From: Bacillota bacterium
Lineage (GTDB): Bacteria > Bacillota > Sulfobacillia > JAJZYS01 > JAJZLH01
Length of the DNA: 64,000 nucleotides
Assembly (NCBI GenBank): GCA_021850485.1
Contig: JAJZLY010000030.1
Span: forward strand, 10,649 to 74,648
Reading direction: 5' to 3'
Positions 1-64,000 of the stretch are shown in pieces; the first letter of the stretch is position 1, and each line of letters begins with the position of its first letter. The position numbers and the translations under genes were made by a program. Below the pieces are notes generated by a model, which saw only the letters and a program-made list of their open reading frames with translations, had not been told where the DNA came from and ran no database searches.

Positions 1-140
1 GAAACTGCATTGCCGGTGACTCGGGCCGTTGCCGCATTTTCCAAGTTGCTGATATTCACGCCACCGGCCAACTGTGGACCACAACCGACCAGCGCCATCA
101 GGGAAAGTGTGGTCAGAGCAAGAGTGACGAGCCGTCGCAC
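1..140 (-). CDS. Putative lipoprotein, N-terminal part only
   Basis: Reading leftward from a GTG at 140, the first 46 codons give a basic start (MRRLV), a hydrophobic stretch and the lipobox LVGC with Cys20 as the predicted lipidated residue, followed by GPQLAGG. A strong ribosome binding site, GGAGGAGG, sits 6 bases before the GTG. The gene runs off the left edge of the window, so only the signal peptide and about 26 mature residues are visible and no function can be assigned. It is divergent from gltX and shares a roughly 100-base intergenic region with it. Confidence 0.75.
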   Translation of the reverse strand, partial: MRRLVTLALTTLSLMALVGCGPQLAGGVNISNLENAATARVTGNAV

Positions 141-193
141 AGATAGCCTCCTCCGAATCGGGTGCGCAGAGTCCGAGGTGCTCCGGTTGCTTA

Positions 194-223
194 TTGTACC
201 GTTTTTGGCGCCTCTGCTAGACT
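194..223 (+). promoter_or_regulatory. Possible sigma-A promoter for gltX
   Basis: TTGTAC and TAGACT are separated by 18 bases, placing a start site about 15 bases before the gltX leader. The -35 box matches the consensus only partly. Confidence 0.4.
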
Positions 224-244
224 GATCAGCACGGAAGGGGCGAG

Positions 245-1705
245 ATGACCATGGTGCGCGTGCGGTTTGCCCCCAGTCCGACCGGACAGCCGCATATCGG
301 CTGGGCCCGGACCGCCCTCTTCAACTGGTTATTTGCCCGCCATGAGGGTGGGACCTTCATTCTGCGGATTGAGGATACGGATCAAAGCCGATCCGTTGAG
401 GGCGCCGCTCAGGTCTTCGAAGACGCCTTTGGCTGGCTGGGGTTCACCTACGACGAGGGCCCCGGCAAAGACGGCGGCCACGGCCCCTACCTGCAAAGCG
501 AGCGACTTGCCAGCCATCTGCGGGTGCTCAGCCAACTGCTGGCCCAGGAACAAGCCTACCCCTGCTTTTGCTCGGCACAGACCCTAGACGCTGGCCGGGC
601 GGAGGATCGCAGACTGGGCCGGCCGCCCCGCTATCCAGGCACCTGCCGCGACCTGACGGCGGCCGAGGGGCGGGCCAGAATAGCCGCCGGTGAGGCGCAC
701 GTGATCCGGCTGAAGGTGCCGACCGCAGGAACGATGGTGGTGCACGATCTGATCCGGGGCGGGGTTTCCTTCGATCTCAGCCTGTTGGATGATTTTGTCC
801 TGCTCAAGGCCGATGGAACGCCGACCTATAACTTCGCCTCCGTGGTCGACGACGCCGAGATGGCCATTAGCCATGTGTTGCGAGCCGATGAGCACCTGTC
901 AAATACCCCCAAACAGCTGATCCTGTATCAGGCGATGGGCAAGACGGCGCCCATCTTCGCCCATGTTCCGATGATCTTAGCCCCTGACCACAGCAAGCTT
1001 TCCAAGCGTCACGGGGCCACTCCCATCGCAGAGTTCATGGCGCAAGGCTTCCTGCCGGAGGCAGTCGTCAACTACCTGATGATGCTCGGCTGGAACCCAG
1101 GCGGTGACCGCGAGTTCTTGACCCTCGACGAAGCTGCCCAGCTGTTCACCCTGGACCGGGTGCAGAAGAACCCAGCCGTCTACGACACGCAGAAGATGAC
1201 CTGGATGAATGCCCATTATTTGCGGGCGCTCGACCAAGGCGAACTGTGGCGTCGGTGCCGACCGTTCTTGGCGGCGCGTGGACTCCTCACCGAGTCGGCT
1301 GACGACACCTTGGTAGCGTACGCCAAGGCTGCCTTGAGCTTAGTACAAAGCCGGGTCGCGACCTTGGCTGAAGCGGCGGACGCCGTGACGTTCTTCTTCA
1401 AGGAGCCGCAGGCGTTCGACGAGGAGGGCGTGCGTCGCCACTTCCAGCGGCCAGGCACCGCTGGGCGGCTGACTGCCCTGGCCGAGCGGCTGGCCGACAC
1501 CGACTTCACGGCTGCCGGACTGGAGGGCGCCTTGACCGCCTTGGCCCAAGAGCTGGGCGTGCCCAGGGCCGAACTGATTCACCCGGCCCGGCTGGCGGTC
1601 AGCGGCAAGACGGTGGGTCCGGGCGTCTTCGAAATGCTGGCGGTACTTGGCCCCCAGCGCACGGTCCAGCGCCTGCAGGTTGCCGCTCAGATGGCGGCGC
1701 CGTAA
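245..1705 (+). CDS. gltX: Glutamyl-tRNA synthetase
   Basis: Class I synthetase that charges tRNA with glutamate; in most Bacillota the single enzyme is non-discriminating and also makes Glu-tRNA(Gln) for the GatCAB amidotransferase. The 486-residue length is normal. The HIGH-type signature is at residues 17-20 (HIGW, after FAPSPTG) and the KMSKS-type loop at about 251-255 (KLSKR). The first ATG is preceded by a purine-rich GGAAGGGGCGAG. The gene is followed directly by tRNA-Gln and tRNA-Glu genes, which are both substrates of a non-discriminating enzyme. Whether this copy is discriminating cannot be read from the sequence. Confidence 0.97.
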   Translation: MTMVRVRFAPSPTGQPHIGWARTALFNWLFARHEGGTFILRIEDTDQSRSVEGAAQVFEDAFGWLGFTYDEGPGKDGGHGPYLQSERLASHLRVLSQLLAQEQAYPCFCSAQTLDAGRAEDRRLGRPPRYPGTCRDLTAAEGRARIAAGEAHVIRLKVPTAGTMVVHDLIRGGVSFDLSLLDDFVLLKADGTPTYNFASVVDDAEMAISHVLRADEHLSNTPKQLILYQAMGKTAPIFAHVPMILAPDHSKLSKRHGATPIAEFMAQGFLPEAVVNYLMMLGWNPGGDREFLTLDEAAQLFTLDRVQKNPAVYDTQKMTWMNAHYLRALDQGELWRRCRPFLAARGLLTESADDTLVAYAKAALSLVQSRVATLAEAADAVTFFFKEPQAFDEEGVRRHFQRPGTAGRLTALAERLADTDFTAAGLEGALTALAQELGVPRAELIHPARLAVSGKTVGPGVFEMLAVLGPQRTVQRLQVAAQMAAP

Positions 1706-1717
1706 GGCGCATCAGGT

Positions 1718-1746
1718 TTGGCCGAGGCTCAGACCTGTGCTACAAT
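1718..1746 (+). promoter_or_regulatory. Promoter for the tRNA-Gln/tRNA-Glu pair
   Basis: TTGGCC, a 17-base spacer and TACAAT end 10 bases before the tRNA-Gln 5' end. Position and spacing fit a sigma-A promoter for the two-tRNA transcript. Confidence 0.65.
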
Positions 1747-1756
1747 ACGCGGGCTC

Positions 1757-1830
1757 TGGGGAGTGGTGTAACGGTAGCACACCAGGCTCTGGACCTGTGA
1801 GTGAGGGTTCGAATCCTTCCTCCCCAGCCA
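1757..1830 (+). tRNA. tRNA-Gln (CUG)
   Basis: A full cloverleaf can be folded: acceptor TGGGGAG pairs with CTCCCCA, the T arm carries GGTTCGAATCC, and the anticodon CTG is at 1789-1791. CCA is encoded. The outermost anticodon-stem pair is a C-T mismatch. The discriminator base is G. Confidence 0.93.
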
Positions 1831-1832
1831 GC

Positions 1833-1908
1833 GGCCCAATCGTCTAGAGGCCTAGGACGCCGCGCTCTCAATGCGGAAACACGGGTTCGAATCCCGTTTG
1901 GGCTACCA
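1833..1908 (+). tRNA. tRNA-Glu (CUC)
   Basis: Acceptor GGCCCAA pairs with TTGGGCT (one G-T pair), the T arm has GGTTCGAATCC, and the anticodon CTC is at 1867-1869. CCA is encoded. It lies 2 bases after tRNA-Gln, so the two are co-transcribed. Confidence 0.95.
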
Positions 1909-1919
1909 GCTGTCCCGAC

Positions 1920-1951
1920 AAGGAGCCGCACGACTGCGGCTCCTTGTTTGT
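1920..1951 (+). terminator. Rho-independent terminator after the tRNA pair
   Basis: An 11-bp perfect stem (AAGGAGCCGCA / TGCGGCTCCTT) with a 4-base loop is followed by a short T-rich tail (GTTTGT). Confidence 0.8.
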
Positions 1952-1994
1952 CACCAGCAGTGGAGCTCGCACGAGGGCAGGCAAGACGGAGCTG

Positions 1995-3398
1995 GTGCGG
2001 AAGAGATGGGCCAAGACGGGAGAGGTGAGGGGTACGGCCGACTACGATGACCTCTTAGCCGCCCTGATGGCTCGACGGTTCGAAAAACGCCAGGGGTTGC
2101 ACGTTCCGTTTCACGGCGGAAAAAGCGCAGATCCGATCTACGCCGACTGGTTCGCCTTGGATCAGACGGAACTGGACGGGCTTGACGATTGGGCGGCACC
2201 GGCCGGGCTGATCCACCAGGCACAGGTGCGGGTGGCTGCCCACTATCACCTGGACGACGCCTGTCTGCTCACCGCCGGATCTAGTCAGGGCGTGGCCACG
2301 GCCATCTTGGCAGCGGTCGAGGAAGGCGGTCTGCTGCTCAGTCATCAAGGTGCCCACCGCTCCCTATTGCACGGACTTTTGCTCACTGGGGCCAAGCTCC
2401 GGCTGGTAGCCGATGCCTGGGATAGCCGCTGGCAAGTCAGCTGGCCGGACGTGGCGGCACTGTGCGAGGCGGTCGGGCGGCTAAGACCCCAGGCGGTGGT
2501 GGTGACGAGTCCCACCTACGCTGGCTTGGCCCCAGACCTGGGTGCTCTGCGCCTGGTCTGTGCACGCGTCGGGACCGTGCTCATCGTAGACGCGGCCCAT
2601 GGCTCCCATTTCGGCTTGGGACCGCTGCCGCCGCTGGCGACTGACCTGCGGCCAGATCTGGTTGTACTGGGCGTGCACAAATCCGGTGGTGCACCGACAG
2701 CTGGCGCCATCTTGGGCCGCATCGGAGACCGAATCTCGAACCACAGGTGGCAGGCAGCCCGGCGAGCCGTTGGTAGTTCATCGCCGTCATATCCATTGAT
2801 GGCTGCGATCGAGCGGGCGGTGATCCGGCTGGGCACCAGTGGCGGCAAAGAGATGTCCAGCCTCGCAGCCGTGATGAGCACCCTTGGCGGGCCAGCCGTC
2901 TTCCAGCCACCGCCAGGCATCGCCTATGACCCGACCCGCGTCGTGGTCGCGTCTACTTCGAGCAGCCGCCAGGAACTCTCCGCCCTGGGTGTTGATCCGG
3001 AGTATGTGGCGCCCAGGCACCTTTTGCTGATCGGCACCTTGTCCACGCAGTCGCTGAGTCCCGATCTTGTGACCTGGGTGGCCGCACAGCCAGCACCGGG
3101 GGCTGCCCTGGCCAGTCCAACACTGGCAAGGCGCCGGCGGGAGGTGCGTGCTGCCTTCTTGGCCGCCAGTGAAGTGGTGGCCTTGCAGCATAGCGTCGGC
3201 CGGATCTTGACGGTGCCTCTGGTGCCATCGCCGCCCGGCATCCCGTTGGCCTGGCCCGGGCAGGTGATCGATCGGCAGCTGCAGGCGCAGGTGCGCTCGG
3301 CGATCGCCGCCGGTCAGGAAGTGCTGGGGCTCGATGCCGGGAAAGTGACGGTGGTACGCGGGAGCGCTCCGGCAGGGGAAGAGCATCGCCACGGCTAA
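1995..3398 (+). CDS. YaaO-type Orn/Lys/Arg decarboxylase family PLP enzyme
   Basis: A fold-type I PLP enzyme of the Orn/Lys/Arg decarboxylase major-domain family, as B. subtilis YaaO. Visible motifs are the N-terminal HVPFHGG, the small-ligand region TAGSSQGVATA, the PLP aspartate in IVDAAHGSHFG and the Schiff-base lysine near residue 229 in GVHKSGGAP. The C-terminal domain follows and the length (467 residues) is close to YaaO. The frame is open further upstream into the tRNA terminator; the GTG at 1995, with GGAG 6 bases before it, is the best start and a GTG at 2025 is an alternative. It precedes darA as in Bacillus, but tmk, usually between them, is missing. Substrate is not determined. 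Confidence 0.85.
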   Translation: MRKRWAKTGEVRGTADYDDLLAALMARRFEKRQGLHVPFHGGKSADPIYADWFALDQTELDGLDDWAAPAGLIHQAQVRVAAHYHLDDACLLTAGSSQGVATAILAAVEEGGLLLSHQGAHRSLLHGLLLTGAKLRLVADAWDSRWQVSWPDVAALCEAVGRLRPQAVVVTSPTYAGLAPDLGALRLVCARVGTVLIVDAAHGSHFGLGPLPPLATDLRPDLVVLGVHKSGGAPTAGAILGRIGDRISNHRWQAARRAVGSSSPSYPLMAAIERAVIRLGTSGGKEMSSLAAVMSTLGGPAVFQPPPGIAYDPTRVVVASTSSSRQELSALGVDPEYVAPRHLLLIGTLSTQSLSPDLVTWVAAQPAPGAALASPTLARRRREVRAAFLAASEVVALQHSVGRILTVPLVPSPPGIPLAWPGQVIDRQLQAQVRSAIAAGQEVLGLDAGKVTVVRGSAPAGEEHRHG

Positions 3399-3445
3399 TT
3401 ATTCCACCTAAGGGGCTGGGGGAGAACGTAAAGGGGGTGCCGCGA

Positions 3446-3775
3446 GTGCGGCTCGTCTTCGCAGTGGTTCAGGATAAGGATGCCACCCGCATCTTGGATG
3501 AGCTGGTGAAGCAGAACTTCCGAGCGACGCGGCTGGCTAGCACCGGGAGTTTTCTGCGCGAGGGCAACACCACGCTGTTTCTGGGCGTGGAGGATGACCA
3601 GGTGGAGACGGTTGTGAATCTCATTGGTCGGCTTGGCCGCAAACGGGAGAAGGTGGTCACGCCCATGGCCACGGTCGGTGCGCCGATGGATTCCTATGTT
3701 CCCTTCCCGGTCGAGGTGCAAATCGGCGGTGCAACCATCTTCACCCTACCCGTGGAGCGCTTTGAACGATTCTGA
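3446..3775 (+). CDS. darA: Cyclic-di-AMP receptor DarA (PstA/YaaQ)
   Basis: PII-like trimeric protein that binds cyclic di-AMP; its cellular target is still poorly known in the family. The sequence keeps the family pattern: RLVFAVVQDKD at the start, TGSFLREGNTTLFLGVED in the middle and DSYVPFPVEVQIGGAT near the end. Starting at GTG 3446 gives 109 residues, the same as B. subtilis, with AAAGGGGG about 7 bases upstream; a GTG at 3437 would add three residues. The 3' end overlaps holB by 14 bases, suggesting translational coupling. Confidence 0.93.
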   Translation: MRLVFAVVQDKDATRILDELVKQNFRATRLASTGSFLREGNTTLFLGVEDDQVETVVNLIGRLGRKREKVVTPMATVGAPMDSYVPFPVEVQIGGATIFTLPVERFERF

Positions 3776-4649
3776 GCCGTCGATCTGGGACCGGCCGGCG
3801 CTGGTAGGTCAAGACCACCTGCGCCGGCCTTTGGCGCGGTGCGCTGGACAAAGTTTTCTGGTATCGGCGGCGCGGGCCGAGGAGGCTGCCGAGGCGGCGT
3901 GGCTGTTGGCCTGCAGTTGGTCAGGCCATGAGCATCAGTCGCAACCTGCAGACGTGGTCCGCTACAGACAGCCAGACATCGATACGCTAAGGGATGACGT
4001 AGTCGGTGGGGCCCGACTGATGCCCCTGGCGGGTGTGCGCAAGGCGATCGTGGTCGAATTGATGGAGATGCCCCGGGCGGATCACCTCAATACGTTGCTC
4101 AAGTTGACCGAGGAGCCACCGGCTTATCTCGGCCTGTTCATTGCAGCGGCCGCTCGCACCGTCTTACCGAGGACGCTGCGATCCCGGCTGTTCCCGTTGC
4201 GCCTCCAGCCGTTACCGGAGGATCGGCTCTGCGAGTGGTTGGAGCAAAGCCGCGCCATCGCGCCGGCTGACGCCCGTCGCGCGGCCAGGCAAGCGGAGGG
4301 CTGGGCCCAGCAGGCGCTGGCGCTGTCGGCGTCAGTTTCCCAGATGCGCTGGCCGAGCCTGCGGGAGGACTTGCGCCGAGGGGGTGTCTCCGGACTGGCC
4401 GCAGCCGGCCCCTTGGTCGATGGCATGGGCGAATTGGTTGAGGACCTCGATCGAGAATTCGCCGAGGCAGAGCTTGATGACCGCGGATTCTACCGCCGTG
4501 CCCGCTGGCACCTGGCGTTAGCCCGGCGCCACTTGACCCGCAACGCAAACCGCAGAGTTGTGATGGACAATTTGCTAAGTCGCCTGGGCAGCGACCTGGC
4601 CAAGGTGGACGGCGGCCAGGATCTACCTGTCCGTTGGCCTGAGTGGTGA
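3762..4649 (+). CDS. holB: DNA polymerase III delta' subunit (HolB), short form
   Basis: Clamp-loader delta' subunit. The clearest evidence is the block NTLLKLTEEPPAYLGLF followed by TVLPRTLRSRLFPL, the equivalent of the LLKxLEEPP and SRC regions of clamp loaders. No P-loop is present in the N-terminal part and no zinc-binding cysteine cluster is seen, so ATP binding is unlikely; loss of ATPase motifs is common in delta'. At 295 residues it is shorter than B. subtilis HolB. The TTG at 3762, inside the darA end and preceded by GGAG, fits a coupled start. Synteny (darA before, rsmI after) supports the call. Confidence 0.85.
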   Translation: MNDSEPSIWDRPALVGQDHLRRPLARCAGQSFLVSAARAEEAAEAAWLLACSWSGHEHQSQPADVVRYRQPDIDTLRDDVVGGARLMPLAGVRKAIVVELMEMPRADHLNTLLKLTEEPPAYLGLFIAAAARTVLPRTLRSRLFPLRLQPLPEDRLCEWLEQSRAIAPADARRAARQAEGWAQQALALSASVSQMRWPSLREDLRRGGVSGLAAAGPLVDGMGELVEDLDREFAEAELDDRGFYRRARWHLALARRHLTRNANRRVVMDNLLSRLGSDLAKVDGGQDLPVRWPEW

Positions 4650-5605
4650 CGGCGCGTCGGGTCCCATCAGAGCCACGAACGCTCGAGCCTCAGACATGGA
4701 CACTGGTTCGGCCAGAGCGAATGGAGGCCGCCCTCTACCTATGTCCGACGCCAATCGGGAACCTGGGAGACGTGACGCTGCGCACACTGTGGGTGCTCAG
4801 CCAAGCCAGGTTGGTGCTAGCAGAAGACACGCGCCGAGCCAGGGTGCTCTTGCAGAGCTATAACCTGAAACCATCCAAGCTGGTGTCCTACCATCAGTTC
4901 AATGAAGCCAGCCGCTGTGACGAGGTGGTGGTGCGCCTGAAGGCAGGCGAGAGTGTGGCCCTGATGTCTGATGCGGGCACACCACTGGTGGCGGATCCGG
5001 GTTTCAGATTGGTGGGTGCCGCCCTGGCAGAGGGGTTGCGTGTCATCCCCCTGCCAGGAGCCCAGGCGGTGTGGCCGGCGCTAACGGGCTCCGGACTGCC
5101 CGTGTTGCCGGTGCATGTGGAGGGGTTTTTGCCCCGGGTGAAGCAGGCGCGGCGCCGGCGGCTGACCGCCTTGTCGACACTGACCGACACCTTGGTCTTC
5201 TATGAGGCGCCGCATCGCGTGGCCAGTTGCCTGGACGACATGGCCACGATTCTGGGCGATCGGGCAGCTTGCCTGGCTCGCGAGATCACCAAGCACTATG
5301 AGACCTTTTGGCGGGGCGCAATCTCCGAACTGAGCGGTAAGGTCGCGGCTCACCCCGTGCGCGGAGAGATCGTCCTGGTAGTGGCTGGTGCGGCGGCGCC
5401 GGTGGATCTGCCTGAGGACCTGGAGCCCCAGGCAGATGCCCTCATGGCCCAGGGCCTGTCCAGCCGAGATGTTCGGGCGAGACTGCGCTCTGAGGGGCTC
5501 AACGCCAATCAGGCCTATCGCGCCGCCACCCGCCGTCGGAGAAGTGAGGCGACGGAAGATCCAAGGCGAACAGGGAAGGTTATACAGGGTAAAAGTGCCA
5601 GCTGA
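4643..5605 (+). CDS. rsmI: 16S rRNA (cytidine-1402-2'-O)-methyltransferase RsmI
   Basis: SAM-dependent TP-methylase family enzyme that 2'-O-methylates C1402 of 16S rRNA. Motifs: LCPTPIGNLGD, LAEDTRRARVLL, SDAGTPLVADPG and PLPGAQAVWPAL, then FYEAPHRV. The C-terminal tail is basic. The gene overlaps the holB stop (GTGGTGA), which suggests coupling, but family similarity begins only at Met27 (4721), so the true start may be there. Total length 320 residues versus about 290 in relatives. Confidence 0.94.
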   Translation: MVTARRVPSEPRTLEPQTWTLVRPERMEAALYLCPTPIGNLGDVTLRTLWVLSQARLVLAEDTRRARVLLQSYNLKPSKLVSYHQFNEASRCDEVVVRLKAGESVALMSDAGTPLVADPGFRLVGAALAEGLRVIPLPGAQAVWPALTGSGLPVLPVHVEGFLPRVKQARRRRLTALSTLTDTLVFYEAPHRVASCLDDMATILGDRAACLAREITKHYETFWRGAISELSGKVAAHPVRGEIVLVVAGAAAPVDLPEDLEPQADALMAQGLSSRDVRARLRSEGLNANQAYRAATRRRRSEATEDPRRTGKVIQGKSAS

Positions 5606-5648
5606 CTGTTTGACAAGCCATCTGGCCTTTGGTAAACAAGGGGGCGAG

Positions 5649-5942
5649 ATGGAAAGATCTGTACGAATGGGAGTTGTGAGGCATATGAAGGCGACCGGAA
5701 TTGTCCGTCGCGTCGACGAGTTGGGACGGGTGGTCCTGCCAGTTGAGTTGCGTCGCACGTTGGACATCAGCGATCGGGATGCCCTCGAGATCTTCGTGGA
5801 CGACGAGCGCATCGTGCTCCGCAAGTACCAGCCCGACTGTATCTTTTGCGGCAGCATGGAAGACATCCACCAGCACAAGGGCAAGCCTGTTTGCGCCAAT
5901 TGTCTGGCCGAAATGGGGACCAAGGCCGCCGTTGCCAGCTAG
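5649..5942 (+). CDS. abrB: AbrB-family transition-state regulator with zinc-ribbon tail
   Basis: Swapped-hairpin AbrB DNA-binding domain, very close to B. subtilis AbrB over TGIVRRVDELGRVVLPVELR and DALEIFVDDERI. After it comes a Cys4 segment (CIFC...CANC) in place of the AbrB oligomerisation domain, resembling zinc-ribbon AbrB/SpoVT-like proteins of Clostridia. ATG 5649 has AGGGGGCGAG just upstream; the internal ATG 5685 aligns better with AbrB and has GAGG close by. It follows rsmI as in Bacillus and is likely a global regulator of post-exponential genes. Confidence 0.9.
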   Translation: MERSVRMGVVRHMKATGIVRRVDELGRVVLPVELRRTLDISDRDALEIFVDDERIVLRKYQPDCIFCGSMEDIHQHKGKPVCANCLAEMGTKAAVAS

Positions 5943-5970
5943 CCGTCCTCCGCAGCCAGGACTCGGCGAC

Positions 5971-5999
5971 CTGCACCCGCTCTCAATGGGCGGGTGCAG
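5971..5999. terminator. Convergent hairpin between abrB and the pilus cluster
   Basis: CTGCACCCGC and GCGGGTGCAG form a 10-bp stem with a 9-base loop. There is no clear T run on either side, so termination efficiency is uncertain, but it sits exactly between convergent genes. Confidence 0.55.
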
Positions 6000-6019
6000 C
6001 CGTATCAGCAGCCAGATGC

Positions 6020-6634
6020 CTAAGGACTGGCGGTGACCTGACGCACACTGGGCATGACCTGCAAGGTTCCGTTCACCACCAGGGTGAACGATTGACTGGT
6101 TTGCCCGTCGGTGACCGTGATCTGCCAACTCCCGTCTGACGGGGCGTTGGCCGTCCAGGGCACGTACAGGGTACCCTGCTGCTGCGAACCAGAGACAGAA
6201 AATGGCTGAGCGTTGAGCGACGCATAATTGACATCCTGACCCTCGATCGGGACCGTGAGCGCAAAGGCAGCTGGTACTTCGAAATGCACGGGCCGACTGG
6301 CCCCAAGCACAACCACAGAAACCGCCTGACCCCGGGCGGCCTGTCTGGCGCCTCCTTGGATGGCCCAGGCGGTGACGCGGCGGACCCGGGCGATGACCGT
6401 GACGGTACGCATGGTAAAGGCCCAGCGACCGCGATCGTCCTCCACCCATAGCGAAATCGTGTATGTGCCTGGAGCCGAGAAACTCCCCACCCTGCCAAAC
6501 CAGATTTGCTGCACCAAGCTGTGGCCCGGTGCCGGGTCGTAGGAATTGTCGACTACTGAAATGGGCGTGCCCACCAACACGACAGACGGAACTCCAAAGG
6601 AAGCCACGGGGGCCGGATAATTAATCGGACCCAT
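6020..6634 (-). CDS. Ig/PKD-like beta-sandwich protein, last gene of the T4SS/Tad cluster
   Basis: About 204 residues with no signal peptide that I can see at the chosen start. The segment GTYTISLWVEDDRGRWAF resembles a PKD/Ig-like strand pattern, and SDGSWQITVTDGQTSQSF near the end suggests a second beta-sandwich. The ATG at 6634 has GGAGGTG four bases before it, whereas the frame is open slightly further up. It overlaps the preceding pilin-like gene by 14 bases, so it belongs to the same operon. A surface-exposed pilus or tip component is an inference from position only. Confidence 0.65.
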   Translation of the reverse strand: MGPINYPAPVASFGVPSVVLVGTPISVVDNSYDPAPGHSLVQQIWFGRVGSFSAPGTYTISLWVEDDRGRWAFTMRTVTVIARVRRVTAWAIQGGARQAARGQAVSVVVLGASRPVHFEVPAAFALTVPIEGQDVNYASLNAQPFSVSGSQQQGTLYVPWTANAPSDGSWQITVTDGQTSQSFTLVVNGTLQVMPSVRQVTASP

Positions 6635-7079
6635 GGGGCACCTCCACATCTGCGTGCACCACTTGCGAAAAGGTCAGACCGAGGAAGACGGTGGAAAACT
6701 GTAGACTTCCACCGACCCCTGGCCATGAGAAGCGATACCCGGTGACCGGGTCGGTACTGCCTGCTGAATAGAGGCTGAGCAACGGCGAGCCGATCGGGAT
6801 GAGTGCTGCTGGCAGGTCCGCCAGCAGCACTGATGAGAAGACTTGCGTGGCTCGCTTGCTGTCGAGCTGAGGCCCTGCCGGCCCGACGGGCACCTGCACC
6901 TGGCTGCCCGCAGCGTGGAGGGCAAAGACTAGCGCAGAGTATGCCTGGAACCGGGCCCACACGGTACGTTGCAGTGCCAAGGCGCCACCCAGCGAGACGA
7001 TGAGGAGCAACTCCAGGAAGACGGCCAGAATGTAGATGACATGTCCATGCTCATGGCGCCGCTGGGGCGACTGCTTCAC
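6621..7079 (-). CDS. TadE/TadG-like pseudopilin
   Basis: 152 residues: a short basic N-terminus, then HGHVIYILAVFLELLLIVSL, a single membrane segment placed as in class III prepilins, followed by a periplasm-type variable domain. The GTG start at 7079 has GGAGGTAG about 7 bases upstream. It overlaps both neighbours. The glycine before the hydrophobic helix could be the prepilin-peptidase site, by analogy with the two genes before it in the operon. Confidence 0.7.
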   Translation of the reverse strand: MKQSPQRRHEHGHVIYILAVFLELLLIVSLGGALALQRTVWARFQAYSALVFALHAAGSQVQVPVGPAGPQLDSKRATQVFSSVLLADLPAALIPIGSPLLSLYSAGSTDPVTGYRFSWPGVGGSLQFSTVFLGLTFSQVVHADVEVPHGSD

Positions 7080-7491
7080 TGTCGACTACCTCCTGTTCGC
7101 CGAATTGAACGGTAGTTCCGGCCAGTCCGACCAGGGTGAAGGGGAACCCCTGTAGCGGCACATTGACCCGGACCGTGATCGTCATGGGCTGCCCCCAGGG
7201 AACGGACGGAGCGGGCCCGGAGACCCATGGCTGCACGGTCAGCCCGGCGTCGGCCAGCGACTGCGAAACGCTGTGTGATACAAACGGCGTCACGCCTCCG
7301 GCTAACGCAGCGGTCTCAGATCCGACCTGAGCCGCGAATGCCACGTCCGTGGACAGCTCGGCGAGATGCAAGGCGGCCATGCCGCCGAACAAGGTGAGCA
7401 ACAGCAGTGGTAGCACTAGGGCTGTGGCGATGTAGATGTCCAGACTGCCACGCTCCCTGAAGGCCCTACTGTCCAGTGGTGATCGGTACAT
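7051..7491 (-). CDS. TadE-like minor pilin
   Basis: 146 residues with the N-terminus FRERGSLDIYIATALVLP and a hydrophobic helix, matching the TadE pattern in which a basic-Gly site precedes a membrane helix with an 'ALVLP' core. The usual Glu at mature position 5 is not present. The rest is a small extracytoplasmic domain. Overlaps of 26 and 29 bases with the neighbours indicate one transcript. Confidence 0.75.
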   Translation of the reverse strand: MYRSPLDSRAFRERGSLDIYIATALVLPLLLLTLFGGMAALHLAELSTDVAFAAQVGSETAALAGGVTPFVSHSVSQSLADAGLTVQPWVSGPAPSVPWGQPMTITVRVNVPLQGFPFTLVGLAGTTVQFGEQEVVDSEAVAPAAP

Positions 7492-7681
7492 TGAGCCAGG
7501 CCGTGACGATGTCGCGGATATGAGCGCCCACGGCGGTGAAGGCGAACAAAATAACGCCTGTCAGGCTGATCGCGGCCAGAGCCATGATTCCCTGGGCAAT
7601 GTACGTGGACAGATCTCCACGCTGCCCGCACAACAGGCGAATCGCAGATTGCCAGTAGCTGCGCAGTGATAACAAGGACAT
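7466..7681 (-). CDS. Flp-type major pilin candidate
   Basis: A 71-residue protein shaped like a class III prepilin: about 23 leader residues ending RG, then DLSTYIAQGIMALAAISL and a single helix, then a short tail. The site RG|DLSTYIA parallels RG|SLDIYIA in the next gene. Flp pilins normally carry Glu5 and a Tyr next to it; here Tyr is kept but Glu is not. It begins one base after the tadC stop. No prepilin peptidase (TadV) gene is seen in the window. Confidence 0.7.
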   Translation of the reverse strand: MSLLSLRSYWQSAIRLLCGQRGDLSTYIAQGIMALAAISLTGVILFAFTAVGAHIRDIVTAWLNVPITTGQ

Positions 7682-7682
7682 C

Positions 7683-8339
7683 TCAGATGAGCCCCTTTCC
7701 GGGCAAGAAGCCGAATTGTTGGATCAGGGTGACAAGATGCGGATAGCCAAACAAGATGGCCGCATTGATCATGAAGAGCCCGGCCAGGAGGGTTAAGAGA
7801 TAGGGAACGAATGTAGCCTGGCGCCGGATCAGAGCCGTGCGGGCTTGCCGGGCGATCGACTCCTGGGCCGCCATGGTTTGACGGAGCGGGACACCCAGTG
7901 TTTCACCAGCGCGAATCGCGGAAATTAGGTTTCGGCCAGCTGGGAAGGCGAGATCCCTGGAGAGTCGAGCCAAGGCGGAAGAGAGATCAGAAGAGGCGAG
8001 TAGTTCCTCCCGAAAAGAGCGCAGAGGAAGACTGAGCGGTCCCATGACCTCGATCGGTAAATGCAGCATGGTGGCCACTACGCTCAGACCATCTTCAGCT
8101 GAGATTCGCAACAGCAACAACAGGTCGGGAATCCACGCCGCCCGGGCCTGCAGCTCTCGCCTCCAGATCAGGCGTTGGATGGCGGGACCGATCTGATACG
8201 CAGCGAGCAGAACAAAGGGGGTCAGCGGCGGCCACACCCAGCTCAGGCTGATGCCGACCAAACTAGCCGGGTGGGTGGGAGGACGTTTCCAGGCGACAGC
8301 GGCGAAAATTAGAGATATGCCCGCGAGGTATGTCACCAC
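7683..8339 (-). CDS. tadC: TadC-like inner membrane platform protein
   Basis: 218 residues of the type II secretion F family as used by Tad pili. There is an N-terminal membrane pair, a cytoplasmic helical domain (PDLLLLLRISAEDGLSV, with RAGETLGVPLRQTMAAQ later) and a C-terminal membrane helix. It starts with GTG overlapping the tadB stop by 7 bases and is followed immediately by the pilin gene, the typical Tad order. Confidence 0.85.
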   Translation of the reverse strand: MVTYLAGISLIFAAVAWKRPPTHPASLVGISLSWVWPPLTPFVLLAAYQIGPAIQRLIWRRELQARAAWIPDLLLLLRISAEDGLSVVATMLHLPIEVMGPLSLPLRSFREELLASSDLSSALARLSRDLAFPAGRNLISAIRAGETLGVPLRQTMAAQESIARQARTALIRRQATFVPYLLTLLAGLFMINAAILFGYPHLVTLIQQFGFLPGKGLI

Positions 8340-8989
8340 AGCAGCGACTCAGGCTGAAACCACGGAGTTGCAAGCATGCTGGCCGTGGTCAGGAGCACCC
8401 AGGCGCTGAGCCAGCGTCCAACGCCGACCTGAAAGAGGCTCGTGCTGGCGGGAGAGGCCACCACCGACGCGATGAGGATCACCTCGACACCAAAGAAGAG
8501 TCCGGTGGCGACCCCCAGAGCGGTCTGCTCGCTACGCCACTGGTTGGCCATGGTGACGCGTTGCTCGACCTCTTGCAGCAAAATCAGAAGGGGGCGCTGG
8601 TGGCTTAGGCCAGTGCGCACCGCATCGGCCGTGAACAACTGGCGCAACGAGGTCTGAAGCCAACGCGGTGCGCTGGGACTGTGTAGGAGAAATGTGACCT
8701 GATCTCCTCCGGCCGCCAGGATCTCGTCGGGTTGCAGGGTGAGCGTACTCATCTCCAGCATTGATTCCAGGCACCGTTCAGTTGCAGACAGGGTCTGACG
8801 CAGGCCGCGATTTCGCTGCCACTTGGTCCACGCCTGAGGGATGATGGCGGCAAGCAGTATGGCTGGAATCATGGTGACGCCGCCGCCCCAGAGCCATCCC
8901 GCCAGGGCGCCTACAGGTAGCAGAACAAGTCCACCGGACACCTGCCCGAAGACGACCGCCGCCAGGATAGCTACCAACCAGGCATTCAT
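8333..8989 (-). CDS. tadB: TadB-like inner membrane platform protein
   Basis: 218 residues with membrane segments at both ends and a cytoplasmic helical centre; GLSHQRPLLILLQEVEQRV is the region that resembles the T2SF domain. It is smaller than many TadB proteins and more divergent than the TadC that follows. The ATG overlaps the tadA stop by 4 bases. Confidence 0.75.
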   Translation of the reverse strand: MNAWLVAILAAVVFGQVSGGLVLLPVGALAGWLWGGGVTMIPAILLAAIIPQAWTKWQRNRGLRQTLSATERCLESMLEMSTLTLQPDEILAAGGDQVTFLLHSPSAPRWLQTSLRQLFTADAVRTGLSHQRPLLILLQEVEQRVTMANQWRSEQTALGVATGLFFGVEVILIASVVASPASTSLFQVGVGRWLSAWVLLTTASMLATPWFQPESLLW

Positions 8990-9987
8990 GAGCGCACCTG
9001 GCGACTGGACGACGGTGCCCAGGTGAAGTCACCGGTCTGATCCTCGATGGCGGCCACTACCGCCCCATGTGCTGACCGGGCCATCACGACCACCAAATCG
9101 ATTTCGCTGCGAAATGACTCTTCCAGAAAGCCGGTGGATGCCGACGGCATTGCCGTTTGCGCGAGCCATGCCAGGCGCTGGTGGACACGGTCTGCGGAGA
9201 GGGCGTGGATGGTGGCAAACGACCCCGAGTGACCGGAGGTCAGTGCCAGCAGCCACTCAAAGGCCTCACCGCCGCGCAGTTCACCGATGCCTAGCCGGTC
9301 CGGGCGCAGATGCAAGGCATGGCGGACCGCATCGCGCGTCGAGACGGCGAACCGGCCCTCACGGTTGGCCGGCCTCGTCTCCAGTTCCACCACGTGATGG
9401 TGGCAGCCGGCCAAGAACAACTCACGCACCTCCTCCACGACCACGATGCGGTCGTCTGCGGGCATCTGGGACACCATCCAGCGGGTCAGCGTCGTCTTGC
9501 CGGCGCCGGTGGGCCCGGCCACGATGAATGACCTGTGACTCTGGGAGATGGCGACCAGGAGATGTTCCACTTCGGCGTCAAAGGTACCGACCGCTCGAAG
9601 CGCATCCGTCGACCAGCGATCGGGACGGTGGACGCGCACCGAGATGGACGGCTCGAGCGAGTACGGGGGAATGGTCAGCCCAACCCGACAGTGTCCCAGG
9701 GTGATCGATTGGAAAGGTTGGGCCAGCGACAGGTCCCGCCCTCCGGCCGTGGCGAGGTGCAGGGCGAGGTCGAGGGCGACCACCACAGACCCAAGCGCGC
9801 CAGCGGCTAGCAGGTGCCCGTCCCGGCAGATGGTAACGGTGGTGCCGCAGACGAAGATGTCGGAGACCTGAGGATCTGCCAAAAAGGGGCGAAGGGGTCC
9901 CCACGGCGGTTCGCGCGGGTCGTCAGAGAGGTGTGGTGCGTCCCGGTTAAAGATCACCGATCGGTCGGGATTGCTCAACGGCTGCAA
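8986..9987 (-). CDS. tadA: TadA/CpaF-type secretion ATPase (VirB11 superfamily)
   Basis: Hexameric motor ATPase of Tad pili and a member of the VirB11 superfamily, so it could serve either a pilus or a secretion channel. Walker A is at about residues 155-163 (GPTGAGKTT), followed by an acidic Asp box (IVVVEEVRELFL), a Walker B-like region (RPDRLGIGELRGGEAFEWL) and the His box (GHSGSFATIHA). The TTG start at 9987 has GAGGTGA 6 bases upstream. 333 residues is short for CpaF because the N-terminal extension is missing. It overlaps tadZ by 41 bases. Confidence 0.92.
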   Translation of the reverse strand: MQPLSNPDRSVIFNRDAPHLSDDPREPPWGPLRPFLADPQVSDIFVCGTTVTICRDGHLLAAGALGSVVVALDLALHLATAGGRDLSLAQPFQSITLGHCRVGLTIPPYSLEPSISVRVHRPDRWSTDALRAVGTFDAEVEHLLVAISQSHRSFIVAGPTGAGKTTLTRWMVSQMPADDRIVVVEEVRELFLAGCHHHVVELETRPANREGRFAVSTRDAVRHALHLRPDRLGIGELRGGEAFEWLLALTSGHSGSFATIHALSADRVHQRLAWLAQTAMPSASTGFLEESFRSEIDLVVVMARSAHGAVVAAIEDQTGDFTWAPSSSRQVRS

Positions 9988-10873
9988 CAGATGTCACCTC
10001 GTGCATGCGAAGCCTATGGAAAAGGTCGCGAAAGGGGCTCAGGGCCGGTGTCGACAGCGGCTGGCCGGAGACCAGAAGATCAACCGGGGGAAAGCGCAGC
10101 CGCGGAATGGAAATGGCGCCCGCCTGCGGCGGGTGGCAGCGCCCCAAGATGTGGTTGGCAACCCGAAAGTCACCCCCGACCGCAGTCCGTCGCCGGAGAG
10201 CTGGGGCGCAGACCACGCTTACCGTTGCACCGTCGCCAGACTCGGCGGCTCCGTCCACAATGGTCACCGCTGGCCAGGCCGGCCGCGGGCTCTCCGCATC
10301 CACGATGAATCGCCCCAGTTGGGGCCCAAGGACCGGATGCCCGAGCAGGTAGGTCTGAAGCAATCGGTCTGTCGATCGATCGAGCAGATATGTGGCGGCT
10401 CCGCGCGACTGACTGTAGAGGAAGAGCCCGAGTGCGACCGTGCTCTGGCCGAGACTGCCGGAAGTTCGACGGCAGGAGATCAGTGTCGGAGGCGGCAGGG
10501 CAGCCGCTAGGAATTGCAGCAAGGTGTCACCGGAAAAAGGCCCGCTGAGCACATGCCGGATGCCCACCTGCCGAAGGCTGATGGTGACGGCGCGATCGAA
10601 GATGGAATCAGGGAGAATGTAGATGATCCGCTGCGGAGGGATCGCCAGCGTGCGCAGGAAGTCGGCCGGATGGGCGGGCATGTCCGGGAGGCTGTGACTC
10701 AGGACCAGCACCTCCGGCGCGTGCGCAGCGACAGCCGCAGCCAGCAGCGAAGCGGAGCGGACCTCGGCGAGGACCCGGATCGGCTCATGCTGCTCTAAGA
10801 ATCGGCAGACCGCGTCTTGATCCAACCGACTATGGGCGGCAACGACAATGCCGGGCCGGACTAGGGTATCCAT
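9947..10873 (-). CDS. Degenerate TadZ/CpaE-like protein
   Basis: 308 residues. The first 120 or so look like a receiver-type fold (VLVLSHSLPDMP) without a clear phospho-acceptor set, as in CpaE/TadZ. The second half has the layout of the MinD/ParA-like domain, but the deviant Walker A is reduced to SGSLGQSTVALGL with no lysine, so nucleotide binding is doubtful. Identification rests mainly on position between cpaB and tadA and on the two-domain layout. Start codon overlaps the cpaB stop. Confidence 0.6.
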   Translation of the reverse strand: MDTLVRPGIVVAAHSRLDQDAVCRFLEQHEPIRVLAEVRSASLLAAAVAAHAPEVLVLSHSLPDMPAHPADFLRTLAIPPQRIIYILPDSIFDRAVTISLRQVGIRHVLSGPFSGDTLLQFLAAALPPPTLISCRRTSGSLGQSTVALGLFLYSQSRGAATYLLDRSTDRLLQTYLLGHPVLGPQLGRFIVDAESPRPAWPAVTIVDGAAESGDGATVSVVCAPALRRRTAVGGDFRVANHILGRCHPPQAGAISIPRLRFPPVDLLVSGQPLSTPALSPFRDLFHRLRMHEVTSVAAVEQSRPIGDL

Positions 10874-11436
10874 GGCAGGACAACGACCTTCCCGGAACTG
10901 ACGGCGAACTCCACCAGTTCCGCTTGTGCCTGGGACAAGCTGACCGCCACGAAGCTCCCCTGGGGTGTTGTTGAGGTGCTGCTGACCATCGCCCTGGGAA
11001 CCAGCACTTGGGGTGGAGTACCGCTGAGCAAGAGCATCACGGCAGCCTTGGGGCCAAGGTCTGGAGGCAATGTAGTAACGGGGATGCTAACTTCCAGCTG
11101 TGAGAGGGGTGGAGCTGCGGGGGCCCTGCCATGCGTCAGAGCACCCGCACAGACGATCGCATTGGCCGGAAGTGCGTTGCGCAGGTGCCAGCCGACTGGC
11201 GACCGACGAACGGCGCCGGGAGGAAGGGCCGAGCCGACCACTGCCGACAGAGCGCGCAGGTCGGAACTCACCAGGGTGGCACCTGCTGGCAGGGCGCGGG
11301 CGGTCACCCACACCGTGGTCGTCGGTGTGCGGGCCGGAAGCAGGGCCAAGACCAAAGCCACCGAGGAGAGCCCCAGTGGGACCATCGACCACAGCTTGTG
11401 CCCGGACTGGAGGGCGGGAAGACGAAAAAATCCCAT
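10861..11436 (-). CDS. cpaB: CpaB/RcpC-like SAF-domain pilus assembly protein
   Basis: 191 residues: an N-terminal membrane helix (PLGLSSVALVLALLPA) and then a SAF domain (VWVTARALPAGATLVSSDLR), as in Flp pilus assembly protein CpaB. In diderms CpaB works near the secretin; here, in an apparent monoderm, it may organise the cell-wall passage. GGGAGG lies 7 bases before the ATG. It lies between the VirB4-like and TadZ-like genes. Confidence 0.85.
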   Translation of the reverse strand: MGFFRLPALQSGHKLWSMVPLGLSSVALVLALLPARTPTTTVWVTARALPAGATLVSSDLRALSAVVGSALPPGAVRRSPVGWHLRNALPANAIVCAGALTHGRAPAAPPLSQLEVSIPVTTLPPDLGPKAAVMLLLSGTPPQVLVPRAMVSSTSTTPQGSFVAVSLSQAQAELVEFAVSSGKVVVLPWIP

Positions 11437-11448
11437 GGTGCCGCCTCC

Positions 11449-13326
11449 CTAGCGAAGCGAGATGGGGGTGGTATCAGTAATCGATGCCTCCAAAGCATTG
11501 AGGCTAAGTCTGACGGGACGGACGCCGTCATCAATCAACAGGGCCTCGCCAGGCTGGGCCACAGACAGCCAGTGGGTGGGCCGATGCGACAGCTGGTATC
11601 TCTCGCAGATCAATCGCAGGTCATCTGCACTCTGCCGAAAGAGCACCAGCATCCCGGCATTGGACAGCATCAGCCGCCCATCGTCTGCCAGCAGGAAGTC
11701 CCCGACGTTTTGCGTGATTCCCGTGAAGCTGACCCCGGCCTTGCGTGAGCGCTTGAGGAACGACAGCAGACCCTGCCGGACTTGGGGATGGTGCAAGAAG
11801 AGGTGCACCTCATCGAGAGTCACGGACAAGGGGTACCCCTGTTGTCGGTGGACGCGCAGCCAGTCTCCGACCAACTCGAGGAGTAAGGGCACTGCAGCAG
11901 CGACCGTCTCAGCGTCTGCCTGAGCCAGATTGAATGAGATGATGCGGTGATCCGGGAAGCGGCGCAGAGGGCCAGAAAAACCGCGCAACGGGCCGTCAGC
12001 GTACGGCCAGACAGCAGGGTACAGGGGATCACTACTGGGAATGCGCCGCAGCAGGTCTCGAAAGGTTGGCGCGGTCGTCTGCCGGTAGCAATCGGTGAGT
12101 AGCAGCCTGAGCCGGAGCACTTCTGCCGATCCCAGAGAGCCGGCCAGCAGTGGCGGGATCCGCAGAAGTTTGCCCTCCAGGTCGCCTGGTTGCGGGGCCG
12201 CCAGCGGATTGAGATGGCCGCTATTGGTGCCGATTGGGATGGACATCCCCTGCAGATGGCGGACCAGCAACTCGTACTCACCCTCGGGATCGAAGACGAT
12301 GGCCCGCGCTTGCGTTGACTCCAGCCGACGAAGTAGCTCCACTTTGCTAAACGTTGACTTGCCACTCCCGGGAAGGCCGAGAACGAATGCGGACGGATTG
12401 GCCTTGCGGCGGTCGTGACTGACCAGAGCGCGGTGATCCGGATCGATCCCGATGAACAGGTCGCGGCGGTCGCTTATCGGTGGCGCCGACCACTCGTATA
12501 GACCCAGGTGAATTAGGGTCTGGGCGTCAAGCATGCGAACCAAAGGAGGCATGGCTGAGAAGTGATCGCCGAACAAGGTCGACAGCTGTGCCTGTTGGAA
12601 GGGAACCGGCGAGAACGTGAATCCAAGTCCCTGCGCCAGTTGCTGAAACGAACGGGGCGCCGGGTCTGCAGGTGATCCGGAAACAGCGGCCACAAGACCA
12701 ACCCTGAACAGTCGATTCATCCGACCAGAGACCTGCCCTAGTAGCGCCTCCGCGTCCTGTGCGGACTGCTGGAAGGCGGGATCCTTTGCGCTGTGTGGGC
12801 GAAGCACCCGCAGCCGGTGGCGGAGCATGCGGGTCGCCTCGTGGGCCGGCAGGGGCCGACAGTCAACGAGCAGATCCAGACCGGTCGGGAAGGTGAAGAG
12901 CGGAGCCAGAAGGTCCGGAGAGACCTGAGCCGGCCACCTGACCGCCATCAGCATGGTGATGTCTCCTCTGGCCCCGGAGAGATGGCGAAGGTGCTCGGTG
13001 GCTGGGGAGCCACCCGGGGCCGCGAGCAGAGGGTCGGGGCGGTCAAGGTGCAGATGGCGGGCGATGGGGTGGACTGACGAGCGGCCGGGGGTGAGCAGGT
13101 GGAGTTCCATGTGCAGCAGATCGATGGGAGGTGAGAGCCTGGAGCGGGTGAGATGGTCGAGGTACGAATGGGTGCCGGAGGCGACCTCGCTCAGGGGTCG
13201 AGACCTGTACCAGAATTTAATGTCGTGAGGGACACTGAGGAGAAAGTTCAAATCCTGAGCCTGTAGCGAGGTTAGGTCGTCATCTGGCAGCCACCGCACC
13301 GGGATAGGGTGGATCAGTTCGACCAC
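11449..13326 (-). CDS. virB4: VirB4-like conjugation/secretion ATPase
   Basis: 625 residues. Walker A at about 314-322 (GLPGSGKST), then FDPEGEYELL, and Walker B near 501 (LDEVHLFLH) followed by KRSRKAGVSFTGITQNVGDF, the layout of VirB4/TraC/ConE-type T4SS ATPases. The N-terminal half is the less conserved VirB4 N-domain. The GTG at 13326 with GAGG upstream is chosen because longer versions would overlap the preceding gene fully. It is embedded between a PrgI-like and a SAF-domain gene, so it is part of the hybrid cluster. Confidence 0.92.
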   Translation of the reverse strand: MVELIHPIPVRWLPDDDLTSLQAQDLNFLLSVPHDIKFWYRSRPLSEVASGTHSYLDHLTRSRLSPPIDLLHMELHLLTPGRSSVHPIARHLHLDRPDPLLAAPGGSPATEHLRHLSGARGDITMLMAVRWPAQVSPDLLAPLFTFPTGLDLLVDCRPLPAHEATRMLRHRLRVLRPHSAKDPAFQQSAQDAEALLGQVSGRMNRLFRVGLVAAVSGSPADPAPRSFQQLAQGLGFTFSPVPFQQAQLSTLFGDHFSAMPPLVRMLDAQTLIHLGLYEWSAPPISDRRDLFIGIDPDHRALVSHDRRKANPSAFVLGLPGSGKSTFSKVELLRRLESTQARAIVFDPEGEYELLVRHLQGMSIPIGTNSGHLNPLAAPQPGDLEGKLLRIPPLLAGSLGSAEVLRLRLLLTDCYRQTTAPTFRDLLRRIPSSDPLYPAVWPYADGPLRGFSGPLRRFPDHRIISFNLAQADAETVAAAVPLLLELVGDWLRVHRQQGYPLSVTLDEVHLFLHHPQVRQGLLSFLKRSRKAGVSFTGITQNVGDFLLADDGRLMLSNAGMLVLFRQSADDLRLICERYQLSHRPTHWLSVAQPGEALLIDDGVRPVRLSLNALEASITDTTPISLR

Positions 13327-13334
13327 GACAGACC

Positions 13335-13649
13335 TCAGGTGCGGCCAAGGCGGGTGGCGACCTCTGTGCCTTGGCGTCGTCGCCGGACGCCTCGGCGCAG
13401 ACTCCATAGGACGGCCCAGGTGAGCAAAAGCCGTACGGAAATCCCGTCGACCGCGCCGAAACCGACCACGAGGAACGTCGCCCACAGGCAGATCACCAGC
13501 GCGCCAAAGGCGGCCGAAGAAGAGGTCATCAGCTGGAACGACACGATGACTAAGACCACGCCCACCAGCGCAGTCCAAGCATCGAGTCCCCACAGCACAG
13601 GCTCAGCCGTTTGCAGCAAATCCTGAGGAACATGGTGGTGGGAGCGCAT
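13335..13649 (-). CDS. PrgI/VirB3-like small membrane protein
   Basis: 104 residues with two or three hydrophobic segments (LDAWTALVGVVLVIVSF and two further ones) and a basic C-terminus. Size, topology and position immediately before virB4 fit the PrgI/VirB3 slot of Gram-positive T4SS. There is no recognisable sequence signature, so the name is inferred mainly from context. Confidence 0.65.
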   Translation of the reverse strand: MRSHHHVPQDLLQTAEPVLWGLDAWTALVGVVLVIVSFQLMTSSSAAFGALVICLWATFLVVGFGAVDGISVRLLLTWAVLWSLRRGVRRRRQGTEVATRLGRT

Positions 13650-13673
13650 ATGGACGGCACCTCTGCTTTCGTC

Positions 13674-14426
13674 TTAGAAGTTCAGCCATTGAGCCGCCAG
13701 CATCCAGGCTGGAGCGTCGCGTCTGGCTCCAGTAACCATCGCTCGCAATAGAGCGGGGGCACGGATCATGAGGTAGAGGGCGGCGAGTCCAACCAGTGCG
13801 TTGGCTGGGCCTAGACCCTCTAGGCCAGACAGACCCCGGGACAAAACCAACACGAAGGCCTGCACCGTCTGAACCAACGTGATCACCACGAGCTCTTGCA
13901 GATACCTGCCTCCGATCGGCCGAGATACTGGCCAAGCCAGGGCCATCAGGCCCAGCGGCGATATGGTTGCCAGAAACATCAACTCGATCGCTCTGATCAG
14001 ATAGACGACTGTCAGAATCAGGAGCAGGACAAGGTAGGGCAGCCAGAAGACGAGGTCGGCGAGCACCCGGGTTGGCAGCGATACGGGAGTGAGCTGAAGA
14101 GCGACCTGAGAAGCCAGAGAGGAGATGAGAGCGTTGTTCAGGCGGATGAGAAAGATGCAAATGCGCATGGAGAGCAATGCCAAGATCAGGGTCGAACCCA
14201 GGGAGATGACCAACCGCAGCCAGTCGACTCTTACACCGGAGATCATCTGAGAGGCAGTCAGCAGGACAAGCAAGAGGGCACAAACACCGACCAGCGATAG
14301 GGAGAAGTGCCACAGGGAAGCGACGATGGGAAGCAACCAGACGTCTGGTGTGATTGCGACCAATGGGGCGAGAACCCCAAATACGCTCTGCAGCACCGGT
14401 TGAACGGCTCCGGCGATGATGTTCAA
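13674..14426 (-). CDS. VirB6/TrbL-like polytopic membrane protein
   Basis: 250 residues with at least six hydrophobic segments and charged loops. The TTG at 14426 overlaps the previous stop as TTGA, with GGGGG about 8 bases upstream; the same frame is open further but would run through the previous gene. It is the expected size and topology for a T4SS channel subunit of the VirB6/TrbL type, and lies two genes before virB4. Confidence 0.7.
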   Translation of the reverse strand: MNIIAGAVQPVLQSVFGVLAPLVAITPDVWLLPIVASLWHFSLSLVGVCALLLVLLTASQMISGVRVDWLRLVISLGSTLILALLSMRICIFLIRLNNALISSLASQVALQLTPVSLPTRVLADLVFWLPYLVLLLILTVVYLIRAIELMFLATISPLGLMALAWPVSRPIGGRYLQELVVITLVQTVQAFVLVLSRGLSGLEGLGPANALVGLAALYLMIRAPALLRAMVTGARRDAPAWMLAAQWLNF

Positions 14427-14662
14427 AAGGGCGCCCCCTGCCCTGCCCACGAATAGACAAGACGCACCAAGTCCTGGGCGAATACCACCACCACGAGCCC
14501 ACCGACAACGGCGGCCAAGTGCTTCCAGGCGTGACTGCGCTGGCTGGGGTTGTCTCCGCTGGTCCACAGGAGATAGCCACCCCACAGCAAGAACAAGACA
14601 CTGGCTGTGCCCAGCCATGCCTGGACAGAAGAGATGACGTTAAGAAGAAAGTGCTGAACCAT
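14423..14662 (-). CDS. VirB2/TrbC-like two-helix pilin-type protein
   Basis: 79 residues with two hydrophobic helices (AWLGTASVLFLLWGGYLLW and AAVVGGLVVVVFAQDLVRLV) joined by a short polar loop, as in VirB2/TrbC-type small subunits. It is the first gene of the minus-strand cluster; AAAGGAG lies about 9 bases before the ATG. The assignment is by topology and context, not by motif. Confidence 0.65.
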   Translation of the reverse strand: MVQHFLLNVISSVQAWLGTASVLFLLWGGYLLWTSGDNPSQRSHAWKHLAAVVGGLVVVVFAQDLVRLVYSWAGQGAPF

Positions 14663-14905
14663 GCCTCATGCTCCTTTGGCTGCCAAGGCGCCGACGACAA
14701 GCGGCCCACGGGCGCGTCTGGTGCATCGTCCGGGCATGGTCTGCAAGCCGCATCGATCACAAGGCTACCTGCCGACATCACACTGTCCCTCCCAGTGCTG
14801 TTAACGCACCAGAAGGGTTCGAAACGCCGATCGCGACGCCTGCCCACAAATAAGTAAACTTACCAGATACTGGATATGTCTAAACGGTGTCTTTCTTCCC
14901 TGCTC

Positions 14906-15367
14906 TTAGGTCGAGGCGGCAAGAGCAGCTTGGAGTTCAACCATGTCCAGGGACTGCTGCGGGTTGGCCTGCGCCCGCAGGTAGCGCACGGTCCCTCCTC
15001 GGTCGATAATCGCCGTTGCGCTGGTTTGAAGCGTCCCGGCGAGCACTCTGGGAAGCGCCAGAGCGGCATACAGGCTGCGCGTGGGGTCAGCCAGCAGGGG
15101 GATAGACAAGGACATGGAGGCGACCCGGCGGTCGCATGCGGCCTGAGTAGCCGGTGCTACGGCAATGCCGGCAATGTCTGCCTTTGCCCAGAGAGTGCTC
15201 TGCGCAGCTAACTGCCGCGCGTTTCGTTGGCAGGCAATTCAGGTCACGGCCCGCATCAGGTGGACGGCCGTGAGGCGGTGCTCAGAAAACAGCTGACGCC
15301 AGGTACGATCTGCTGCGACTTGGGAGTCAAGTACAAGGTCCGAGAGTGGCACATCAATAATACTCAT
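14906..15367 (-). CDS. Redoxin (AhpC/TSA-like), probable selenoprotein with in-frame UGA
   Basis: From ATG 15367 the frame is open to TAA at 14906 except for one TGA at 15239-15241 (codon 43). The protein reads AVHLMRAVT-U-IACQRNARQL, so the TGA falls where peroxiredoxin-like proteins have their redox cysteine and leaves a U-x-x-C motif with Cys46. Downstream, LLADPTRSLYAALALPRV and AIIDRGGTVRYLRAQAN continue the AhpC/TSA-like fold to 153 residues. A short hairpin follows the TGA. Selenocysteine insertion explains this better than a nonsense mutation, since both sides keep family features, but the selenocysteine machinery is not in the window. Likely a thiol/selenol peroxidase-like redox enzyme. 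It is divergent from the VOC gene. Confidence 0.75.
15212..15233 (-). promoter_or_regulatory. Candidate bacterial SECIS hairpin
   Basis: On the mRNA, CUGCC at 6-10 bases after the UGA pairs with GGCAG at 23-27, enclosing a second short CG/CG stem and a small loop centred about 17 bases after the UGA. That distance fits bacterial SECIS elements. The stem is short, and an alternative hairpin (GCAG-TTAG-CTGC) lies slightly further on. Confidence 0.4.
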
Positions 15368-15425
15368 GGGTCAGCCCCGCCTCTGCTGCAACGAGTGGCA
15401 AGCGCCAAGGAAAGGAGCCCGGCAG

Positions 15426-15815
15426 ATGGACGGCCGTATTTCGGTGGTGTCCGTGCCAGTATCCGACCAAGACCAAGCAAAACTATTCTATACCCAGGTG
15501 TTGGGCTTTTCGTCAGTGGTCGACCGAACCTTTGATGCCAATGGCGAAGACCAACGCTGGGTGATGCTCGCACCGCCCGGCGGTGGCACAGCCATTACGC
15601 TTGTCACTTGGTTTGAGACCATGCCGCCCGGTTCCCTCAAGGGCATGGTCATGTCAGTCCCGGACATTGAGCAGGCGGTCCAGCACCTGACCAATTGTGG
15701 CGTGGCCGGTGCCTCCGAACCCATCCAGCAAGCACCCTGGGGTCGCTGGATTGTGATCGAGGACCCCGATGGCAACAGCTGGGTGGTCCAGCAGGATATC
15801 GTGCCGCCGGTCTGA
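15426..15815 (+). CDS. VOC-superfamily (glyoxalase/bleomycin-resistance fold) protein
   Basis: 129 residues with two beta-alpha-beta-beta-beta units: ISVVSVPVSDQDQAKLFYTQVLGF and GMVMSVPDIEQAVQHL, ending IEDPDGNSWVVQQ. This is the common small VOC layout; metal ligands may include the late Glu in IEDPDGN. The ATG at 15426 is preceded by AAGGAG; a longer frame exists but lacks similarity. Substrate unknown. Confidence 0.9.
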   Translation: MDGRISVVSVPVSDQDQAKLFYTQVLGFSSVVDRTFDANGEDQRWVMLAPPGGGTAITLVTWFETMPPGSLKGMVMSVPDIEQAVQHLTNCGVAGASEPIQQAPWGRWIVIEDPDGNSWVVQQDIVPPV

Positions 15816-15825
15816 GATCGGTCCT

Positions 15826-15854
15826 TTGACAGCGTGTTAGCCGGTCTTTATACT
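15826..15854 (+). promoter_or_regulatory. Sigma-A promoter of the metG leader
   Basis: A perfect TTGACA, a 17-base spacer and TATACT, just downstream of the VOC stop codon and upstream of the T-box leader. Confidence 0.85.
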
Positions 15855-15860
15855 TACCGC

Positions 15861-16103
15861 TACAATCCCGATACGTGCGATGACAGGGGAAGAGTATCGT
15901 CGGGGGCGGGCGCAGAGAACCAGGTGGCGGTGAGAGCCTGGTCCCAGCCGACGAGCAGATGACCCCCGGGAGCAGCCGCAAGGCCGGTTTGCCACCGATA
16001 GCAGGCGAGGGGCCGAGGGCCCCGCACGAGCCCATCCGCACGGGATGGGGAAAAGGGTGGTACCGCGACTCACGTCGCCCCTGTTGGGGCGGCTTTTTTG
16101 TTT
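15861..16103 (+). promoter_or_regulatory. Methionine T-box leader of metG
   Basis: This untranslated stretch holds a complete T-box. Stem I begins with the GATGACAGGGGAAGAGTA region; CGTCGG pairs with CCGACG, leaving a specifier loop that shows ATG at 15959-15961 (methionine). The T-box AGGGTGGTACCGCG is at 16054-16067 and its UGGU matches the ACCA end of tRNA-Met. The terminator is an 8-bp stem at 16074-16093 followed by six T. Uncharged tRNA-Met should favour antitermination and raise metG expression. Confidence 0.95.
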
Positions 16104-16137
16104 CCTGGCCGGTTGCAACCTGTGAGGAGGAATAGAG

Positions 16138-18039
16138 ATGGCGAAGTTTTACATCACGACCCCGATCTACTATCCCAACGCCCGCCTGCACATCGGGCAT
16201 GCATACACCACGGTGGCAGCCGACGCCCTAGCCCGCTACCATCGCCTATTAGGCGATGAGGTGTTCTTTCTGACCGGGACCGACGAACACGGCCAGAAGA
16301 TCGGCCGCACCGCGCAGGAAGCCGGACTCAGCCCACAGCAGTACGTCGATCAGATTGTGGCCACCATTCGTGAGCTGTGGGGAACCTTGGCCATTTCTTA
16401 CGACGACTTCATCCGGACCAGCGAAGATCGCCATCGCACCGTGGTTCAAGAGGTATTTCGCCAGCTGGTAGCCAGTGGGGACGTGTACAAGGGGACATAC
16501 GAGGGCTGGTATTGCACGCCCGATGAGTCGTTTTGGCCGGAGGGCCGGCTCGTCGACGGGAAGTGTCCCGTCTGTGGCCGGGCCGTCGAGCGGGTTCAGG
16601 AAGAAAGTTACTTTCTCAAACTGGCGCCGTACGCCGAGCGGCTGAAGCGTCATATCCTCGAGCATCCCGGATTCATCCAGCCAGAAAGCCGGCGCAACGA
16701 GATGTTGGCCTTCATCGACCAGGGCCTGGACGATCTGTCGATTTCCCGCACCAGCTTCGATTGGGGTGTGCCGCTACCGGGAGACGAAAAGCACGTGGCC
16801 TATGTCTGGATTGATGCGCTGACCAACTACATCACAGCCGCCGGCTTTGGATCAGATGCCGAACGGTTCGCCCGGCTGTGGCCGGCCGACGTGCACTTAG
16901 TTGGCAAGGAGATCGTCCGTTTTCATGCCATCATCTGGCCGATCATTTTGTTGGCTCTCAAATTGCCGTTACCGAAGACGGTGTTTGGGCACGGCTGGTT
17001 GCTGTTGGACGATGCGAAAATCGGTAAGTCGACCGGAAATGTCATCGACCCCACCACCTTGGTCGAACGTTACGGCCTGGATGCCGTCCGCTACTATCTG
17101 CTGCGCGAGGTGGCCTTTGGATCCGACGGTTCGTACAGCGAGCCTTCGCTGGTGCTGCGCACGAACGTGGATCTGGCCAACGACCTTGGCAACTTACTGT
17201 CGCGGACGACGGCGATGCTGGAGCGCTTTTCCGCTGGCAAGGTGCCGGTGCCTGTCGGCACGAGCAACCTGAGGCCCGTGGCCGAGGCGGCGATTTACGA
17301 GTGTGAACAGGCGCTGGCCAGCCTATCCTTGTCCGATGCACTGGTCGCCTTGTTCCGCCTGGTGAAGGCAGCGAACAAATCGATCGAAGAGGAGGCGCCC
17401 TGGACCCTGCACCGCAATCAGGACCCGCGACTGGCGGCCGTGCTCTACGACCTGGCGGAGAGCCTGCGCATCACGGCCGTGGCGCTGAGGCCATTTCTGA
17501 TCGATGCCCCGGCCAAGATTTATGCTCAGCTGGGTGCCGGTGACATCGGGGCGACCAGTTGGCAGGATGTGGCCTGGGGCGGCCTCAAGCCCGGTGCGAC
17601 AATCCAGCGCGGTGCGCCGCTGTTTCCGCGGATCGAGGCAGAGGAGCCGACGGCTAGCGCACCGCGACCGGCCGTGGCCGCAACGACGTCGGCCAAAGCG
17701 ACTGCCGAGAAGGCAGGCACCATTGAGCTGGCCGACTTCAAGCGCCTTGAGCTTAAGGTGGCGCGGGTCGTTAGCGCCGAGCCAGTGGAGGGTAGCCGTA
17801 AGCTGTTGAAACTGACGTTAGACCTAGGTGCCGAGCAGAGGACGGTAGTGTCCGGCATCGCCGGCCACTACGACGGCCCCGCACTGGTGGGTAAGGATGT
17901 GATCTTGGTGGCGAACCTGGCACCGGCCACCATCTTCGGCATCGAGTCGGGGGGGATGATTTTGGCCGCACGAGACCGCGATCAGTTGCGGCTGCTCACG
18001 GTCGACGGATCCCTGCAGCCGGGATCGTCGGTGTCGTGA
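16138..18039 (+). CDS. metG: Methionyl-tRNA synthetase with C-terminal tRNA-binding domain
   Basis: Class I synthetase, 633 residues. HIGH is at 18-21 and the KMSKS loop is KIGKS at about 294-298. One cysteine pair in the connective domain (GKCPVCGR) with an upstream WYCTPDE gives a partial zinc-knuckle. The C-terminal 110 residues are an EMAP/Trbp111-type OB domain (LKVARVVSAEPVEGSRKLLKL). GAGGAGG lies before the ATG. Control is by the T-box leader just upstream. The stop overlaps tatD. Confidence 0.97.
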   Translation: MAKFYITTPIYYPNARLHIGHAYTTVAADALARYHRLLGDEVFFLTGTDEHGQKIGRTAQEAGLSPQQYVDQIVATIRELWGTLAISYDDFIRTSEDRHRTVVQEVFRQLVASGDVYKGTYEGWYCTPDESFWPEGRLVDGKCPVCGRAVERVQEESYFLKLAPYAERLKRHILEHPGFIQPESRRNEMLAFIDQGLDDLSISRTSFDWGVPLPGDEKHVAYVWIDALTNYITAAGFGSDAERFARLWPADVHLVGKEIVRFHAIIWPIILLALKLPLPKTVFGHGWLLLDDAKIGKSTGNVIDPTTLVERYGLDAVRYYLLREVAFGSDGSYSEPSLVLRTNVDLANDLGNLLSRTTAMLERFSAGKVPVPVGTSNLRPVAEAAIYECEQALASLSLSDALVALFRLVKAANKSIEEEAPWTLHRNQDPRLAAVLYDLAESLRITAVALRPFLIDAPAKIYAQLGAGDIGATSWQDVAWGGLKPGATIQRGAPLFPRIEAEEPTASAPRPAVAATTSAKATAEKAGTIELADFKRLELKVARVVSAEPVEGSRKLLKLTLDLGAEQRTVVSGIAGHYDGPALVGKDVILVANLAPATIFGIESGGMILAARDRDQLRLLTVDGSLQPGSSVS

Positions 18040-18830
18040 GTTGGAGCGACAGCCACGCCCACCTCTTTGACTCGGCCTTCGACCAGGATCGGGCGGAGGT
18101 GTTGGTCCGGGCCAGGGCTGCTGGTGTGGGGCGGGTGGTGGTGGTCGGATGTGAGCCGGCGGCGTGGGACGATGTCTGCGCTTGGGCTGGTGGTGGGCCA
18201 GGTCAGGTGGCGATCGTCGGCATTCACCCGGCACAAGCCGGGCATACGCAGGGGCAAGATCTTGTCGCGTTGCGACGGCGGCTGGCGGAACCTGGTGTCC
18301 GCGCCCTGGGCGAGGTGGGTTTGGACTACCACTGGACCCCCTATTCTGCCTCAGCCCAACGCAACTTACTGGATGCCCAGATTGCCATCGCCGAGGAGTT
18401 GCGGCTCCCGCTGGTGATCCACGAGCGCGACGCCTTTGCCGACATGATGGTGGCATTGGCCGGTGTGCGCGTGCCGGTGGTCTTGCACTGTTTCTCGCAC
18501 GGAACAGTGGAGGCGGAGGATGCGATTGGGCGCGGCTACTACTTGTCCTTCGCCGGCCCGGTGACGTTTCGCAAATCCGACCAGTTGCGCGAGGCCGCCC
18601 GAATCTGCCCGCCAGACCGCATCTTGCTGGAGACCGACTCGCCGTATCTGTCACCACACCCGCTGCGCGCTTCTCGCAATGAGCCGGCGCGAGTGGCGTT
18701 GACCGGCGAGGCTGTGGCGACGTTGCGAGCGGTGAGTGCTCAGCACTTGATGGACCTGGTTGCAACTAACCTGCAGCGGCTTCTGGGCGACTTCCCGGAA
18801 CTACCTTCCGATGTCGTGCCGCCCGCCTAA
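18036..18830 (+). CDS. tatD: TatD-family metal-dependent DNase
   Basis: 264 residues. Metal-binding pattern of TatD: DSHAHL at residues 5-10, GEVGLDYH, PLVIHERDA, VLHCFSHG and LLETDSPYLSP. Family members are 3'-5' DNases or deoxyribonuclease-like hydrolases involved in DNA repair or quality control. GTG start overlapping the metG stop (GTGA). Gene order metG-tatD-yabE is as in Bacillus. Confidence 0.94.
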   Translation: MSWSDSHAHLFDSAFDQDRAEVLVRARAAGVGRVVVVGCEPAAWDDVCAWAGGGPGQVAIVGIHPAQAGHTQGQDLVALRRRLAEPGVRALGEVGLDYHWTPYSASAQRNLLDAQIAIAEELRLPLVIHERDAFADMMVALAGVRVPVVLHCFSHGTVEAEDAIGRGYYLSFAGPVTFRKSDQLREAARICPPDRILLETDSPYLSPHPLRASRNEPARVALTGEAVATLRAVSAQHLMDLVATNLQRLLGDFPELPSDVVPPA

Positions 18831-18944
18831 AAACCAGGTCGCCGACGCCAATCTGAGAGAACGGCTATAATCACCTGGGAGTTCCCACCAATTTTCGTTC
18901 AAATCATGGACCTGAATCGACCAGATGGTGATTGGAGGCAGTGA

Positions 18945-19847
18945 ATGATTTACGAGCGTATTGGTCAGCTGCGGGCGCAGCTCCGCCATCACTGGCACAA
19001 CGGACTTGGGGCCAGCGTTCAAGTGTGGCTTCTGGTCCTGATGGTATTCGCAGTCGGGGCCGTTGGCTGGGCAGGCGGACCGATCGGGTCGAAGGAGGCT
19101 GCTGCCAAGGGCAGTCACGCCCATGGCTCCTCCCTGACCATCGATGTTGGCCATGGTGCGTCACTGCACGTCACCACCGAAGCCCGCACCGTCGGGGGCG
19201 CGCTGGCCGACCTCGGTATCCCGCTGGGCGCTGACGTACTCGTCAGCCCGGGACTGAATCAGACGGTGGCCGACGGGGAGACGATCACAATCTCGCGAGC
19301 CTCGGCCCAGCCGATTTCTCTGAGTACAGCACTCTCCTACCCAGTGATTCAGGTGGCCGACAAGACCCTAGCGCTGGGCCTCAGCGTGGTTGTCCAAAGT
19401 GGTCAGAGCGGGTACGCCAGCATCCAAAGCCGTCCCGGGATCGCCACGGGCGCCCTTGGCGAGGTCCCCCTGGTTGGTCGCAGCCAGATCCGCCAAGCAG
19501 TCCCTCAGATTGTGCTGGTCGGCGCCACCCCGCTGTCACGGGATACCTACAGCGGTGCATACGTCACTCGTCTGACGGTGAGGGCAACCGCCTACTGGCG
19601 AAATCCGCGCTGGTCGAACGGCCGGACTGCAACCGGCGCTCGGGTACACTTCGGGTCAATTGCGGTGGATCCGTCTGTGATCCCGCTTGGCAGCCAATTG
19701 TTTGTCCAAGGCTATGGAATGGGTGTGGCCGACGACACCGGATCCGCTGTCAAGGGCCTGCACGTCGACTTGTACTTCCCCACATTGGCAGAGGCGCAAG
19801 CCTGGGGGATGCGATACGTGACGGTGTACGTCATCAGCCGCGGGTGA
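18945..19847 (+). CDS. YabE/RpfB-like cell-wall protein with 3D domain
   Basis: 300 residues. An N-terminal membrane anchor (VQVWLLVLMVFAVGAVGWAG) is followed by a DUF348-type ubiquitin-like segment (VTTEARTVGGALADLGI), a middle region and a C-terminal 3D domain: RATAYWRNPRW, GSIAVDPSVIPLGSQLFV, VADDTGSAVKG and HVDLYF supply the three aspartates. Such proteins cut peptidoglycan or act as resuscitation-promoting factors. GGAGG precedes the ATG. A TATAAT at 18866-18871 could be its -10 box. The rnmV gene usually downstream is missing. Confidence 0.88.
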   Translation: MIYERIGQLRAQLRHHWHNGLGASVQVWLLVLMVFAVGAVGWAGGPIGSKEAAAKGSHAHGSSLTIDVGHGASLHVTTEARTVGGALADLGIPLGADVLVSPGLNQTVADGETITISRASAQPISLSTALSYPVIQVADKTLALGLSVVVQSGQSGYASIQSRPGIATGALGEVPLVGRSQIRQAVPQIVLVGATPLSRDTYSGAYVTRLTVRATAYWRNPRWSNGRTATGARVHFGSIAVDPSVIPLGSQLFVQGYGMGVADDTGSAVKGLHVDLYFPTLAEAQAWGMRYVTVYVISRG

Positions 19848-20677
19848 ACCCCAAAGGTGCGCCGCCCGCTAGCCTGAAAACGCTTCTACCAGACCCGGCG
19901 TTTCGTCCCCGGAGCAGCTGGGGGCAGAATTTTCTGCTCGATCTGCGGGTCGCCGAGCGGATTGTAGACAGTTTAGAGCTAGGAGCCAATGCCTCGGTCT
20001 TGGAAATCGGACCAGGCACCGGCAGCCTGACGCGCGCCCTAACCGGACGCGGTGCCCGGGTTACGGCGATCGAGATCGACCGCAGACTCGAGGGCGCACT
20101 GATGCAGGGCCAAACGGAGAAGCTGCGCCTGGTGTGGGGAAACGCCCTCACCGTCGACTGGACGCAGGCAGTCGGCGAGCCTCTCAGTCAGGTGAGCGTG
20201 GTCTCCAACATCCCCTACGCCATCGCCGGACCACTTCTGGTCCAACTGTTGCAATGCAGGCCGCGACAAGCGGTCGTGATGGTCCAAGAGGAAGTTGCGC
20301 AGCGGCTGGTGGCACCGGTGGGGCACACTGAGCGGGGCTCCTTGACCCTGCTGCGCGAGGCCAACGCCGACGCGCGACTGCTATTTCGGGTGAAGGCATC
20401 TGCCTTCTGGCCCCGGCCAACTATTACGTCCGCTGTGGTCCGGCTCACCCCAGCCTCCCGCCCGGTGCAGCAGGGAGCAGAGCGGTTGTGGACGAATTTA
20501 TTCAGATATCGGCGTAAGACAGTGCGCCGGGCCCTGCAGGAGGCGTTTGCGCTCTCTCCGCAGGATGCCCTGGACGTATTGGCTAAGGCTGGCGTGGCGT
20601 CTCAGTTGCGGCCCCAGGAGTTGGCGCTCACGGCTTTTGAGTCCCTTGCAGCCGCACTGTCCTCCAAGGGGAAGTGA
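19844..20677 (+). CDS. rsmA: 16S rRNA dimethyladenosine transferase RsmA (KsgA)
   Basis: 277 residues. SAM motif I is VLEIGPGTGSLTRAL, preceded by SSWGQNFLLD; the catalytic NIPY (SNIPYAIAGPLL) follows, then the basic C-terminal domain (FRYRRKTVRRAL). It dimethylates A1518/A1519 of 16S rRNA. GTG start overlaps the YabE-like stop by 4 bases. Confidence 0.96.
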   Translation: MNPKGAPPASLKTLLPDPAFRPRSSWGQNFLLDLRVAERIVDSLELGANASVLEIGPGTGSLTRALTGRGARVTAIEIDRRLEGALMQGQTEKLRLVWGNALTVDWTQAVGEPLSQVSVVSNIPYAIAGPLLVQLLQCRPRQAVVMVQEEVAQRLVAPVGHTERGSLTLLREANADARLLFRVKASAFWPRPTITSAVVRLTPASRPVQQGAERLWTNLFRYRRKTVRRALQEAFALSPQDALDVLAKAGVASQLRPQELALTAFESLAAALSSKGK

Positions 20678-20683
20678 TCGTCG

Positions 20684-21166
20684 GTGCCAGAGATGTTCTT
20701 CGTCAGCCCAAGCAAGGGCCGGATCGACTACGGTGGCATGATTGCAGACGTTTTAGGATATATCGCCGCGGACCCCGATTCGCCGCACAAGCTGATTGTG
20801 GGCACCGACTCGCAGGTTACCCGGGACGAGGTGCTGTTCGTTACGGCGGTGGTCTGCCACCGGGTGGGCAAGGGGGCGCGTTTTTACTATCAAAAAGAGC
20901 ACCATCGGCCGATTCGCTCGTTGCGCCAGCGTATCTTCTACGAGGTTTCTTTGTCTCTGCAACTGGCCGGGCGCCTGGCCGGCGACATGGCGCGTGCCGG
21001 CAGCACCGTGAACAACCTGGAAATCCACCTGGACATCGGCCAGCAAGGCGCCAGCTCCGAGCTGATCCGCGAGATCGTGGGCATGGTCAGCGGCAGTGGT
21101 TTTGACGCCAAGATCAAGCCAGATTCGTTTGGAGCGTCCAAGGTGGCCGACAAGTTCACGAAATAG
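20684..21166 (+). CDS. YkuK/DUF458-type RNase H-like protein
   Basis: 160 residues matching the YkuK family: FFVSPSKGRIDYGGM, LIVGTDSQVTRDEVLFVTAVV, YQKEHHRPIRSLRQRI and LDIGQQGASSELIREIVGMV, ending DSFGASKVADKFTK. The fold is RNase H-like, with Asp in GTDSQ and LDIG as candidate catalytic acids; activity is not established in the family. GTG start, with GGGGAAG about 11 bases upstream. It stands where yabG lies in Bacillus. Confidence 0.9.
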   Translation: MPEMFFVSPSKGRIDYGGMIADVLGYIAADPDSPHKLIVGTDSQVTRDEVLFVTAVVCHRVGKGARFYYQKEHHRPIRSLRQRIFYEVSLSLQLAGRLAGDMARAGSTVNNLEIHLDIGQQGASSELIREIVGMVSGSGFDAKIKPDSFGASKVADKFTK

Positions 21167-21216
21167 CCAAGCGTGGTCCAGGATCGTTGCCGCGGGACAG
21201 ATGCGTCATCTTGACC

Positions 21217-21245
21217 TTGACACAGTCAGGGACAGCGGATACAAT
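21217..21245 (+). promoter_or_regulatory. Strong sigma-A promoter of veg
   Basis: Perfect TTGACA, 17-base spacer, TACAAT: nearly the same elements as the well-known B. subtilis veg promoter. A second TTGACA at 21256 has a weaker -10. Confidence 0.88.
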
Positions 21246-21317
21246 ACCTCGCCCTTGACAGGCCAGAGGTTTCACGTTAGTCTATTCACATGATTTGTCG
21301 CCATTCAGGAAGGGTGC

Positions 21318-21602
21318 ATTTCTACGGCGGCTAGGCGCGTCTTAGCTGATATCAAGCGTGATTTGGACGGATTGATCGGAGAGCGCATCAGGTTACGGGC
21401 CAACCGGGGTCGGCGGCGGATTGACGAAAAAGAAGGCGTCCTGGAAAAGACCTACCAAAGCATCTTTGTGATTCGACTGGACGAAGCGGGTGCGTCCGCC
21501 AGGCGAGTTTCGTTCAGTTACGCTGATGTGCTGACTGAGACCGTTGCGTTGGAGGTTGCCTCCGGCGAAGGTGAGTATCATCCGGTCGTGGTCGGCGAAT
21601 AG
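21318..21602 (+). CDS. veg: Veg protein, apparent ATT start
   Basis: Veg stimulates biofilm formation in B. subtilis by inhibiting SinR. Similarity to Veg runs from LADIKRDLDG through RIRLRANRGRRR to SFSYADVLTETVALEV. The only ATG/GTG/TTG in frame is TTG 21363, which would remove the conserved LADIKR segment and has no ribosome binding site. ATT at 21318 is placed 5-6 bases after AGGAAGGG and gives 94 residues, close to the usual 86. I therefore infer an ATT start; TTG 21363 is the conservative alternative. Confidence 0.88.
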   Translation: MSTAARRVLADIKRDLDGLIGERIRLRANRGRRRIDEKEGVLEKTYQSIFVIRLDEAGASARRVSFSYADVLTETVALEVASGEGEYHPVVVGE

Positions 21603-21618
21603 GGAATCTAACGCGGCG

Positions 21619-21645
21619 ACAGGCGGCTGGATGGCCGCCTGTTTC
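21619..21645 (+). terminator. Terminator-like hairpin after veg
   Basis: ACAGGCGGC and GCCGCCTGT form a perfect 9-bp stem with a 6-base loop, followed by TTCG only; a weak T run. Confidence 0.6.
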
Positions 21646-21686
21646 GCGTTGCCGGTCGGCAGCCAGGTGTACGGGGCGGGCAGCTG

Positions 21687-22559
21687 ATGCTGAGCATTCC
21701 GGCCTACGCCAAGCTGAATCTGTCGCTGGATGTCCTGGGACGCCGGCCAGATGGCTACCACGACATCCGATCTGTGGTGCAGACCGTATCTTTGGCGGAC
21801 CTGATCACGCTTCGGCCCCGGCGCAATTTAGTGGTGGAATCGCCAATCTCCCCACCCGAACAAGACCTGGTGTGGCAAGCGGCCCGCCTCTTGCAGCGAT
21901 CGGCGGGAGCCGACCGCGGGGCCCGCATCCAGGTGCGCAAGGAGATCCCGGTCGGCGCCGGACTCGGTGGCGGCAGCGCCGACGCCGCGGCTACGCTGGT
22001 TGGGTTGAACGAACTGTGGGCACTAGGGCTGACCCAGGTCGACTTGATGGAGATTGGCGCTGAGCTCGGTTCCGATGTCCCGTTTTTGGTTCGCGGCGGG
22101 ACAGCATTGCTCGAGGGCCGGGGCGATCGGGTGACACCCCTGCCAGCGCTCGCCCCGGCCTTCTTCGTCATCCTGTGGCCGAACTTCTCGTTGGATACTG
22201 GTCGAGTGTACCGCCTTGTGGCGTCCCGATCCGGTGCCTGTAGCAGCGAACTTCTCGATCAACTGGCGGCTGGGCACTGGCGTCCAACTGGCAACGACTT
22301 GACCGATGCTGCCTGTCAGGTGGCGCCTGATTTGGGCAAGTGGATCGCTGATCTGACCGGGCGGATGGGCAGGGCACCACAGCTGACCGGCAGCGGCAGT
22401 GCTGTGTTCTTTCTGGCCGACTCCCAGCAACATGCCGAAACGTTGGCAGCGCGTGCGCCCGCCGGTGGGTTCGTGCGGGTGGTCCAGACTGTGGAGGAGA
22501 AGGCTTTGGACCGAGCGAATGCCAGGGCGGACCGAGGGAGGGACCCTGGTGGCCATTGA
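21687..22559 (+). CDS. ispE: 4-diphosphocytidyl-2-C-methyl-D-erythritol kinase IspE
   Basis: GHMP kinase of the MEP isoprenoid pathway. The start AYAKLNLSLDVLGRRPDGYHD and the ATP loop PVGAGLGGGSADAAATL are diagnostic; GSDVPFLVRGG and LTGSGSAVFF follow. 290 residues, normal. The MEP pathway would supply precursors for the DUF2600 terpene synthase near the right end. Overlaps the next gene by 11 bases. Confidence 0.95.
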   Translation: MLSIPAYAKLNLSLDVLGRRPDGYHDIRSVVQTVSLADLITLRPRRNLVVESPISPPEQDLVWQAARLLQRSAGADRGARIQVRKEIPVGAGLGGGSADAAATLVGLNELWALGLTQVDLMEIGAELGSDVPFLVRGGTALLEGRGDRVTPLPALAPAFFVILWPNFSLDTGRVYRLVASRSGACSSELLDQLAAGHWRPTGNDLTDAACQVAPDLGKWIADLTGRMGRAPQLTGSGSAVFFLADSQQHAETLAARAPAGGFVRVVQTVEEKALDRANARADRGRDPGGH

Positions 22560-23322
22560 CGCCGTGTTGCTTGCCGGCCGTGAGAATCGGGGTGCCTTGA
22601 GGGGTGCCTCTGAGGTGCCATGGGAAGCCTTGGTCCAGTTCGGCGGCCGGCCAATGGCGGCGTGGGTGGCGGAAGCTGCCCTCGGTGCGGAGGGTGTCGG
22701 TCGTCTGGCGGTGGTGGGCCCGGCCGAGATTGGCTCGGATGTCGCTGCCTTTGCGTCCGACCGGGTTGTGACACTGTGCCCGCATGGTTCGATGCTGGAA
22801 AACCTCCAGCGTGGGATCGCTGCCTGCGGCGGAAGCAGTGAACTGGTCTTGATTCTCACCTCTGACATCCCGCTGGTCCGGTCGGTGATGGTCGAACGGT
22901 TTTTGCGCCAGGCGTTGAGCCGCCAGCCAGTGGCCGATTTCTACTACCCGGTGGTGCCCAAACAGGTCGTGGAAAGCCGTTTTGGCAAGAGCCAGCGAAC
23001 ATACGTGCGCCTGCGCGAGGGGACCTTCACCGGCGGCAACCTGGCCTTAGTCCGGCCGCAGGTGTTGATCAAGATGGCCCATGAGGTCGAGACGTTCATG
23101 GCGCTGCGCAAGTCTCCGTTTAAGCTGGCGAAGCGCCTGGGATGGGGATTTTTGATCCATTTCCTGCTCTCTCGCCCGACCTTGGCTCAGGTGGAGCAGC
23201 ACTTCTCCAACCTGTTTGGAGTTCGTGGCCAAGCCGTGGTCGTGGACGACGCCGAGATCGGTGTCGATGTGGATAAGCCCGAAGATCTAGCGCTCTGTGA
23301 GGCGGTGTTGGCGCATGGCTGA
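22549..23322 (+). CDS. MobA-like nucleotidyltransferase family protein
   Basis: 257 residues. An NTP-transferase fold is suggested by IDAVLLAGR at the start, the QFGGRPMAAWVAEAA helix, LVLILTSDIPLV for the metal aspartate, and IGVDVDKPEDLAL near the end. The GTG at 22549 has GGGAGGG 6 bases upstream and lies inside the ispE end. Sugar or cofactor substrate is unknown. It sits where B. subtilis has purR next to ispE, as an extra gene. Confidence 0.82.
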   Translation: MAIDAVLLAGRENRGALRGASEVPWEALVQFGGRPMAAWVAEAALGAEGVGRLAVVGPAEIGSDVAAFASDRVVTLCPHGSMLENLQRGIAACGGSSELVLILTSDIPLVRSVMVERFLRQALSRQPVADFYYPVVPKQVVESRFGKSQRTYVRLREGTFTGGNLALVRPQVLIKMAHEVETFMALRKSPFKLAKRLGWGFLIHFLLSRPTLAQVEQHFSNLFGVRGQAVVVDDAEIGVDVDKPEDLALCEAVLAHG

Positions 23323-24184
23323 GCAGATCGAGCCAGATGAGCCCAAGGGCGGCCGGCCCGTACGGCTGGTCAGACTGATGAATCGCCTGATGGCCGACCC
23401 AGGCGTGTCCATTACCCTGCAAGAGCTCGGCCATGCCACCGGTGCGGCCAAGTCCACCCTGTCGGAGGACGTGGCGGCCATCGATCGGGCGCTGGAGGCC
23501 GAGGGCCGCGGCTATGTGGAGCGCACCCTGGGGCCGGCCGGCGGAGTGCGCTATCTGCCCTTTCCGGCACCTGATAAGGCCGAACAGACGCTGGACGAAT
23601 TGGCCGCTGAGCTCTCTCGGCCAGACCGTCGACTGCAGGGCGAATTTTTGTACTTGACCGACATCGTGTTTTCTCCCCTGTGGGTGTCGCGCCTGGGCGA
23701 AATCTTCGCCTCCTTGTTTGCCGCAGGTCAGCCAGACATGGTGCTCACCGTGGAGACCAAGGGCATCCCGCTGGCCTTGATGACGGCCCGAGCACTGGGT
23801 ATTCCCCTGGCGGTGGCGCGCCGCGAGGCGGGGATGACCGAAGGGCCGGCCCTGGGGCTGAACTACCTCTCCGGTACCGCGCGCCGCATCGGCACCATGT
23901 CCTTGGCCAGACGAGCGGTGCCCGAAGGGTCTCGGGTCTTGATCATCGACGATTTTCTCAAAGGAGGCGGCACCGCCCGCGGTCTGATCGACATGATGGC
24001 CGAGTTCAACACGGAGGTGACGGGAGTCGGCGTGCTGATTGCCACCCGCGACCCGGAGCAAAAGTTGATCTCCGACTATGTGCCGCTGCTTGAGCTGATC
24101 GTGGACGGCGACGGCACCGCCAGCAATTTCCAGGTGATCAGGCGCCTGAACGTGGCGCCACACGGGCACGGTGGCCGGCCGTGA
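23315..24184 (+). CDS. purR: Pur operon repressor PurR
   Basis: 289 residues: an N-terminal winged helix (RLVRLMNRLMADPGVSITL, TGAAKSTLSEDVAAID) followed by a phosphoribosyltransferase-type domain with the PRPP loop VLIIDDFLKGGGTARG. In Bacillus it represses purine genes and PRPP relieves it. ATG 23315 inside the end of the previous gene. Synteny ispE-purR-glmU-prs supports the call. Confidence 0.95.
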   Translation: MAEQIEPDEPKGGRPVRLVRLMNRLMADPGVSITLQELGHATGAAKSTLSEDVAAIDRALEAEGRGYVERTLGPAGGVRYLPFPAPDKAEQTLDELAAELSRPDRRLQGEFLYLTDIVFSPLWVSRLGEIFASLFAAGQPDMVLTVETKGIPLALMTARALGIPLAVARREAGMTEGPALGLNYLSGTARRIGTMSLARRAVPEGSRVLIIDDFLKGGGTARGLIDMMAEFNTEVTGVGVLIATRDPEQKLISDYVPLLELIVDGDGTASNFQVIRRLNVAPHGHGGRP

Positions 24185-25542
24185 CGGCGACCGTGGTCCT
24201 GGCGGCCGGAGATGGCAAGCGCATGCACTCGGTGCTGCCTAAGGTGCTGCACCCAGTACTCGAGCAGCCGATGCTGGCCCATGTGCTGCGTGCCGTTCAG
24301 ACGGCTGAGCTGGAGCGGCCCCTGGTGGTGATCGGACGAAACGGCGACCAGGTGCAAGAAGCCTTTGCCGGTCAGGCGACCTTTGTTTGGCAGGATCCGC
24401 CGCGCGGCACCGGGGATGCCTTGCGCGTTGCCTTGCAGCATCTGCCGTCTGAAGGGCAGGTGTTGGTGATCTCAGGCGATACCCCGCTGTGGCGAGCCGA
24501 GACGCTGCGAGACTTCATGGCCGCGGTGCCGACCAACGGCTCGGGCCTGGTTTGTACCGAGGTGACTAACCCCACCGGCTACGGCCGCATCGTCCGGCGC
24601 GACCAGCGATTTTTGCGGGTGGTCGAAGAGCAAGACGCCTCCGCAGAACAGCGCAAACTCAAGGAGGTCAACGCAGGGCTCTACTTGTTGGACAGCGCTC
24701 TGGCCCGCAAGTTGCTCGACGAGCTGGACACCGCTAACGCTCAGGGTGAGGTGTATCTGACCGACCTGCTCGCGCTGATGGCGCAGCAGGCACCATTCGT
24801 TGCCTGGACATTGGCCGACGCGACGGAAATGGCTGGCGTCAATGATCGCCGGCAGTTGGCCGCCGCCACGACAGCTCTGCGTCAGAGAATTATCAACCAC
24901 TGGCTTGAGCACAGTGTGAGTGTGCTCGATCCGGTCACGACCTGGATCGGCGCCGAGGTCGAATTGGGCCAAGATGTGGTTATCGGGCCAGGCGTCCGCA
25001 TCTTGGGCAAGAGCCGGATCGGACAGGGCAGCCGGATCGGCGCAGGTACCGAGATCGTCGACGCCAAGATCGGCGCGGATGCCCAGATCCGCCAGTCCGT
25101 GATCGAGAACTCGGAAGTCGGCGACCGGGTAACAATCGGGCCGTTTGCCCATTTGCGGCCGGGATGTGTGGTGGCGGCTGACGTCGAGATTGGGAACTTT
25201 GCCGAGCTGAAGAACACGCGCATCGGCAGCGGCAGTAAGGCGCACCATCACTGCTATTTAGGGGACGCGGAGATTGGCCAACGCGTGAATATCGGAGCCG
25301 GAGCGATCACGGTGAATTATGATGGGATAGCCAAGCACCAAACGGTGATCGGCGACGGAGCCTTCGTCGGCTGCAACGCGAATTTGATCGCGCCGCTTCT
25401 GATCGGCCCTGGTGCGTATGTGGCGGCCGGCTCGACGGTAACCCAAGAGGTACCCGCGCAGTCGCTGGCAGTGGCTAGAGAGCGCCAGCGCAATATCGAA
25501 GGTTGGGCCAAGCGGCGGTTCGGATCACACAAGGAGGAGTGA
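24181..25542 (+). CDS. glmU: Bifunctional UDP-GlcNAc synthesis protein GlmU
   Basis: 453 residues. The N-terminal uridyltransferase has LAAGDGKRMHSVLPKVLHPV and GTGDALRVAL; the C-terminal left-handed beta-helix (from about 250) carries hexapeptide repeats and the acetyltransferase region NIGAGAITVNYDG. Makes UDP-GlcNAc for the cell wall. GTG start overlaps purR by 4 bases. SpoVG, often upstream, is absent. Confidence 0.97.
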   Translation: MTATVVLAAGDGKRMHSVLPKVLHPVLEQPMLAHVLRAVQTAELERPLVVIGRNGDQVQEAFAGQATFVWQDPPRGTGDALRVALQHLPSEGQVLVISGDTPLWRAETLRDFMAAVPTNGSGLVCTEVTNPTGYGRIVRRDQRFLRVVEEQDASAEQRKLKEVNAGLYLLDSALARKLLDELDTANAQGEVYLTDLLALMAQQAPFVAWTLADATEMAGVNDRRQLAAATTALRQRIINHWLEHSVSVLDPVTTWIGAEVELGQDVVIGPGVRILGKSRIGQGSRIGAGTEIVDAKIGADAQIRQSVIENSEVGDRVTIGPFAHLRPGCVVAADVEIGNFAELKNTRIGSGSKAHHHCYLGDAEIGQRVNIGAGAITVNYDGIAKHQTVIGDGAFVGCNANLIAPLLIGPGAYVAAGSTVTQEVPAQSLAVARERQRNIEGWAKRRFGSHKEE

Positions 25543-25544
25543 CG

Positions 25545-26486
25545 GTGGCGCTCGCCCACGGCGATCTGAAGATCTTCACCGGTTCCGCCAACCCGAAGCT
25601 GGCGGAGTCGATGGTGCGCCATCTGGGCACCAGGCTGGGCGACTGTCTGGTCGGCCGCTTCACCAACGGCGAGGTGCGGGTGATGCTCCAGGAGAACATC
25701 CGCGGCGCCGATGTTTTTTTGGTGCAGCCTTTGTGTCACCCAGTCAATGAGCACTTGATGGAACTGCTGATCATGCTCGATGCCTGCCGGCGCGCCTCTG
25801 CCCGGCGCCTGACCGCCGTGGTGCCGTTTTATGCATACGGCCGCCAGGACCGCAAAGCCCGGGGCCGCGAGCCGATCTCGGCAAAACTGGTGGCCAATTT
25901 GCTGGTCACGGCTGGGGCGGACCGGGTGCTGACCATGGATCTCCACGCGCCTCAGATCCAGGGTTTTTTTGATATTCCGCTCGACCACCTGAAGGCGGCA
26001 CCCATCCTCGCCGCCTACCTCAAGCAGCGCGACCTGTCAGACGCCGTAGTCGTCGCTCCGGACGCCGGATCCGGCAACCGGGCCCGCGAGATGGCTGAGA
26101 TCTTGGATGTCCCGATCGGATTCATCGACAAACGGCGCACGGAGCCGGGCAAGAGCGAAGTGATGAACATCATCGGTGACGTCGAAGGTCGCACCGCCCT
26201 GATGATCGAGGATATGATCGACAGCGGCGGCACCATTTTGGAGTCCGCCCACGCCCTGCTCGAACGGCGCGCCAAAGCAGTGGTAGTGGCATGCACGCAT
26301 CCGGTGTTGTCCGGTCCTGGATTACAGCGCATTCTGGAAGGGCCATTCGCCGAGGTGATTGTTACGGACTCCATTCCGCTACCAATCGACCCGCCGGAGC
26401 GGATCCGGGTGTTGTCGGTGGCACCGCTGCTGGGAGATGCCCTGTGGCGGATCCATCAGGACCTTTCGGTCAGCGAATTGTTCTAG
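25545..26486 (+). CDS. prs: Ribose-phosphate pyrophosphokinase
   Basis: 313 residues. PRPP synthase signatures: FTNGEVRVMLQENIRGADVF, PFYAYGRQDRKARGREPIS, TMDLHAPQIQGFFDIP and the PRPP loop IEDMIDSGGT. GTG 25545 has AAGGAGGAG about 7 bases before it; the frame is open a little upstream into glmU. It makes the PRPP sensed by PurR two genes earlier. Confidence 0.97.
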   Translation: MALAHGDLKIFTGSANPKLAESMVRHLGTRLGDCLVGRFTNGEVRVMLQENIRGADVFLVQPLCHPVNEHLMELLIMLDACRRASARRLTAVVPFYAYGRQDRKARGREPISAKLVANLLVTAGADRVLTMDLHAPQIQGFFDIPLDHLKAAPILAAYLKQRDLSDAVVVAPDAGSGNRAREMAEILDVPIGFIDKRRTEPGKSEVMNIIGDVEGRTALMIEDMIDSGGTILESAHALLERRAKAVVVACTHPVLSGPGLQRILEGPFAEVIVTDSIPLPIDPPERIRVLSVAPLLGDALWRIHQDLSVSELF

Positions 26487-26525
26487 GCGCCAGGCCCGGC
26501 CGATATCAGGAGGAGGAGACTTGAA

Positions 26526-27167
26526 ATGGCAGAGCGACACCAAGACCACGCGCGATTGGAGTGTCAATCCCGAGATACCGGTACCGCTGCGTCGAAAAGG
26601 TTGCGTCGGCTAGGATTGGTCCCGGCAGTTGTGTACGGGGGCAATGGCGAGCCGATGGCGATTTCCGTGGAGGCGGCGACCTTGAACAAGGTCCTGTCGG
26701 CCCACACCGGACCGGTTTTGGACGCCAACTTACCTGGTGGCGTCAAGGCCAGACTGCTGGTGCGCGACCTCTACCGCTACCCACTGGACGGCAAGATCTG
26801 GCACGTCGACTTTCAGCGGGTGACCGCTGGGCAGACCATCCGAAGCGACGTGCCGGTGACGCTCGACGACGAGTCCTTGATCATCAGACAGGGCCTGATC
26901 CCGTCTTGGAGCACGACCCACCTGCACATCGAGGCGGCGCCGGACGCCTTGCCGGAGGCTCTACACATTTCCGCGGTCGGCCTAGAGTTTGGCCGACACG
27001 TGACGGCGGCCGAGATTGACCTGCCGGCCGGCGTCAAGATGCTGACGGCTCCTGAGACCTTGGTCCTCAGTGTAGTGGCGCCGAGGGTGGAAGTGGTGGC
27101 GGAAGCAGCTCCGGCGGTGGCCGAGGTTGGGGAGGCTGCGGCCGAGACGCCGGATGAGGCCGACTAG
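26526..27167 (+). CDS. rplY: 50S ribosomal protein L25 (Ctc-type)
   Basis: 213 residues: an L25 domain (AASKRLRRLGLVPAVVYGG) and the C-terminal TL5/Ctc beta domain (WHVDFQRVTAGQTIRSDVPV, LPEALHISAVGLEFG), ending in an Ala/Glu-rich tail. Binds 5S rRNA. AGGAGGAG precedes the ATG. The order prs-ctc-pth is as in Bacillus. Confidence 0.95.
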   Translation: MAERHQDHARLECQSRDTGTAASKRLRRLGLVPAVVYGGNGEPMAISVEAATLNKVLSAHTGPVLDANLPGGVKARLLVRDLYRYPLDGKIWHVDFQRVTAGQTIRSDVPVTLDDESLIIRQGLIPSWSTTHLHIEAAPDALPEALHISAVGLEFGRHVTAAEIDLPAGVKMLTAPETLVLSVVAPRVEVVAEAAPAVAEVGEAAAETPDEAD

Positions 27168-27753
27168 ACTGATTGTTGGCCTTGGTAACCCGGGCCTGTT
27201 TTACCGCGGGACTCGGCATAACCTGGGCTTTGTCGTGGTGGAGGCCCTGGCCCGCAGACACCGGTCAGCGCTTCGTCAGCGCGCCTATCAGGGACGCTTC
27301 GGGCAGTTGCGGGTGGCCGGACATGACCTCGGCTTGCTGTTGCCACAGACGTTTATGAACATGTCTGGGGACTCCCTGCGACTCGCTGTGGCCGGGCTGG
27401 GCCTGACTGCCGAAGAGGTGTTGGTCGTGCTGGACGATTTGGATCTGCCGCCCGGGTCACTGCGCTTGCGTGCGGCCGGATCATCTGGCGGCCACAACGG
27501 CCTGGAGTCGATCCTGGAAGCCTTGGGCACCGAGCAGGTGCCGCGACTGCGGGTCGGCATTGGCCGGCCGCCTGACCAGATGGTGGTGGAGTGGGTTCTT
27601 GGCTATCCGTCCTTGGCCGACCGTCAGGCGCTAGAGGCGGTTGTGCCCCAGGCTGTGGCTGTGCTGGACACCCTGATCGCCAAAGGGTTCGACGCGGCAC
27701 AGCGGTTGGCGGCTGCCGGGGGTTCAGGGGTCGAGGCAGTTCCCGACCGATGA
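27154..27753 (+). CDS. pth: Peptidyl-tRNA hydrolase
   Basis: 199 residues. Motifs: IVGLGNPG, the catalytic His in RGTRHNLGF, QTFMNMSGDSL, VLDDLDLPPGSLRLR and GSSGGHNGLESI. Releases peptidyl-tRNA. ATG 27154 lies 14 bases inside rplY, matching the usual pth start. Confidence 0.96.
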   Translation: MRPTRLIVGLGNPGLFYRGTRHNLGFVVVEALARRHRSALRQRAYQGRFGQLRVAGHDLGLLLPQTFMNMSGDSLRLAVAGLGLTAEEVLVVLDDLDLPPGSLRLRAAGSSGGHNGLESILEALGTEQVPRLRVGIGRPPDQMVVEWVLGYPSLADRQALEAVVPQAVAVLDTLIAKGFDAAQRLAAAGGSGVEAVPDR

Positions 27754-30700
27754 GACAGGCCGATCCTCAGCCGCTGCTGCCAGCTGTGGCCGGCTGGGCA
27801 GAAGTAGACGAAATCGGCCGCGCCTTGGGCGGCGGGCCCACGCACCAGACCCTGGTTGGTCTTAGTGGATCGGCGCTGCGTTTGGTGTCCGGCGCCCTTT
27901 GTCAGGGGACGGGCCAGCCGGTCCTGGTGATCGTTCCAGGCGAGTCCCAGGCCGAGGAGGCGCGCCTTGACCTCGAGGCCATGGGCGTGCAACGCGTCGT
28001 CATCTTCCCGCCACATCCGGTGTTGCCCTACGAGGTGTTGGCGGAAAGCCGCCACGCCCAGGACCGGCGGCTGGGCGTGCTGCGGCGGTTGGCCACAAAC
28101 GAGGATGTGGTGGTCGTCGCCTCCTTGGAGGCAGTCGTCGGGCGAATGATGCCATTTAGCATCTGGCGCGAGCAGTTGATTCGAGCCGCTGTCGGAGACC
28201 ACTTCGACTTGCGCAGCCTGGTCGAGCGACTGGTCACCTTGGGCTACGAACGGGTGGGACGGGCCGAGGCCACAGGTCATCTCGCCGTGCGCGGCGGTAT
28301 TGTCGACCTGGTCGATCCGTCGGATCAGCCCCTTCGCCTGGAGTTCGATGGCGACCGCCTGGAGTCGATTCACCGCTTTGACCTGAGCTCGCAGCGGTCT
28401 TTGGAAGCATGCCGACAGGTGACGATCGCACCGGCGGACGAAGTGGTGGTCGGTCCGGCCGAAGCCCAGCGTGGCGTGGCCAGATTGCGCCGGGAGACGT
28501 CAGAGCGGGTCAGCGCCCTGCATGCCTCTGGCCGGCCAGAGGCGGCCGCCCACCTAGAGGGGCGGATTGCCCATCTGGTCGACGGCTGGCAGGGGAGACC
28601 GATCGGCCGGTCCGCAGCCCGCTTTTTGCCCTACTGGTATCCGCCTTCCTGTTTGATCGACGCCCTGCCCAGCGGGGCGCTGATTGTGTTGGAGGAGGCC
28701 GACAGGATGGCGCAGGCCGCCGAGCACCTCGAACGGGAATCTGCGCACCGGGCGGAGGCACTTCTGGCTGAGGGTAGCCTGTTGCCGTTGCAGGCGGAGG
28801 CCGTGCTACCGTATCGCGCCTTGGAACAGGCGATGCGGACCAAGGCGGTGTTGGCCTGCCAGCAATTGTTCCACCGCGCCGTCGCCGGCGGCGTTCAGGC
28901 GATCGACATGCGCTCCGGGGAGCGCTACGGAGGGCGCTGGGAGCTGGTGCTGGAGACCATCACCGCGGCTCGGCGCGACGCAGAGGCGGTCCTGATCGTG
29001 GCCGCCACTCAGGATCGGCTGGAAATGGTGCGCAATCGCCTGGAGGACGCCGACATTCCGGTTGCGGTGGCAGATCGTGCGTTCTTGCCCAAGGCGGGCA
29101 CGGTCGGTGCGTTTCTCGGCGTGGTCTCGCAGGGGTTTTACCTACCGGCACATCGGCTGCGGCTGGTCACGGACCAGGAACTGGTCGGCAGCGAGCGCCG
29201 GCCGCGCCGACGCCTGCCCGAAGGTGCTGGGGATGCCATCACCTCACCCCTGCAGCTGCGTCAGGGCGATTATGTGGTGCATGTGCAGCATGGTGTTGGG
29301 CACTACCTGGGCCTGACCGCCATGGTGGCTGGCGGTGTGAAACGCGACTACCTGATTGTCGCCTATGCCCAGGGCGACCGTCTGTACGTGCCGACCGACC
29401 AAATCCGCCTGGTCCATCGCTACGTCGGTCAGGAGGGGCGGGAGCCGAAGGTCTACCGCCTAGGTGGCGCCGACTGGGAGCGGGTGAAGTCACGTGTCAA
29501 AGCCTCGGTACAGGAGATGGCCGAGGACCTGCTTCGTCAGCAGGCGCTACGGGCGGCAGCCCACGGCCTGCGCTGTGGGCCAGACACCGCTTGGCAGGGG
29601 CTGCTGGAGGAAAGTTTCCCCTATGAGGAAACCCGGGATCAGATGCGGGCGATGGAGGAGATCCGAAAGGATTTGGAATCGGGTCGGCCGATGGACCGCA
29701 TCTTGCTCGCGGATGTCGGATACGGCAAAACCGAGCTTGCCATTCGCGCTGCCCTGAAGGTGGTCGCCGAGGGGTCGCAGGTCGCTGTCTTGGTGCCGAC
29801 CACGATCCTCGCCCAGCAGCACTTCCAGACCTTCAGCGAACGCCTGGCCGCTCTGCCGGTGTCGGTCGACGTCTTGTCTCGGTTTCGCAGTCCGGCTGAG
29901 CAGAGGTCTACGCTCAAGCGCCTGGCCAGTGGCCAGCTGGATCTGATCATCGGGACGCACCGCCTGCTCGGCCGGGACGTCAGCTTCCACCGCCTCGGCC
30001 TGATCGTGGTCGATGAGGAGCAGCGGTTCGGGGTGGCGGATAAGGAGCGGCTGAAGGCATTGAAGGCGGGTGTGCACGTGCTGACGCTGACCGCCACACC
30101 CATTCCGCGCACGCTGCAGATGGGATTTTTCGGCCTGCGCGACATCTCGCGCATTGACACCCCACCCGAAGACCGGCGTCCGGTACAGACCGTAGTGGCG
30201 GAGTTTGACCCGGACTTGGTCCGTGATGCCATCTACCGCGAGTTGGACCGCGGCGGTCAGGTGTTTTATGTCCATAACCGAGTGGAGAGTATTTCCGCAG
30301 CATTGGCGCGGCTGTTGGCCCTGACGCCTGAAGCCCGTATCGCCCTAGCGCACGGCCGGATGGGAGAGGGCGAGCTGGAAGAGACGATGGTTGCCTTCCA
30401 AAGCGGCGACGCCGATGTGCTGCTGGCTACCACCATCGTGGAGTCCGGCTTGGATATTCCCAACGTCAACACCTTGATCGTGGAAGACGCCGACCGCTTG
30501 GGCCTGGGTCAGATGTACCAGCTGCGCGGCCGCATCGGCCGTTCGCATCGGCAGGCCTTTGCCTACTTCACATACCGCACCTACCGGACGCTCAGCGAAG
30601 AGGCGGAACGACGCCTGCGGGCGATGCGCGAATTCACGGAGCTTGGCGCCGGCTTCCAAATTGCCCTGCGCGACCTGGAGATCCGTGGCGCCGGCAACAT

Positions 30701-31253
30701 CTTGGGCCCGGAACAACACGGCTTCATGCTGGACGTCGGACTCGACCTGTACAGCCAGCTCCTGCAAGAGGCGGTGCGCTCCCTGGCCGGAGATGAGGCC
30801 GCACAGCCAGTGGCGACCGTGATCGAATTGCCGGTGGACGCCTTCATCCCGGACGATCTGGTGCCAGACGGGCGGGAGAAGGTATCGTTGTATCGGCGCT
30901 TGGCTGCATGTGACCAAGAAGACGTGATCGACGATCTCGGAGCTGAGATCCACGAGCGATTCGGAGAGCCGCCGCCAGCGGTGGAGGCGTTGCTGGAGGT
31001 GGCCCGGCTGCGCATCCGAGCGAGTCTGCTCGGCCTCAAGGCGGTGCGGCTGGTTGGCCCTGGCGTGCGCCTGGAGGTCGGCGTCAGGCCAAACCTTGAA
31101 CCGCAGCGGGTGGTGGACGCGCAGGTTCACTTCAAGGGGCGGGTCACGGTGCACCAGGGGAAAGAGCCGCATATCGCCCTTCGACCGCTGGCGAGTCAGG
31201 GCTTGCCGTTGCTGACGGAGGTGGGTTCTGTGCTCAGATTTCTGATCGGGTAG
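27750..31253 (+). CDS. mfd: Transcription-repair coupling factor Mfd
   Basis: 1167 residues. N-terminal UvrB-like region, a CarD-type RNA polymerase-interaction domain (LQLRQGDYVVHVQHGVGHYL), then the RecG-like motor with Walker A near 653 (ADVGYGKTE) and VVDEEQRFGV near 754, LTATPIPRTLQMG, and the C-terminal TRCF domain. Removes stalled RNA polymerase and recruits UvrA. ATGA overlap with pth. Confidence 0.97.
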   Translation: MRQADPQPLLPAVAGWAEVDEIGRALGGGPTHQTLVGLSGSALRLVSGALCQGTGQPVLVIVPGESQAEEARLDLEAMGVQRVVIFPPHPVLPYEVLAESRHAQDRRLGVLRRLATNEDVVVVASLEAVVGRMMPFSIWREQLIRAAVGDHFDLRSLVERLVTLGYERVGRAEATGHLAVRGGIVDLVDPSDQPLRLEFDGDRLESIHRFDLSSQRSLEACRQVTIAPADEVVVGPAEAQRGVARLRRETSERVSALHASGRPEAAAHLEGRIAHLVDGWQGRPIGRSAARFLPYWYPPSCLIDALPSGALIVLEEADRMAQAAEHLERESAHRAEALLAEGSLLPLQAEAVLPYRALEQAMRTKAVLACQQLFHRAVAGGVQAIDMRSGERYGGRWELVLETITAARRDAEAVLIVAATQDRLEMVRNRLEDADIPVAVADRAFLPKAGTVGAFLGVVSQGFYLPAHRLRLVTDQELVGSERRPRRRLPEGAGDAITSPLQLRQGDYVVHVQHGVGHYLGLTAMVAGGVKRDYLIVAYAQGDRLYVPTDQIRLVHRYVGQEGREPKVYRLGGADWERVKSRVKASVQEMAEDLLRQQALRAAAHGLRCGPDTAWQGLLEESFPYEETRDQMRAMEEIRKDLESGRPMDRILLADVGYGKTELAIRAALKVVAEGSQVAVLVPTTILAQQHFQTFSERLAALPVSVDVLSRFRSPAEQRSTLKRLASGQLDLIIGTHRLLGRDVSFHRLGLIVVDEEQRFGVADKERLKALKAGVHVLTLTATPIPRTLQMGFFGLRDISRIDTPPEDRRPVQTVVAEFDPDLVRDAIYRELDRGGQVFYVHNRVESISAALARLLALTPEARIALAHGRMGEGELEETMVAFQSGDADVLLATTIVESGLDIPNVNTLIVEDADRLGLGQMYQLRGRIGRSHRQAFAYFTYRTYRTLSEEAERRLRAMREFTELGAGFQIALRDLEIRGAGNILGPEQHGFMLDVGLDLYSQLLQEAVRSLAGDEAAQPVATVIELPVDAFIPDDLVPDGREKVSLYRRLAACDQEDVIDDLGAEIHERFGEPPPAVEALLEVARLRIRASLLGLKAVRLVGPGVRLEVGVRPNLEPQRVVDAQVHFKGRVTVHQGKEPHIALRPLASQGLPLLTEVGSVLRFLIG

Positions 31254-31281
31254 ATCGGTCCCTAGACTAACTGCCAGCGGC

Positions 31282-31310
31282 TTGGAGGCCTCTTAGGGTT
31301 GTGCTACACT
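31282..31310 (+). promoter_or_regulatory. Promoter of the nuo operon
   Basis: TTGGAG, a 17-base spacer and TACACT, ending 31 bases before the nuoA start codon; positioned in the only intergenic gap upstream of the operon. Confidence 0.65.
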
Positions 31311-31341
31311 CCGGCTGGATGAACGACGGCCGCGAGGCGGG

Positions 31342-31716
31342 GTGAGAATCTTGCTGACGCTCTACCTTCCAATCGTGATTTACTTCACGATTTCGCTATT
31401 GGTCTGCTTCGGAATCATGGGGGCCTCGCGGGTCATCGGCCGGCCGAAGCGGCAACAGTCCGTGGCTAAGCTACAGCCCTACGAGTCAGGCATCGTGCCC
31501 GAGGTCCAGCTCGGGCCGAAGTTTTCGATCAAGTTCTATCTGGTCGCCATGCTGTTTTTGATCTTCGATGTCGAGGCGGTCTCGTTCTACCCCTGGGCAG
31601 TGCTGATGCGTCAGCTGCGGCTTTATGGGTTGGCCGAGATGGGGCTGTTTATCCTGGTGCTCGGCATCGGCTACGCCTACGTGTGGAAGCGGGGGGGATT
31701 CCAGTGGGATCGCTAG
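31342..31716 (+). CDS. nuoA: NADH-quinone oxidoreductase subunit A
   Basis: 124 residues, three membrane helices. The conserved loop [20 protein letters not shown] is present, as is [14 protein letters not shown] with the conserved acidic residues. First gene of the complex I operon. GTG start with GAGGCGG just upstream. The stop overlaps nuoB. Confidence 0.96.
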
Positions 31717-32210
31717 ACGATCGCCCGTTTCTGCTGACCTCAGTCGACCGCATGCTGCGCTGGGCCCAGAAGAATTCGATTTGGCCCGCCCAGTTCGGTC
31801 TGGCGTGTTGCGCGATCGAGATGATGTCGACGGCAGCGTCTCGCTTCGACCTGGCGCGGTTTGGGGCTGAGGTGATGCGGGCGTCTCCGCGTCAGGCTGA
31901 CCTGATGATCGTGGCCGGTCGGGTGGCCCAGAAGATGGCACCGGTGCTCCGCCAGATCTACGACCAGATGCCGGACCCCAAGTGGGTGATCTCGATGGGT
32001 GCCTGCGCCTCCTGCGGCGGTGTGTTCAACAACTACGCCATCGTCCAGGGTGTGGACCGCGTGGTTCCGGTCGATGTCTACGTACCAGGCTGCCCGCCGA
32101 CTCCTGAGGGGCTGCTCGACGGCATCATCAAGTTGCAGCAAAAGATCACAGATGGCGGCATTCCGGCCAACCGGGCCTACCAAGCGCTTCACGCCATGGC
32201 TAAGTCCTGA
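31704..32210 (+). CDS. nuoB: NADH-quinone oxidoreductase subunit B
   Basis: 168 residues. It carries the N2 cluster cysteines: the CC pair in [10 protein letters not shown], then Cys in [13 protein letters not shown] and in [16 protein letters not shown] 31704 inside the nuoA end, with a G-rich stretch upstream. It links the hydrophilic arm to quinone. Confidence 0.96.
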
Positions 32211-32680
32211 TGGTCACGGGCGTGTCCGAACCGCTGCTCTCGGCCTTCACCGATGTCCAGGTGGAAGAGGCAGCAGGGCACAGTCTGCTGGTGGTGCCGG
32301 GCGGCCGGCAGTTGGAGTTGCTGGCCGCGCTTAAGGCCGACGGCTACACCCTGTTGGTCGATATCGGCATGATCGATCACTGGAGCGAGGGCCGTGAGCC
32401 GCGCTTTGATCTTGTGTATATTTTGCGGAGGCCGAAAAGTGGGGAAGCTGTCTGGGTCAAGGTCAAAGTAGCTGACGGTGAGACACCGCCCACCGCCATC
32501 TCGGTGTTTGTGGGAGCCAACTGGCCGGAGCGGGAGATCTACGACCTGTTTGGTATCTCCTTCGACGGGCATCCGAACATGGCGAGAATCCTAATGCCAG
32601 ACGAGTGGGAGGGTCATCCGTTGCGCCGCGACTATCCGATCGTCGGCACCAAACCGACACCACCCTTGGCCAAGGAATAG
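32210..32680 (+). CDS. nuoC: NADH-quinone oxidoreductase subunit C
   Basis: 156 residues. The 30-kDa subunit signature is PEREIYDLFGISFDGHPNM, ending EGHPLRRDYP. The NuoC and NuoD proteins are separate here, not fused. Stop and start overlap nuoB by one base. Confidence 0.95.
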   Translation: MVTGVSEPLLSAFTDVQVEEAAGHSLLVVPGGRQLELLAALKADGYTLLVDIGMIDHWSEGREPRFDLVYILRRPKSGEAVWVKVKVADGETPPTAISVFVGANWPEREIYDLFGISFDGHPNMARILMPDEWEGHPLRRDYPIVGTKPTPPLAKE

Positions 32681-32690
32681 GGGCACGAGC

Positions 32691-33869
32691 GTGGCAGCCG
32701 AACGCAGGCCATTGATCCTCAACATGGGACCGCAGCACCCGTCTACGCACGGCGTGCTGCGATTGGTGTTGGAATTGGACGGAGAGACGGTGCGCAACTG
32801 TGAACCGGTGATCGGCTATCTGCACACCGGCATTGAGAAGACGGCAGAGAATTTGAACTACAACCAGGCCGTAACGGTGATCGACCGCATGGACTACCTG
32901 TCTCCACTCACCAACAACTTGGCCTACGTGTTGGCCGTCGAGAAGCTGTTGCACATTGAGGTGCCAGCGCGGACCCGCTATATCAGGGTGCTCTTCTGTG
33001 AGCTCTCTCGCATCGCCAGTCATCTGGTCTGGGTCGGCACTGCCGCTATGGACATGGGCGCCATGAGCGTCTTTTTCTACTGCTTCCGGGAGCGGGAGAA
33101 GATTCTTGACCTGATCGAAATGACCGCTGGAGCCCGCATGAACCCCAGCTATTTTCGGGTCGGTGGCTTGCTGGCCGACTTGCCAGAGGGGTTTTCGGAA
33201 AAACTGCACGCCTTGCTCGATGAGTTTCCGACCTGGTTGCAAAACTATCGCGACCTGTTGGGGGCAAATGTGCTGTGGGTAGAGCGCCTGCGCGGCGCCG
33301 CAGTGATTGGCCAAGAGGCCGCCTTGGCATATGGATTGACCGGACCAACCCTGCGCAGCACCGGGGTGGAGCTCGACCTGCGCAAAGCCCAGCCGTACTC
33401 CGGATATGAGGAGTTCGAGTTTGAGGTGCCCGTGCGCCACAGCGGCGACGCCTACGATCGCTATGAACTCAGACTCGAGGAGATGGTGCAAAGCGCCGCC
33501 ATCATCCGCCAAGCCATCGACCGGCTGCCCGATGGTCCGTGGCATATCGATGACTGGCGCATCTACCCGCCGGACAAGCATCAGTACGTGGAACGGGATA
33601 TGGAGGCCTTGATCTACCATTTCAAGCTGTTTACGGAAGGATTCAAGGTCGCGCCGGGCGAGGCCTATCAGGGGGTGGAAGGACCGAGGGGCGAGATCGG
33701 GTGCTACGTGGTGTCTGACGGCACCGCCCGGCCGATGCGGGTGCGGGTGCGGGCGCCGTCGTTTTATAACCTGCAGTCCCTGCCTCTGATGGTCAAGGAT
33801 CGGCTGATCGCCGACCTGATCACCGCCATTGGGTCGATCGACATCGTGTTGGGGGACGTGGACAGATGA
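32691..33869 (+). CDS. nuoD: NADH-quinone oxidoreductase subunit D
   Basis: 392 residues, the 49-kDa quinone-binding subunit. N-terminal LNMGPQHPSTHGVLRL, GYLHTGIEKTAEN and C-terminal LPLMVKDRLIADLITAIGSIDIVLGDVDR fit the family. GTG start. Overlaps nuoE by 4 bases. Confidence 0.97.
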   Translation: MAAERRPLILNMGPQHPSTHGVLRLVLELDGETVRNCEPVIGYLHTGIEKTAENLNYNQAVTVIDRMDYLSPLTNNLAYVLAVEKLLHIEVPARTRYIRVLFCELSRIASHLVWVGTAAMDMGAMSVFFYCFREREKILDLIEMTAGARMNPSYFRVGGLLADLPEGFSEKLHALLDEFPTWLQNYRDLLGANVLWVERLRGAAVIGQEAALAYGLTGPTLRSTGVELDLRKAQPYSGYEEFEFEVPVRHSGDAYDRYELRLEEMVQSAAIIRQAIDRLPDGPWHIDDWRIYPPDKHQYVERDMEALIYHFKLFTEGFKVAPGEAYQGVEGPRGEIGCYVVSDGTARPMRVRVRAPSFYNLQSLPLMVKDRLIADLITAIGSIDIVLGDVDR

Positions 33870-34357
33870 CGGAAGCGTTGCGGCAGCATTGCGAGTCCAT
33901 CAAGGCGGCGTACCCGGAAGCCCAGTCGGCACTCATCCCAATTCTGCACGCCTTGCAGGACACATACGGGTATGTGACTCCGCAGGCGGTTGAGGAGGCG
34001 GCTGAGCTGATGGCCATGACGCCGGCCGAGGTGGAAGGCGTCGTCTCCTTCTACACCTTGTTTCACCGCCAGGCCAAGGGCCGCTTTCATATCCAGGTCT
34101 GCGACAACCTGTCTTGCCGGCTGCGGGGAGCCGATCAACTGGTCGCCCACTTGGCGGAGCGGTGGCGCTTGGAGCCTGGCGCAGCCAGCCCGGACGGTCT
34201 ATTTTCACTGGAGCGGGTAGAATGTTTAGCCGCCTGCGGCTACGCACCGGTGGCCCAGGTCAACTTGCGCTACTACTACCACCTGACACCAGAAAAGGCC
34301 GATCAGGTACTTGGCGGACTGGCGGACGGCGAGGAGGCCCGTGGTGAGCGAATCTAA
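33866..34357 (+). CDS. nuoE: NADH-quinone oxidoreductase subunit E
   Basis: 163 residues, thioredoxin-like [2Fe-2S] subunit. Four cysteines: Cys-x4-Cys in CDNLSC and Cys-x3-Cys in CLAAC. Part of the NADH-dehydrogenase module with nuoF and nuoG, so this complex is of the NADH-oxidising type. Confidence 0.95.
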   Translation: MTEALRQHCESIKAAYPEAQSALIPILHALQDTYGYVTPQAVEEAAELMAMTPAEVEGVVSFYTLFHRQAKGRFHIQVCDNLSCRLRGADQLVAHLAERWRLEPGAASPDGLFSLERVECLAACGYAPVAQVNLRYYYHLTPEKADQVLGGLADGEEARGERI

Positions 34358-35621
34358 GGTGTTGCTGGCCAACGCCGACGTGGCGGGCATCGAGAGCCTG
34401 GCGGTCTATGAGCGGCACGGCGGCTATCGGGCGCTGAAAAAAGGCATCACCCAGATGACAGCGGCAGAGGTGGCCCAGGCCGTGCTGGACTCTGGCTTGC
34501 GGGGCCGTGGCGGCGCTGGCTTTCCCACTGGCCGCAAGTGGAGCTTTCTGCCCAACGACGGCCGGCCCCGGATCTTGGTCTGCAACGCCGACGAGGGCGA
34601 GCCGGGCACCTTTAAGGACCATTACCTGATCCACCGCCTGCCCCATCTTCTGGTCGAGGGCATGATCCTCTCCGCCTACGCCATCGGGGCGCCGCGCGCC
34701 TTCATCTACCTGCGGGGCGAGTTCTTGCAAGGCTACGAACTGCTGGAGCAGGCCATGGCCGAGGCGACTGCGGCTGGCTATCTCGGTGAGCATATCCTGG
34801 GCACCGACTACGCCCTGGATCTGCAATTGTACCGGGGTGCCGGTGCCTACATCTGTGGCGAAGAGACAGCGCTGCTGGACTCCTTGGAGGGACGCCGGGG
34901 CATCCCGCGGATGAAGCCACCGTTTCCGGCCACGGCCGGTTTGTACGGCTTGCCCACGGTCGTCAATAACGTGGAGACGCTGTGCGCGGTGGTGCCGATC
35001 GTGGAGCACGGCGGCGCCTGGTTTAAGTCGATGGGTACCGAGAAGAGTCCGGGCACCAAGATCTACTCGATGTCTGGCAGCTTGCAGCGCCCAGGTAACT
35101 ACGAGTTTGAGATGGGTGTTAAGCTCAGCGACCTGATCGAGGCGGCCGGTGGCCTGCTGCCTGGGCGCAGCTTCAAGGCCGTGGTCCCAGGCGGCGCGTC
35201 AGCTGCCTACCTGACTGGCGAGCACATCGACATCGCCATGGATTACGATACCTTGGCGCAGTCTGGCACCATGCTCGGCTCGGGCGGGGTGATCGTGCTC
35301 GACGACTCGGTGTGCATTGTCTCGTTCACCCGGCGGGCGATGGAGTTTTTCCGTCACGAATCGTGCGGCAAGTGCACACCGTGCCGGGAAGGGACCTTGT
35401 GGATGGATCAGGTGCTCAGTAGGTTGGAATTGGGCCAGGGCACCGAGGCTGACCTCAACTTGCTGCTAGATCTGTCTGATAACATTGCAGGCCGGACCTT
35501 CTGCGCCTTCGGTGATGCCGCTGTGGCGATGGTGGCATCCAGCGTGCGGCTGTTCCGTCAGGAGTACGTCGATCACTTCACCCATCAGGGATGTCCGCTG
35601 CTAAGGGAGCGTGTGGGATGA
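34344..35621 (+). CDS. nuoF: NADH-quinone oxidoreductase subunit F
   Basis: 425 residues. NADH/FMN site GLRGRGGAGFPTGRKW and NADEGEPGTFKD, and the N3 cluster cysteines in ESCGKCTPCREGT with a later Cys. GTG 34344 chosen; GTG 34341 is possible, and GAGGAGG lies just upstream. Overlaps nuoE and nuoG. Confidence 0.96.
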   Translation: MSESKVLLANADVAGIESLAVYERHGGYRALKKGITQMTAAEVAQAVLDSGLRGRGGAGFPTGRKWSFLPNDGRPRILVCNADEGEPGTFKDHYLIHRLPHLLVEGMILSAYAIGAPRAFIYLRGEFLQGYELLEQAMAEATAAGYLGEHILGTDYALDLQLYRGAGAYICGEETALLDSLEGRRGIPRMKPPFPATAGLYGLPTVVNNVETLCAVVPIVEHGGAWFKSMGTEKSPGTKIYSMSGSLQRPGNYEFEMGVKLSDLIEAAGGLLPGRSFKAVVPGGASAAYLTGEHIDIAMDYDTLAQSGTMLGSGGVIVLDDSVCIVSFTRRAMEFFRHESCGKCTPCREGTLWMDQVLSRLELGQGTEADLNLLLDLSDNIAGRTFCAFGDAAVAMVASSVRLFRQEYVDHFTHQGCPLLRERVG

Positions 35622-37792
35622 TCAATCTGACGATCGACGGAAAAACGGTTGAGGTAGAACCGGGCACCTTGCTGATTGAGGCCGCCAAGAAGGTCGGCAT
35701 CAACATCCCCATCTTCTGCTACCACCCCCGCATGAAGCCGGTGGCGGCTTGCCGGATGTGCCTGGTCGGGATCGACAAGATGGGCAAGCTGCAGCCAGCC
35801 TGTGCCACTCCGGTGGCCGACGGCATGGTGGTACACACCCAGCGCGCGGATGTGCAAAAGGCCCAGGCCGGCGTGCTCGAATTTTTGCTGGCCCAGCATC
35901 CACTGGATTGTCCGATCTGCGACAAAGGTGGCGAGTGTCCGCTCCAGGACCAGGCGTTCGCCTATGGTCCTGGCGCCACCCGTTTCTCCGAGCCCAAGCG
36001 CCATCTGCACAAGGCGTGGACCCTCGGCCCGATGGTGGTGCTGGACCAAGAACGGTGCGTCCAGTGCCAGCGCTGCACCCGGTTCATGGATGAGATTGTC
36101 GGGGACCCCGCACTGGTGCTCAAGGAGCGGGGGGCACACACGGTGGTCGACGTGGCGGACGGGAGGGCCCTCACCTCTGTGTTCGCGGGCAATACCATCG
36201 AGATGTGTCCGGTCGGTGCGCTCACATCACATCCCTATCGGTTCAGAGCCCGGCCCTGGGATATCGTTCAGGTGCCGTCTGTCTGCCCGCATTGTCCGGT
36301 CGGGTGCAACCTGACCGTGACCAACCGCGAAGGCCACGTGCTACGCGTGCTGTCTCGAGAGAACGAGCAGGTCGACCAGGGCTGGCTGTGTGATCGCGGC
36401 CGGTTTGGCTACGGCTTTTTGACCGACCCCTCGCGCATTACAACGCCGCTGATTCGTCGAGATGGACAGCTGGTGGTCGCCAGTTGGGAGGAGGCTCTGA
36501 CGGCGGCACGGTCCGGATTGCAGGGTGAGATCGGCATTTTGGGCGGCGGTCGCTTATCCCTGGAGGCCCAATATCTGCTTAGTGTTTGGCGCGACCGGCA
36601 GAGCCATGCGGTGGCGGACTGGCGGGTTGGCGGTCAGTACACGGCAGTGCCTCCTGCCGGCCAGGGCAAGCTGGTTGACCTCGATCAGGCCGCAGTGGTG
36701 TTGATGATCGAGAGCGACCCGGAGACAGAGACGCCGGTGGCTTGGCTGCGGCTGCGCCAGAATGTGGCCCATGGGCGGCATGCCCGGGTTGTATCGATCG
36801 GACCCCGGACCACCGCCAGTCTCGACGCCGGGCAGGTCCTCTATCGCCCCGGTCAGGGGGCCGATGTCCTGACCGCTGCCTTGGCGGGCAAGGGCGATCC
36901 GGGGCTGGTTGCCGCGGTGGCATCGGAGGAGCCGTTGGTTGTGTTCTGGAACGGCCATGACCCGATGCTTTACGAGGCGATCGGCAAGCTGGTGGCCCAA
37001 CGCAGTGCCAAGACCTCGGTGTTGGTAACGGGGGCCGATGCCAACGCCTATGGCGCCCAGGCCATGGGTCTGATGCCCAAAGCCGGTGAACCGACCGCAG
37101 AAGGCTTGCTGAGTGCTGCGGCCGAGGGGCAGGTGGAGAGTCTTTTGATCCTTGGCGTCGATCCGTTGCGATTGGCCCCGGGGGGTCAGCAGGCGGCGGC
37201 GGCGCTGGACAGTGCAGCGTTTGTGGTGGTTGCGGACGTCAACATGTCTGAGACGGCCATGATGGCAGACGTAGTTTTGCCGCTGGCTGCCTTCGCCGAG
37301 TCGGACGGCACCTTTGTCAATATGGAGGGCAGACCCCAGGTGTTCGAGCCATCTGCCACCGCCGGGGGCTCCAGCCGACCGGACTGGGCGGTGGTCGCCG
37401 AACTGCTGGCTGAGGATCGCCCCCTCGCTGAGATCCGAGAGCAGGCGCTGGCCGGCCTAAGCCGCCCTCAGGGGCCGGCGCCGGTAGCTCACAAGCCGCG
37501 AAGCCAGCAACTAATGCGGATTCCCACACTCTATTACCGGGGGCTCACCCCGGAGCCGCACCTAGTCTCCATGGTGCCGGAACAGGTGGTCGAGCTTGCG
37601 CCCGAGACCGCGCGTGCTCTCGGCGTCGCAGACGGCGACGAAGCCGCCTTGGTGGACGCTGAGATCGAGATCGTGGTCCGGGTGGCGGTTTCATCCGGGG
37701 TGGTGGATGACTGCCTGGTCGTGGGGGACTGGCCGGGTTCCAACCGACTTGGTGCGGGAGCCAGGCTGGTGGTGCGGGAGAGGAGCGTTTAG
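35618..37792 (+). CDS. nuoG: NADH-quinone oxidoreductase subunit G
   Basis: 724 residues. The N-terminal [2Fe-2S] domain (NIPIFCYHPRMKPVAACRMC), the His-ligated N5 cluster (HPLDCPICDKGGECPLQD), an N4 cluster set (CVQCQRC... EMCPVG), an N7-like CPHCPVGC set and then a molybdopterin-oxidoreductase-like body. The N7-type cysteines are present. ATGA overlap with nuoF. Confidence 0.95.
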   Translation: MINLTIDGKTVEVEPGTLLIEAAKKVGINIPIFCYHPRMKPVAACRMCLVGIDKMGKLQPACATPVADGMVVHTQRADVQKAQAGVLEFLLAQHPLDCPICDKGGECPLQDQAFAYGPGATRFSEPKRHLHKAWTLGPMVVLDQERCVQCQRCTRFMDEIVGDPALVLKERGAHTVVDVADGRALTSVFAGNTIEMCPVGALTSHPYRFRARPWDIVQVPSVCPHCPVGCNLTVTNREGHVLRVLSRENEQVDQGWLCDRGRFGYGFLTDPSRITTPLIRRDGQLVVASWEEALTAARSGLQGEIGILGGGRLSLEAQYLLSVWRDRQSHAVADWRVGGQYTAVPPAGQGKLVDLDQAAVVLMIESDPETETPVAWLRLRQNVAHGRHARVVSIGPRTTASLDAGQVLYRPGQGADVLTAALAGKGDPGLVAAVASEEPLVVFWNGHDPMLYEAIGKLVAQRSAKTSVLVTGADANAYGAQAMGLMPKAGEPTAEGLLSAAAEGQVESLLILGVDPLRLAPGGQQAAAALDSAAFVVVADVNMSETAMMADVVLPLAAFAESDGTFVNMEGRPQVFEPSATAGGSSRPDWAVVAELLAEDRPLAEIREQALAGLSRPQGPAPVAHKPRSQQLMRIPTLYYRGLTPEPHLVSMVPEQVVELAPETARALGVADGDEAALVDAEIEIVVRVAVSSGVVDDCLVVGDWPGSNRLGAGARLVVRERSV

Positions 37793-38782
37793 ATGGCGCT
37801 GACGGTTGGCATCGACATTGGCAAGGCGTTATTGGTCATCATTTTTCTGCAGGCGGCGTTCGGGTATCTGACCCTGATCGAGCGCAAGTTGTTGGGGCGG
37901 TTCCAGTTGCGGCCAGGACCCAACCGGGCCGGACCTTTTGGACTGCTGCAGCCGTTGGCTGACGGAGTGAAGCTCCTGTTTAAGGAGGAAATCATCCCGG
38001 CTGGGGTCGATCGCTTCGTATTTCTGATCGCACCCATGCTGTCGCTACTCGGCGCCCTGATGGCGTTTGCCGTGATCCCCTTCGGTTCCCCGGTGCACAT
38101 TTTCGGTCGCCTGGTCCCATTGCAGATCGCTGGACCAAGCCTGAGTCTGCTCTATGTGTTCGCAGTGGCGTCGTTGGGCGTGTACGGAATCGTTCTCGGC
38201 GGCTGGTCCTCGCAGAATAAGTACGGTCTGCTTGGCGGGTTGCGGTCATCCGCCCAGATCATCTCCTACGAACTGGCCATGGGCCTGTCGGTGATCGGTG
38301 TTCTGCTGGCGGCCGGTTCGGCGGACCTGAATCAGATCGTCAGTGCCCAGACCAGAGAATGGTTCGTCTTTCCGCAGATCGTGGGATTCATCGTCTACTT
38401 TATCTGTGCCATCGCCGAGACCAATCGAGCGCCCTTCGACTTGCCGGAGGCCGAACAGGAACTGGTGGCGGGCTATCACACCGAGTACACGGGCATGAAG
38501 TTCGCCATGTTCTTCATGGCCGAGTACATCAATATGATCACCGTCTCGGCGCTGGCTACCACGCTGTTTTTGGGTGGTTGGCACGGGCCGGCGATCTTAC
38601 CCAGTTACCTGTGGTTTCTGATCAAGGTTGCCATCTTCTTGTTCGTGTTTGTCTGGCTGCGGGCCACCTTGCCTCGCTTGCGCTATGACCGCTTGATGGC
38701 CTTTGGGTGGAAGGTGTTGTTGCCGGTCGCCCTGCTCAACGCCATCGGCACTGCCGCCTGGGTCGCCCTGGTTCACCCCTAA
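37793..38782 (+). CDS. nuoH: NADH-quinone oxidoreductase subunit H
   Basis: 329 residues, eight membrane helices. Motifs: ERKLLGRFQLRPGPNRAGPFGLLQ, and ETNRAPFDLPEAEQELVAGY. Links quinone reduction to proton pumping. Followed 22 bases later by nuoJ with no nuoI between. Confidence 0.97.
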   Translation: MALTVGIDIGKALLVIIFLQAAFGYLTLIERKLLGRFQLRPGPNRAGPFGLLQPLADGVKLLFKEEIIPAGVDRFVFLIAPMLSLLGALMAFAVIPFGSPVHIFGRLVPLQIAGPSLSLLYVFAVASLGVYGIVLGGWSSQNKYGLLGGLRSSAQIISYELAMGLSVIGVLLAAGSADLNQIVSAQTREWFVFPQIVGFIVYFICAIAETNRAPFDLPEAEQELVAGYHTEYTGMKFAMFFMAEYINMITVSALATTLFLGGWHGPAILPSYLWFLIKVAIFLFVFVWLRATLPRLRYDRLMAFGWKVLLPVALLNAIGTAAWVALVHP

Positions 38783-38804
38783 GGTCTGAACGAGGAGGGA
38801 CGAG

Positions 38805-39308
38805 ATGGCCAATCTGATTGCGATCCTCGCTGGCGTGCTATGCCTGTTCATGGGCGTGGTGGTGATCAGCGCGAAGAACCCGATGCACGCGGTGATCGCT
38901 CTGGTCGCCAACTTCGTCGGGCTAGGGGTCCTGTTTTTGCTGCTGCATGCCGAGTTTTTGGCGGTGATCGAGGTCATCGTCTACGCCGGCGCCGTGATGG
39001 TGTTGTTCTTGTTCGTGGTGGCCTTGCTGATGGCCGGCACCCGAGCGCCCCAGGAGAGCCGCGGCAAGAACTTGCCGGGGCAGGTGCCGCTGGCCCTTGC
39101 AGTGACCGGCGTGTTTGCAGCGCTGGTGGTGTTCGCCCTGGCCGTGCGTACCGTGCTGGTTGCGCCGCCGCCGTCGACGACGGATTTCGGCAGCATCACC
39201 AATTTCGGCCGCGCCCTGTTCACCACCTACCTGTTGCCCTTCGAGCTGACAGCTCTCGTGCTGCTGGCGGCCGTAATCGGGGTCGTGTTTTTGGCTCGCG
39301 AACGCTGA
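38805..39308 (+). CDS. nuoJ: NADH-quinone oxidoreductase subunit J
   Basis: 167 residues, five hydrophobic helices. HAEFLAVIEVIVYAGAVMVLFLFVV is the conserved TM3 region with the pi-bulge. AGGAGG upstream of the ATG. Confidence 0.94.
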   Translation: MANLIAILAGVLCLFMGVVVISAKNPMHAVIALVANFVGLGVLFLLLHAEFLAVIEVIVYAGAVMVLFLFVVALLMAGTRAPQESRGKNLPGQVPLALAVTGVFAALVVFALAVRTVLVAPPPSTTDFGSITNFGRALFTTYLLPFELTALVLLAAVIGVVFLARER

Positions 39309-39324
39309 TGAGAGGAGTGAGCGC

Positions 39325-39630
39325 ATGACCCTGCCGACTGTGGATTTCCTGGTGGTCTCTGCGCTGTTGTTCGCCATCGGCGCCGTCGGGGTGATGGTCC
39401 GCAAGAACCCCTTGATCATGTTCATGGCCATCGAGCTGATGTGGAATGCCGTCAACCTCTCGCTCGTTGCCTTCGCTCGTCAGTTTCAGGCGATCAGCGG
39501 GCACATCTTCGTGTTCGTGGTGGTGGTGGCGGCGGCAGCAGAGGTAGCCATCGGCCTGATCATCATCGTGTTGGTGTTCCGCCACCGCGACCAGGCCGAC
39601 GTCGACACGCTGAACGCGATGAAGGGGTAG
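39325..39630 (+). CDS. nuoK: NADH-quinone oxidoreductase subunit K
   Basis: 101 residues, three helices. The conserved acidic residues are in MAIELMWNAVNL and AAAEVAIGLIIIV. Normal size for NuoK. Confidence 0.96.
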   Translation: MTLPTVDFLVVSALLFAIGAVGVMVRKNPLIMFMAIELMWNAVNLSLVAFARQFQAISGHIFVFVVVVAAAAEVAIGLIIIVLVFRHRDQADVDTLNAMKG

Positions 39631-39633
39631 GGT

Positions 39634-41502
39634 ATGCACAGCGTAATCGTCCTCGCACTCGTCTTTCCAGCGCTGGGCGCCTTGGTGGCAGCCTGGTTGG
39701 GACCACGCCTCAGTCACCGTCAGATCACCTGGATCGGTGTTGGTGCGGTCGCCCTATCCTTCTTGGTGGCCGTGGCGGCCTTCGTGCGACTGGCCAGCCT
39801 GCCGCCGGCGCACCGCCTGATCCAGGACACCTTGTTCATCTGGAACCGGGCCGGGGCTACGCCGATCCACTTCAGCTTGCTGGTTGATCCCATTTCGATC
39901 TTGTTCATGCTGGTGATCACCGGGGTAGGTGCGCTGATCCACCTCTACTCCGCCGGGTATATGGATGATGACGAGGGCTTTGGCCGCTTCTTCTGGCAGA
40001 TGAATCTGTTCATCGTCGCCATGTTGCTGCTGGTGATGGCCGGAAACTTCTTCTTCCTGTTGGTCGGTTGGGCCGGAGTGGGCCTTGCCTCTTACTTCCT
40101 GATCGGCTTTTGGTACACTCGGCCGACGGCGGTGGCAGCCGCCAAAAAGGCGTTCGTGGTCAACGTAGTGGGCGACGTCGCCTTGACTCTGGCCATCTTC
40201 TTGTTGTTCGTGAATTTGGGTCATGTAAGCTACCAGACCGTGTTCCGCCAGTTTGCCATCTTGCCGATTGCCACCCGCGATCTGGTGGCGGCGCTGCTCT
40301 TTGTGGCGGCGGCAGCCAAGAGTGCACAGTTCCCGCTGCACATCTGGCTGCCGGACGCGATGGAAGGTCCGACCCCAGTGTCCGCCCTGATCCACGCCGC
40401 CACCATGGTCACGGCCGGTGTCTATTTGGTCGCCCGGGCCTTTCCCATCTTCGGACTGGCGCCCGGTGTGGCCACCACCATCGCCTGGATCGGCGGCTTC
40501 ACGGCGCTGTTTGCCGCCACTATCGCTATCGCCCAAGACGACATCAAGCGGGTGCTTGCCTACTCGACCGTGTCCCAGTTGGGCTACATGTTCATGGCCG
40601 TCGGCACGGCTGCCTATGCCGCCGGAGTCTTCCACTTTTTGACCCACGCCTTCTTCAAGGCGCTGTTGTTCCTGGCGGCCGGATCGGTGATTCACGCCTT
40701 GAGCGGGGAGCAGGACATGTGGAAGATGGGCGGTCTGCGCCGAGCCATCCCGCTCACAGCGGCCACGTTCTTGGTTGGAACCCTGGCCATCTCTGGGATC
40801 CCGCCGTTCGCTGGATTTTTCTCTAAAGATGAGATCTTAGGCGGTCTGCTCTCCGGTGGCCAAGTCGGCCTGTGGGCGATTGGTACCGTGGCCGCTGGAC
40901 TGACCGCCTTTTACATGTTCCGGCTGTACTTTGTGGTGTTTGGCGGCAGTGCCCGCACCAAGAGCCATGCCCACGAGTCGCCGGCGGTGATGACCGTGCC
41001 GTTGGTGGTGTTAGCCGTGCTGTCCACCGTCGGTGGCTTTTTGGTCCTGCCCGGCGGTTACAACCTGATCGAGTCCTGGCTGCTCCCAGCCCTGAGCCGG
41101 TTCGGACCGATCCCGCCGCTACCCCCGCCCACCAACTGGGGGGCGATGGCGGTGGCCCTGGTGGTGGCCCTGGCTGGTGTCGGATCGGCTTGGGCGCTTT
41201 ACGGACGTAAGGCGCCGGCGGTCGAGCCGCTGCACGGGCCGGTCTACCGCTTCCTCAAGGGCAAGTGGTACATCGACGAGTTGGGTGACTGGCTGATCGT
41301 GCGGCCCGTACTGTGGCTGGGCAGTGTCTTGGAGCGGTTCGACCGCAAGGCTCTGGACAGCGGCTTCAACCAGATCGGTCATCTGGTGGCGGGCTGGGGC
41401 GAGTCGCTGCGGCCTACTCAGAGCGGCTACGTGCGGCGCTATGCCCTGAGTTTTGCCGTTGGCGTGATGCTGGTTGTCGCCTTCTTGTCGCTAAGACCCT
41501 AA
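39634..41502 (+). CDS. nuoL: NADH-quinone oxidoreductase subunit L
   Basis: 622 residues, antiporter-like proton-pumping subunit. GWAGVGLASYFLIGFW, FPLHIWLPDAMEGPTPVSAL and DDIKRVLAYSTVSQLGYM are the expected signatures. The C-terminal part includes the lateral helix region typical of NuoL. Confidence 0.97.
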   Translation: MHSVIVLALVFPALGALVAAWLGPRLSHRQITWIGVGAVALSFLVAVAAFVRLASLPPAHRLIQDTLFIWNRAGATPIHFSLLVDPISILFMLVITGVGALIHLYSAGYMDDDEGFGRFFWQMNLFIVAMLLLVMAGNFFFLLVGWAGVGLASYFLIGFWYTRPTAVAAAKKAFVVNVVGDVALTLAIFLLFVNLGHVSYQTVFRQFAILPIATRDLVAALLFVAAAAKSAQFPLHIWLPDAMEGPTPVSALIHAATMVTAGVYLVARAFPIFGLAPGVATTIAWIGGFTALFAATIAIAQDDIKRVLAYSTVSQLGYMFMAVGTAAYAAGVFHFLTHAFFKALLFLAAGSVIHALSGEQDMWKMGGLRRAIPLTAATFLVGTLAISGIPPFAGFFSKDEILGGLLSGGQVGLWAIGTVAAGLTAFYMFRLYFVVFGGSARTKSHAHESPAVMTVPLVVLAVLSTVGGFLVLPGGYNLIESWLLPALSRFGPIPPLPPPTNWGAMAVALVVALAGVGSAWALYGRKAPAVEPLHGPVYRFLKGKWYIDELGDWLIVRPVLWLGSVLERFDRKALDSGFNQIGHLVAGWGESLRPTQSGYVRRYALSFAVGVMLVVAFLSLRP

Positions 41503-41515
41503 GGGAGGTTCGGTC

Positions 41516-43009
41516 GTGCTGGTCTTGTTGCCGCTGATCCTGCTCACGCTGGGCGCCTTGGCACCTCTGTTCCTCGGCCGTCAGGCGCGGGCCATCCGGC
41601 TTGTGTCCTTGGTGTTCAGTGCACTGGCGCTGGTGGCGGCCGTGGTGGGAATTGCCCAGGCTCCGCAGCAGGTCAACCTCCCGTGGCTGCCGGCACTGGG
41701 CCTGTCCCTTTCGCTGCAACTAGACGGGTTGTCCATGTTCTTAGTAGCGCTGACCGCCCTTGCCACCTTGGCGGTGGTGGCGTTTTCAGATGAGACCGAG
41801 CGGCCTGCCGGTTACTATTCGTTGATCTTGCTGATGGCAGCTACGGCCGTTGGCACCTTCCTCAGCACCAACCTGCTGGTCTTTTATGTGTTCTGGGAAC
41901 TGATGATCATCCCGGGCTACCTGCTGATCGGAACCTATGGGCAGGGACCGGACAGCCGCAGGGCGGCCCTCAAGTTCCTGGTCTACTCGTTGGTCCCGTC
42001 TGCCTTTTTGCTGGTGGCGATCGTCACTCTGGCAGTGGCAGCCGCACCGGCCATCGGCCACCTCAGTTTCAACCTGGATCAACTGCTGGCGGTCCACCTG
42101 CCGGCCGCCACGCAGAACTGGATCTTCTTGCTGTTCGCGGCTTCCTTTATGGTGAAGGTGCCGATCTGGCCCTTGCACGCCTGGATGCCGGACGCCTATG
42201 GAGAAAGCCGGCCTCAGGTGGCGGCCATGCTGTCCGGCGTGTTGTCCAAAACGGGCCTGTATGCCTTGATCCGCTTCGCCTTTCCGCTCTTGCCTGAGGC
42301 TGCTCGCCTGTTTGCGCCGGCCCTGGCCGTGATCGCCCTGATCTCGATCTTATACGGTGCCTGGATCGCGCTCACCCACCGCGATGGCCGGATGGTGATC
42401 GCCTACTCGTCCCTGTCGCACCTCGGACTGGTGTTCTTGGGTGTGGTGGCGCTCAATGCGCTCGGCTTGGACGGGGCCGTCTTGCAGATGCTCAACCACG
42501 GCATCTACGCCGTGGCCCTGTTCTTACTGTTTGGCATGGTGGAGGAGGCGGCTGGGACTCGGCTGCTGGCCAAACTGGGCGGCGTTGCCGGCCGGGCGGC
42601 GCTGTTTGCCGGCTTCCTTTGGATCACGGTGCTGGCTGCCTTGGGTTTGCCCGGTTTGAATGGCTTCGCCGGTGAGTTCTTGCTGCTGCTTGGCATCTTC
42701 CGCACCAGCCAGGTGTGGGCCTGGATCGCCATCGCCGCTGTAATCTTCTCAGCGGCCTACTTCATTCGCCTGTTCCAGCTCACCGCCCAGGGCGCCACTG
42801 AGGTGGAGCTGATCCGGCCGCTGCGGCTCAGTCCGATCAGATTCGCAGTACTTGTGCCCTTCGTTGTGTTGATGGTCTATATCGGGTTCGCCCCGGCACA
42901 AGTCACGAGCCGGGTGCAGCCGGTCGCCCAGTCCATCGCCCGCTTGGAGGCCCGCGCAGCTCTGACCCAGCCGGTCGGTAATTACAGCTGGGAGGCTAGC
43001 CGCCAGTGA
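41516..43009 (+). CDS. nuoM: NADH-quinone oxidoreductase subunit M
   Basis: 497 residues. FYVFWELMIIPGYLLIGTYG contains the key Glu; WPLHAWMPDAYGESRPQVAAML and MVIAYSSLSHLGLV follow. GTG start. Overlaps nuoN by 4 bases. Confidence 0.97.
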   Translation: MLVLLPLILLTLGALAPLFLGRQARAIRLVSLVFSALALVAAVVGIAQAPQQVNLPWLPALGLSLSLQLDGLSMFLVALTALATLAVVAFSDETERPAGYYSLILLMAATAVGTFLSTNLLVFYVFWELMIIPGYLLIGTYGQGPDSRRAALKFLVYSLVPSAFLLVAIVTLAVAAAPAIGHLSFNLDQLLAVHLPAATQNWIFLLFAASFMVKVPIWPLHAWMPDAYGESRPQVAAMLSGVLSKTGLYALIRFAFPLLPEAARLFAPALAVIALISILYGAWIALTHRDGRMVIAYSSLSHLGLVFLGVVALNALGLDGAVLQMLNHGIYAVALFLLFGMVEEAAGTRLLAKLGGVAGRAALFAGFLWITVLAALGLPGLNGFAGEFLLLLGIFRTSQVWAWIAIAAVIFSAAYFIRLFQLTAQGATEVELIRPLRLSPIRFAVLVPFVVLMVYIGFAPAQVTSRVQPVAQSIARLEARAALTQPVGNYSWEASRQ

Positions 43010-44517
43010 ATCTACCACTGATCGTGCCGCCGCAGGTGGCCTTTAGCCTCATCTCGCCGGACCTGGCGCTTTTGGTCACATCGGTGGTGATTTTGGCGGT
43101 GGCCTTGTTCTTGGCCCCCGAACAGGGCATCAGGTGGCTAGCCTGGCTGGCGGCCGCCGGCATCTTGGTCGCTGCTGGAAGCGACGTCATCCTCCTGCTC
43201 GGATCTCAGCTGCCGGCCACCACCTTCAGCGGCAGTCTGGTCATGGACCCTTTGGCCGAGGTTCTCGATCTGGTGATCCTGGCCGCTGCCCTGCTCGCTG
43301 TGCTGCTGGCTGCTAACCGGCCGGAGGCTTCTCCAGACTATCTGGCGCTGACGCTTTGGTCGGCGATCGGGATGATGGTGCTGGTCTCGGCCCACGACCT
43401 GATCGTGCTGTTTTTGGCAGTTGAGGTGCTGTCGCTGCCGCTGTACATCCTATGCGCCTTCCGGCCGGATCGGCCGACCTCGCTTGAGGCCGCGGTCAAG
43501 TACTTTTTGCTCGGTGCATTTTCATCCGGGTTTTTGCTCTACGGTCTGGCACTGTTGTTCGGTGTCAGCGGCGGCACCAATCTGACCCAGGTGGCGGCGG
43601 CATTGGCCACCGTCGGCAGCGCCTCTTTATTCGGGCACGGGGCGATCGGGACAGCGCTGATCGCAGAAGTGGGCATCGGCTTGGTGGTGGTCGGCCTCGG
43701 CTTCAAGCTGGCTGCCGTACCCTTCCACCAGTGGGTGCCAGACGTCTATGAAGGGGCCCCCACCTCAGTGGTGACCTTCATGTCCGTGGGCACCAAGGTG
43801 GCCGCGTTTGGCGTGCTCGCTCGCCTGGTGGACACGGTGTTTGTGGGCAGTGCCGTCGACTGGCAGGGTCTGCTCAGCGCCTTGGCGGTGGCGACCATTC
43901 TGGCTGGCGCTGTGCTCGCAATCCCGCAGCAGAACTTCAAGCGGCTTTTGGGCTACTCTGGAATTCTCAACGCTGGCTATCTGGTGGCAGTGCTGGTGGT
44001 GGGTTCGCAGGCGGCCACTGCCGCCGGCGTCTACTTCCTGGTGACCTATGCCTTGATGAACCTGGGGGCCTTCGCCGTCATCTCAGCCGTGTCCGGCGGT
44101 GAGATGGAGGGAGTGATGATCCGGCGCTACCGCGGCCTCTTCTACCAGCAGCCCTGGACGGCGGTGGCGATGGCGGTCTTCTTGCTGTCATTGGCCTCAA
44201 TTCCGCCTCTGGCCGGATTCTTCGGCAAACTGTTCATCCTGCAGGCGCTGATCAGTGGCCACCAGCTGGTGCTCGCCCTGACCGTAGTGGCAGGCACCGC
44301 CATCACCTTGATCGTATACGGGCGCCCACTGCTCGCCATGTTCAGTCCGCCGGATCCTGACAGCCCGCCCCTACCCAAGATGCCGATGGCGGTGGCCACT
44401 GCCATCGGGTGTCTGGCTGTGGCGGTGGTGGCTGTGGGCTTGGTACCAGGTGCCATTGTCGGCCTGGTCCACGGCGTGAGCCAGATCGGACCTCTGTCTG
44501 GGATCAGCGGCCGCTAG
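43006..44517 (+). CDS. nuoN: NADH-quinone oxidoreductase subunit N
   Basis: 503 residues. AVEVLSLPLYILCAF, VPFHQWVPDVYEGAPTSV and QQNFKRLLGYSGILNAGY identify NuoN. Last gene of the operon; its end overlaps the convergent GGDEF/HD-GYP gene by 14 bases. Confidence 0.97.
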   Translation: MNLPLIVPPQVAFSLISPDLALLVTSVVILAVALFLAPEQGIRWLAWLAAAGILVAAGSDVILLLGSQLPATTFSGSLVMDPLAEVLDLVILAAALLAVLLAANRPEASPDYLALTLWSAIGMMVLVSAHDLIVLFLAVEVLSLPLYILCAFRPDRPTSLEAAVKYFLLGAFSSGFLLYGLALLFGVSGGTNLTQVAAALATVGSASLFGHGAIGTALIAEVGIGLVVVGLGFKLAAVPFHQWVPDVYEGAPTSVVTFMSVGTKVAAFGVLARLVDTVFVGSAVDWQGLLSALAVATILAGAVLAIPQQNFKRLLGYSGILNAGYLVAVLVVGSQAATAAGVYFLVTYALMNLGAFAVISAVSGGEMEGVMIRRYRGLFYQQPWTAVAMAVFLLSLASIPPLAGFFGKLFILQALISGHQLVLALTVVAGTAITLIVYGRPLLAMFSPPDPDSPPLPKMPMAVATAIGCLAVAVVAVGLVPGAIVGLVHGVSQIGPLSGISGR

Positions 44518-47392
44518 GACGCACCTGCTCGCCTGCGGGCCCCTGGTGCACCTCGGGGGCGGGGCGGGGGGCGCCAGCGGTGCTCAGGGCGGCCACGGCG
44601 TGGTGTAAGACGGCCTGCGATTGCTTGCCGTCTGTCGGGAAGGTGGCCGTGCTGGTGGCCACGCTGATCCCGAAGTCACTGGCGCACTGGCCCCGCCCAA
44701 TGGCTGTTTTCAGGCGCAGAGACAAAGACTCCGCCGAGCGCTGGCGGGCGCCAGATGCGATCACGGCGAGGGTGTCTGCGTTAAGACGGGCCGGGAAGTC
44801 GCCTCGCCGGCAGCGCGCTCGGACGGTGGCGCCTGCTTCGGCCAGCAGTTGATCGACTGAGACCTGGCCGAACATCTCAGTCAATCGGCTGAGCTGCTCC
44901 AGTTGGAACAAAAGCACGGAATAAGAGCGGTGGCCGCGCACCGACTGGGCGGTCTGCCGGTCCAACTGGTCCATAAAAGCCTGGCGATTGGCCAGGCCGC
45001 TCACCGGATCGGTCAGAGCAAGATGCTCCAGTTCGTCCTGGCGTCGCTGGCGATAGCAGATCAGACTGACCAGTCCCGAGAATACTTCGAGCATTGATCG
45101 CACCGGCGCTGGGAAGGCGTCTGGCTTGCGGCTCTCGATGTTCAACACGCCGATCACGGTGCCGTCCACAATCAGCGGCAGGGCCAATTCGGAGCGCACT
45201 TCAGGGTTCCCCATCAGGTAGATGGGGTCGGACAGGACATTTGGCACGTAATACGGCCGGGCGTTGCGCGCAACCCAGGCGCAGACGCCGCGCTGGCCCT
45301 GAGTGGCCATCCGCAGATCGCCGATCACGTGCCGGCTGTAGCCGCGCTCACTGGCCACGTAGAGCTCCTGGTGCAATCCGTCAAGGAGCAGTACGGATCC
45401 GAGCTCGGTCGCGAACAGGTCCTCCAACGCCCTGAGCACAAAGTCGAGCAACTCCTGTTGGCTCATGGCGGCTTGCCCCATGGTGAATAGGGCCTCCGTC
45501 AGTGCGCCTGGCTCAAGCGTGGTGAGGATGTGCTGTTGGACCGACTCTGGCTGAGGGAGCGCCATCGGCGCACCGGCCTGCTCGGCAGGCGCGGCGGCGA
45601 CCAATTCTGGCTCGGAAAGCAGGCGAAAGGCCTCCACCACAGCCGGATCAAACTGGCGCCCCTGCTCCCGGATCAACTCCTCTTGGGCCTCTGCATGGGT
45701 GAATGGCTGGCGGTACGGACGGACGCTGGTCATGGCGTCGAACGAATCCGCCACCGAGAAGATGCGGGCGAGCAGAGGGATGGACTCGGTAGCCAGTCCC
45801 TCTGGGTAGCCGGTGCCGTCGTAGCGCTCATGATGACAGCGCACAACGTCGAGGCCTTTGCCTAAAAAGTCCAGGTGGGAGAGCATGCGGTAGCCAAGGG
45901 TCGGGTGCGCCTGCATGATCTGGCGCTCTTCCGCGGTCAGCGGACCAGGCTTGGACAAGATGGCGTCTGGTACGCCGATCTTGCCAATGTCATGCAGGTG
46001 GGCGCCCCACTCCAGGTGCAACAGATCCTCCCGGCCCAACCCCATCCGCCTGCCCAGCGCCACGGCAATCCGCACCGCCCGGTCGGAATGGCCCATGGTG
46101 CCGGGATCGCGCAGACCAAGAGCGTCTCCGAGCGCGGCCAAGGTGGCGGTGTAGCCACTCCACAGGGCCTCCTGACGGCGCTCGCTCTCGGCGTGTAAAT
46201 CAGTCAGCATGGCCACCTGGTGCAGGGTCCGCGCTCGGGCGTAGGCTCCGGCCATCGCCAGCGCCGTCTGCTCGGCGGCCATTCTGACCAGGCGGACTTC
46301 GGCGCTGCCGTAGCGCACTGGCGGTCGGGCGGCGACTGCCAGAACGCCGACCAGTTGGCTCAGCATGCGAATCGGCACCACCAGTAGGGTATGGGCGCCG
46401 GCCTTGGTCAGCGGGGCGGGCACTGGCCAAGGCGAAGCGGCCAAGGACGGTAAGAGCAAAGCGTCCTTGCCGCGAGCGGCAGTGGAGATGACGTCTGCAG
46501 CGCTCTCATAGGCTAGGTCTGTCATCGCCTCTGGCCACTGCCTGCCGACGCCGAGCGACAGGATCCGCTGATCCTCATCCGGCGTGTAGACGGCCAGGAA
46601 GTCAGCGGGGAGAATCGTTGCCAGAGGTTCTAGAAGGGCGCTGGCGATGTCGCTAGGCTCATCCAGCGTGAGCAGGCGGGAGGCGAAGTTGGACATGGCC
46701 TCGACCCGATCGGTGCGCCGGCCTGAGGGCGGTGCCAAAATGCTGCTGTCGTAGAGGGCGGAGCCGAGAAGGGCACAGGCCCGGCGCACCGTCTCGGCCT
46801 CCAGCGCCGTCAAGACCCGCTCGCTGGTGAAGGCGAGAGAAAGCAAGCCCAGCGGCCGGCCCAGGCTGACCAGCGTCCCGGTGAGGTGCCAGCGCAGGCC
46901 CGACGATTTGCCAGCGCCTTGCTCCAGACGCTCGCAACCCTCCATCCGTCGGCCCTGGGGCAGCAGGTCGCGGCCAAAGTTGCGCTGGCAGATGCACGGG
47001 GACCAAGCCAGGCCGGCCATGGTGTCCGCCGCCAGCTGCTTTGGCACCTGCCAGGTTGCGAGCAGCGAGAAGCTGGAGTTGGAGCGCCGGCCGTGCACCC
47101 AACCCGCGGCGGCACCCAAGGCAAGGCCGAGATGGGCCAAAAAATGTTCCGTCAGCGTCCTCGGGTCAGTCCCCTGCATGAGTTCGTCCGCCAAGTCGGC
47201 CAGGAGGCTACGGGCCTTGGCGGGTGTCAGGTGGGACGGTGTGATGATAATCCCTCCGCACAAGCTGTCTGGCGCCAGGAACAGACATACCTGCCATCTG
47301 GACGGGACCGGATTGCCTGCCCTGTTCGACGTCTCGAAGGACGTTCCCTGTGCGTGGCCAAACAGGGACCCGCACCTAGTCGGCGAAGCCAA
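44504..47392 (-). CDS. GAF/HD-GYP/GAF protein with degenerate GGDEF domain
   Basis: Up to 962 residues. Two N-terminal GAF-like regions are followed by a complete HD-GYP domain: HLHDIGKIGVPDAIL near residue 467 and HHERYDGTGYPEG, so cyclic-di-GMP hydrolysis is plausible. A third GAF (GVCAWVARNARPYYVPNV) precedes a C-terminal GGDEF fold starting LALTDPVSGLANRQAFMDQL. There the signature GGDEF is replaced by NADTL near residue 872, so cyclase activity should be lost. Start is unclear: a TTG at 47392 has no ribosome binding site, while GGAGGG at 47252-47257 sits before ATT/ATC codons. It overlaps nuoN's end and is divergent from the flippase gene. Confidence 0.88.
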   Translation of the reverse strand: MASPTRCGSLFGHAQGTSFETSNRAGNPVPSRWQVCLFLAPDSLCGGIIITPSHLTPAKARSLLADLADELMQGTDPRTLTEHFLAHLGLALGAAAGWVHGRRSNSSFSLLATWQVPKQLAADTMAGLAWSPCICQRNFGRDLLPQGRRMEGCERLEQGAGKSSGLRWHLTGTLVSLGRPLGLLSLAFTSERVLTALEAETVRRACALLGSALYDSSILAPPSGRRTDRVEAMSNFASRLLTLDEPSDIASALLEPLATILPADFLAVYTPDEDQRILSLGVGRQWPEAMTDLAYESAADVISTAARGKDALLLPSLAASPWPVPAPLTKAGAHTLLVVPIRMLSQLVGVLAVAARPPVRYGSAEVRLVRMAAEQTALAMAGAYARARTLHQVAMLTDLHAESERRQEALWSGYTATLAALGDALGLRDPGTMGHSDRAVRIAVALGRRMGLGREDLLHLEWGAHLHDIGKIGVPDAILSKPGPLTAEERQIMQAHPTLGYRMLSHLDFLGKGLDVVRCHHERYDGTGYPEGLATESIPLLARIFSVADSFDAMTSVRPYRQPFTHAEAQEELIREQGRQFDPAVVEAFRLLSEPELVAAAPAEQAGAPMALPQPESVQQHILTTLEPGALTEALFTMGQAAMSQQELLDFVLRALEDLFATELGSVLLLDGLHQELYVASERGYSRHVIGDLRMATQGQRGVCAWVARNARPYYVPNVLSDPIYLMGNPEVRSELALPLIVDGTVIGVLNIESRKPDAFPAPVRSMLEVFSGLVSLICYRQRRQDELEHLALTDPVSGLANRQAFMDQLDRQTAQSVRGHRSYSVLLFQLEQLSRLTEMFGQVSVDQLLAEAGATVRARCRRGDFPARLNADTLAVIASGARQRSAESLSLRLKTAIGRGQCASDFGISVATSTATFPTDGKQSQAVLHHAVAALSTAGAPRPAPEVHQGPAGEQVRPSGR

Positions 47393-47417
47393 AACCGTTG
47401 CCTGGGGAGGTTGGTGG

Positions 47418-48968
47418 GTGCCAAAACATTTCCTGCGCGGCGCCTTCCTTCTGGCCGTGGCTGGATTTCTGACGAGCGTGCTCGGCCTCTACCGGCTACT
47501 GCTCCCTGCGCTGATCGGGGCGCAGGGCGTGGGCCTCTACCAGATGGCCTATCCCATCTACGGCATCTTGTTCATCTTGTCGACCGGCGGTCTGCCGGTG
47601 GCCATCTCGAAGATGGTGGCAGATCGCCTGGCTCGTGGCGACGTGGCCGGCAGCGGGCGCGTGTTCCGCCTTTCGATGCGGGCCTTGGGGCTGGGCGGAC
47701 TGGTGCTCGGCGTGGCCATGGCCGCTTCGGCAGGGACGCTGGCTGCCAACGTGGCCCGCGACCCGCGGGCGGCCCTCTCCATCTTGGCCATCTCGCCGGC
47801 CATCGTGCTCACGGGCCTCGCCGCGGTGTGGCGCGGTCACTTCCAGGGCCGGCAGGACATGGTGCCCACCGCTCTGTCCCAATTGGTCGACCAGGCCGTG
47901 CGGGTGGTGTTCATCGTCGTGCTGGTCGTTGTGCTCAGACCGTACGGATTGGCTGTCCAGGCAGCCGGTGCCACCTTTGCGGCGGTGATTGGCATGGCGG
48001 CGGACCTGGCGGTGCTGATGGCCTATCGCCGGCGCCACCCGGTGCCGGCGGCTGGCAGGGACCGCACACCCGATCGCCATCTGCTCGGTGAATTGTTGCT
48101 GCTGGCGCTGCCGGTGGCGGCCGCCACCTTGGTGGTGCCCCTGATGCAGCTGGGCGATCTCGTGCTGGTGCCGACCTTGCTGCTGCACAGCGGACTTGCC
48201 CTGTCGGCGCGCACTGCCCTGTACGGAGAATTGTCCGGCTACGCCTTTCCGGTGATGCTGTTGCCGTCTGTCGCCACCTTTGCCGTGGCGGTGGCGATTG
48301 TGCCGTCGCTGGCCGAGGCGGCGGCCAGGGGCGACCGTCCGACCCTGATTCGACGTGCGGCGGATGGGTTGCGCGCCACTGCCATGGTTGCCATTCCGTC
48401 CACCATCGGCCTGTGGGTGCTGGGCACGCCGATCATGGTCCTTCTCTTTCACACGCCCACAGCCGGTCCGATGCTAACCATGCTCGCCCTGTCGGTGCTC
48501 GGGCTGGGCCTGCTTCAAGTCGCCGCTGGCATCTTGCAGGGAGTGGGCCGGGCCAACTTGCCGCTGTACGGCATCTGCGCCGGCTTCGTGCTCAAGATGG
48601 TGCTGACCGTGGTCCTGATGCCAACCATGGGTGTGGCTGGCGCCGCCCTGGCCACCTCTGTCGGTATGCTGGCTGCCGGAGCCATCACCCTGTTGCTGGC
48701 CTGGCGTCTGATCGGCACGCCGATCTGGCTGAAGGACGGGGTGCTACGGCCCATGGCCGGAGTGCCGTTGATGGCAGCGGTGCTGTGGTGGACCACCAGC
48801 CATCCCGGCTTGGCGGGCAGTCACAGCCGGCTGTGGGGGCTGATCGAAGTGTTGGCCGGGGCTTGTGCCTATGCGCTGGGCTCCTTAGTGATGGGCGGGT
48901 GGAGTCGCCAAGAACGTGCCCATCTGCTTCGCCACCCGCTTGCCACCCTGATGGGCCGTGACCGATGA
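47418..48968 (+). CDS. SpoVB/MurJ-type MOP-superfamily flippase
   Basis: 516 residues with about 14 hydrophobic helices. The start FLRGAFLLAVAGFLTSVLGLYR and YQMAYPIYGILFILSTGGLPVAISKMVA are typical of SpoVB/YabM-type polysaccharide or lipid II flippases. GTG 47418 has GGGGAGG 7 bases upstream. In Bacillus SpoVB is needed for spore cortex; since neighbouring spore genes are missing here, a vegetative lipid II or polysaccharide role is possible. Confidence 0.9.
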   Translation: MPKHFLRGAFLLAVAGFLTSVLGLYRLLLPALIGAQGVGLYQMAYPIYGILFILSTGGLPVAISKMVADRLARGDVAGSGRVFRLSMRALGLGGLVLGVAMAASAGTLAANVARDPRAALSILAISPAIVLTGLAAVWRGHFQGRQDMVPTALSQLVDQAVRVVFIVVLVVVLRPYGLAVQAAGATFAAVIGMAADLAVLMAYRRRHPVPAAGRDRTPDRHLLGELLLLALPVAAATLVVPLMQLGDLVLVPTLLLHSGLALSARTALYGELSGYAFPVMLLPSVATFAVAVAIVPSLAEAAARGDRPTLIRRAADGLRATAMVAIPSTIGLWVLGTPIMVLLFHTPTAGPMLTMLALSVLGLGLLQVAAGILQGVGRANLPLYGICAGFVLKMVLTVVLMPTMGVAGAALATSVGMLAAGAITLLLAWRLIGTPIWLKDGVLRPMAGVPLMAAVLWWTTSHPGLAGSHSRLWGLIEVLAGACAYALGSLVMGGWSRQERAHLLRHPLATLMGRDR

Positions 48969-49822
48969 GCGGCGTGGTGACGGTGGTCGGACTTGGGCTG
49001 GGCCGAGACGTGCCGCACGACGTGGTGGTGCCTGCGCCACTGCGGGCCTTGGGTGCAGCCGTGCTCCAAGAGCTGAAACCGGGACTGAAAATCGGACTTG
49101 TGGGTGGCCCGGAGCGGGCCGATCCGTGGCTGCGCGTGCTGAAACGGCGCATCAGCCAAGCGGGGCTGACCATGCAGGTCATCTACGGTCAACCCCTGGC
49201 CCACGGCCTCACCGGCCAGGATGCCCCGGTGGTGACAGGTGGGCCCCTGCTCCCGGGGCAGATCCTGTGGGCAGGACAGGGCCGCTTTCAGCCGCGCCGG
49301 CACGGACTACTCAATCCGACCGAGCGCCTGAAGATCTTCGTGGATGTGCGCCGTGCTGGCCGCTGGACCACGGTGGCGGAGGCCACGGGCGAGCAGCGCG
49401 GCGCCCTCACCGCCTTCTGGCGGGCGGACGGCCCGCAGCTGGCACAGATGGTGCGGCTGGCCACCGTAATGTCAGCCCTACGCGGTCCGGGGGGATGTCC
49501 CTGGGACCAAGCCCAGACCCATCTCAGCCTGCGGCCATTTGTCTTGGAAGAGGCCCAGGAGGTCGCCGAGGCGATCTTGCAGGGAGACGACGCCCATCTC
49601 GAAGAGGAGCTGGGAGACCTGTTGCTGCAGGTGGTCTTTCACAGTCAGCTGGCCCAGGAACGCTCTGCGTTCGACCTGGACCACCTGGCGGCTGCCCTCA
49701 GCGACAAACTGATTCGCCGCCATCCCCACGTCTTTGCAGAACAAACGGCCGCCACCCCTGAGCAGGTGGTGGCGCTTTGGCAGGCGATCAAGGCTGCAGA
49801 GAGATCTGGAAGCCAGGGCTAG
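48965..49822 (+). CDS. mazG: MazG-family nucleotide pyrophosphohydrolase with eroded N-domain (YabN-like)
   Basis: 285 residues. The C-terminal half is a single MazG domain: MSALRGPGGCPWDQAQTHLS, LEEAQEVAEAI and EEELGDLLLQVVFHSQLA supply the metal-binding acids. The N-terminal part begins like a tetrapyrrole methylase (VVTVVGLGLG) but is much shorter than in YabN and lacks later methylase motifs. Likely hydrolyses non-canonical or excess NTPs. GTGA-type coupling to the flippase gene. Confidence 0.88.
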   Translation: MSGVVTVVGLGLGRDVPHDVVVPAPLRALGAAVLQELKPGLKIGLVGGPERADPWLRVLKRRISQAGLTMQVIYGQPLAHGLTGQDAPVVTGGPLLPGQILWAGQGRFQPRRHGLLNPTERLKIFVDVRRAGRWTTVAEATGEQRGALTAFWRADGPQLAQMVRLATVMSALRGPGGCPWDQAQTHLSLRPFVLEEAQEVAEAILQGDDAHLEEELGDLLLQVVFHSQLAQERSAFDLDHLAAALSDKLIRRHPHVFAEQTAATPEQVVALWQAIKAAERSGSQG

Positions 49823-49900
49823 GCCACTGCGAGTCAGGTGGTTTGTCTGTGTTATGGGCGCTGGCTGGCTCTGGTGAAGGAGACGCTAGAGTCAATGGGG

Positions 49901-49979
49901 GAAAGCCTTTTCGGGCTTTCGGCCAGGTGCCCTTGAAGGCTGGACAGTGCGATCGGGGAGCATCTGGACTGGCCGAAAG
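49901..49979 (+). promoter_or_regulatory. Switch-like inverted repeats in the hup leader
   Basis: GAAAGCC (49901-49907) pairs with GGCTTTC (49914-49920). The overlapping CTTTCGGCCAG (49916-49926) is an exact 11-base complement of CTGGCCGAAAG (49969-49979). Only one of the two helices can form at a time, an arrangement like an attenuator. The 266-base gap before hup otherwise shows no gene. The first hairpin may also simply end mazG transcription. Confidence 0.45.
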
Positions 49980-50088
49980 GCGACGCTGAGATCGGGGCAT
50001 TTCAGTGGTCCGGGACTGGAAAAGAAGGAATGGCGTAGGTTTGCGAGAAGTTGTGGGTCCGAATGCCGAAAGGAAGGAGGGGATAGGT

Positions 50089-50367
50089 ACGAACAAGGCG
50101 GAGCTGGTAGGCAAGATTGCCGACCACACAGGGCTCACCAAGAAGAGCGCAGAGAAGGCGGTCAACGCTTTCGTCAGCACTGTTCAGGGTGCGCTGAAGT
50201 CTGGAGACAAGGTATCGCTGGTGGGCTTCGGTACGTTCGAGGTGCGCCACCGTAGCGCTCGCAAGGGTCGCAACCCTCAGACCGGGCAGGTCATCTCGAT
50301 CAAGGCAAGCAAGGTCCCGGCGTTTAAGGCGGGTAAAGCCCTCAAGGAAACTGTGGGCGGTCGCTGA
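50089..50367 (+). CDS. hup: DNA-binding protein HU, apparent ACG start
   Basis: 92 residues, same length as B. subtilis HBsu. [38 protein letters not shown] and [10 protein letters not shown] are the HU signatures. The codon where the family has Met is ACG (50089), with AAGGAGG 8 bases before it. The nearest ordinary start in frame is about 28 codons upstream (GTG 50005), which would place the ribosome binding site inside the gene and add a non-conserved tail. I infer ACG initiation, or a base error for ATG. Confidence 0.93.
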
Positions 50368-50383
50368 GTCGGAGATCCTGAGG

Positions 50384-50411
50384 AAGGCCGACCTTCGGGT
50401 CGGCCTTCTTG
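50384..50411 (+). terminator. Rho-independent terminator after hup
   Basis: AAGGCCGACC and GGTCGGCCTT form a 10-bp perfect stem closed by a TTCG tetraloop, followed by CTTG; a stable hairpin with a weak T tail. Confidence 0.8.
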
Positions 50412-50425
50412 CGTCCCGAGAGGAT

Positions 50426-50704
50426 GTGGCGGCGACGAGACTGGACAAGTTTTTGCAACTTAGCCGCTTGGTCAAGCGCCGAACCTTGGCCAAAGAACTG
50501 GCTGATGCGGGCCGGGTTCTGCTGAACGAGAAGACGGCAAAGGCCTCGGCAGACGTGAGGGTGGGGGATCGGATCCAGGTTCGCATCGGCAACTGGCAGG
50601 TAAAAGCCACGGTCCTGACGGTACCGGGTGCCGGGAAAGTGGCGCGAGGCGCTCCGCTGGTCGAGATCTCGGAGCGAAGTCAGAGGCAGTCAGCGGACGA
50701 ATGA
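50426..50704 (+). CDS. rqcP: S4-domain protein RqcP (YabO/Hsp15-like)
   Basis: 92 residues. RLDKFLQLSRLVKRRTLAKELADAG is an S4 RNA-binding motif, followed by GRVLLNEKTAKASADVRVGD. RqcP assists RqcH in the ribosome-associated quality control of stalled 50S subunits. GTG start. It lies between hup and divIC as in Bacillus (yabO). Confidence 0.93.
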   Translation: MAATRLDKFLQLSRLVKRRTLAKELADAGRVLLNEKTAKASADVRVGDRIQVRIGNWQVKATVLTVPGAGKVARGAPLVEISERSQRQSADE

Positions 50705-50737
50705 GCACGGTGGGCAGCTATTGCGCCCACCGTGCTC
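50703..50737 (+). terminator. Hairpin after rqcP
   Basis: GAGCACGGTGGGC and GCCCACCGTGCTC make a 13-bp perfect stem with a 9-base loop that overlaps the rqcP stop codon. No T run follows. Confidence 0.65.
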
Positions 50738-50786
50738 GTGTCTAGCAGGAATCATGACCGCTGGCGAGAATCAACGCGGACCGAAG

Positions 50787-50818
50787 TTATACACAAAATG
50801 TTGATAAAATGTGGACAA
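50787..50818. promoter_or_regulatory. DnaA-box cluster upstream of the small HTH gene and divIC
   Basis: TTATACACA (50787-50795) is a perfect TTATNCACA box. On the other strand, 50799-50807 reads TTATCAACA and 50810-50818 reads TTGTCCACA, each one mismatch from TTATCCACA. The three lie within 32 bases in the most AT-rich stretch nearby, 18-50 bases before the HTH gene. Confidence 0.55.
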
Positions 50819-50835
50819 AGTGAAGGAGACAGCCG

Positions 50836-51078
50836 GTGAAGATCGAAATCCGGGGAGCCGAGCGACTCTCCTTCCGAGAGCGCCAGGTCGTGGTCCTTAA
50901 GGAGACCGGCCTAAGCGCTGACGAGATTGCCCGCCGTTTGGGCATCAGTCAGGCGTCGGTCGCTACGTTGTACCACCGGGCCAAGGCCAAGGGCTATCAG
51001 GTTGTGATCGTGATCGAGGGCGACCCGCTCTCTCTGGCGGGCGGCGAGACAGACGACGAAGAGGGGCTGGAAGCATGA
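50836..51078 (+). CDS. Small HTH protein (LuxR/sigma-region-4-like)
   Basis: 80 residues. LSFRERQVVVLKETGLSADEIARRLGISQASVATLYHRAKAKG is a helix-turn-helix of the type in LuxR, sigma-70 region 4 and Tfx proteins. A short acidic C-terminal tail follows. GTG start with AAGGAGA upstream. It occupies the place of yabP/yabQ between rqcP and divIC and overlaps divIC by 4 bases, so it may be an autoregulator of a cell-division operon; that is inference. Confidence 0.8.
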   Translation: MKIEIRGAERLSFRERQVVVLKETGLSADEIARRLGISQASVATLYHRAKAKGYQVVIVIEGDPLSLAGGETDDEEGLEA

Positions 51079-51422
51079 TCAACCGGCAGCCAATCAGGGA
51101 GTTGGTCGCGCCGGCCGAGGATCATTTTGTCCTGCCGTTGCCGCACCGCTCTCTGCACATTCGCTGGAGCCGCATGCTGATCGCCGCCGGTGTCCTATAC
51201 CTGGCTGTGATGAGCGTATGGGGAGCGGTGGTCACTATGCAGCTCTCGGCCCAGAAGGCGGCGCTATTGGCTCAGGTACGGACCCAGCAGGCGGCCAATG
51301 CCCAACTCCAAAGTCAGATCCGCTCGTACAGCGGAACCCAAGGTCGGGACGCGGCGATTCAGTCCCAATTCGGCTTAGTACCCGCAGGACAGATTCCGGT
51401 CACGGTACAGACCACGCCCTGA
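51075..51422 (+). CDS. divIC: Septum formation initiator DivIC (FtsB family)
   Basis: 115 residues: a cytoplasmic N-terminus, one membrane helix (MLIAAGVLYLAVMSVWGAVV) and a coiled coil (QLSAQKAALLAQVRTQQAAN). This is the FtsB/DivIC layout; it acts with FtsL and DivIB in the divisome. Position before the S1-domain gene matches Bacillus. Confidence 0.9.
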   Translation: MINRQPIRELVAPAEDHFVLPLPHRSLHIRWSRMLIAAGVLYLAVMSVWGAVVTMQLSAQKAALLAQVRTQQAANAQLQSQIRSYSGTQGRDAAIQSQFGLVPAGQIPVTVQTTP

Positions 51423-51431
51423 TCGTTTCCG

Positions 51432-51459
51432 TTGACAGGCAAGGGGTCGGTGCTACAAT
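51432..51459 (+). promoter_or_regulatory. Promoter of the S1-domain gene
   Basis: Perfect TTGACA, a 16-base spacer and TACAAT, 43 bases before the TTG start codon. Confidence 0.75.
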
Positions 51460-51502
51460 CAAGGGGCACTAGACCCGGCGTGCTGCGGAAAGCGGGGAGA
51501 CC

Positions 51503-51958
51503 TTGGCGGAATCGGATATCGAAGTTGGCCAGATCGTCGAAGGCGTGGTCACCGGAATCACCCACTTCGGCGCTTTTGTTTTGCTGCCAGGTGGAAAGAC
51601 CGGTTTGGTGCACATTTCGGAGATTGCGGATAGTTATGTGCGCGACGTGCACGAATTTCTTAAGGAGAATGATCCGGTCAAGGTGAAGGTGTTGTCGTTC
51701 GACGGCGTCAACAAGATCGCCCTGTCCATCCGGCAGGCTGCGCCGCGCACTGCGGCGCCGGCGTTTGCACCTGGTGCGGATGGCGCACGGCCGATCGGCC
51801 GGCCGCTACGCTCTGGACCACCTCGCTCGAGCGCAAATCGAGGCACCTTCGAAGACAAACTGACCAAATTTCTCAAGGAGTCCGACGAGAAACTGACCGC
51901 CCTGCGTCGCCATCAGGACAAGCGCGGCCACCACGGGGGCCGGCCCGCCAGCCACTGA
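51503..51958 (+). CDS. S1-domain RNA-binding protein (YabR-like)
   Basis: 151 residues. One S1 domain: VGQIVEGVVTGITHFGAFVL, GKTGLVHISEIADSYVRDV, ENDPVKVKVLSFDGVNKIALSI, then a low-complexity Ala/Pro and basic tail. TTG start with GGGGAG just upstream. A likely general RNA/ribosome-associated protein. Confidence 0.92.
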   Translation: MAESDIEVGQIVEGVVTGITHFGAFVLLPGGKTGLVHISEIADSYVRDVHEFLKENDPVKVKVLSFDGVNKIALSIRQAAPRTAAPAFAPGADGARPIGRPLRSGPPRSSANRGTFEDKLTKFLKESDEKLTALRRHQDKRGHHGGRPASH

Positions 51959-51972
51959 GGCCGACGTCAGCT

Positions 51973-53049
51973 GTGGAGCGCTTTGCGTTTTTGTTCCACC
52001 CGCTGCGGCACACCGACTTTGCGCGCAAGTTCCCGATCCTGATGAAGCTGCCACCCCCCTGGGTGGAGGGCGCCATGAAGTACCTGCCGCCGCTGCACAT
52101 CTCGCATGTGACCGGGGCCAGATCGATCACCGGGATCGAGTTGGAGGGCGATTTCGTCGGCCTCGGCATGACGCCGCGCGTCCTGCTGGAGGCGGACTTC
52201 CAGCACTTCGTGCTACCGCGGCTGATCAAGGCCGGCCAGATGGCAGAGCGCCTTGGGGCCAAGATCCTAGGGCTGGGCGCCTTCACCAAGATCGTCGGCG
52301 ACCGCGGCGTGTCAGTGGCTCGGGCGCTGAACATCCCAGTCACTACCGGCAACTCGTACACTGCAGCCTCAGCGGTGATCGGGGCGTTGCAGGCCGTGGA
52401 CCGGATGCGCTTTGAGCGCTCGGAAGTGGAGGCCTGTGTGATCGGGGCCACCGGCTCGATCGGCCGGGCGGTCTCACACCTGCTGGCGGAACAGGTGGCG
52501 TCCTTGACCCTGGTCGCCCGTAATCAGGAGCGGCTGGACGCCTTGTCTGGAGACCTGGGCGGTTGTGCGGCCCGCATCCAGACCAGCCAGGACCCGCGGC
52601 AGGCAGCGCGCAGCAGCGACTTGGTGCTGACCGTGAGCTCGGCCACCGGTGTGCTGGTCGAACCTGAGGACTTTCGGCCCGGCGCAGTGGTCTGCGATGT
52701 GGCTCGGCCTAGAAATGTGTCGGCTGCCGTTTACGAGCATCGTGACGATGTCTTGGTCATCGACGGGGGCGTGATCCGAGTCCCTGGCGCCGTTGACTTC
52801 GGCTTCTCATTTGGCTTCCCGCCGCAGATGGCCGAGGCATGCATGGCGGAAACCATGATCCTGGCCATGGAGGGCCGCTACGAGTCGTTCACCCTAGGCG
52901 GAGACATTGAAGTGGACAAGGTGCGTCAGATCCAGGTTCTGGCCACCAAGCACGGATTTAAGGTCGAAGGCTTCCGGCGATTTGAGCGGGCCATTCCAGA
53001 CTTTGAGGTGGAACAGATCTACCAGCGGGCGCATGGCGCAGGTGCCTGA
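51973..53049 (+). CDS. Acyl-ACP reductase-like NADP-binding protein
   Basis: 358 residues. Layout and motifs follow cyanobacterial long-chain acyl-ACP reductase: LGAKILGLGAFTKIVGD, TTGNSYTAASAVIGAL, the dinucleotide site CVIGATGSIGRAVSHL, LVARNQERLDAL, and ACMAETMILAMEGRYESF, where Cys290 matches the catalytic cysteine. Automated tools might call it a shikimate-dehydrogenase-like protein. Activity would be reduction of acyl-ACP or acyl-CoA to aldehyde; no aldehyde-deformylating oxygenase is near. GTG start. Confidence 0.8.
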   Translation: MERFAFLFHPLRHTDFARKFPILMKLPPPWVEGAMKYLPPLHISHVTGARSITGIELEGDFVGLGMTPRVLLEADFQHFVLPRLIKAGQMAERLGAKILGLGAFTKIVGDRGVSVARALNIPVTTGNSYTAASAVIGALQAVDRMRFERSEVEACVIGATGSIGRAVSHLLAEQVASLTLVARNQERLDALSGDLGGCAARIQTSQDPRQAARSSDLVLTVSSATGVLVEPEDFRPGAVVCDVARPRNVSAAVYEHRDDVLVIDGGVIRVPGAVDFGFSFGFPPQMAEACMAETMILAMEGRYESFTLGGDIEVDKVRQIQVLATKHGFKVEGFRRFERAIPDFEVEQIYQRAHGAGA

Positions 53050-53110
53050 ATCTTGGCCGGCAACCGGCGGGCTGATCTAGGTCGAGCGTTGACCGGGCGG
53101 CGCCCAAGAG

Positions 53111-55102
53111 CTACGGCATATTAGGCAGGAAGAAGGCGTAAAGCAACTTCACCATCGCCGCCCGAGTGGTCACGGAAGCGGGCTGAAACGTACCGTTGGG
53201 GAAGCCGTTGACCACGCCCATGGCGGCGCCAGCGGCGACGTAGCCAGCATCAGCGGTGGGAATCTGCGAGGCATCGCTGAACGGCGGCGGTGTGCTCAGT
53301 GGCGCGACGCCCTCACCTTGCATCAGCCACTGCACCACCGAGTCTCGGGGGGCGGCCAGGGTCAGTGAGGGAACGAACTGCGGTGTGATCAAATTGGCCG
53401 CCAGCGCCCACGAAACGGCTGCCTGGCTCCACACGGGCAGCGACGACGCCACCGGATTGATCGCGACGCCCGGAGAGCCAATCTGTCGATAGATCAGGGT
53501 GATGGCTTGTAGGCCGGTCACCGGGGACAACGGCGCGAATAGTCCGTGTCCTACCCCCTGCACGACCTGGCGGTCCCAGGCGGAAATGATGGGTTGCGCT
53601 GCCCACGACGCCTGGCCCAGGTCCGAAAAGGGTGCCGGGGAGATGGGTACCGTCTGACCGTTGAGGCTCACTCCGGTCAAGCTGGGAAGTGCGGCGAAGG
53701 TGGTGCTGGCCGTGTGTGACGTCACGGTCCAGGTTTGCGTGGCGGTGGCGGAAGGGCCAAGAAGCGTCGGCTGTGGTGTCGATGGCAGGTCCAACTGGTG
53801 TCCCGTGACCACCAGAGTGCTGCCAACCAGATAGGCGGCGGTGAGAGAGGCCGTCGGCCTGGTGGTGAACGACCAGAGCGCGTTAAACGGCTGGCTTGCA
53901 CCCGACGTCAGGGTTTCGGTGCCGCTGAAGGCCGCCGTGTAAACCGTGCCTGGTGTGAGCGGACTCTGGGCGAACAGAGCCGCCCCCCGGGCCATAGACT
54001 CTCCGCTGTACACCGGATTGTTGTCGGTGTACGTACTTCCATCGATCAGATAGGTAGGCACGACGCCACTGGCATCGGTCAGCTGAGCGGAAGAGATCTG
54101 GACTGAACTGACCACCAGGCTGGAAAAGGAAATGGAAACTGGATAGCCTGCCGGATCGCTGGGCAACTGAGCGTCTGAGCGGATCCCGGAGAGCGGATTG
54201 GGAGACTCGCCCGTATAGCTAAGCGGCACGTCGGTCGCACCTTGGACCGGAAAGAGCATCTCGGCTGGGGGTGTGACCGACAAAGCGGCGTTGCCGCTGA
54301 TGTCGCTGACCGCGATAGACGGCACCGAGCCAACCGCCGGCTGCCAGCCGACGCCGATCTGAGAGATTTGGGCGGAGAGCAGGCCGAAGCGGTGAAAGGT
54401 GGTGTCCATCAGGGCCCGATAGGCCTGAACAACGGTCTGACGGCCGGTGGCCAAGACCTCAATGTCGATCCCGGAGATGACCGCACCGACTGCCAGGTCG
54501 CGCTGGTCAGGCGTATCCCCGGTATACCCCACCGGATAGGTTTGGGATTCGTCGTGCAAACTGAAGGTGCCGGTGGCATACAGGGAGTTGGCGTAGGTCT
54601 GGTAGTAGGTGGCGTGCGCCATCGAGGCTGCGGCCAAAGTCTGGTCATAGCTCAACGTTGGCAGCCCCTCGGCCGTCCGGCTGCGGTTCAACAACGTTGC
54701 GAACTGCCAGCCGGCCAGCGATTCCGGTTGCGGAGAAATGGGCTGGCTGGCCTCGGTGAAGGAGACGGGGAGCACCTCGGTGGTGTAGCCCGGATCGGTG
54801 ATGGAGACATCACCTGTGACCTGGGTCCCCGCTGCCGGTGGAGTTGGCAGCAGCACCGACGCCACGTCCAACGACGGATTGTAGGTCATGGCCATGGTTT
54901 GGCCAGTGGAGAGAGTCAAGTTCACCTGAATCGCGGACGGGCTAGAGGCTTGCAGGTACAGCCAGACGGTTGGGTCTTGGGCAAACGACGTACCAGTCGG
55001 GTAGACCGTTGTGCCATAGGAATACCCGCCGGCCAGCGCCGGGGCCATGGGCAGAGCCGATGCCGCCAAAATGACGACGAGAAGTGGGATGATGCGGCGC
55101 AT
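53111..55102 (-). CDS. Secreted CAP-domain protein with S-layer homology repeats
   Basis: 663 residues. Signal peptide (MRRIIPLLVVILAASALPMA, cut near ALAGG). Residues about 135-260 are a CAP/SCP domain (LLNRSRTAEGLPTLSYDQTL, HATYYQTYANSL). A Ser/Thr-rich middle with Ig-like segments follows, then about three SLH repeats (PFSDLGQASWAAQPIISAWD, VVNGFPNGTFQPASVTTRAA). SLH repeats bind secondary cell-wall polymer. GGGAGGTGA precedes the ATG; a longer frame begins at 55129. Confidence 0.88.
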   Translation of the reverse strand: MRRIIPLLVVILAASALPMAPALAGGYSYGTTVYPTGTSFAQDPTVWLYLQASSPSAIQVNLTLSTGQTMAMTYNPSLDVASVLLPTPPAAGTQVTGDVSITDPGYTTEVLPVSFTEASQPISPQPESLAGWQFATLLNRSRTAEGLPTLSYDQTLAAASMAHATYYQTYANSLYATGTFSLHDESQTYPVGYTGDTPDQRDLAVGAVISGIDIEVLATGRQTVVQAYRALMDTTFHRFGLLSAQISQIGVGWQPAVGSVPSIAVSDISGNAALSVTPPAEMLFPVQGATDVPLSYTGESPNPLSGIRSDAQLPSDPAGYPVSISFSSLVVSSVQISSAQLTDASGVVPTYLIDGSTYTDNNPVYSGESMARGAALFAQSPLTPGTVYTAAFSGTETLTSGASQPFNALWSFTTRPTASLTAAYLVGSTLVVTGHQLDLPSTPQPTLLGPSATATQTWTVTSHTASTTFAALPSLTGVSLNGQTVPISPAPFSDLGQASWAAQPIISAWDRQVVQGVGHGLFAPLSPVTGLQAITLIYRQIGSPGVAINPVASSLPVWSQAAVSWALAANLITPQFVPSLTLAAPRDSVVQWLMQGEGVAPLSTPPPFSDASQIPTADAGYVAAGAAMGVVNGFPNGTFQPASVTTRAAMVKLLYAFFLPNMP

Positions 55103-55125
55103 CGGGGACGTCACCTCCCTAGCTA

Positions 55126-55947
55126 TCACAGCGCTGTCGGGACAAAATCATCGATCACCTGGTGCACCTCAGACGCCATCTCCCAGTGAAACAAATGGCT
55201 GGCGCGCACACCGCACATCAGATGATGGCGGCTGCCCGGGATCAGCGAAGCCACCTCCTCACCATACACTGCCGGGATCATCAAGTCGCGATCCCCGGAG
55301 AGCACCAAAGTGGGAACCTCGAGGCTGCCGAGGACGCTTCGGCTGTCGTGCTCCTGACCAATCGCCAGATGCCTGGCGAGCATTCCAGGCGCCAGGGCCC
55401 GCCGCCCGGTGAACATACCCCGCTCCAGGCCTCTTCTGCTCGGCTCGTCGTTCAAAAGCGGCCGCGAGGCAATCAGATAGAGCAGGGCACTGGGAGTGTC
55501 ACTGGTCACGATGGTCTGGCTCAGCGAGAATTGATAGCGCAAAAACGGATCACTGTGCGCCCAGGTGGCCAACAAAACCAGCGATCCAACCAAGTCTGGC
55601 CGGGCCAGGGCCATCTGCTGGGCGACAGCAGACCCCAGCGACTGGCCGATCACCACCGCCTGCCGGCCACCAGTGTGCTCCAAGACCGCGATGGCGTCAG
55701 CGGTGAATTGAAAGAGGCTGTACCCATCGCTGGGCGCATCGGATCCAGCGATCCCTCGGCTGTTCAAAACCCACGCCGCATAGCCGCGCTGGCCGAGGTG
55801 GCGGGCCAGCAGCGAGAGGGTGAGATGGTCTGCACCGGCGCCCGGATGCAAGAAGGCGACAGGACCCCTGACCGGGCCGTAGCGGACGGCCTGAAGGGTG
55901 ACGCCACCTGAGACGGCGATGGGTACCACCTGGCCTGGCTCAGGCAA
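55126..55947 (-). CDS. Alpha/beta hydrolase
   Basis: 273 residues. Oxyanion/early region VAFLHPGAGADHL, nucleophile elbow VIGQSLGSAVAQ (Ser), LVLSGDRDLMIP (Asp region) and a late His (SHLFHWEMA). TTG 55947, with GAGGAG upstream, overlaps the end of the cyclodeaminase-family gene. Substrate unknown. Confidence 0.87.
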   Translation of the reverse strand: MPEPGQVVPIAVSGGVTLQAVRYGPVRGPVAFLHPGAGADHLTLSLLARHLGQRGYAAWVLNSRGIAGSDAPSDGYSLFQFTADAIAVLEHTGGRQAVVIGQSLGSAVAQQMALARPDLVGSLVLLATWAHSDPFLRYQFSLSQTIVTSDTPSALLYLIASRPLLNDEPSRRGLERGMFTGRRALAPGMLARHLAIGQEHDSRSVLGSLEVPTLVLSGDRDLMIPAVYGEEVASLIPGSRHHLMCGVRASHLFHWEMASEVHQVIDDFVPTAL

Positions 55948-56899
55948 GAAAATCGATCTCCTCGCCGACCGACCGGGATCTGGCAACTGCTAGGCAACGT
56001 GAGGCAACCGACACATCCTCAGCAGCCATGCCGTGCGATTCGAATACGGTGATTTGGTCGTCTGCCTGCCGCCCTGCCCAGTTGCCAGCGACCACATCTC
56101 CCAGCTGATGGACATCCGACCAAACCACCAAGCCGTCGGCAATGGCAGGCAGCAGGTCTCCGCACTCCACGCTGGCTGTCGGCAGGTGGTCGACCGTGAT
56201 CACGTCGGCGTGCGCCCACACCTGCAAATCCACCTCTTGGCGGTTGGCGTGGTTGGAGCCAACCAGGTTGAGATGGGTGCCAGGGGTGAGCCAGGCGCCC
56301 TTGAGCACAGGCGTCTGGGCGGTCGTGGCCGTGATCACGATGTCGGCTTCGGCCACGGCAGTCGCCGCGTCATCTGACGCCATGACCGCGACCTTGAGTT
56401 CCTGGCGCATGGCCAAAACGAAGGCGTCTCGTCGCCCAGGGTCGCGGCCGATCACCGAAATGTGATCGATCGGCCGGACCCGGACCATGGCGGCCAGCTG
56501 TGACGCCGCCTGCCATCCGGCACCGAAGATGGTCACCCGGTGGGCGTCGGGCCTGGCCAGGAATTTGGTAGCGACTCCGGAGGCAGCACCAGTCCGAATC
56601 TGGCCGAGGGTATCCGCCTCGACCAGGGCCTTGAGGCTGCCGTCTTGGCTGTCGAACAGGACGACCAGAAAGTGGGCGCCTTCGCCGGTCACCGTGTACA
56701 GCTTGGCGCCAGACAGGTGCTCACCGTCGTTGGCCGCGAACATCACATTGAAGATGCTGTCCCGGCTGGCCAAGCGGTGTCGCTCTACGTTTTGGAGCTC
56801 ACCCCGTCCCTGTTGCCGAAACGTGCCCTCGATCGCGCCAAGGGCCTCGTCCATGGTCAAGAGCAAACGTACATCGGCCTCACGGATCAATCGTGCCAT
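55940..56899 (-). CDS. Ornithine cyclodeaminase/mu-crystallin family protein
   Basis: 319 residues. SGAKLYTVTGEGAHFLVVLF, IRTGAASGVATKFLA and the NAD site VTIFGAGWQAASQL are typical, along with TPGTHLNLVGSNH. Members reduce cyclic or keto-imino acids, cyclise ornithine or lysine, or act as alanine dehydrogenases, so the substrate is open. Transcribed with the hydrolase. Confidence 0.88.
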   Translation of the reverse strand: MARLIREADVRLLLTMDEALGAIEGTFRQQGRGELQNVERHRLASRDSIFNVMFAANDGEHLSGAKLYTVTGEGAHFLVVLFDSQDGSLKALVEADTLGQIRTGAASGVATKFLARPDAHRVTIFGAGWQAASQLAAMVRVRPIDHISVIGRDPGRRDAFVLAMRQELKVAVMASDDAATAVAEADIVITATTAQTPVLKGAWLTPGTHLNLVGSNHANRQEVDLQVWAHADVITVDHLPTASVECGDLLPAIADGLVVWSDVHQLGDVVAGNWAGRQADDQITVFESHGMAAEDVSVASRCLAVARSRSVGEEIDFLA

Positions 56900-56947
56900 G
56901 GTGTCACCTCATGCCCAGAAGGTAAGGAGCTAAGAGCGCAAGCCCGG

Positions 56948-57220
56948 TCAGTCGGCTCGGTCGGTCAGAGCTGCCAACAGCCGCAGACGAATGGTGTCCT
57001 GATGACGGTAGCGGGCGAGCAGCCGACACATAAAGTCGACGAACAAGGAGTCCTCGCCACTGCTCGGGCCAAAGGCGTCCACTGTCAACTCCGCCAAAAT
57101 GTCCGAGATGGCTCGTTTACCCTGCGGTGTCCGCATCCACGTCTCGAGCGCCGCTTGAATGTCTGGCTCCAGACGCTCGATCACCCAGGAACTGACCAGC
57201 GCCTTGAGTCGTGTCATCAT
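56948..57220 (-). CDS. Hypothetical small helical protein
   Basis: 90 residues, not recognised. Mostly helical with mixed charges (RLKALVSSWVIERLEPDIQA) and no membrane segment. ATG 57220 has GGGGGG about 7 bases upstream. It lies 48 bases upstream of the cyclodeaminase-family gene on the same strand. Confidence 0.6.
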   Translation of the reverse strand: MMTRLKALVSSWVIERLEPDIQAALETWMRTPQGKRAISDILAELTVDAFGPSSGEDSLFVDFMCRLLARYRHQDTIRLRLLAALTDRAD

Positions 57221-57326
57221 GTGCGAACCCCCCTTGGTCTCTTCGGAAATTCAACAACACGCCGCCTCAACCTGCCCTCGACCGTCGCGGGAGGCGGCCT
57301 CCCCAGCGGCGAAACGGGAATGAGGC

Positions 57327-58085
57327 ATGGTCGGGAGTGATTGTGTGGACCAGACGTGGAAGCTCCAGTTCGCCGCCGCGGGCATTCAGGCGATCGGATT
57401 TGACCTAGACGGCACGCTCCTGGACAGCGATCCGGCGGAGGAAGACGCCTTCGTCAAGATGTGGGAGTTCGTAACCGGCAATCCCTGTCCTGATGCCGCC
57501 TTGGCGACCTACTTGGAGGAGCTGGAGGCGATCAGTCGAGCCTGGGACGAGGGCCTGGTCAGCGCCAACGAACTGGGCGGTCCCGCCATCCGCAGGGCAG
57601 CGGTGAAGGCGGGCCTGCATGCCGATCCGGCACAGTTGCCAGCATTGGAGGAAATCTACTTGCAGGTGGCGGCCAGCCACGGTCATCTCTTTCCTGAGGT
57701 GCCATTGTGCCTGGAGCGCCTGCTGGGGACGCTGCCGCTGGCCATTCTCACCAACGGTCCTGCAGAGTTGCAGCGGCGTAAGGTCGAAGGGGCAGGGCTT
57801 AACCGCTGGGTTGACGTCATTCACATCTCCGGACAAACCGGAGTGGCCAAGCCGGATATCGCCGCCTTTGAGCGGCTGGCGGCCGAAGTCGGCTGTGCGC
57901 CCAACCGAATGGCCTTTTTGGGCGACAGCGCTGGTAGCGATATCCTGGGCGCCAGCAAGGCGGCCATGCGCACTGTTTGGATCAACCGCCACGGCGATCC
58001 CTATCCGCGGCGCCTGCCAACTCCTTGGGCGGTGGCTGCGGATGTGCAAACGGCGCTTGAGGCACTGGCGCACCCCAACAGCTGA
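57327..58085 (+). CDS. HAD-superfamily (subfamily IA) hydrolase
   Basis: 252 residues. Motif I FDLDGTLLDSD, motif II ILTNGP, and a late KPDIAAFERLA with LGDSAGSDILGA for motif III/IV. YjjG/PGP-like phosphatase of unknown substrate. ATG with GAGG close by. Confidence 0.9.
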   Translation: MVGSDCVDQTWKLQFAAAGIQAIGFDLDGTLLDSDPAEEDAFVKMWEFVTGNPCPDAALATYLEELEAISRAWDEGLVSANELGGPAIRRAAVKAGLHADPAQLPALEEIYLQVAASHGHLFPEVPLCLERLLGTLPLAILTNGPAELQRRKVEGAGLNRWVDVIHISGQTGVAKPDIAAFERLAAEVGCAPNRMAFLGDSAGSDILGASKAAMRTVWINRHGDPYPRRLPTPWAVAADVQTALEALAHPNS

Positions 58086-58130
58086 GCGAGGGCAGGGAAC
58101 TTGCGACGTGGGCAGAACCACTGACCCGAG

Positions 58131-58216
58131 GCCGAGGTGGCGAAACGGCAGACGCGGGGGACTTAAAATCCCCTATCGGAAACGATATGTGGGTTCGAGT
58201 CCCACCCTCGGCACCA
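58131..58216 (+). tRNA. tRNA-Leu (UAA)
   Basis: 86 bases with a long variable arm, acceptor GCCGAGG/CCTCGGC, anticodon TAA at 58164-58166, T arm GGGTTCGAGTCCC and encoded CCA. Confidence 0.96.
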
Positions 58217-58312
58217 ACACTTTCTCCGCTGACGATGCCCAGGGCGTGCCCCGTCCCTGGCCGCGTTTGTAACCAGTGACTGCTAGCTTCTTACTGGCGT
58301 GGAGGCGTTGGG

Positions 58313-58846
58313 TTGCCGAGTTATCTGGCCCTGCTCCGTGGCATCAACGTTGGTGGTCACAACATGGTGGCGATGAGTGACCTCAAAAGACTGTTCATCA
58401 GGTGTGGCTGTAGCGATGTAACGACCTATCTGCAAACGGGAAACGTCCTATTCGACGCCAGTGGGGCATTGCCGACTGAGGCGGAGCTCGAGGCGGCAGT
58501 GGCACAGGATCTGGCAGTGACCACCCGGGTCTTGGTACGCAGCAGAGAGGAACTCGCCCAGATCTGCTCCAACAGCCCCTTTGTCCAGTGGGCGGGCGAT
58601 CCCGCCCAGCTATACCTGGCCTTGCTGAACGCTACGCCCGATGCCCAGCGCGTAGCAGAATTCTCGGTTCCTGCTGGCGGCTCCGAACGGTTTTGGATTG
58701 CTGGCCGCCAGATCTATTTGCAGTATCCTGACGGCTACGGTCGCACCAAATTGACCAATGGATACATTGAACAACGTCTGGGCGTGGTAGCCACCACCCG
58801 CAACTGGCGCGTGACCAAGCAGTTGGCAGCGCTTCTGAACGGATGA
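58313..58846 (+). CDS. DUF1697 protein
   Basis: 177 residues. YLALLRGINVGGHNMVAMSDL and TYLQTGNVLFDA are the family hallmark, ending TKLTNGYIEQRLGVVATTRNW. Function unknown. TTG start, with GGAGG upstream. Confidence 0.93.
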   Translation: MPSYLALLRGINVGGHNMVAMSDLKRLFIRCGCSDVTTYLQTGNVLFDASGALPTEAELEAAVAQDLAVTTRVLVRSREELAQICSNSPFVQWAGDPAQLYLALLNATPDAQRVAEFSVPAGGSERFWIAGRQIYLQYPDGYGRTKLTNGYIEQRLGVVATTRNWRVTKQLAALLNG

Positions 58847-58876
58847 GCCGTCGGTCTCATGAGATGATGTGAAGAA

Positions 58877-58906
58877 GGCCGGGGACTGCATGTGCAGCCC
58901 CCGGCC
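58877..58906. terminator. Bidirectional terminator-like hairpin
   Basis: GGCCGGGGACTGCA and TGCAGCCCCCGGCC pair with one A-C mismatch over a two-base loop, between convergent DUF1697 and MFS genes. No long T run. Confidence 0.6.
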
Positions 58907-58937
58907 CGTTGGCGTTGTGATGTTGCTGTTGTGGGGA

Positions 58938-60239
58938 CTACTCTCCGGACGCTGTCTGAATGCTAACGCCCAGGCCGGTCTCCCGGCCCTTAATCAGCCA
59001 GGCAGTAGCGGCCACCAGGCCGACGAACCAGACAGCGGCGTTGAAGAGGATGTAATTGGTCGGCGACATGCTCGCCGTCAGGTAGATGGTGGGGATGTAC
59101 AGGCCGATCGAAACAAAGCGGGCGACTGCCGTCAGGGTTCCGCGCTGTAAGGTGGGCCAGACCTCTGCCTTGATCGTGTCCTCAGTCAGGTAACACAGGG
59201 AGTTGACGCCGGCCAGAACCACCAGGAGGATCCAGAAGAGCGTCATGTTGTGCTGCCAGGCGCCAGTGGTCAGGCCGATGATGACGGTCATCACAAAGGT
59301 GCCGAGGAAGGTCCAAAAGAGCAGCTTCTTGCGGGAGACCCGATCGGCGATCAGGCCGATAAAGCCAACGATGAAGCCGACACCTTCGAAAATGGCCAGG
59401 ATGTCGGGCTGCAGGTGGGGGAAAAAGGCGAAGGCCAGGGCGTAGGCCATCAGGCCGAAGCCGATGGTGTTCGCCGCCGCGATCACGATCATGATCAGCA
59501 TGGTGAACCCGGTGGAGACGGTTGACACAGCTGCAACCGGCTTGGGTGCCGGCGGCTGCAGGTCCAGCTCTGCCTGCCAATTGGGGCCGTAGTAAGCCTG
59601 GACCGCCTTGTCCAGATCCTGGGTGCGGCCTTTCTTGTTCAGCCACAAGAAGGACTCTGGCATGCTGGCCCGAGTGACGAACAGAATCACCACCACAATC
59701 AGAACCGCTGCGGCGACAATGTCCCGCTGGAACGAGATGGCGGAGGCCGCGCTGGACAGTGCCAACACCGCCAGCACCAGACCGCCGAAGTTGATGCCGT
59801 TGATGATCATCATGGTGGCCTTGCCACGGTGCTTGCGGGGCATCAGCTCGTGGCTGGCGACCATGATTGAGTTCATCTCGCCGCCGCCGGCCATCAGCAT
59901 CAGGGCCAGTGCCACCAAGATCGGGATGTACGAGGAACTGAAGAACAAGACCACACCGCCGATGGCGTACAGAAGAAGGGTCAGATACAGGGTGATCCGC
60001 CGACCATACTTATCTGAGAACGGACCCGCCACAATAATCCCGATGATCAACCAGATCGGGGCCCACGCCAGCAGTAGTTCGCCCAGAGATTTGGGCATGG
60101 TCACCCAGTAGACGGCAATCGAGGCCAATGAGAACACGTAAGATTCCAGAGCGAGGCCGAGTGCGAAGGAGATGAACATCCACGTTGTTTTTCCGTTCCA
60201 CTGGGACTCACCCAGGCGCTCGACGTTGACCGCAGACAC
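58938..60239 (-). CDS. MFS transporter, sugar-porter-like
   Basis: 433 residues and about 12 membrane helices; GPFSDKYGRRITLYLTLLLY resembles the MFS motif A between TM2 and TM3, and a cytosolic loop (NKKGRTQDLDKAVQ) follows TM6. The GTG at 60239 has GGGGAGG 9 bases upstream; a GTG at 60257 would add six residues. Substrate unknown. Confidence 0.87.
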   Translation of the reverse strand: MSAVNVERLGESQWNGKTTWMFISFALGLALESYVFSLASIAVYWVTMPKSLGELLLAWAPIWLIIGIIVAGPFSDKYGRRITLYLTLLLYAIGGVVLFFSSSYIPILVALALMLMAGGGEMNSIMVASHELMPRKHRGKATMMIINGINFGGLVLAVLALSSAASAISFQRDIVAAAVLIVVVILFVTRASMPESFLWLNKKGRTQDLDKAVQAYYGPNWQAELDLQPPAPKPVAAVSTVSTGFTMLIMIVIAAANTIGFGLMAYALAFAFFPHLQPDILAIFEGVGFIVGFIGLIADRVSRKKLLFWTFLGTFVMTVIIGLTTGAWQHNMTLFWILLVVLAGVNSLCYLTEDTIKAEVWPTLQRGTLTAVARFVSIGLYIPTIYLTASMSPTNYILFNAAVWFVGLVAATAWLIKGRETGLGVSIQTASGE

Positions 60240-60263
60240 AGTAAGACGCCTCCCCACACATGC

Positions 60264-60359
60264 TCAATCGAACGGCCACTGGGGAATTGGGGTCAGCGCG
60301 CGATCATCCTCCTTCCCCCGGTAGTTGAACTGAGTGGGCAGTTCGCCCTGACCGGTCAT
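60264..60359 (-). CDS. Possible 31-residue peptide before the MFS gene
   Basis: A short frame reads MTGQGELPTQFNYRGKEDDR and on to IPQWPFD. Codon use resembles the neighbours and the reading frame ends 24 bases before the MFS start. AGGAG is very close to the ATG, so the start may be imperfect. Not recognised; it could be a leader peptide or a small protein. Confidence 0.4.
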   Translation of the reverse strand: MTGQGELPTQFNYRGKEDDRALTPIPQWPFD

Positions 60360-60438
60360 GCTCCTGCCCTGGGTTGCGGTCGGTTCGGTCGAGCCGCAAA
60401 CGTCTGATCCGACAGGGACGGGTGGACTTTGCCGGAAC

Positions 60439-60468
60439 TTGCCAAACGGCGAACCAGAGCAGTACAAT
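60439..60468 (+). promoter_or_regulatory. Promoter of the RRM gene
   Basis: TTGCCA, an 18-base spacer and TACAAT, about 70 bases before the RRM start. The 5' leader contains short repeats (GGTGC...) but no obvious riboswitch. Confidence 0.55.
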
Positions 60469-60538
60469 CCCGAACGTGCATGAGGGGGTCTCGCCTTGTT
60501 GGGTGCTCCCATGCAACTTCGGTGCGGGAGTGTGAGGC

Positions 60539-60808
60539 GTGACCAAGACCCTATTCGTGGGCAACCTGCCCTGGACTGTTGAAAGTTCCGAGTTGCTTCA
60601 GGTGTTCAGCGAGCATGGCGGCGCAGAGGTCATCTCCGCACGTGTCATTTCGGACCGTGAGACCGGGCGCTCCAGAGGATTTGGCTTCGTTGAGGTGCCG
60701 GCCGACAAGGCTGAAGCCGTGATCGAGGCGATGAATAACGCTCAGTGGGGCGGCCGCACGATCGTTGTCAACGAGGCCAAGGCCCGAGAGCCCAGGCCCC
60801 GGAACTGA
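60539..60808 (+). CDS. RRM-type RNA-binding protein
   Basis: 89 residues. RNP2 TLFVGNLPW and RNP1 RSRGFGFVEV. This small RRM resembles the cold- and stress-associated RNA-binding proteins common in Cyanobacteria and found in various bacteria. GTG start. Confidence 0.93.
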   Translation: MTKTLFVGNLPWTVESSELLQVFSEHGGAEVISARVISDRETGRSRGFGFVEVPADKAEAVIEAMNNAQWGGRTIVVNEAKAREPRPRN

Positions 60809-60818
60809 GCATCGACAC

Positions 60819-60862
60819 AGAGATCAGCGAGGTCCGGGGTAAGCCGGGCCTCGCTGATCTCT
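60819..60862 (+). terminator. Long hairpin terminator after the RRM gene
   Basis: AGAGATCAGCGAGG and CCTCGCTGATCTCT pair perfectly over 14 bp with a 16-base loop. It also lies just downstream of the convergent terpene synthase gene. Confidence 0.75.
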
Positions 60863-60885
60863 CTATTGGCTCGTAGCAACCGGGA

Positions 60886-61941
60886 CTAGGGCGAGCGGCT
60901 GAGCCGGGCCAGAGGCAAGAGCCAGCGGGCGCGCGGACCGTCCAGGCGACCCACAGCGCGGCGCAAATCCGCTGGTAAGAGGCTGGCCTTACGGTCGGCC
61001 AGATAGAAGGTGGGCAGGCCGGCCAGAATCCACTGGTGGATCTCTGGGTCCGGTAACGTATCGACTAGCCGCTGGCCAGTGCTGTGCAGCTGGGTGAGCG
61101 CGGTCACCACCGCCGACTGATCCGAATAGCAGGACACGAAGTTGAAGTCCCTGCCCCGTTCGTCCTCCTCTTGGTCAACGAGGTAGTCGAGCATGATGTG
61201 CAGGCCGCCGATCCAGGGGAAATAGACGTCTCTCAAGCCGGAAATCTGCGCTGGCGGCGGCTGCGGCCGGCGAGCTTCGCCCAAGAGGGCAAAGACGCCC
61301 AGTGTGGAGCCGGTGGCGGCCGCAAACTCCCACCACGTTACCGGCCAGCGACCGGTGTTATGCCGATCTGCCCAGGCTTCAAGGCCGGGAGCGCGGCTCT
61401 CGGCGTCTGGCGCGTGCTTGAGGCTTTGTAGTTCGGCGTAGCGCTGGGCAAGCCAGTCCAGCTCCGGCCTGACCTGAGACAGGCCAGGGAGCCGTGTCGC
61501 CTGTTGGCGGCAGCTGGTGGCCAGCCAGTTCAGATATCCGCTGTCCGGCAGGCGGTTGGCCAACGATGCGGCAGGTAGGCAGACGCTAGCCGAGAGGGCG
61601 TAGGGCAGCACACTGTGCAGGTCTGAGATGGCTTCGGAACTCAGCTCAGGGCCGCGATCCGTTAGCGTGTCGAGGTAGTCGCACAGCGTTTGGTAACAAA
61701 CGATCAGCTCGGTCAGGGCAAGGTCGCCGTCCGCCAATACGGCCGCCCCTTGGCAGTGAAAGCGCTTGCTCTCGAGGGCGCTGTGCGCCAACTGCCGATA
61801 CACAGGATCATCGATGAGCTGGCTGCGTCGGACGATCGGAGCCAGAGCCTGCCTGACCTGGGGCCGAACACGGCCGAGGTAGGTGGCGATGTGTCGGGTG
61901 GTTGACAGCAATTGACTAGGCGCCTCGATTCCCCCTGCCAC
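60886..61941 (-). CDS. DUF2600 (YtpB-type) terpene synthase
   Basis: 351 residues. The family signature of tetraprenyl-beta-curcumene synthase YtpB is seen as VCYQTLCDYLDTLTDR and LHIMLDYLVDQEEDERGRDFN, whose acidic residues bind the prenyl diphosphate. YtpB cyclises tetraprenyl diphosphate to C35 terpenes. IspE, one step of the precursor pathway, is encoded in the same window. GTG start. Confidence 0.85.
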   Translation of the reverse strand: MAGGIEAPSQLLSTTRHIATYLGRVRPQVRQALAPIVRRSQLIDDPVYRQLAHSALESKRFHCQGAAVLADGDLALTELIVCYQTLCDYLDTLTDRGPELSSEAISDLHSVLPYALSASVCLPAASLANRLPDSGYLNWLATSCRQQATRLPGLSQVRPELDWLAQRYAELQSLKHAPDAESRAPGLEAWADRHNTGRWPVTWWEFAAATGSTLGVFALLGEARRPQPPPAQISGLRDVYFPWIGGLHIMLDYLVDQEEDERGRDFNFVSCYSDQSAVVTALTQLHSTGQRLVDTLPDPEIHQWILAGLPTFYLADRKASLLPADLRRAVGRLDGPRARWLLPLARLSRSP

Positions 61942-62006
61942 GAGCGGGCCTTTTGGGTCCGTGAGCTACGACCAAGAAGGCCAGTCCGGTAAGCGGGCAC
62001 TGGGAC

Positions 62007-62801
62007 CTAGTGGTGGTCGATGCGGCGGGCGACAGAAGAGGTCGCACGGTCGGCCAGCTTGGGGAAAATCCGGGCCAAGGTGGCGAGTATGGCATCGCTC
62101 GTTGTCACGAACACCTCCTGCCGATTGCCGTCCAGTGCTCGCATCAAGGCTTGGGCGACGCGCTCCGCCGGGACAGACGGGATTTTGGGTAAGCGCTCGA
62201 GGTCCGGCTGCTCGTTGGCCAGGCGATTTTGGATGAACGCGGTATCCGTACCTCCAGGGTACAGCGTGATCACCCGGATACCGTCTTGACGAACCTCCGC
62301 GCGCAGTGTGCGAGAAAAGGCGGTAACGGCGAACTTGGTGGCGCTGTAAACGCCGGAGAAGGGTAGCGGCACGATGCCGACGACCGAGCTGACATTGACA
62401 ATCGTGCCGGAACTCGCCTGCAGCAGCGGATGCAACTGGCGGATCAGCGACAAAGGCACCAGGACGTTCAGCCTGAAGAGTGCCTCGATCAAATCCTCTC
62501 TCAGGTCTGGGATCCGGCCAGACATGCCGAGGCCCGCATTGTTCACCAACAGGTCCAGTCGGCCGCCGAGGTTGCAGGCGGCCACCAGTTCGGGCACTGA
62601 GTCCGGGCGGAGCAGGTCATGGGTGAGCGCCACCACCTGATGGCCAGATTCCCGACATAGGGCAGCCGTGTGCCCAAGTCGCGTTCCGTCCCTCCCATCC
62701 AGAACCAAATCGTATCCACGTTTGGCAAGAGCCAGTGCGATTTGGCGGCCAATACCGCTCGACGCGCCGGTGACTAAGGCGCGGCCGGAGTTCTGAGTCA
62801 C
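62007..62801 (-). CDS. Short-chain dehydrogenase/reductase
   Basis: 264 residues. TGASSGIGRQIA cofactor loop, NNAG, Ser in NVSSVVG and the YxxxK of YSATKFAVTAFS. GTG 62801 with GAGGGGG upstream is preferred to a longer frame from 62849. The substrate is unknown. Confidence 0.92.
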   Translation of the reverse strand: MTQNSGRALVTGASSGIGRQIALALAKRGYDLVLDGRDGTRLGHTAALCRESGHQVVALTHDLLRPDSVPELVAACNLGGRLDLLVNNAGLGMSGRIPDLREDLIEALFRLNVLVPLSLIRQLHPLLQASSGTIVNVSSVVGIVPLPFSGVYSATKFAVTAFSRTLRAEVRQDGIRVITLYPGGTDTAFIQNRLANEQPDLERLPKIPSVPAERVAQALMRALDGNRQEVFVTTSDAILATLARIFPKLADRATSSVARRIDHH

Positions 62802-62892
62802 ATGGGTTCCCCCTCGCCTGCTGCTGCGTTGCCGAAATAAGGACTGCACCTGCTATTGTAGTCAAGGTCAGCACCGAAAGGGGAGCCCTGCT

Positions 62893-63846
62893 GTGGCGAG
62901 TTATGGACGAGACCGACTCCCGGTCTTCTTAGACTGCGATCCCGGTATCGATGACGCCTTTGCCCTGATGGTGCTCCTGGGAAGCCCCGGCGTGGAGTTA
63001 TTGGGGATTTCGACCGTCGGCGGCAACGTGCCGGTGGAGCTCACCTGTGAGAATGCGCGGCGGATCTTGGAGTTGTGCGGCCGCGCGCAGGTGCCGGTTG
63101 CCGCCGGCCGCGCGCAACCGTTGGCGAAGACGTTGGTTTCGGCAGAAGAGGTTCACGGAAGAGATGGACTGGGCAACATCAACCTGCCGAGTCCGACCGT
63201 TCCCGAAGCAGCCGGCGGTGGGGTTAGCCTGCTGATTGACAAGCTGCTGGCTGTGCCTCGGGCCATCTTGCTGGCGACGGCACCCCTGACCAATGTGGCG
63301 GTGGCCTTGCAGGAGCATCCCGAGATTTCAGGACACATTCAGCGCATCGTCTGGATGGGGGGCTCCACCGGTTTCGGCAATGTGACTCCGGCCGCTGAAT
63401 ACAATGCCTGGGCAGACCCCGAGGCGGCCCGCCAGGTGATCAGGTCGGGCGTGCCCTTTGTTATGGTCGGACTGAATGTGACCCATCAGGTGGCACTCGA
63501 CCGTTCGACGCTGGCCCACTATCGGACCCTTGGCAACCCGGTAGCAGAGACAGCCGCCCGGATGTTGGATTTCTATGTGACCTTTCACGAACAAGAAGCC
63601 GGGACGGACCGCTCGCCGATCCATGATGCTGTAGCGGCTGTGGCGGCGATATACCCGGCGTCTTTGCGCACGGTGTCCTATCCGGTGGATGTGGAGACAA
63701 AGGGCGAGATCACGGAGGGAGCGACAGTGGTCGACCTGCGAGGCCTGCACAGCGACCAGCCTCGGATTGAGGTTGGCTTGGAAGCCGATGCCGGCTTCCA
63801 CCTAGAGGTGATGGCCGACAGCCTGGCGTCATTCTCGGCGGCTTGA
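62893..63846 (+). CDS. Inosine-uridine-preferring nucleoside hydrolase family protein
   Basis: 317 residues. Metal site DCDPGIDD at residues 14-21, VVWMGG-type loop (RIVWMGGSTGFGNVTP), AEYNAWADPEAARQV and a C-terminal HDAVA. Releases base from nucleosides; its specificity is not readable. GTG start with AAAGGGGAG upstream. Confidence 0.93.
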   Translation: MASYGRDRLPVFLDCDPGIDDAFALMVLLGSPGVELLGISTVGGNVPVELTCENARRILELCGRAQVPVAAGRAQPLAKTLVSAEEVHGRDGLGNINLPSPTVPEAAGGGVSLLIDKLLAVPRAILLATAPLTNVAVALQEHPEISGHIQRIVWMGGSTGFGNVTPAAEYNAWADPEAARQVIRSGVPFVMVGLNVTHQVALDRSTLAHYRTLGNPVAETAARMLDFYVTFHEQEAGTDRSPIHDAVAAVAAIYPASLRTVSYPVDVETKGEITEGATVVDLRGLHSDQPRIEVGLEADAGFHLEVMADSLASFSAA

Positions 63847-63872
63847 CGACGTCTGTAGCCGAACCCTATAAT
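63843..63872 (+). promoter_or_regulatory. Promoter of the tRNA-Met cluster
   Basis: TTGACG, an 18-base spacer and a perfect TATAAT, ending 14 bases before the initiator tRNA; the -35 overlaps the nucleoside hydrolase stop codon. Confidence 0.75.
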
Positions 63873-63886
63873 TCCCCTGCCTACAT

Positions 63887-63963
<77 letters not shown>

Positions 63964-63969
63964 GTTTTA

Positions 63970-64000
63970 GGCGGCGTAGCTCAGTTGGTCAGAGCATACG
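63970..64000 (+). tRNA. tRNA, 5' part, cut by the window edge (probably elongator Met)
   Basis: GGCGGCGTAGCTCAGTTGG and the D arm up to GAGCATACG are seen. These match the start of Bacillus-type elongator tRNA-Met, but the anticodon lies outside the window, so the identity is provisional. Confidence 0.6.

Follow-up and report, generated by a model that had tools for sequence, protein, structure and literature searches.

A chromosomal operon in acid-loving Gram-positive-type bacteria suggests a built-in machine of undescribed design for cell-to-cell DNA transfer. The operon lies on the minus strand of the window (the whole stretch of DNA analysed, 64,000 nucleotides) and encodes VirB2, VirB6, PrgI/VirB3 and VirB4 proteins of the T4SS type, the Tad proteins CpaB, TadZ, TadA, TadB and TadC, and four small surface or pilin-like proteins. 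The products of the virB and tad genes very probably form one machine, and the sequences incline us towards DNA as its substrate. No description of this hybrid as one machine was found in the open-licence literature, an absence that is not proof.

Examination of the open reading frames confirmed 13 of 13 minus-strand genes between positions 6020 and 14662, with spacings of -29 to +24 nt, as expected from the original prediction of a thirteen-gene T4SS/Tad cluster with overlaps or tiny gaps. The VirB2/6/3/4-like, CpaB, TadZ/A/B/C and pilin-like identities proposed there were also upheld, those of PrgI, TadB and TadZ by weaker matches. A promoter scan, which is a weak test, found no promoter-like site within the cluster, and a terminator scan and Rfam yielded nothing useful for it. 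Comparisons were made with the window genome's own genus (f1, three genomes) and with a second family (f3, ten genomes). The features are as follows.

14423..14662, minus strand: VirB2-like T4SS pilin, 79 aa (PF18895, T4SS_pilin, 1.5e-8; PF04956, TrbC/VirB2, 2.3e-7)
13674..14450, minus strand: VirB6/TrbL-like channel protein, 258 aa (PF19597, TrbL_4, 8.4e-9; seven TM segments predicted by a TM scan)
13335..13649, minus strand: PrgI/VirB3-like membrane protein, 104 aa, two TM segments (PF12666, 0.02; profile match to the f3 PrgI, 94% probability)
11449..13326, minus strand: VirB4-family ATPase, about 625 aa (NF045971, 5.9e-43; PDB 4AG5, 1.3e-20; alignment)
10861..11436, minus strand: CpaB/RcpC-like SAF-domain protein, 191 aa (PF08666, 4.1e-4; TIGR03177, 0.0018)
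9947..10873, minus strand: TadZ-like protein (AlphaFold model, Foldseek receiver matches, position and a weak profile match)
8986..9987, minus strand: TadA/CpaF-family ATPase, 333 aa (TIGR03819, 3.6e-60; CpaF structures, 1e-69)
8333..8989, minus strand: TadB-like platform protein, 218 aa (position; weak profile matches to canonical TadB, E 0.008, and f3 TadB, E 0.003)
7683..8339, minus strand: TadC platform protein with a T2SSF domain, 218 aa (PF00482, 7.7e-4; profile match to canonical TadC, 96.5%)
7466..7681, minus strand: Flp-like prepilin, 71 aa (GQRG/DLSTYIAQG..., then a hydrophobic segment; motif kept in three genomes)
7051..7491, minus strand: TadE-like pseudopilin, 146 aa, RERG/SLDIYIATALVLPLL (PF07811, 0.059; profile link to the TadE of the genome's own canonical locus)
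6621..7079, minus strand: pilin-like protein, 152 aa, HEHG/HVIYILAVFLELL (motif kept in three genomes)
6020..6649, minus strand: PKD-like surface protein, 209 aa, a candidate tip or adhesin (weak PKD match, 0.005; kept within the genus)
16138..18039, plus strand: metG, flanking gene (phmmer synteny; Pfam on the f3 copy)

The VirB2-like pilin is 95% identical to its counterpart in a sister genome (dN/dS 0.04), and synteny of its gene is kept in families f1, f3 and f10. Two start codons were trimmed, such that the VirB6 frame spans 13674-14450 rather than reaching 14618, and VirB4 begins near 13326. The PrgI assignment is weak when taken alone (0.02); syntenic proteins in two other families match PrgI independently (0.018 and 0.0085) and also align with plasmid PrgI in a profile comparison. 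VirB4 retains Walker A (GLPGSGKS) and Walker B (LTLDE) motifs and is matched by the solved VirB4 structure 4AG5; its score against the CD1110 family model NF045971 (147 bits) falls below the curated cut-off of 325, so it is a VirB4 relative and not an equivalog of that family. The ATPase encoded further downstream belongs with CpaF, and identity with VirB11 was rejected since VirB11 structures match it at 2e-41 compared with 1e-69 for CpaF. The TadZ-like protein has no Pfam match and no significant sequence match, and its predicted fold combines a degenerate receiver domain with an alpha/beta domain that lacks a full P-loop, as expected for TadZ. TadB was identified by position and weak profile similarity; its AlphaFold model is helical, of low confidence and without a structural match. 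A glycine followed by a hydrophobic stretch, a pilin-like motif, is present in three of the cluster proteins. No VirB1-type hydrolase or VirB8 was identified among the domains of the 13 cluster proteins.

The same interleaved gene order is kept in 3/3 genomes of the genus and 10/10 genomes of f3, despite a VirB4 identity of only about 32% between them, and metG adjoins the locus in both, indicating an ancestral locus passed on by vertical descent. Across two families the T4SS genes thus stay with the Tad genes, in support of the single machine initially proposed. Phylogenetic trees place f1 and f3 in one clade for VirB4 (100/98) as well as for TadA (96/92). The canonical TadA of the window genome groups with canonical Tad (80/75), and the cluster TadA lies outside that group. 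The trees did not establish a single origin for all hybrids: at depth, those of TadA and VirB4 conflict or have long branches. The f3 clusters lack Flp and TadE genes; in seven f3 genomes the operon is headed by a dedicated second SSB gene located 3-6 nt upstream of virB2, which is absent from the cluster of the window's own genus. A looser version of the arrangement is found in all seven Sulfobacillus-family genomes sampled, and cultured Sulfobacillus strains appear to carry this form. No integrase was recognised beside the locus, whose location is fixed and whose distribution is complete in the f1 and f3 genomes sampled; an ICE or plasmid was rejected on the fixed metG synteny.

The cluster itself contains no prepilin peptidase, VirD4 or relaxase-like gene, as originally noted, but this does not hold for the genome as a whole. 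A complete, separate canonical Tad locus carries the prepilin peptidase, and a single-copy VirD4-like gene (PF02534, 7e-9; CD1115, 1.2e-10), about 41% identical between f1 and f3 and with intact Walker motifs, is located outside the cluster, where it adjoins a PF13814 (Replic_Relax) gene in f1, f3 and f10. A search with TraG-D_C (PF12696) found no coupling protein in this genome, whereas PF02534 found one, and the VirD4-like gene is thus easily overlooked. Within the class, VirD4 was detected in 27 of 101 genomes, all of them among the 34 that are VirB4-positive and in 13 of 13 families; the associated figure of 2e-18 is not a corrected p-value, the genomes being related, and ordinary conjugative elements would be expected to give the same co-occurrence. 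Residues H/D/E/D/E/K/Y are invariant in the PF13814 protein, and no relative of known structure was found for this family by sequence. The canonical relaxase PF03432 is absent from the genus, and the PF13814 proteins are no more than candidate relaxases or nickases. The earlier conclusion that the cluster is not a conjugative element therefore stands insofar as the locus is not mobile; the absence of VirD4 and relaxase genes from the cluster, however, is not a valid argument for it. The presence of VirD4-like and Replic_Relax genes elsewhere, together with plasmid-borne T4SS and Tad relatives, indicates that the machine is derived from conjugation and probably still conjugation-like.

The reading we favour, with some reserve, is a domesticated conjugation-type machine for single-stranded DNA transfer that uses a Tad motor and platform. 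A reduced Gram-positive T4SS core (VirB2 pilin, VirB3/PrgI, VirB4 ATPase and VirB6 channel) would be joined to the CpaF-type TadA, TadB, TadC, TadZ and CpaB plus Flp/TadE-like pilins, and would draw on the VirD4-like coupling ATPase and the Replic_Relax protein, whose chromosomal genes lie outside the cluster. The Tad part would make contact, standing in for VirB11 and mating adhesins; the Replic_Relax protein would nick or deliver the DNA, VirD4 and VirB4 would pump it via VirB6/VirB2, and in one family the dedicated SSB would shield the strand. The cargo would be single-stranded chromosomal DNA moved between cells. In this scheme we infer the physical assembly, the DNA substrate, the direction of transfer and the nicking step. 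A broader proposal is tentative and may well not hold: a class-wide, vertically inherited gene-exchange organ, derived from a conjugation machine that was domesticated to handle chromosomal DNA. Its Tad motor and platform would replace VirB11 and mating adhesins, a PD-(D/E)XK-like nickase of the Replic_Relax type would deliver the DNA, and it would be a bacterial counterpart of Ced/Ted in lineages lacking ComEC.

An alternative is that the machine imports DNA, as a bacterial equivalent of the archaeal Ced/Ted systems and their Ups pili: a Tad pilus would aggregate cells or pull in DNA, and the VirB6/VirB4 core would import it in place of ComEC. ComEC (PF03772) was found in 0/15 genomes of the order and by the same search in 10/14 controls, although its absence may mean merely that these bacteria are not competent. 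The SSB gene beside virB2 in f3 fits import, as do the chromosomal VirB2/VirB4/VirB6 sets of Ced/Ted, which lack a relaxase and have ParA-like genes beside them (PMC9905601), and the requirement for Tad pili in Micrococcus luteus transformation and Liberibacter DNA uptake (PMC4322843, PMC8513845). Nevertheless, the VirD4-like protein and the candidate nickase belong to the donor side of transfer, and we consider import unlikely. The same SSB gene, and the conservation of VirD4 and Replic_Relax alongside the system, argue against a hybrid that works without DNA in adhesion, aggregation or effector delivery. This possibility, which we regard as improbable, draws on relaxase-free repurposed T4SSs such as that of Patescibacteria (PMC12102498), on adhesion as a common role of Tad pili and on the PKD-like surface protein at the end of the operon.

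It is very unlikely that the Tad pilus and what is left of a conjugation core are separate neighbours sharing only an operon. In most f10 genomes TadABC is encoded apart from the VirB genes, and the deep TadA and VirB4 branches mismatch in places; however, CpaB and the TadZ-like gene remain with VirB4 even in f10, the identical interleaved order spans two families at such low identity, and the window genome already possesses a complete Tad locus elsewhere. Finally, the lack of a recognised integrase and canonical relaxase beside the cluster could be explained if it were what remains of a decaying ICE (integrative conjugative element), but purifying selection acts on all 13 genes (dN/dS 0.04-0.27), the Walker motifs are intact and the metG neighbourhood is fixed in two families. 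A decayed remnant was rejected on the dN/dS values and is scarcely credible.

If the domesticated transfer machine does move DNA, it would explain gene exchange in acidophiles that lack ComEC, add a bacterial example of a chromosome having tamed conjugation machinery, and suggest that one class of Gram-positive conjugative plasmids uses Tad pili to make contact.

Comparison with Gram-positive conjugative T4SSs of the MPF_FATA / CD1110 type (e.g., L. paracasei plasmid NZ_CP007125) shows a shared PrgI/VirB3 beside a CD1110-family VirB4, a TrbL/VirB6-like channel and a CD1115-type VirD4. The window system differs in having VirB2, a CpaF-type ATPase and TadB/C/Z/CpaB in the operon, an unlinked VirD4 and a fixed chromosomal location; neither a cell-wall hydrolase in the cluster nor a canonical relaxase was seen. 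A 2025 review, in which neither Tad nor CpaF is mentioned, describes Gram-positive T4SSs as universally lacking homologues of VirB11 (PMC12857230); the window operon, with a CpaF-type ATPase of the VirB11 superfamily and its platform inside a T4SS operon, would be a counter-example. A 2025 study likewise reports Gram-positive T4SSs, Patescibacteria aside, to be without a VirB2 pilin; here a VirB2 gene and a CpaF-type ATPase stay in the T4SS operon over deep divergence. The canonical Tad/Flp (type IVc) pilus, as at the genome's own canonical locus, shares CpaB, TadZ, TadA, TadB, TadC and TadE-like genes in similar order, whereas the window operon is headed by T4SS genes, has shorter TadB and TadC (218 aa versus about 300), a degenerate TadZ and a TadA outside the canonical group, and lacks a prepilin peptidase.

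Among chromosomal systems, archaeal Ced/Ted, of which only Ced has been shown to import DNA, similarly combines VirB2, VirB6 and VirB4 with a ParA/MinD-like partner and no canonical relaxase, but has no CpaF/TadBC operon partner (PMC9905601). The chromosomal T4SS of Patescibacteria resembles ours in its virB2/virB3(PrgI)/virB4/virB6 genes, a VirD4 encoded far off and the absence of a relaxase in most genomes, but no Tad component is mentioned (PMC12102498). The two parts are also combined on plasmids of Embleya (NZ_CP108778), Carboxydocella (pCCELLA01) and several Bacillales, including Geobacillus pGspE55-1 and Paenibacillus pSC2, that carry Tad genes in one block with PrgI/VirB4-type T4SS genes; the Embleya block reads VirB6-PrgI-VirB4-VirD4-Replic_Relax plus CpaB-TadZ-TadA-TadB-TadC-pilins. 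On a C. acnes linear plasmid, tad adjoins VirB4 and TcpC homologues (PMC5696575). Several of the T4SS and Tad plasmids also encode cell-wall hydrolases and a prepilin peptidase, whereas the version in the window is chromosomal and vertically inherited.

Inspection of the open reading frames bore out the thirteen minus-strand genes of the original prediction, with neighbours overlapping by at most 29 nt or separated by at most 24 nt. The features concerned, in window positions, are:

6020-14662, minus strand: the thirteen-gene T4SS/Tad cluster
14906-15115, minus strand: redoxin-like ORF of 69 aa that lies between virB2 and a glyoxalase-like gene and is apparently a fragment
16138-18039, plus strand: metG
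38001-44000: strongly negative AT skew (-0.29 to -0.33) across three large plus-strand ORFs, whose products are likely membrane proteins

Domain searches identified VirB2 (T4SS_pilin, 1.5e-8), VirB6 (TrbL_4, 8.4e-9), VirB4 (CD1110 family, 5.9e-43), CpaB (SAF domain) and TadA (TIGR03819, 3.6e-60), and likewise confirmed TadC; the TadA profile matched CpaF structures far better than VirB11. The cluster's PrgI, TadB and TadZ are too diverged to reach the Pfam cut-offs. PrgI gave weak independent matches at the same position in three families and aligns by profile with plasmid PrgI, TadB was assigned from its position and a weak similarity between profiles, and TadZ is supported by a predicted structure in which a receiver domain precedes an alpha/beta domain. 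In each of the three proteins after TadC a hydrophobic stretch follows a glycine, as it does in Flp/TadE prepilins, and this motif is conserved in three genomes. Comparison with a sister genome indicated purifying selection on all thirteen genes (dN/dS 0.04-0.27).

A VirB4 match was found in all 15 sampled genomes of the order, including the source genome (1.6 Mb assembly, 97% complete). The search of related genomes recovered the same VirB/Tad order in two families: all thirteen genes are retained in the three genomes of the window's own family (f1), and a second family (f3, 10 genomes) has the order SSB-VirB2-VirB6-PrgI-VirB4-CpaB-TadZ-like-TadA-TadB-TadC wherever contigs extend far enough, with dapB inserted between PrgI and VirB4 in one genus. 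VirB4 is ~32% identical between f1 and f3, and metG adjoins the cluster in both, on the two f1 and four f3 contigs that are long enough. The f1 and f3 copies form single clades in trees of VirB4 (support 100/98) and TadA (96/92). Since order, metG adjacency and both trees agree, one arrangement has been inherited vertically in f1 and f3. The TadA of a second, canonical Tad locus of the source genome (L041; G000:C15, 69.7-82 kb) clusters with canonical TadAs (80/75). The VirB4 matches of the remaining families of the order, f2 and f4, lie in different surroundings. One f3 genome carries an extra, diverged VirB4+TadABC hybrid (L057, G004:C79), and a second VirB4 in genomes G008 (L055, G008:C22) and G007 (L056, G007:C189) clusters in the tree with that of pY0017, a conjugative plasmid of Sulfobacillus thermotolerans, and belongs to a separate, ordinary conjugative element.

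Elsewhere in the class, VirB2-VirB6-PrgI-VirB4N-VirB4C-CpaB-TadZ-like is kept in 7/7 genomes of family f10, with TadABC directly after it in one (L098) and no more than about 4 kb away in a further two. Families f35 and f45 yielded more hybrids. Genome G088 has two VirB4+TadABC copies about 12 kb apart (L099/L100). Across a phylum-wide sample of 398 genomes, matches stronger than E 1e-20 were confined to close relatives and two single matches.

The original prediction reported no VirD4 or prepilin peptidase gene, which holds for the cluster but not for the genome. PF02534 matches one VirD4-like gene elsewhere in the source genome, and 14 of the order's 15 genomes have one or more. The f1 and f3 versions of the protein share about 41% identity. 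Its N-terminal part contains hydrophobic segments, both Walker motifs are present (A, GPTGSGKT; B, VDEFQTF), and it matches the CD1115 VirD4 family (1.2e-10). In f1, f3 and f10 its gene overlaps or adjoins a Replic_Relax (PF13814) gene, the pair lying near minC in f3 and f10 and after SbcC- and SbcD-like genes in f1. The window's own genus has these four genes in a tight run (L116, G000:C2, 6968-12375); archaeal Ted loci likewise co-occur with Rad50 and HerA. Besides the start Met, the residues invariant among 14 divergent Replic_Relax sequences (His, Asp, Glu, Asp, Glu, Lys, Tyr) look like a metal-dependent nuclease site. Among 101 genomes of the class, 34 have VirB4 and 27 the VirD4-like gene, all 27 being VirB4-positive (hypergeometric 2e-18, computed ignoring kinship), and the two co-occur in 13/13 families. 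The prepilin peptidase gene lies several kb upstream at L041, and its product may also serve the pilins of the hybrid cluster.

The analysis establishes gene content, order, conservation, selection and co-occurrence; we infer the assembly, substrate and direction of the machine as follows. VirB2, VirB3, VirB4 and VirB6 would build a channel, while the Tad motor and platform would extend and retract a filament or stand in for VirB11. VirD4 and the Replic_Relax protein would bring nicked ssDNA, protected by SSB where present; in seven f3 genomes a second SSB gene, additional to the housekeeping one, lies 3-6 nt upstream of virB2. ComEC (PF03772) was found in none of the 15 genomes of the order by a search positive in 10/14 control genomes. 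The likely direction is donor-type export in cell-to-cell exchange. DNA import by the hybrid machine is a serious rival because of the Ced/Ted precedent (PMC9905601) and because Tad pili have a part in how Micrococcus luteus (PMC4322843) and Liberibacter crescens (PMC8513845) take up DNA.

Both parent kinds, T4SS and Tad, are already known, and no description of the hybrid as a single machine was found in the open-licence literature. A 2025 review states that VirB11 homologues are universally absent from Gram-positive T4SSs, with Tad and CpaF unmentioned (PMC12857230); a Patescibacteria study reports VirB2 absent from Gram-positive T4SS classes, Tad again unmentioned (PMC12102498); and a C. 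acnes paper, on a plasmid that has both Tad and VirB4 genes, treats the two as separate functions (PMC5696575). On a linear plasmid of Embleya, the block VirB6-PrgI-VirB4-VirD4-Replic_Relax-NlpC is followed after about 6 kb by CpaB-TadZ-TadA-TadB-TadC-Flp-TadE-TadE-TadG; the plasmid's VirB6, VirB4, VirD4, TadA, TadB/C and TadE are homologous to the proteins studied here, and its Replic_Relax, PrgI and SAF identities come from annotation and a similar motif. On Carboxydocella pCCELLA01 the entire Tad set continues into CpaB-VirB4-M23, and in plasmids of Geobacillus, Brevibacillus, Aneurinibacillus and Paenibacillus a few genes separate a Tad block from a PrgI-VirB4-M23 block. On the Bacillales plasmids (L188, L193, L194, L195) the genes in between always include TlpA-like and sigma-70 genes, which may point to a sigma factor dedicated to the two blocks. 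Other plasmids with a related VirB4 have no Tad genes near it. Plasmids of Gram-positive bacteria thus combine T4SS and Tad genes repeatedly, and the window's cluster is a chromosomal relative of these combinations, either a descendant or a cousin.
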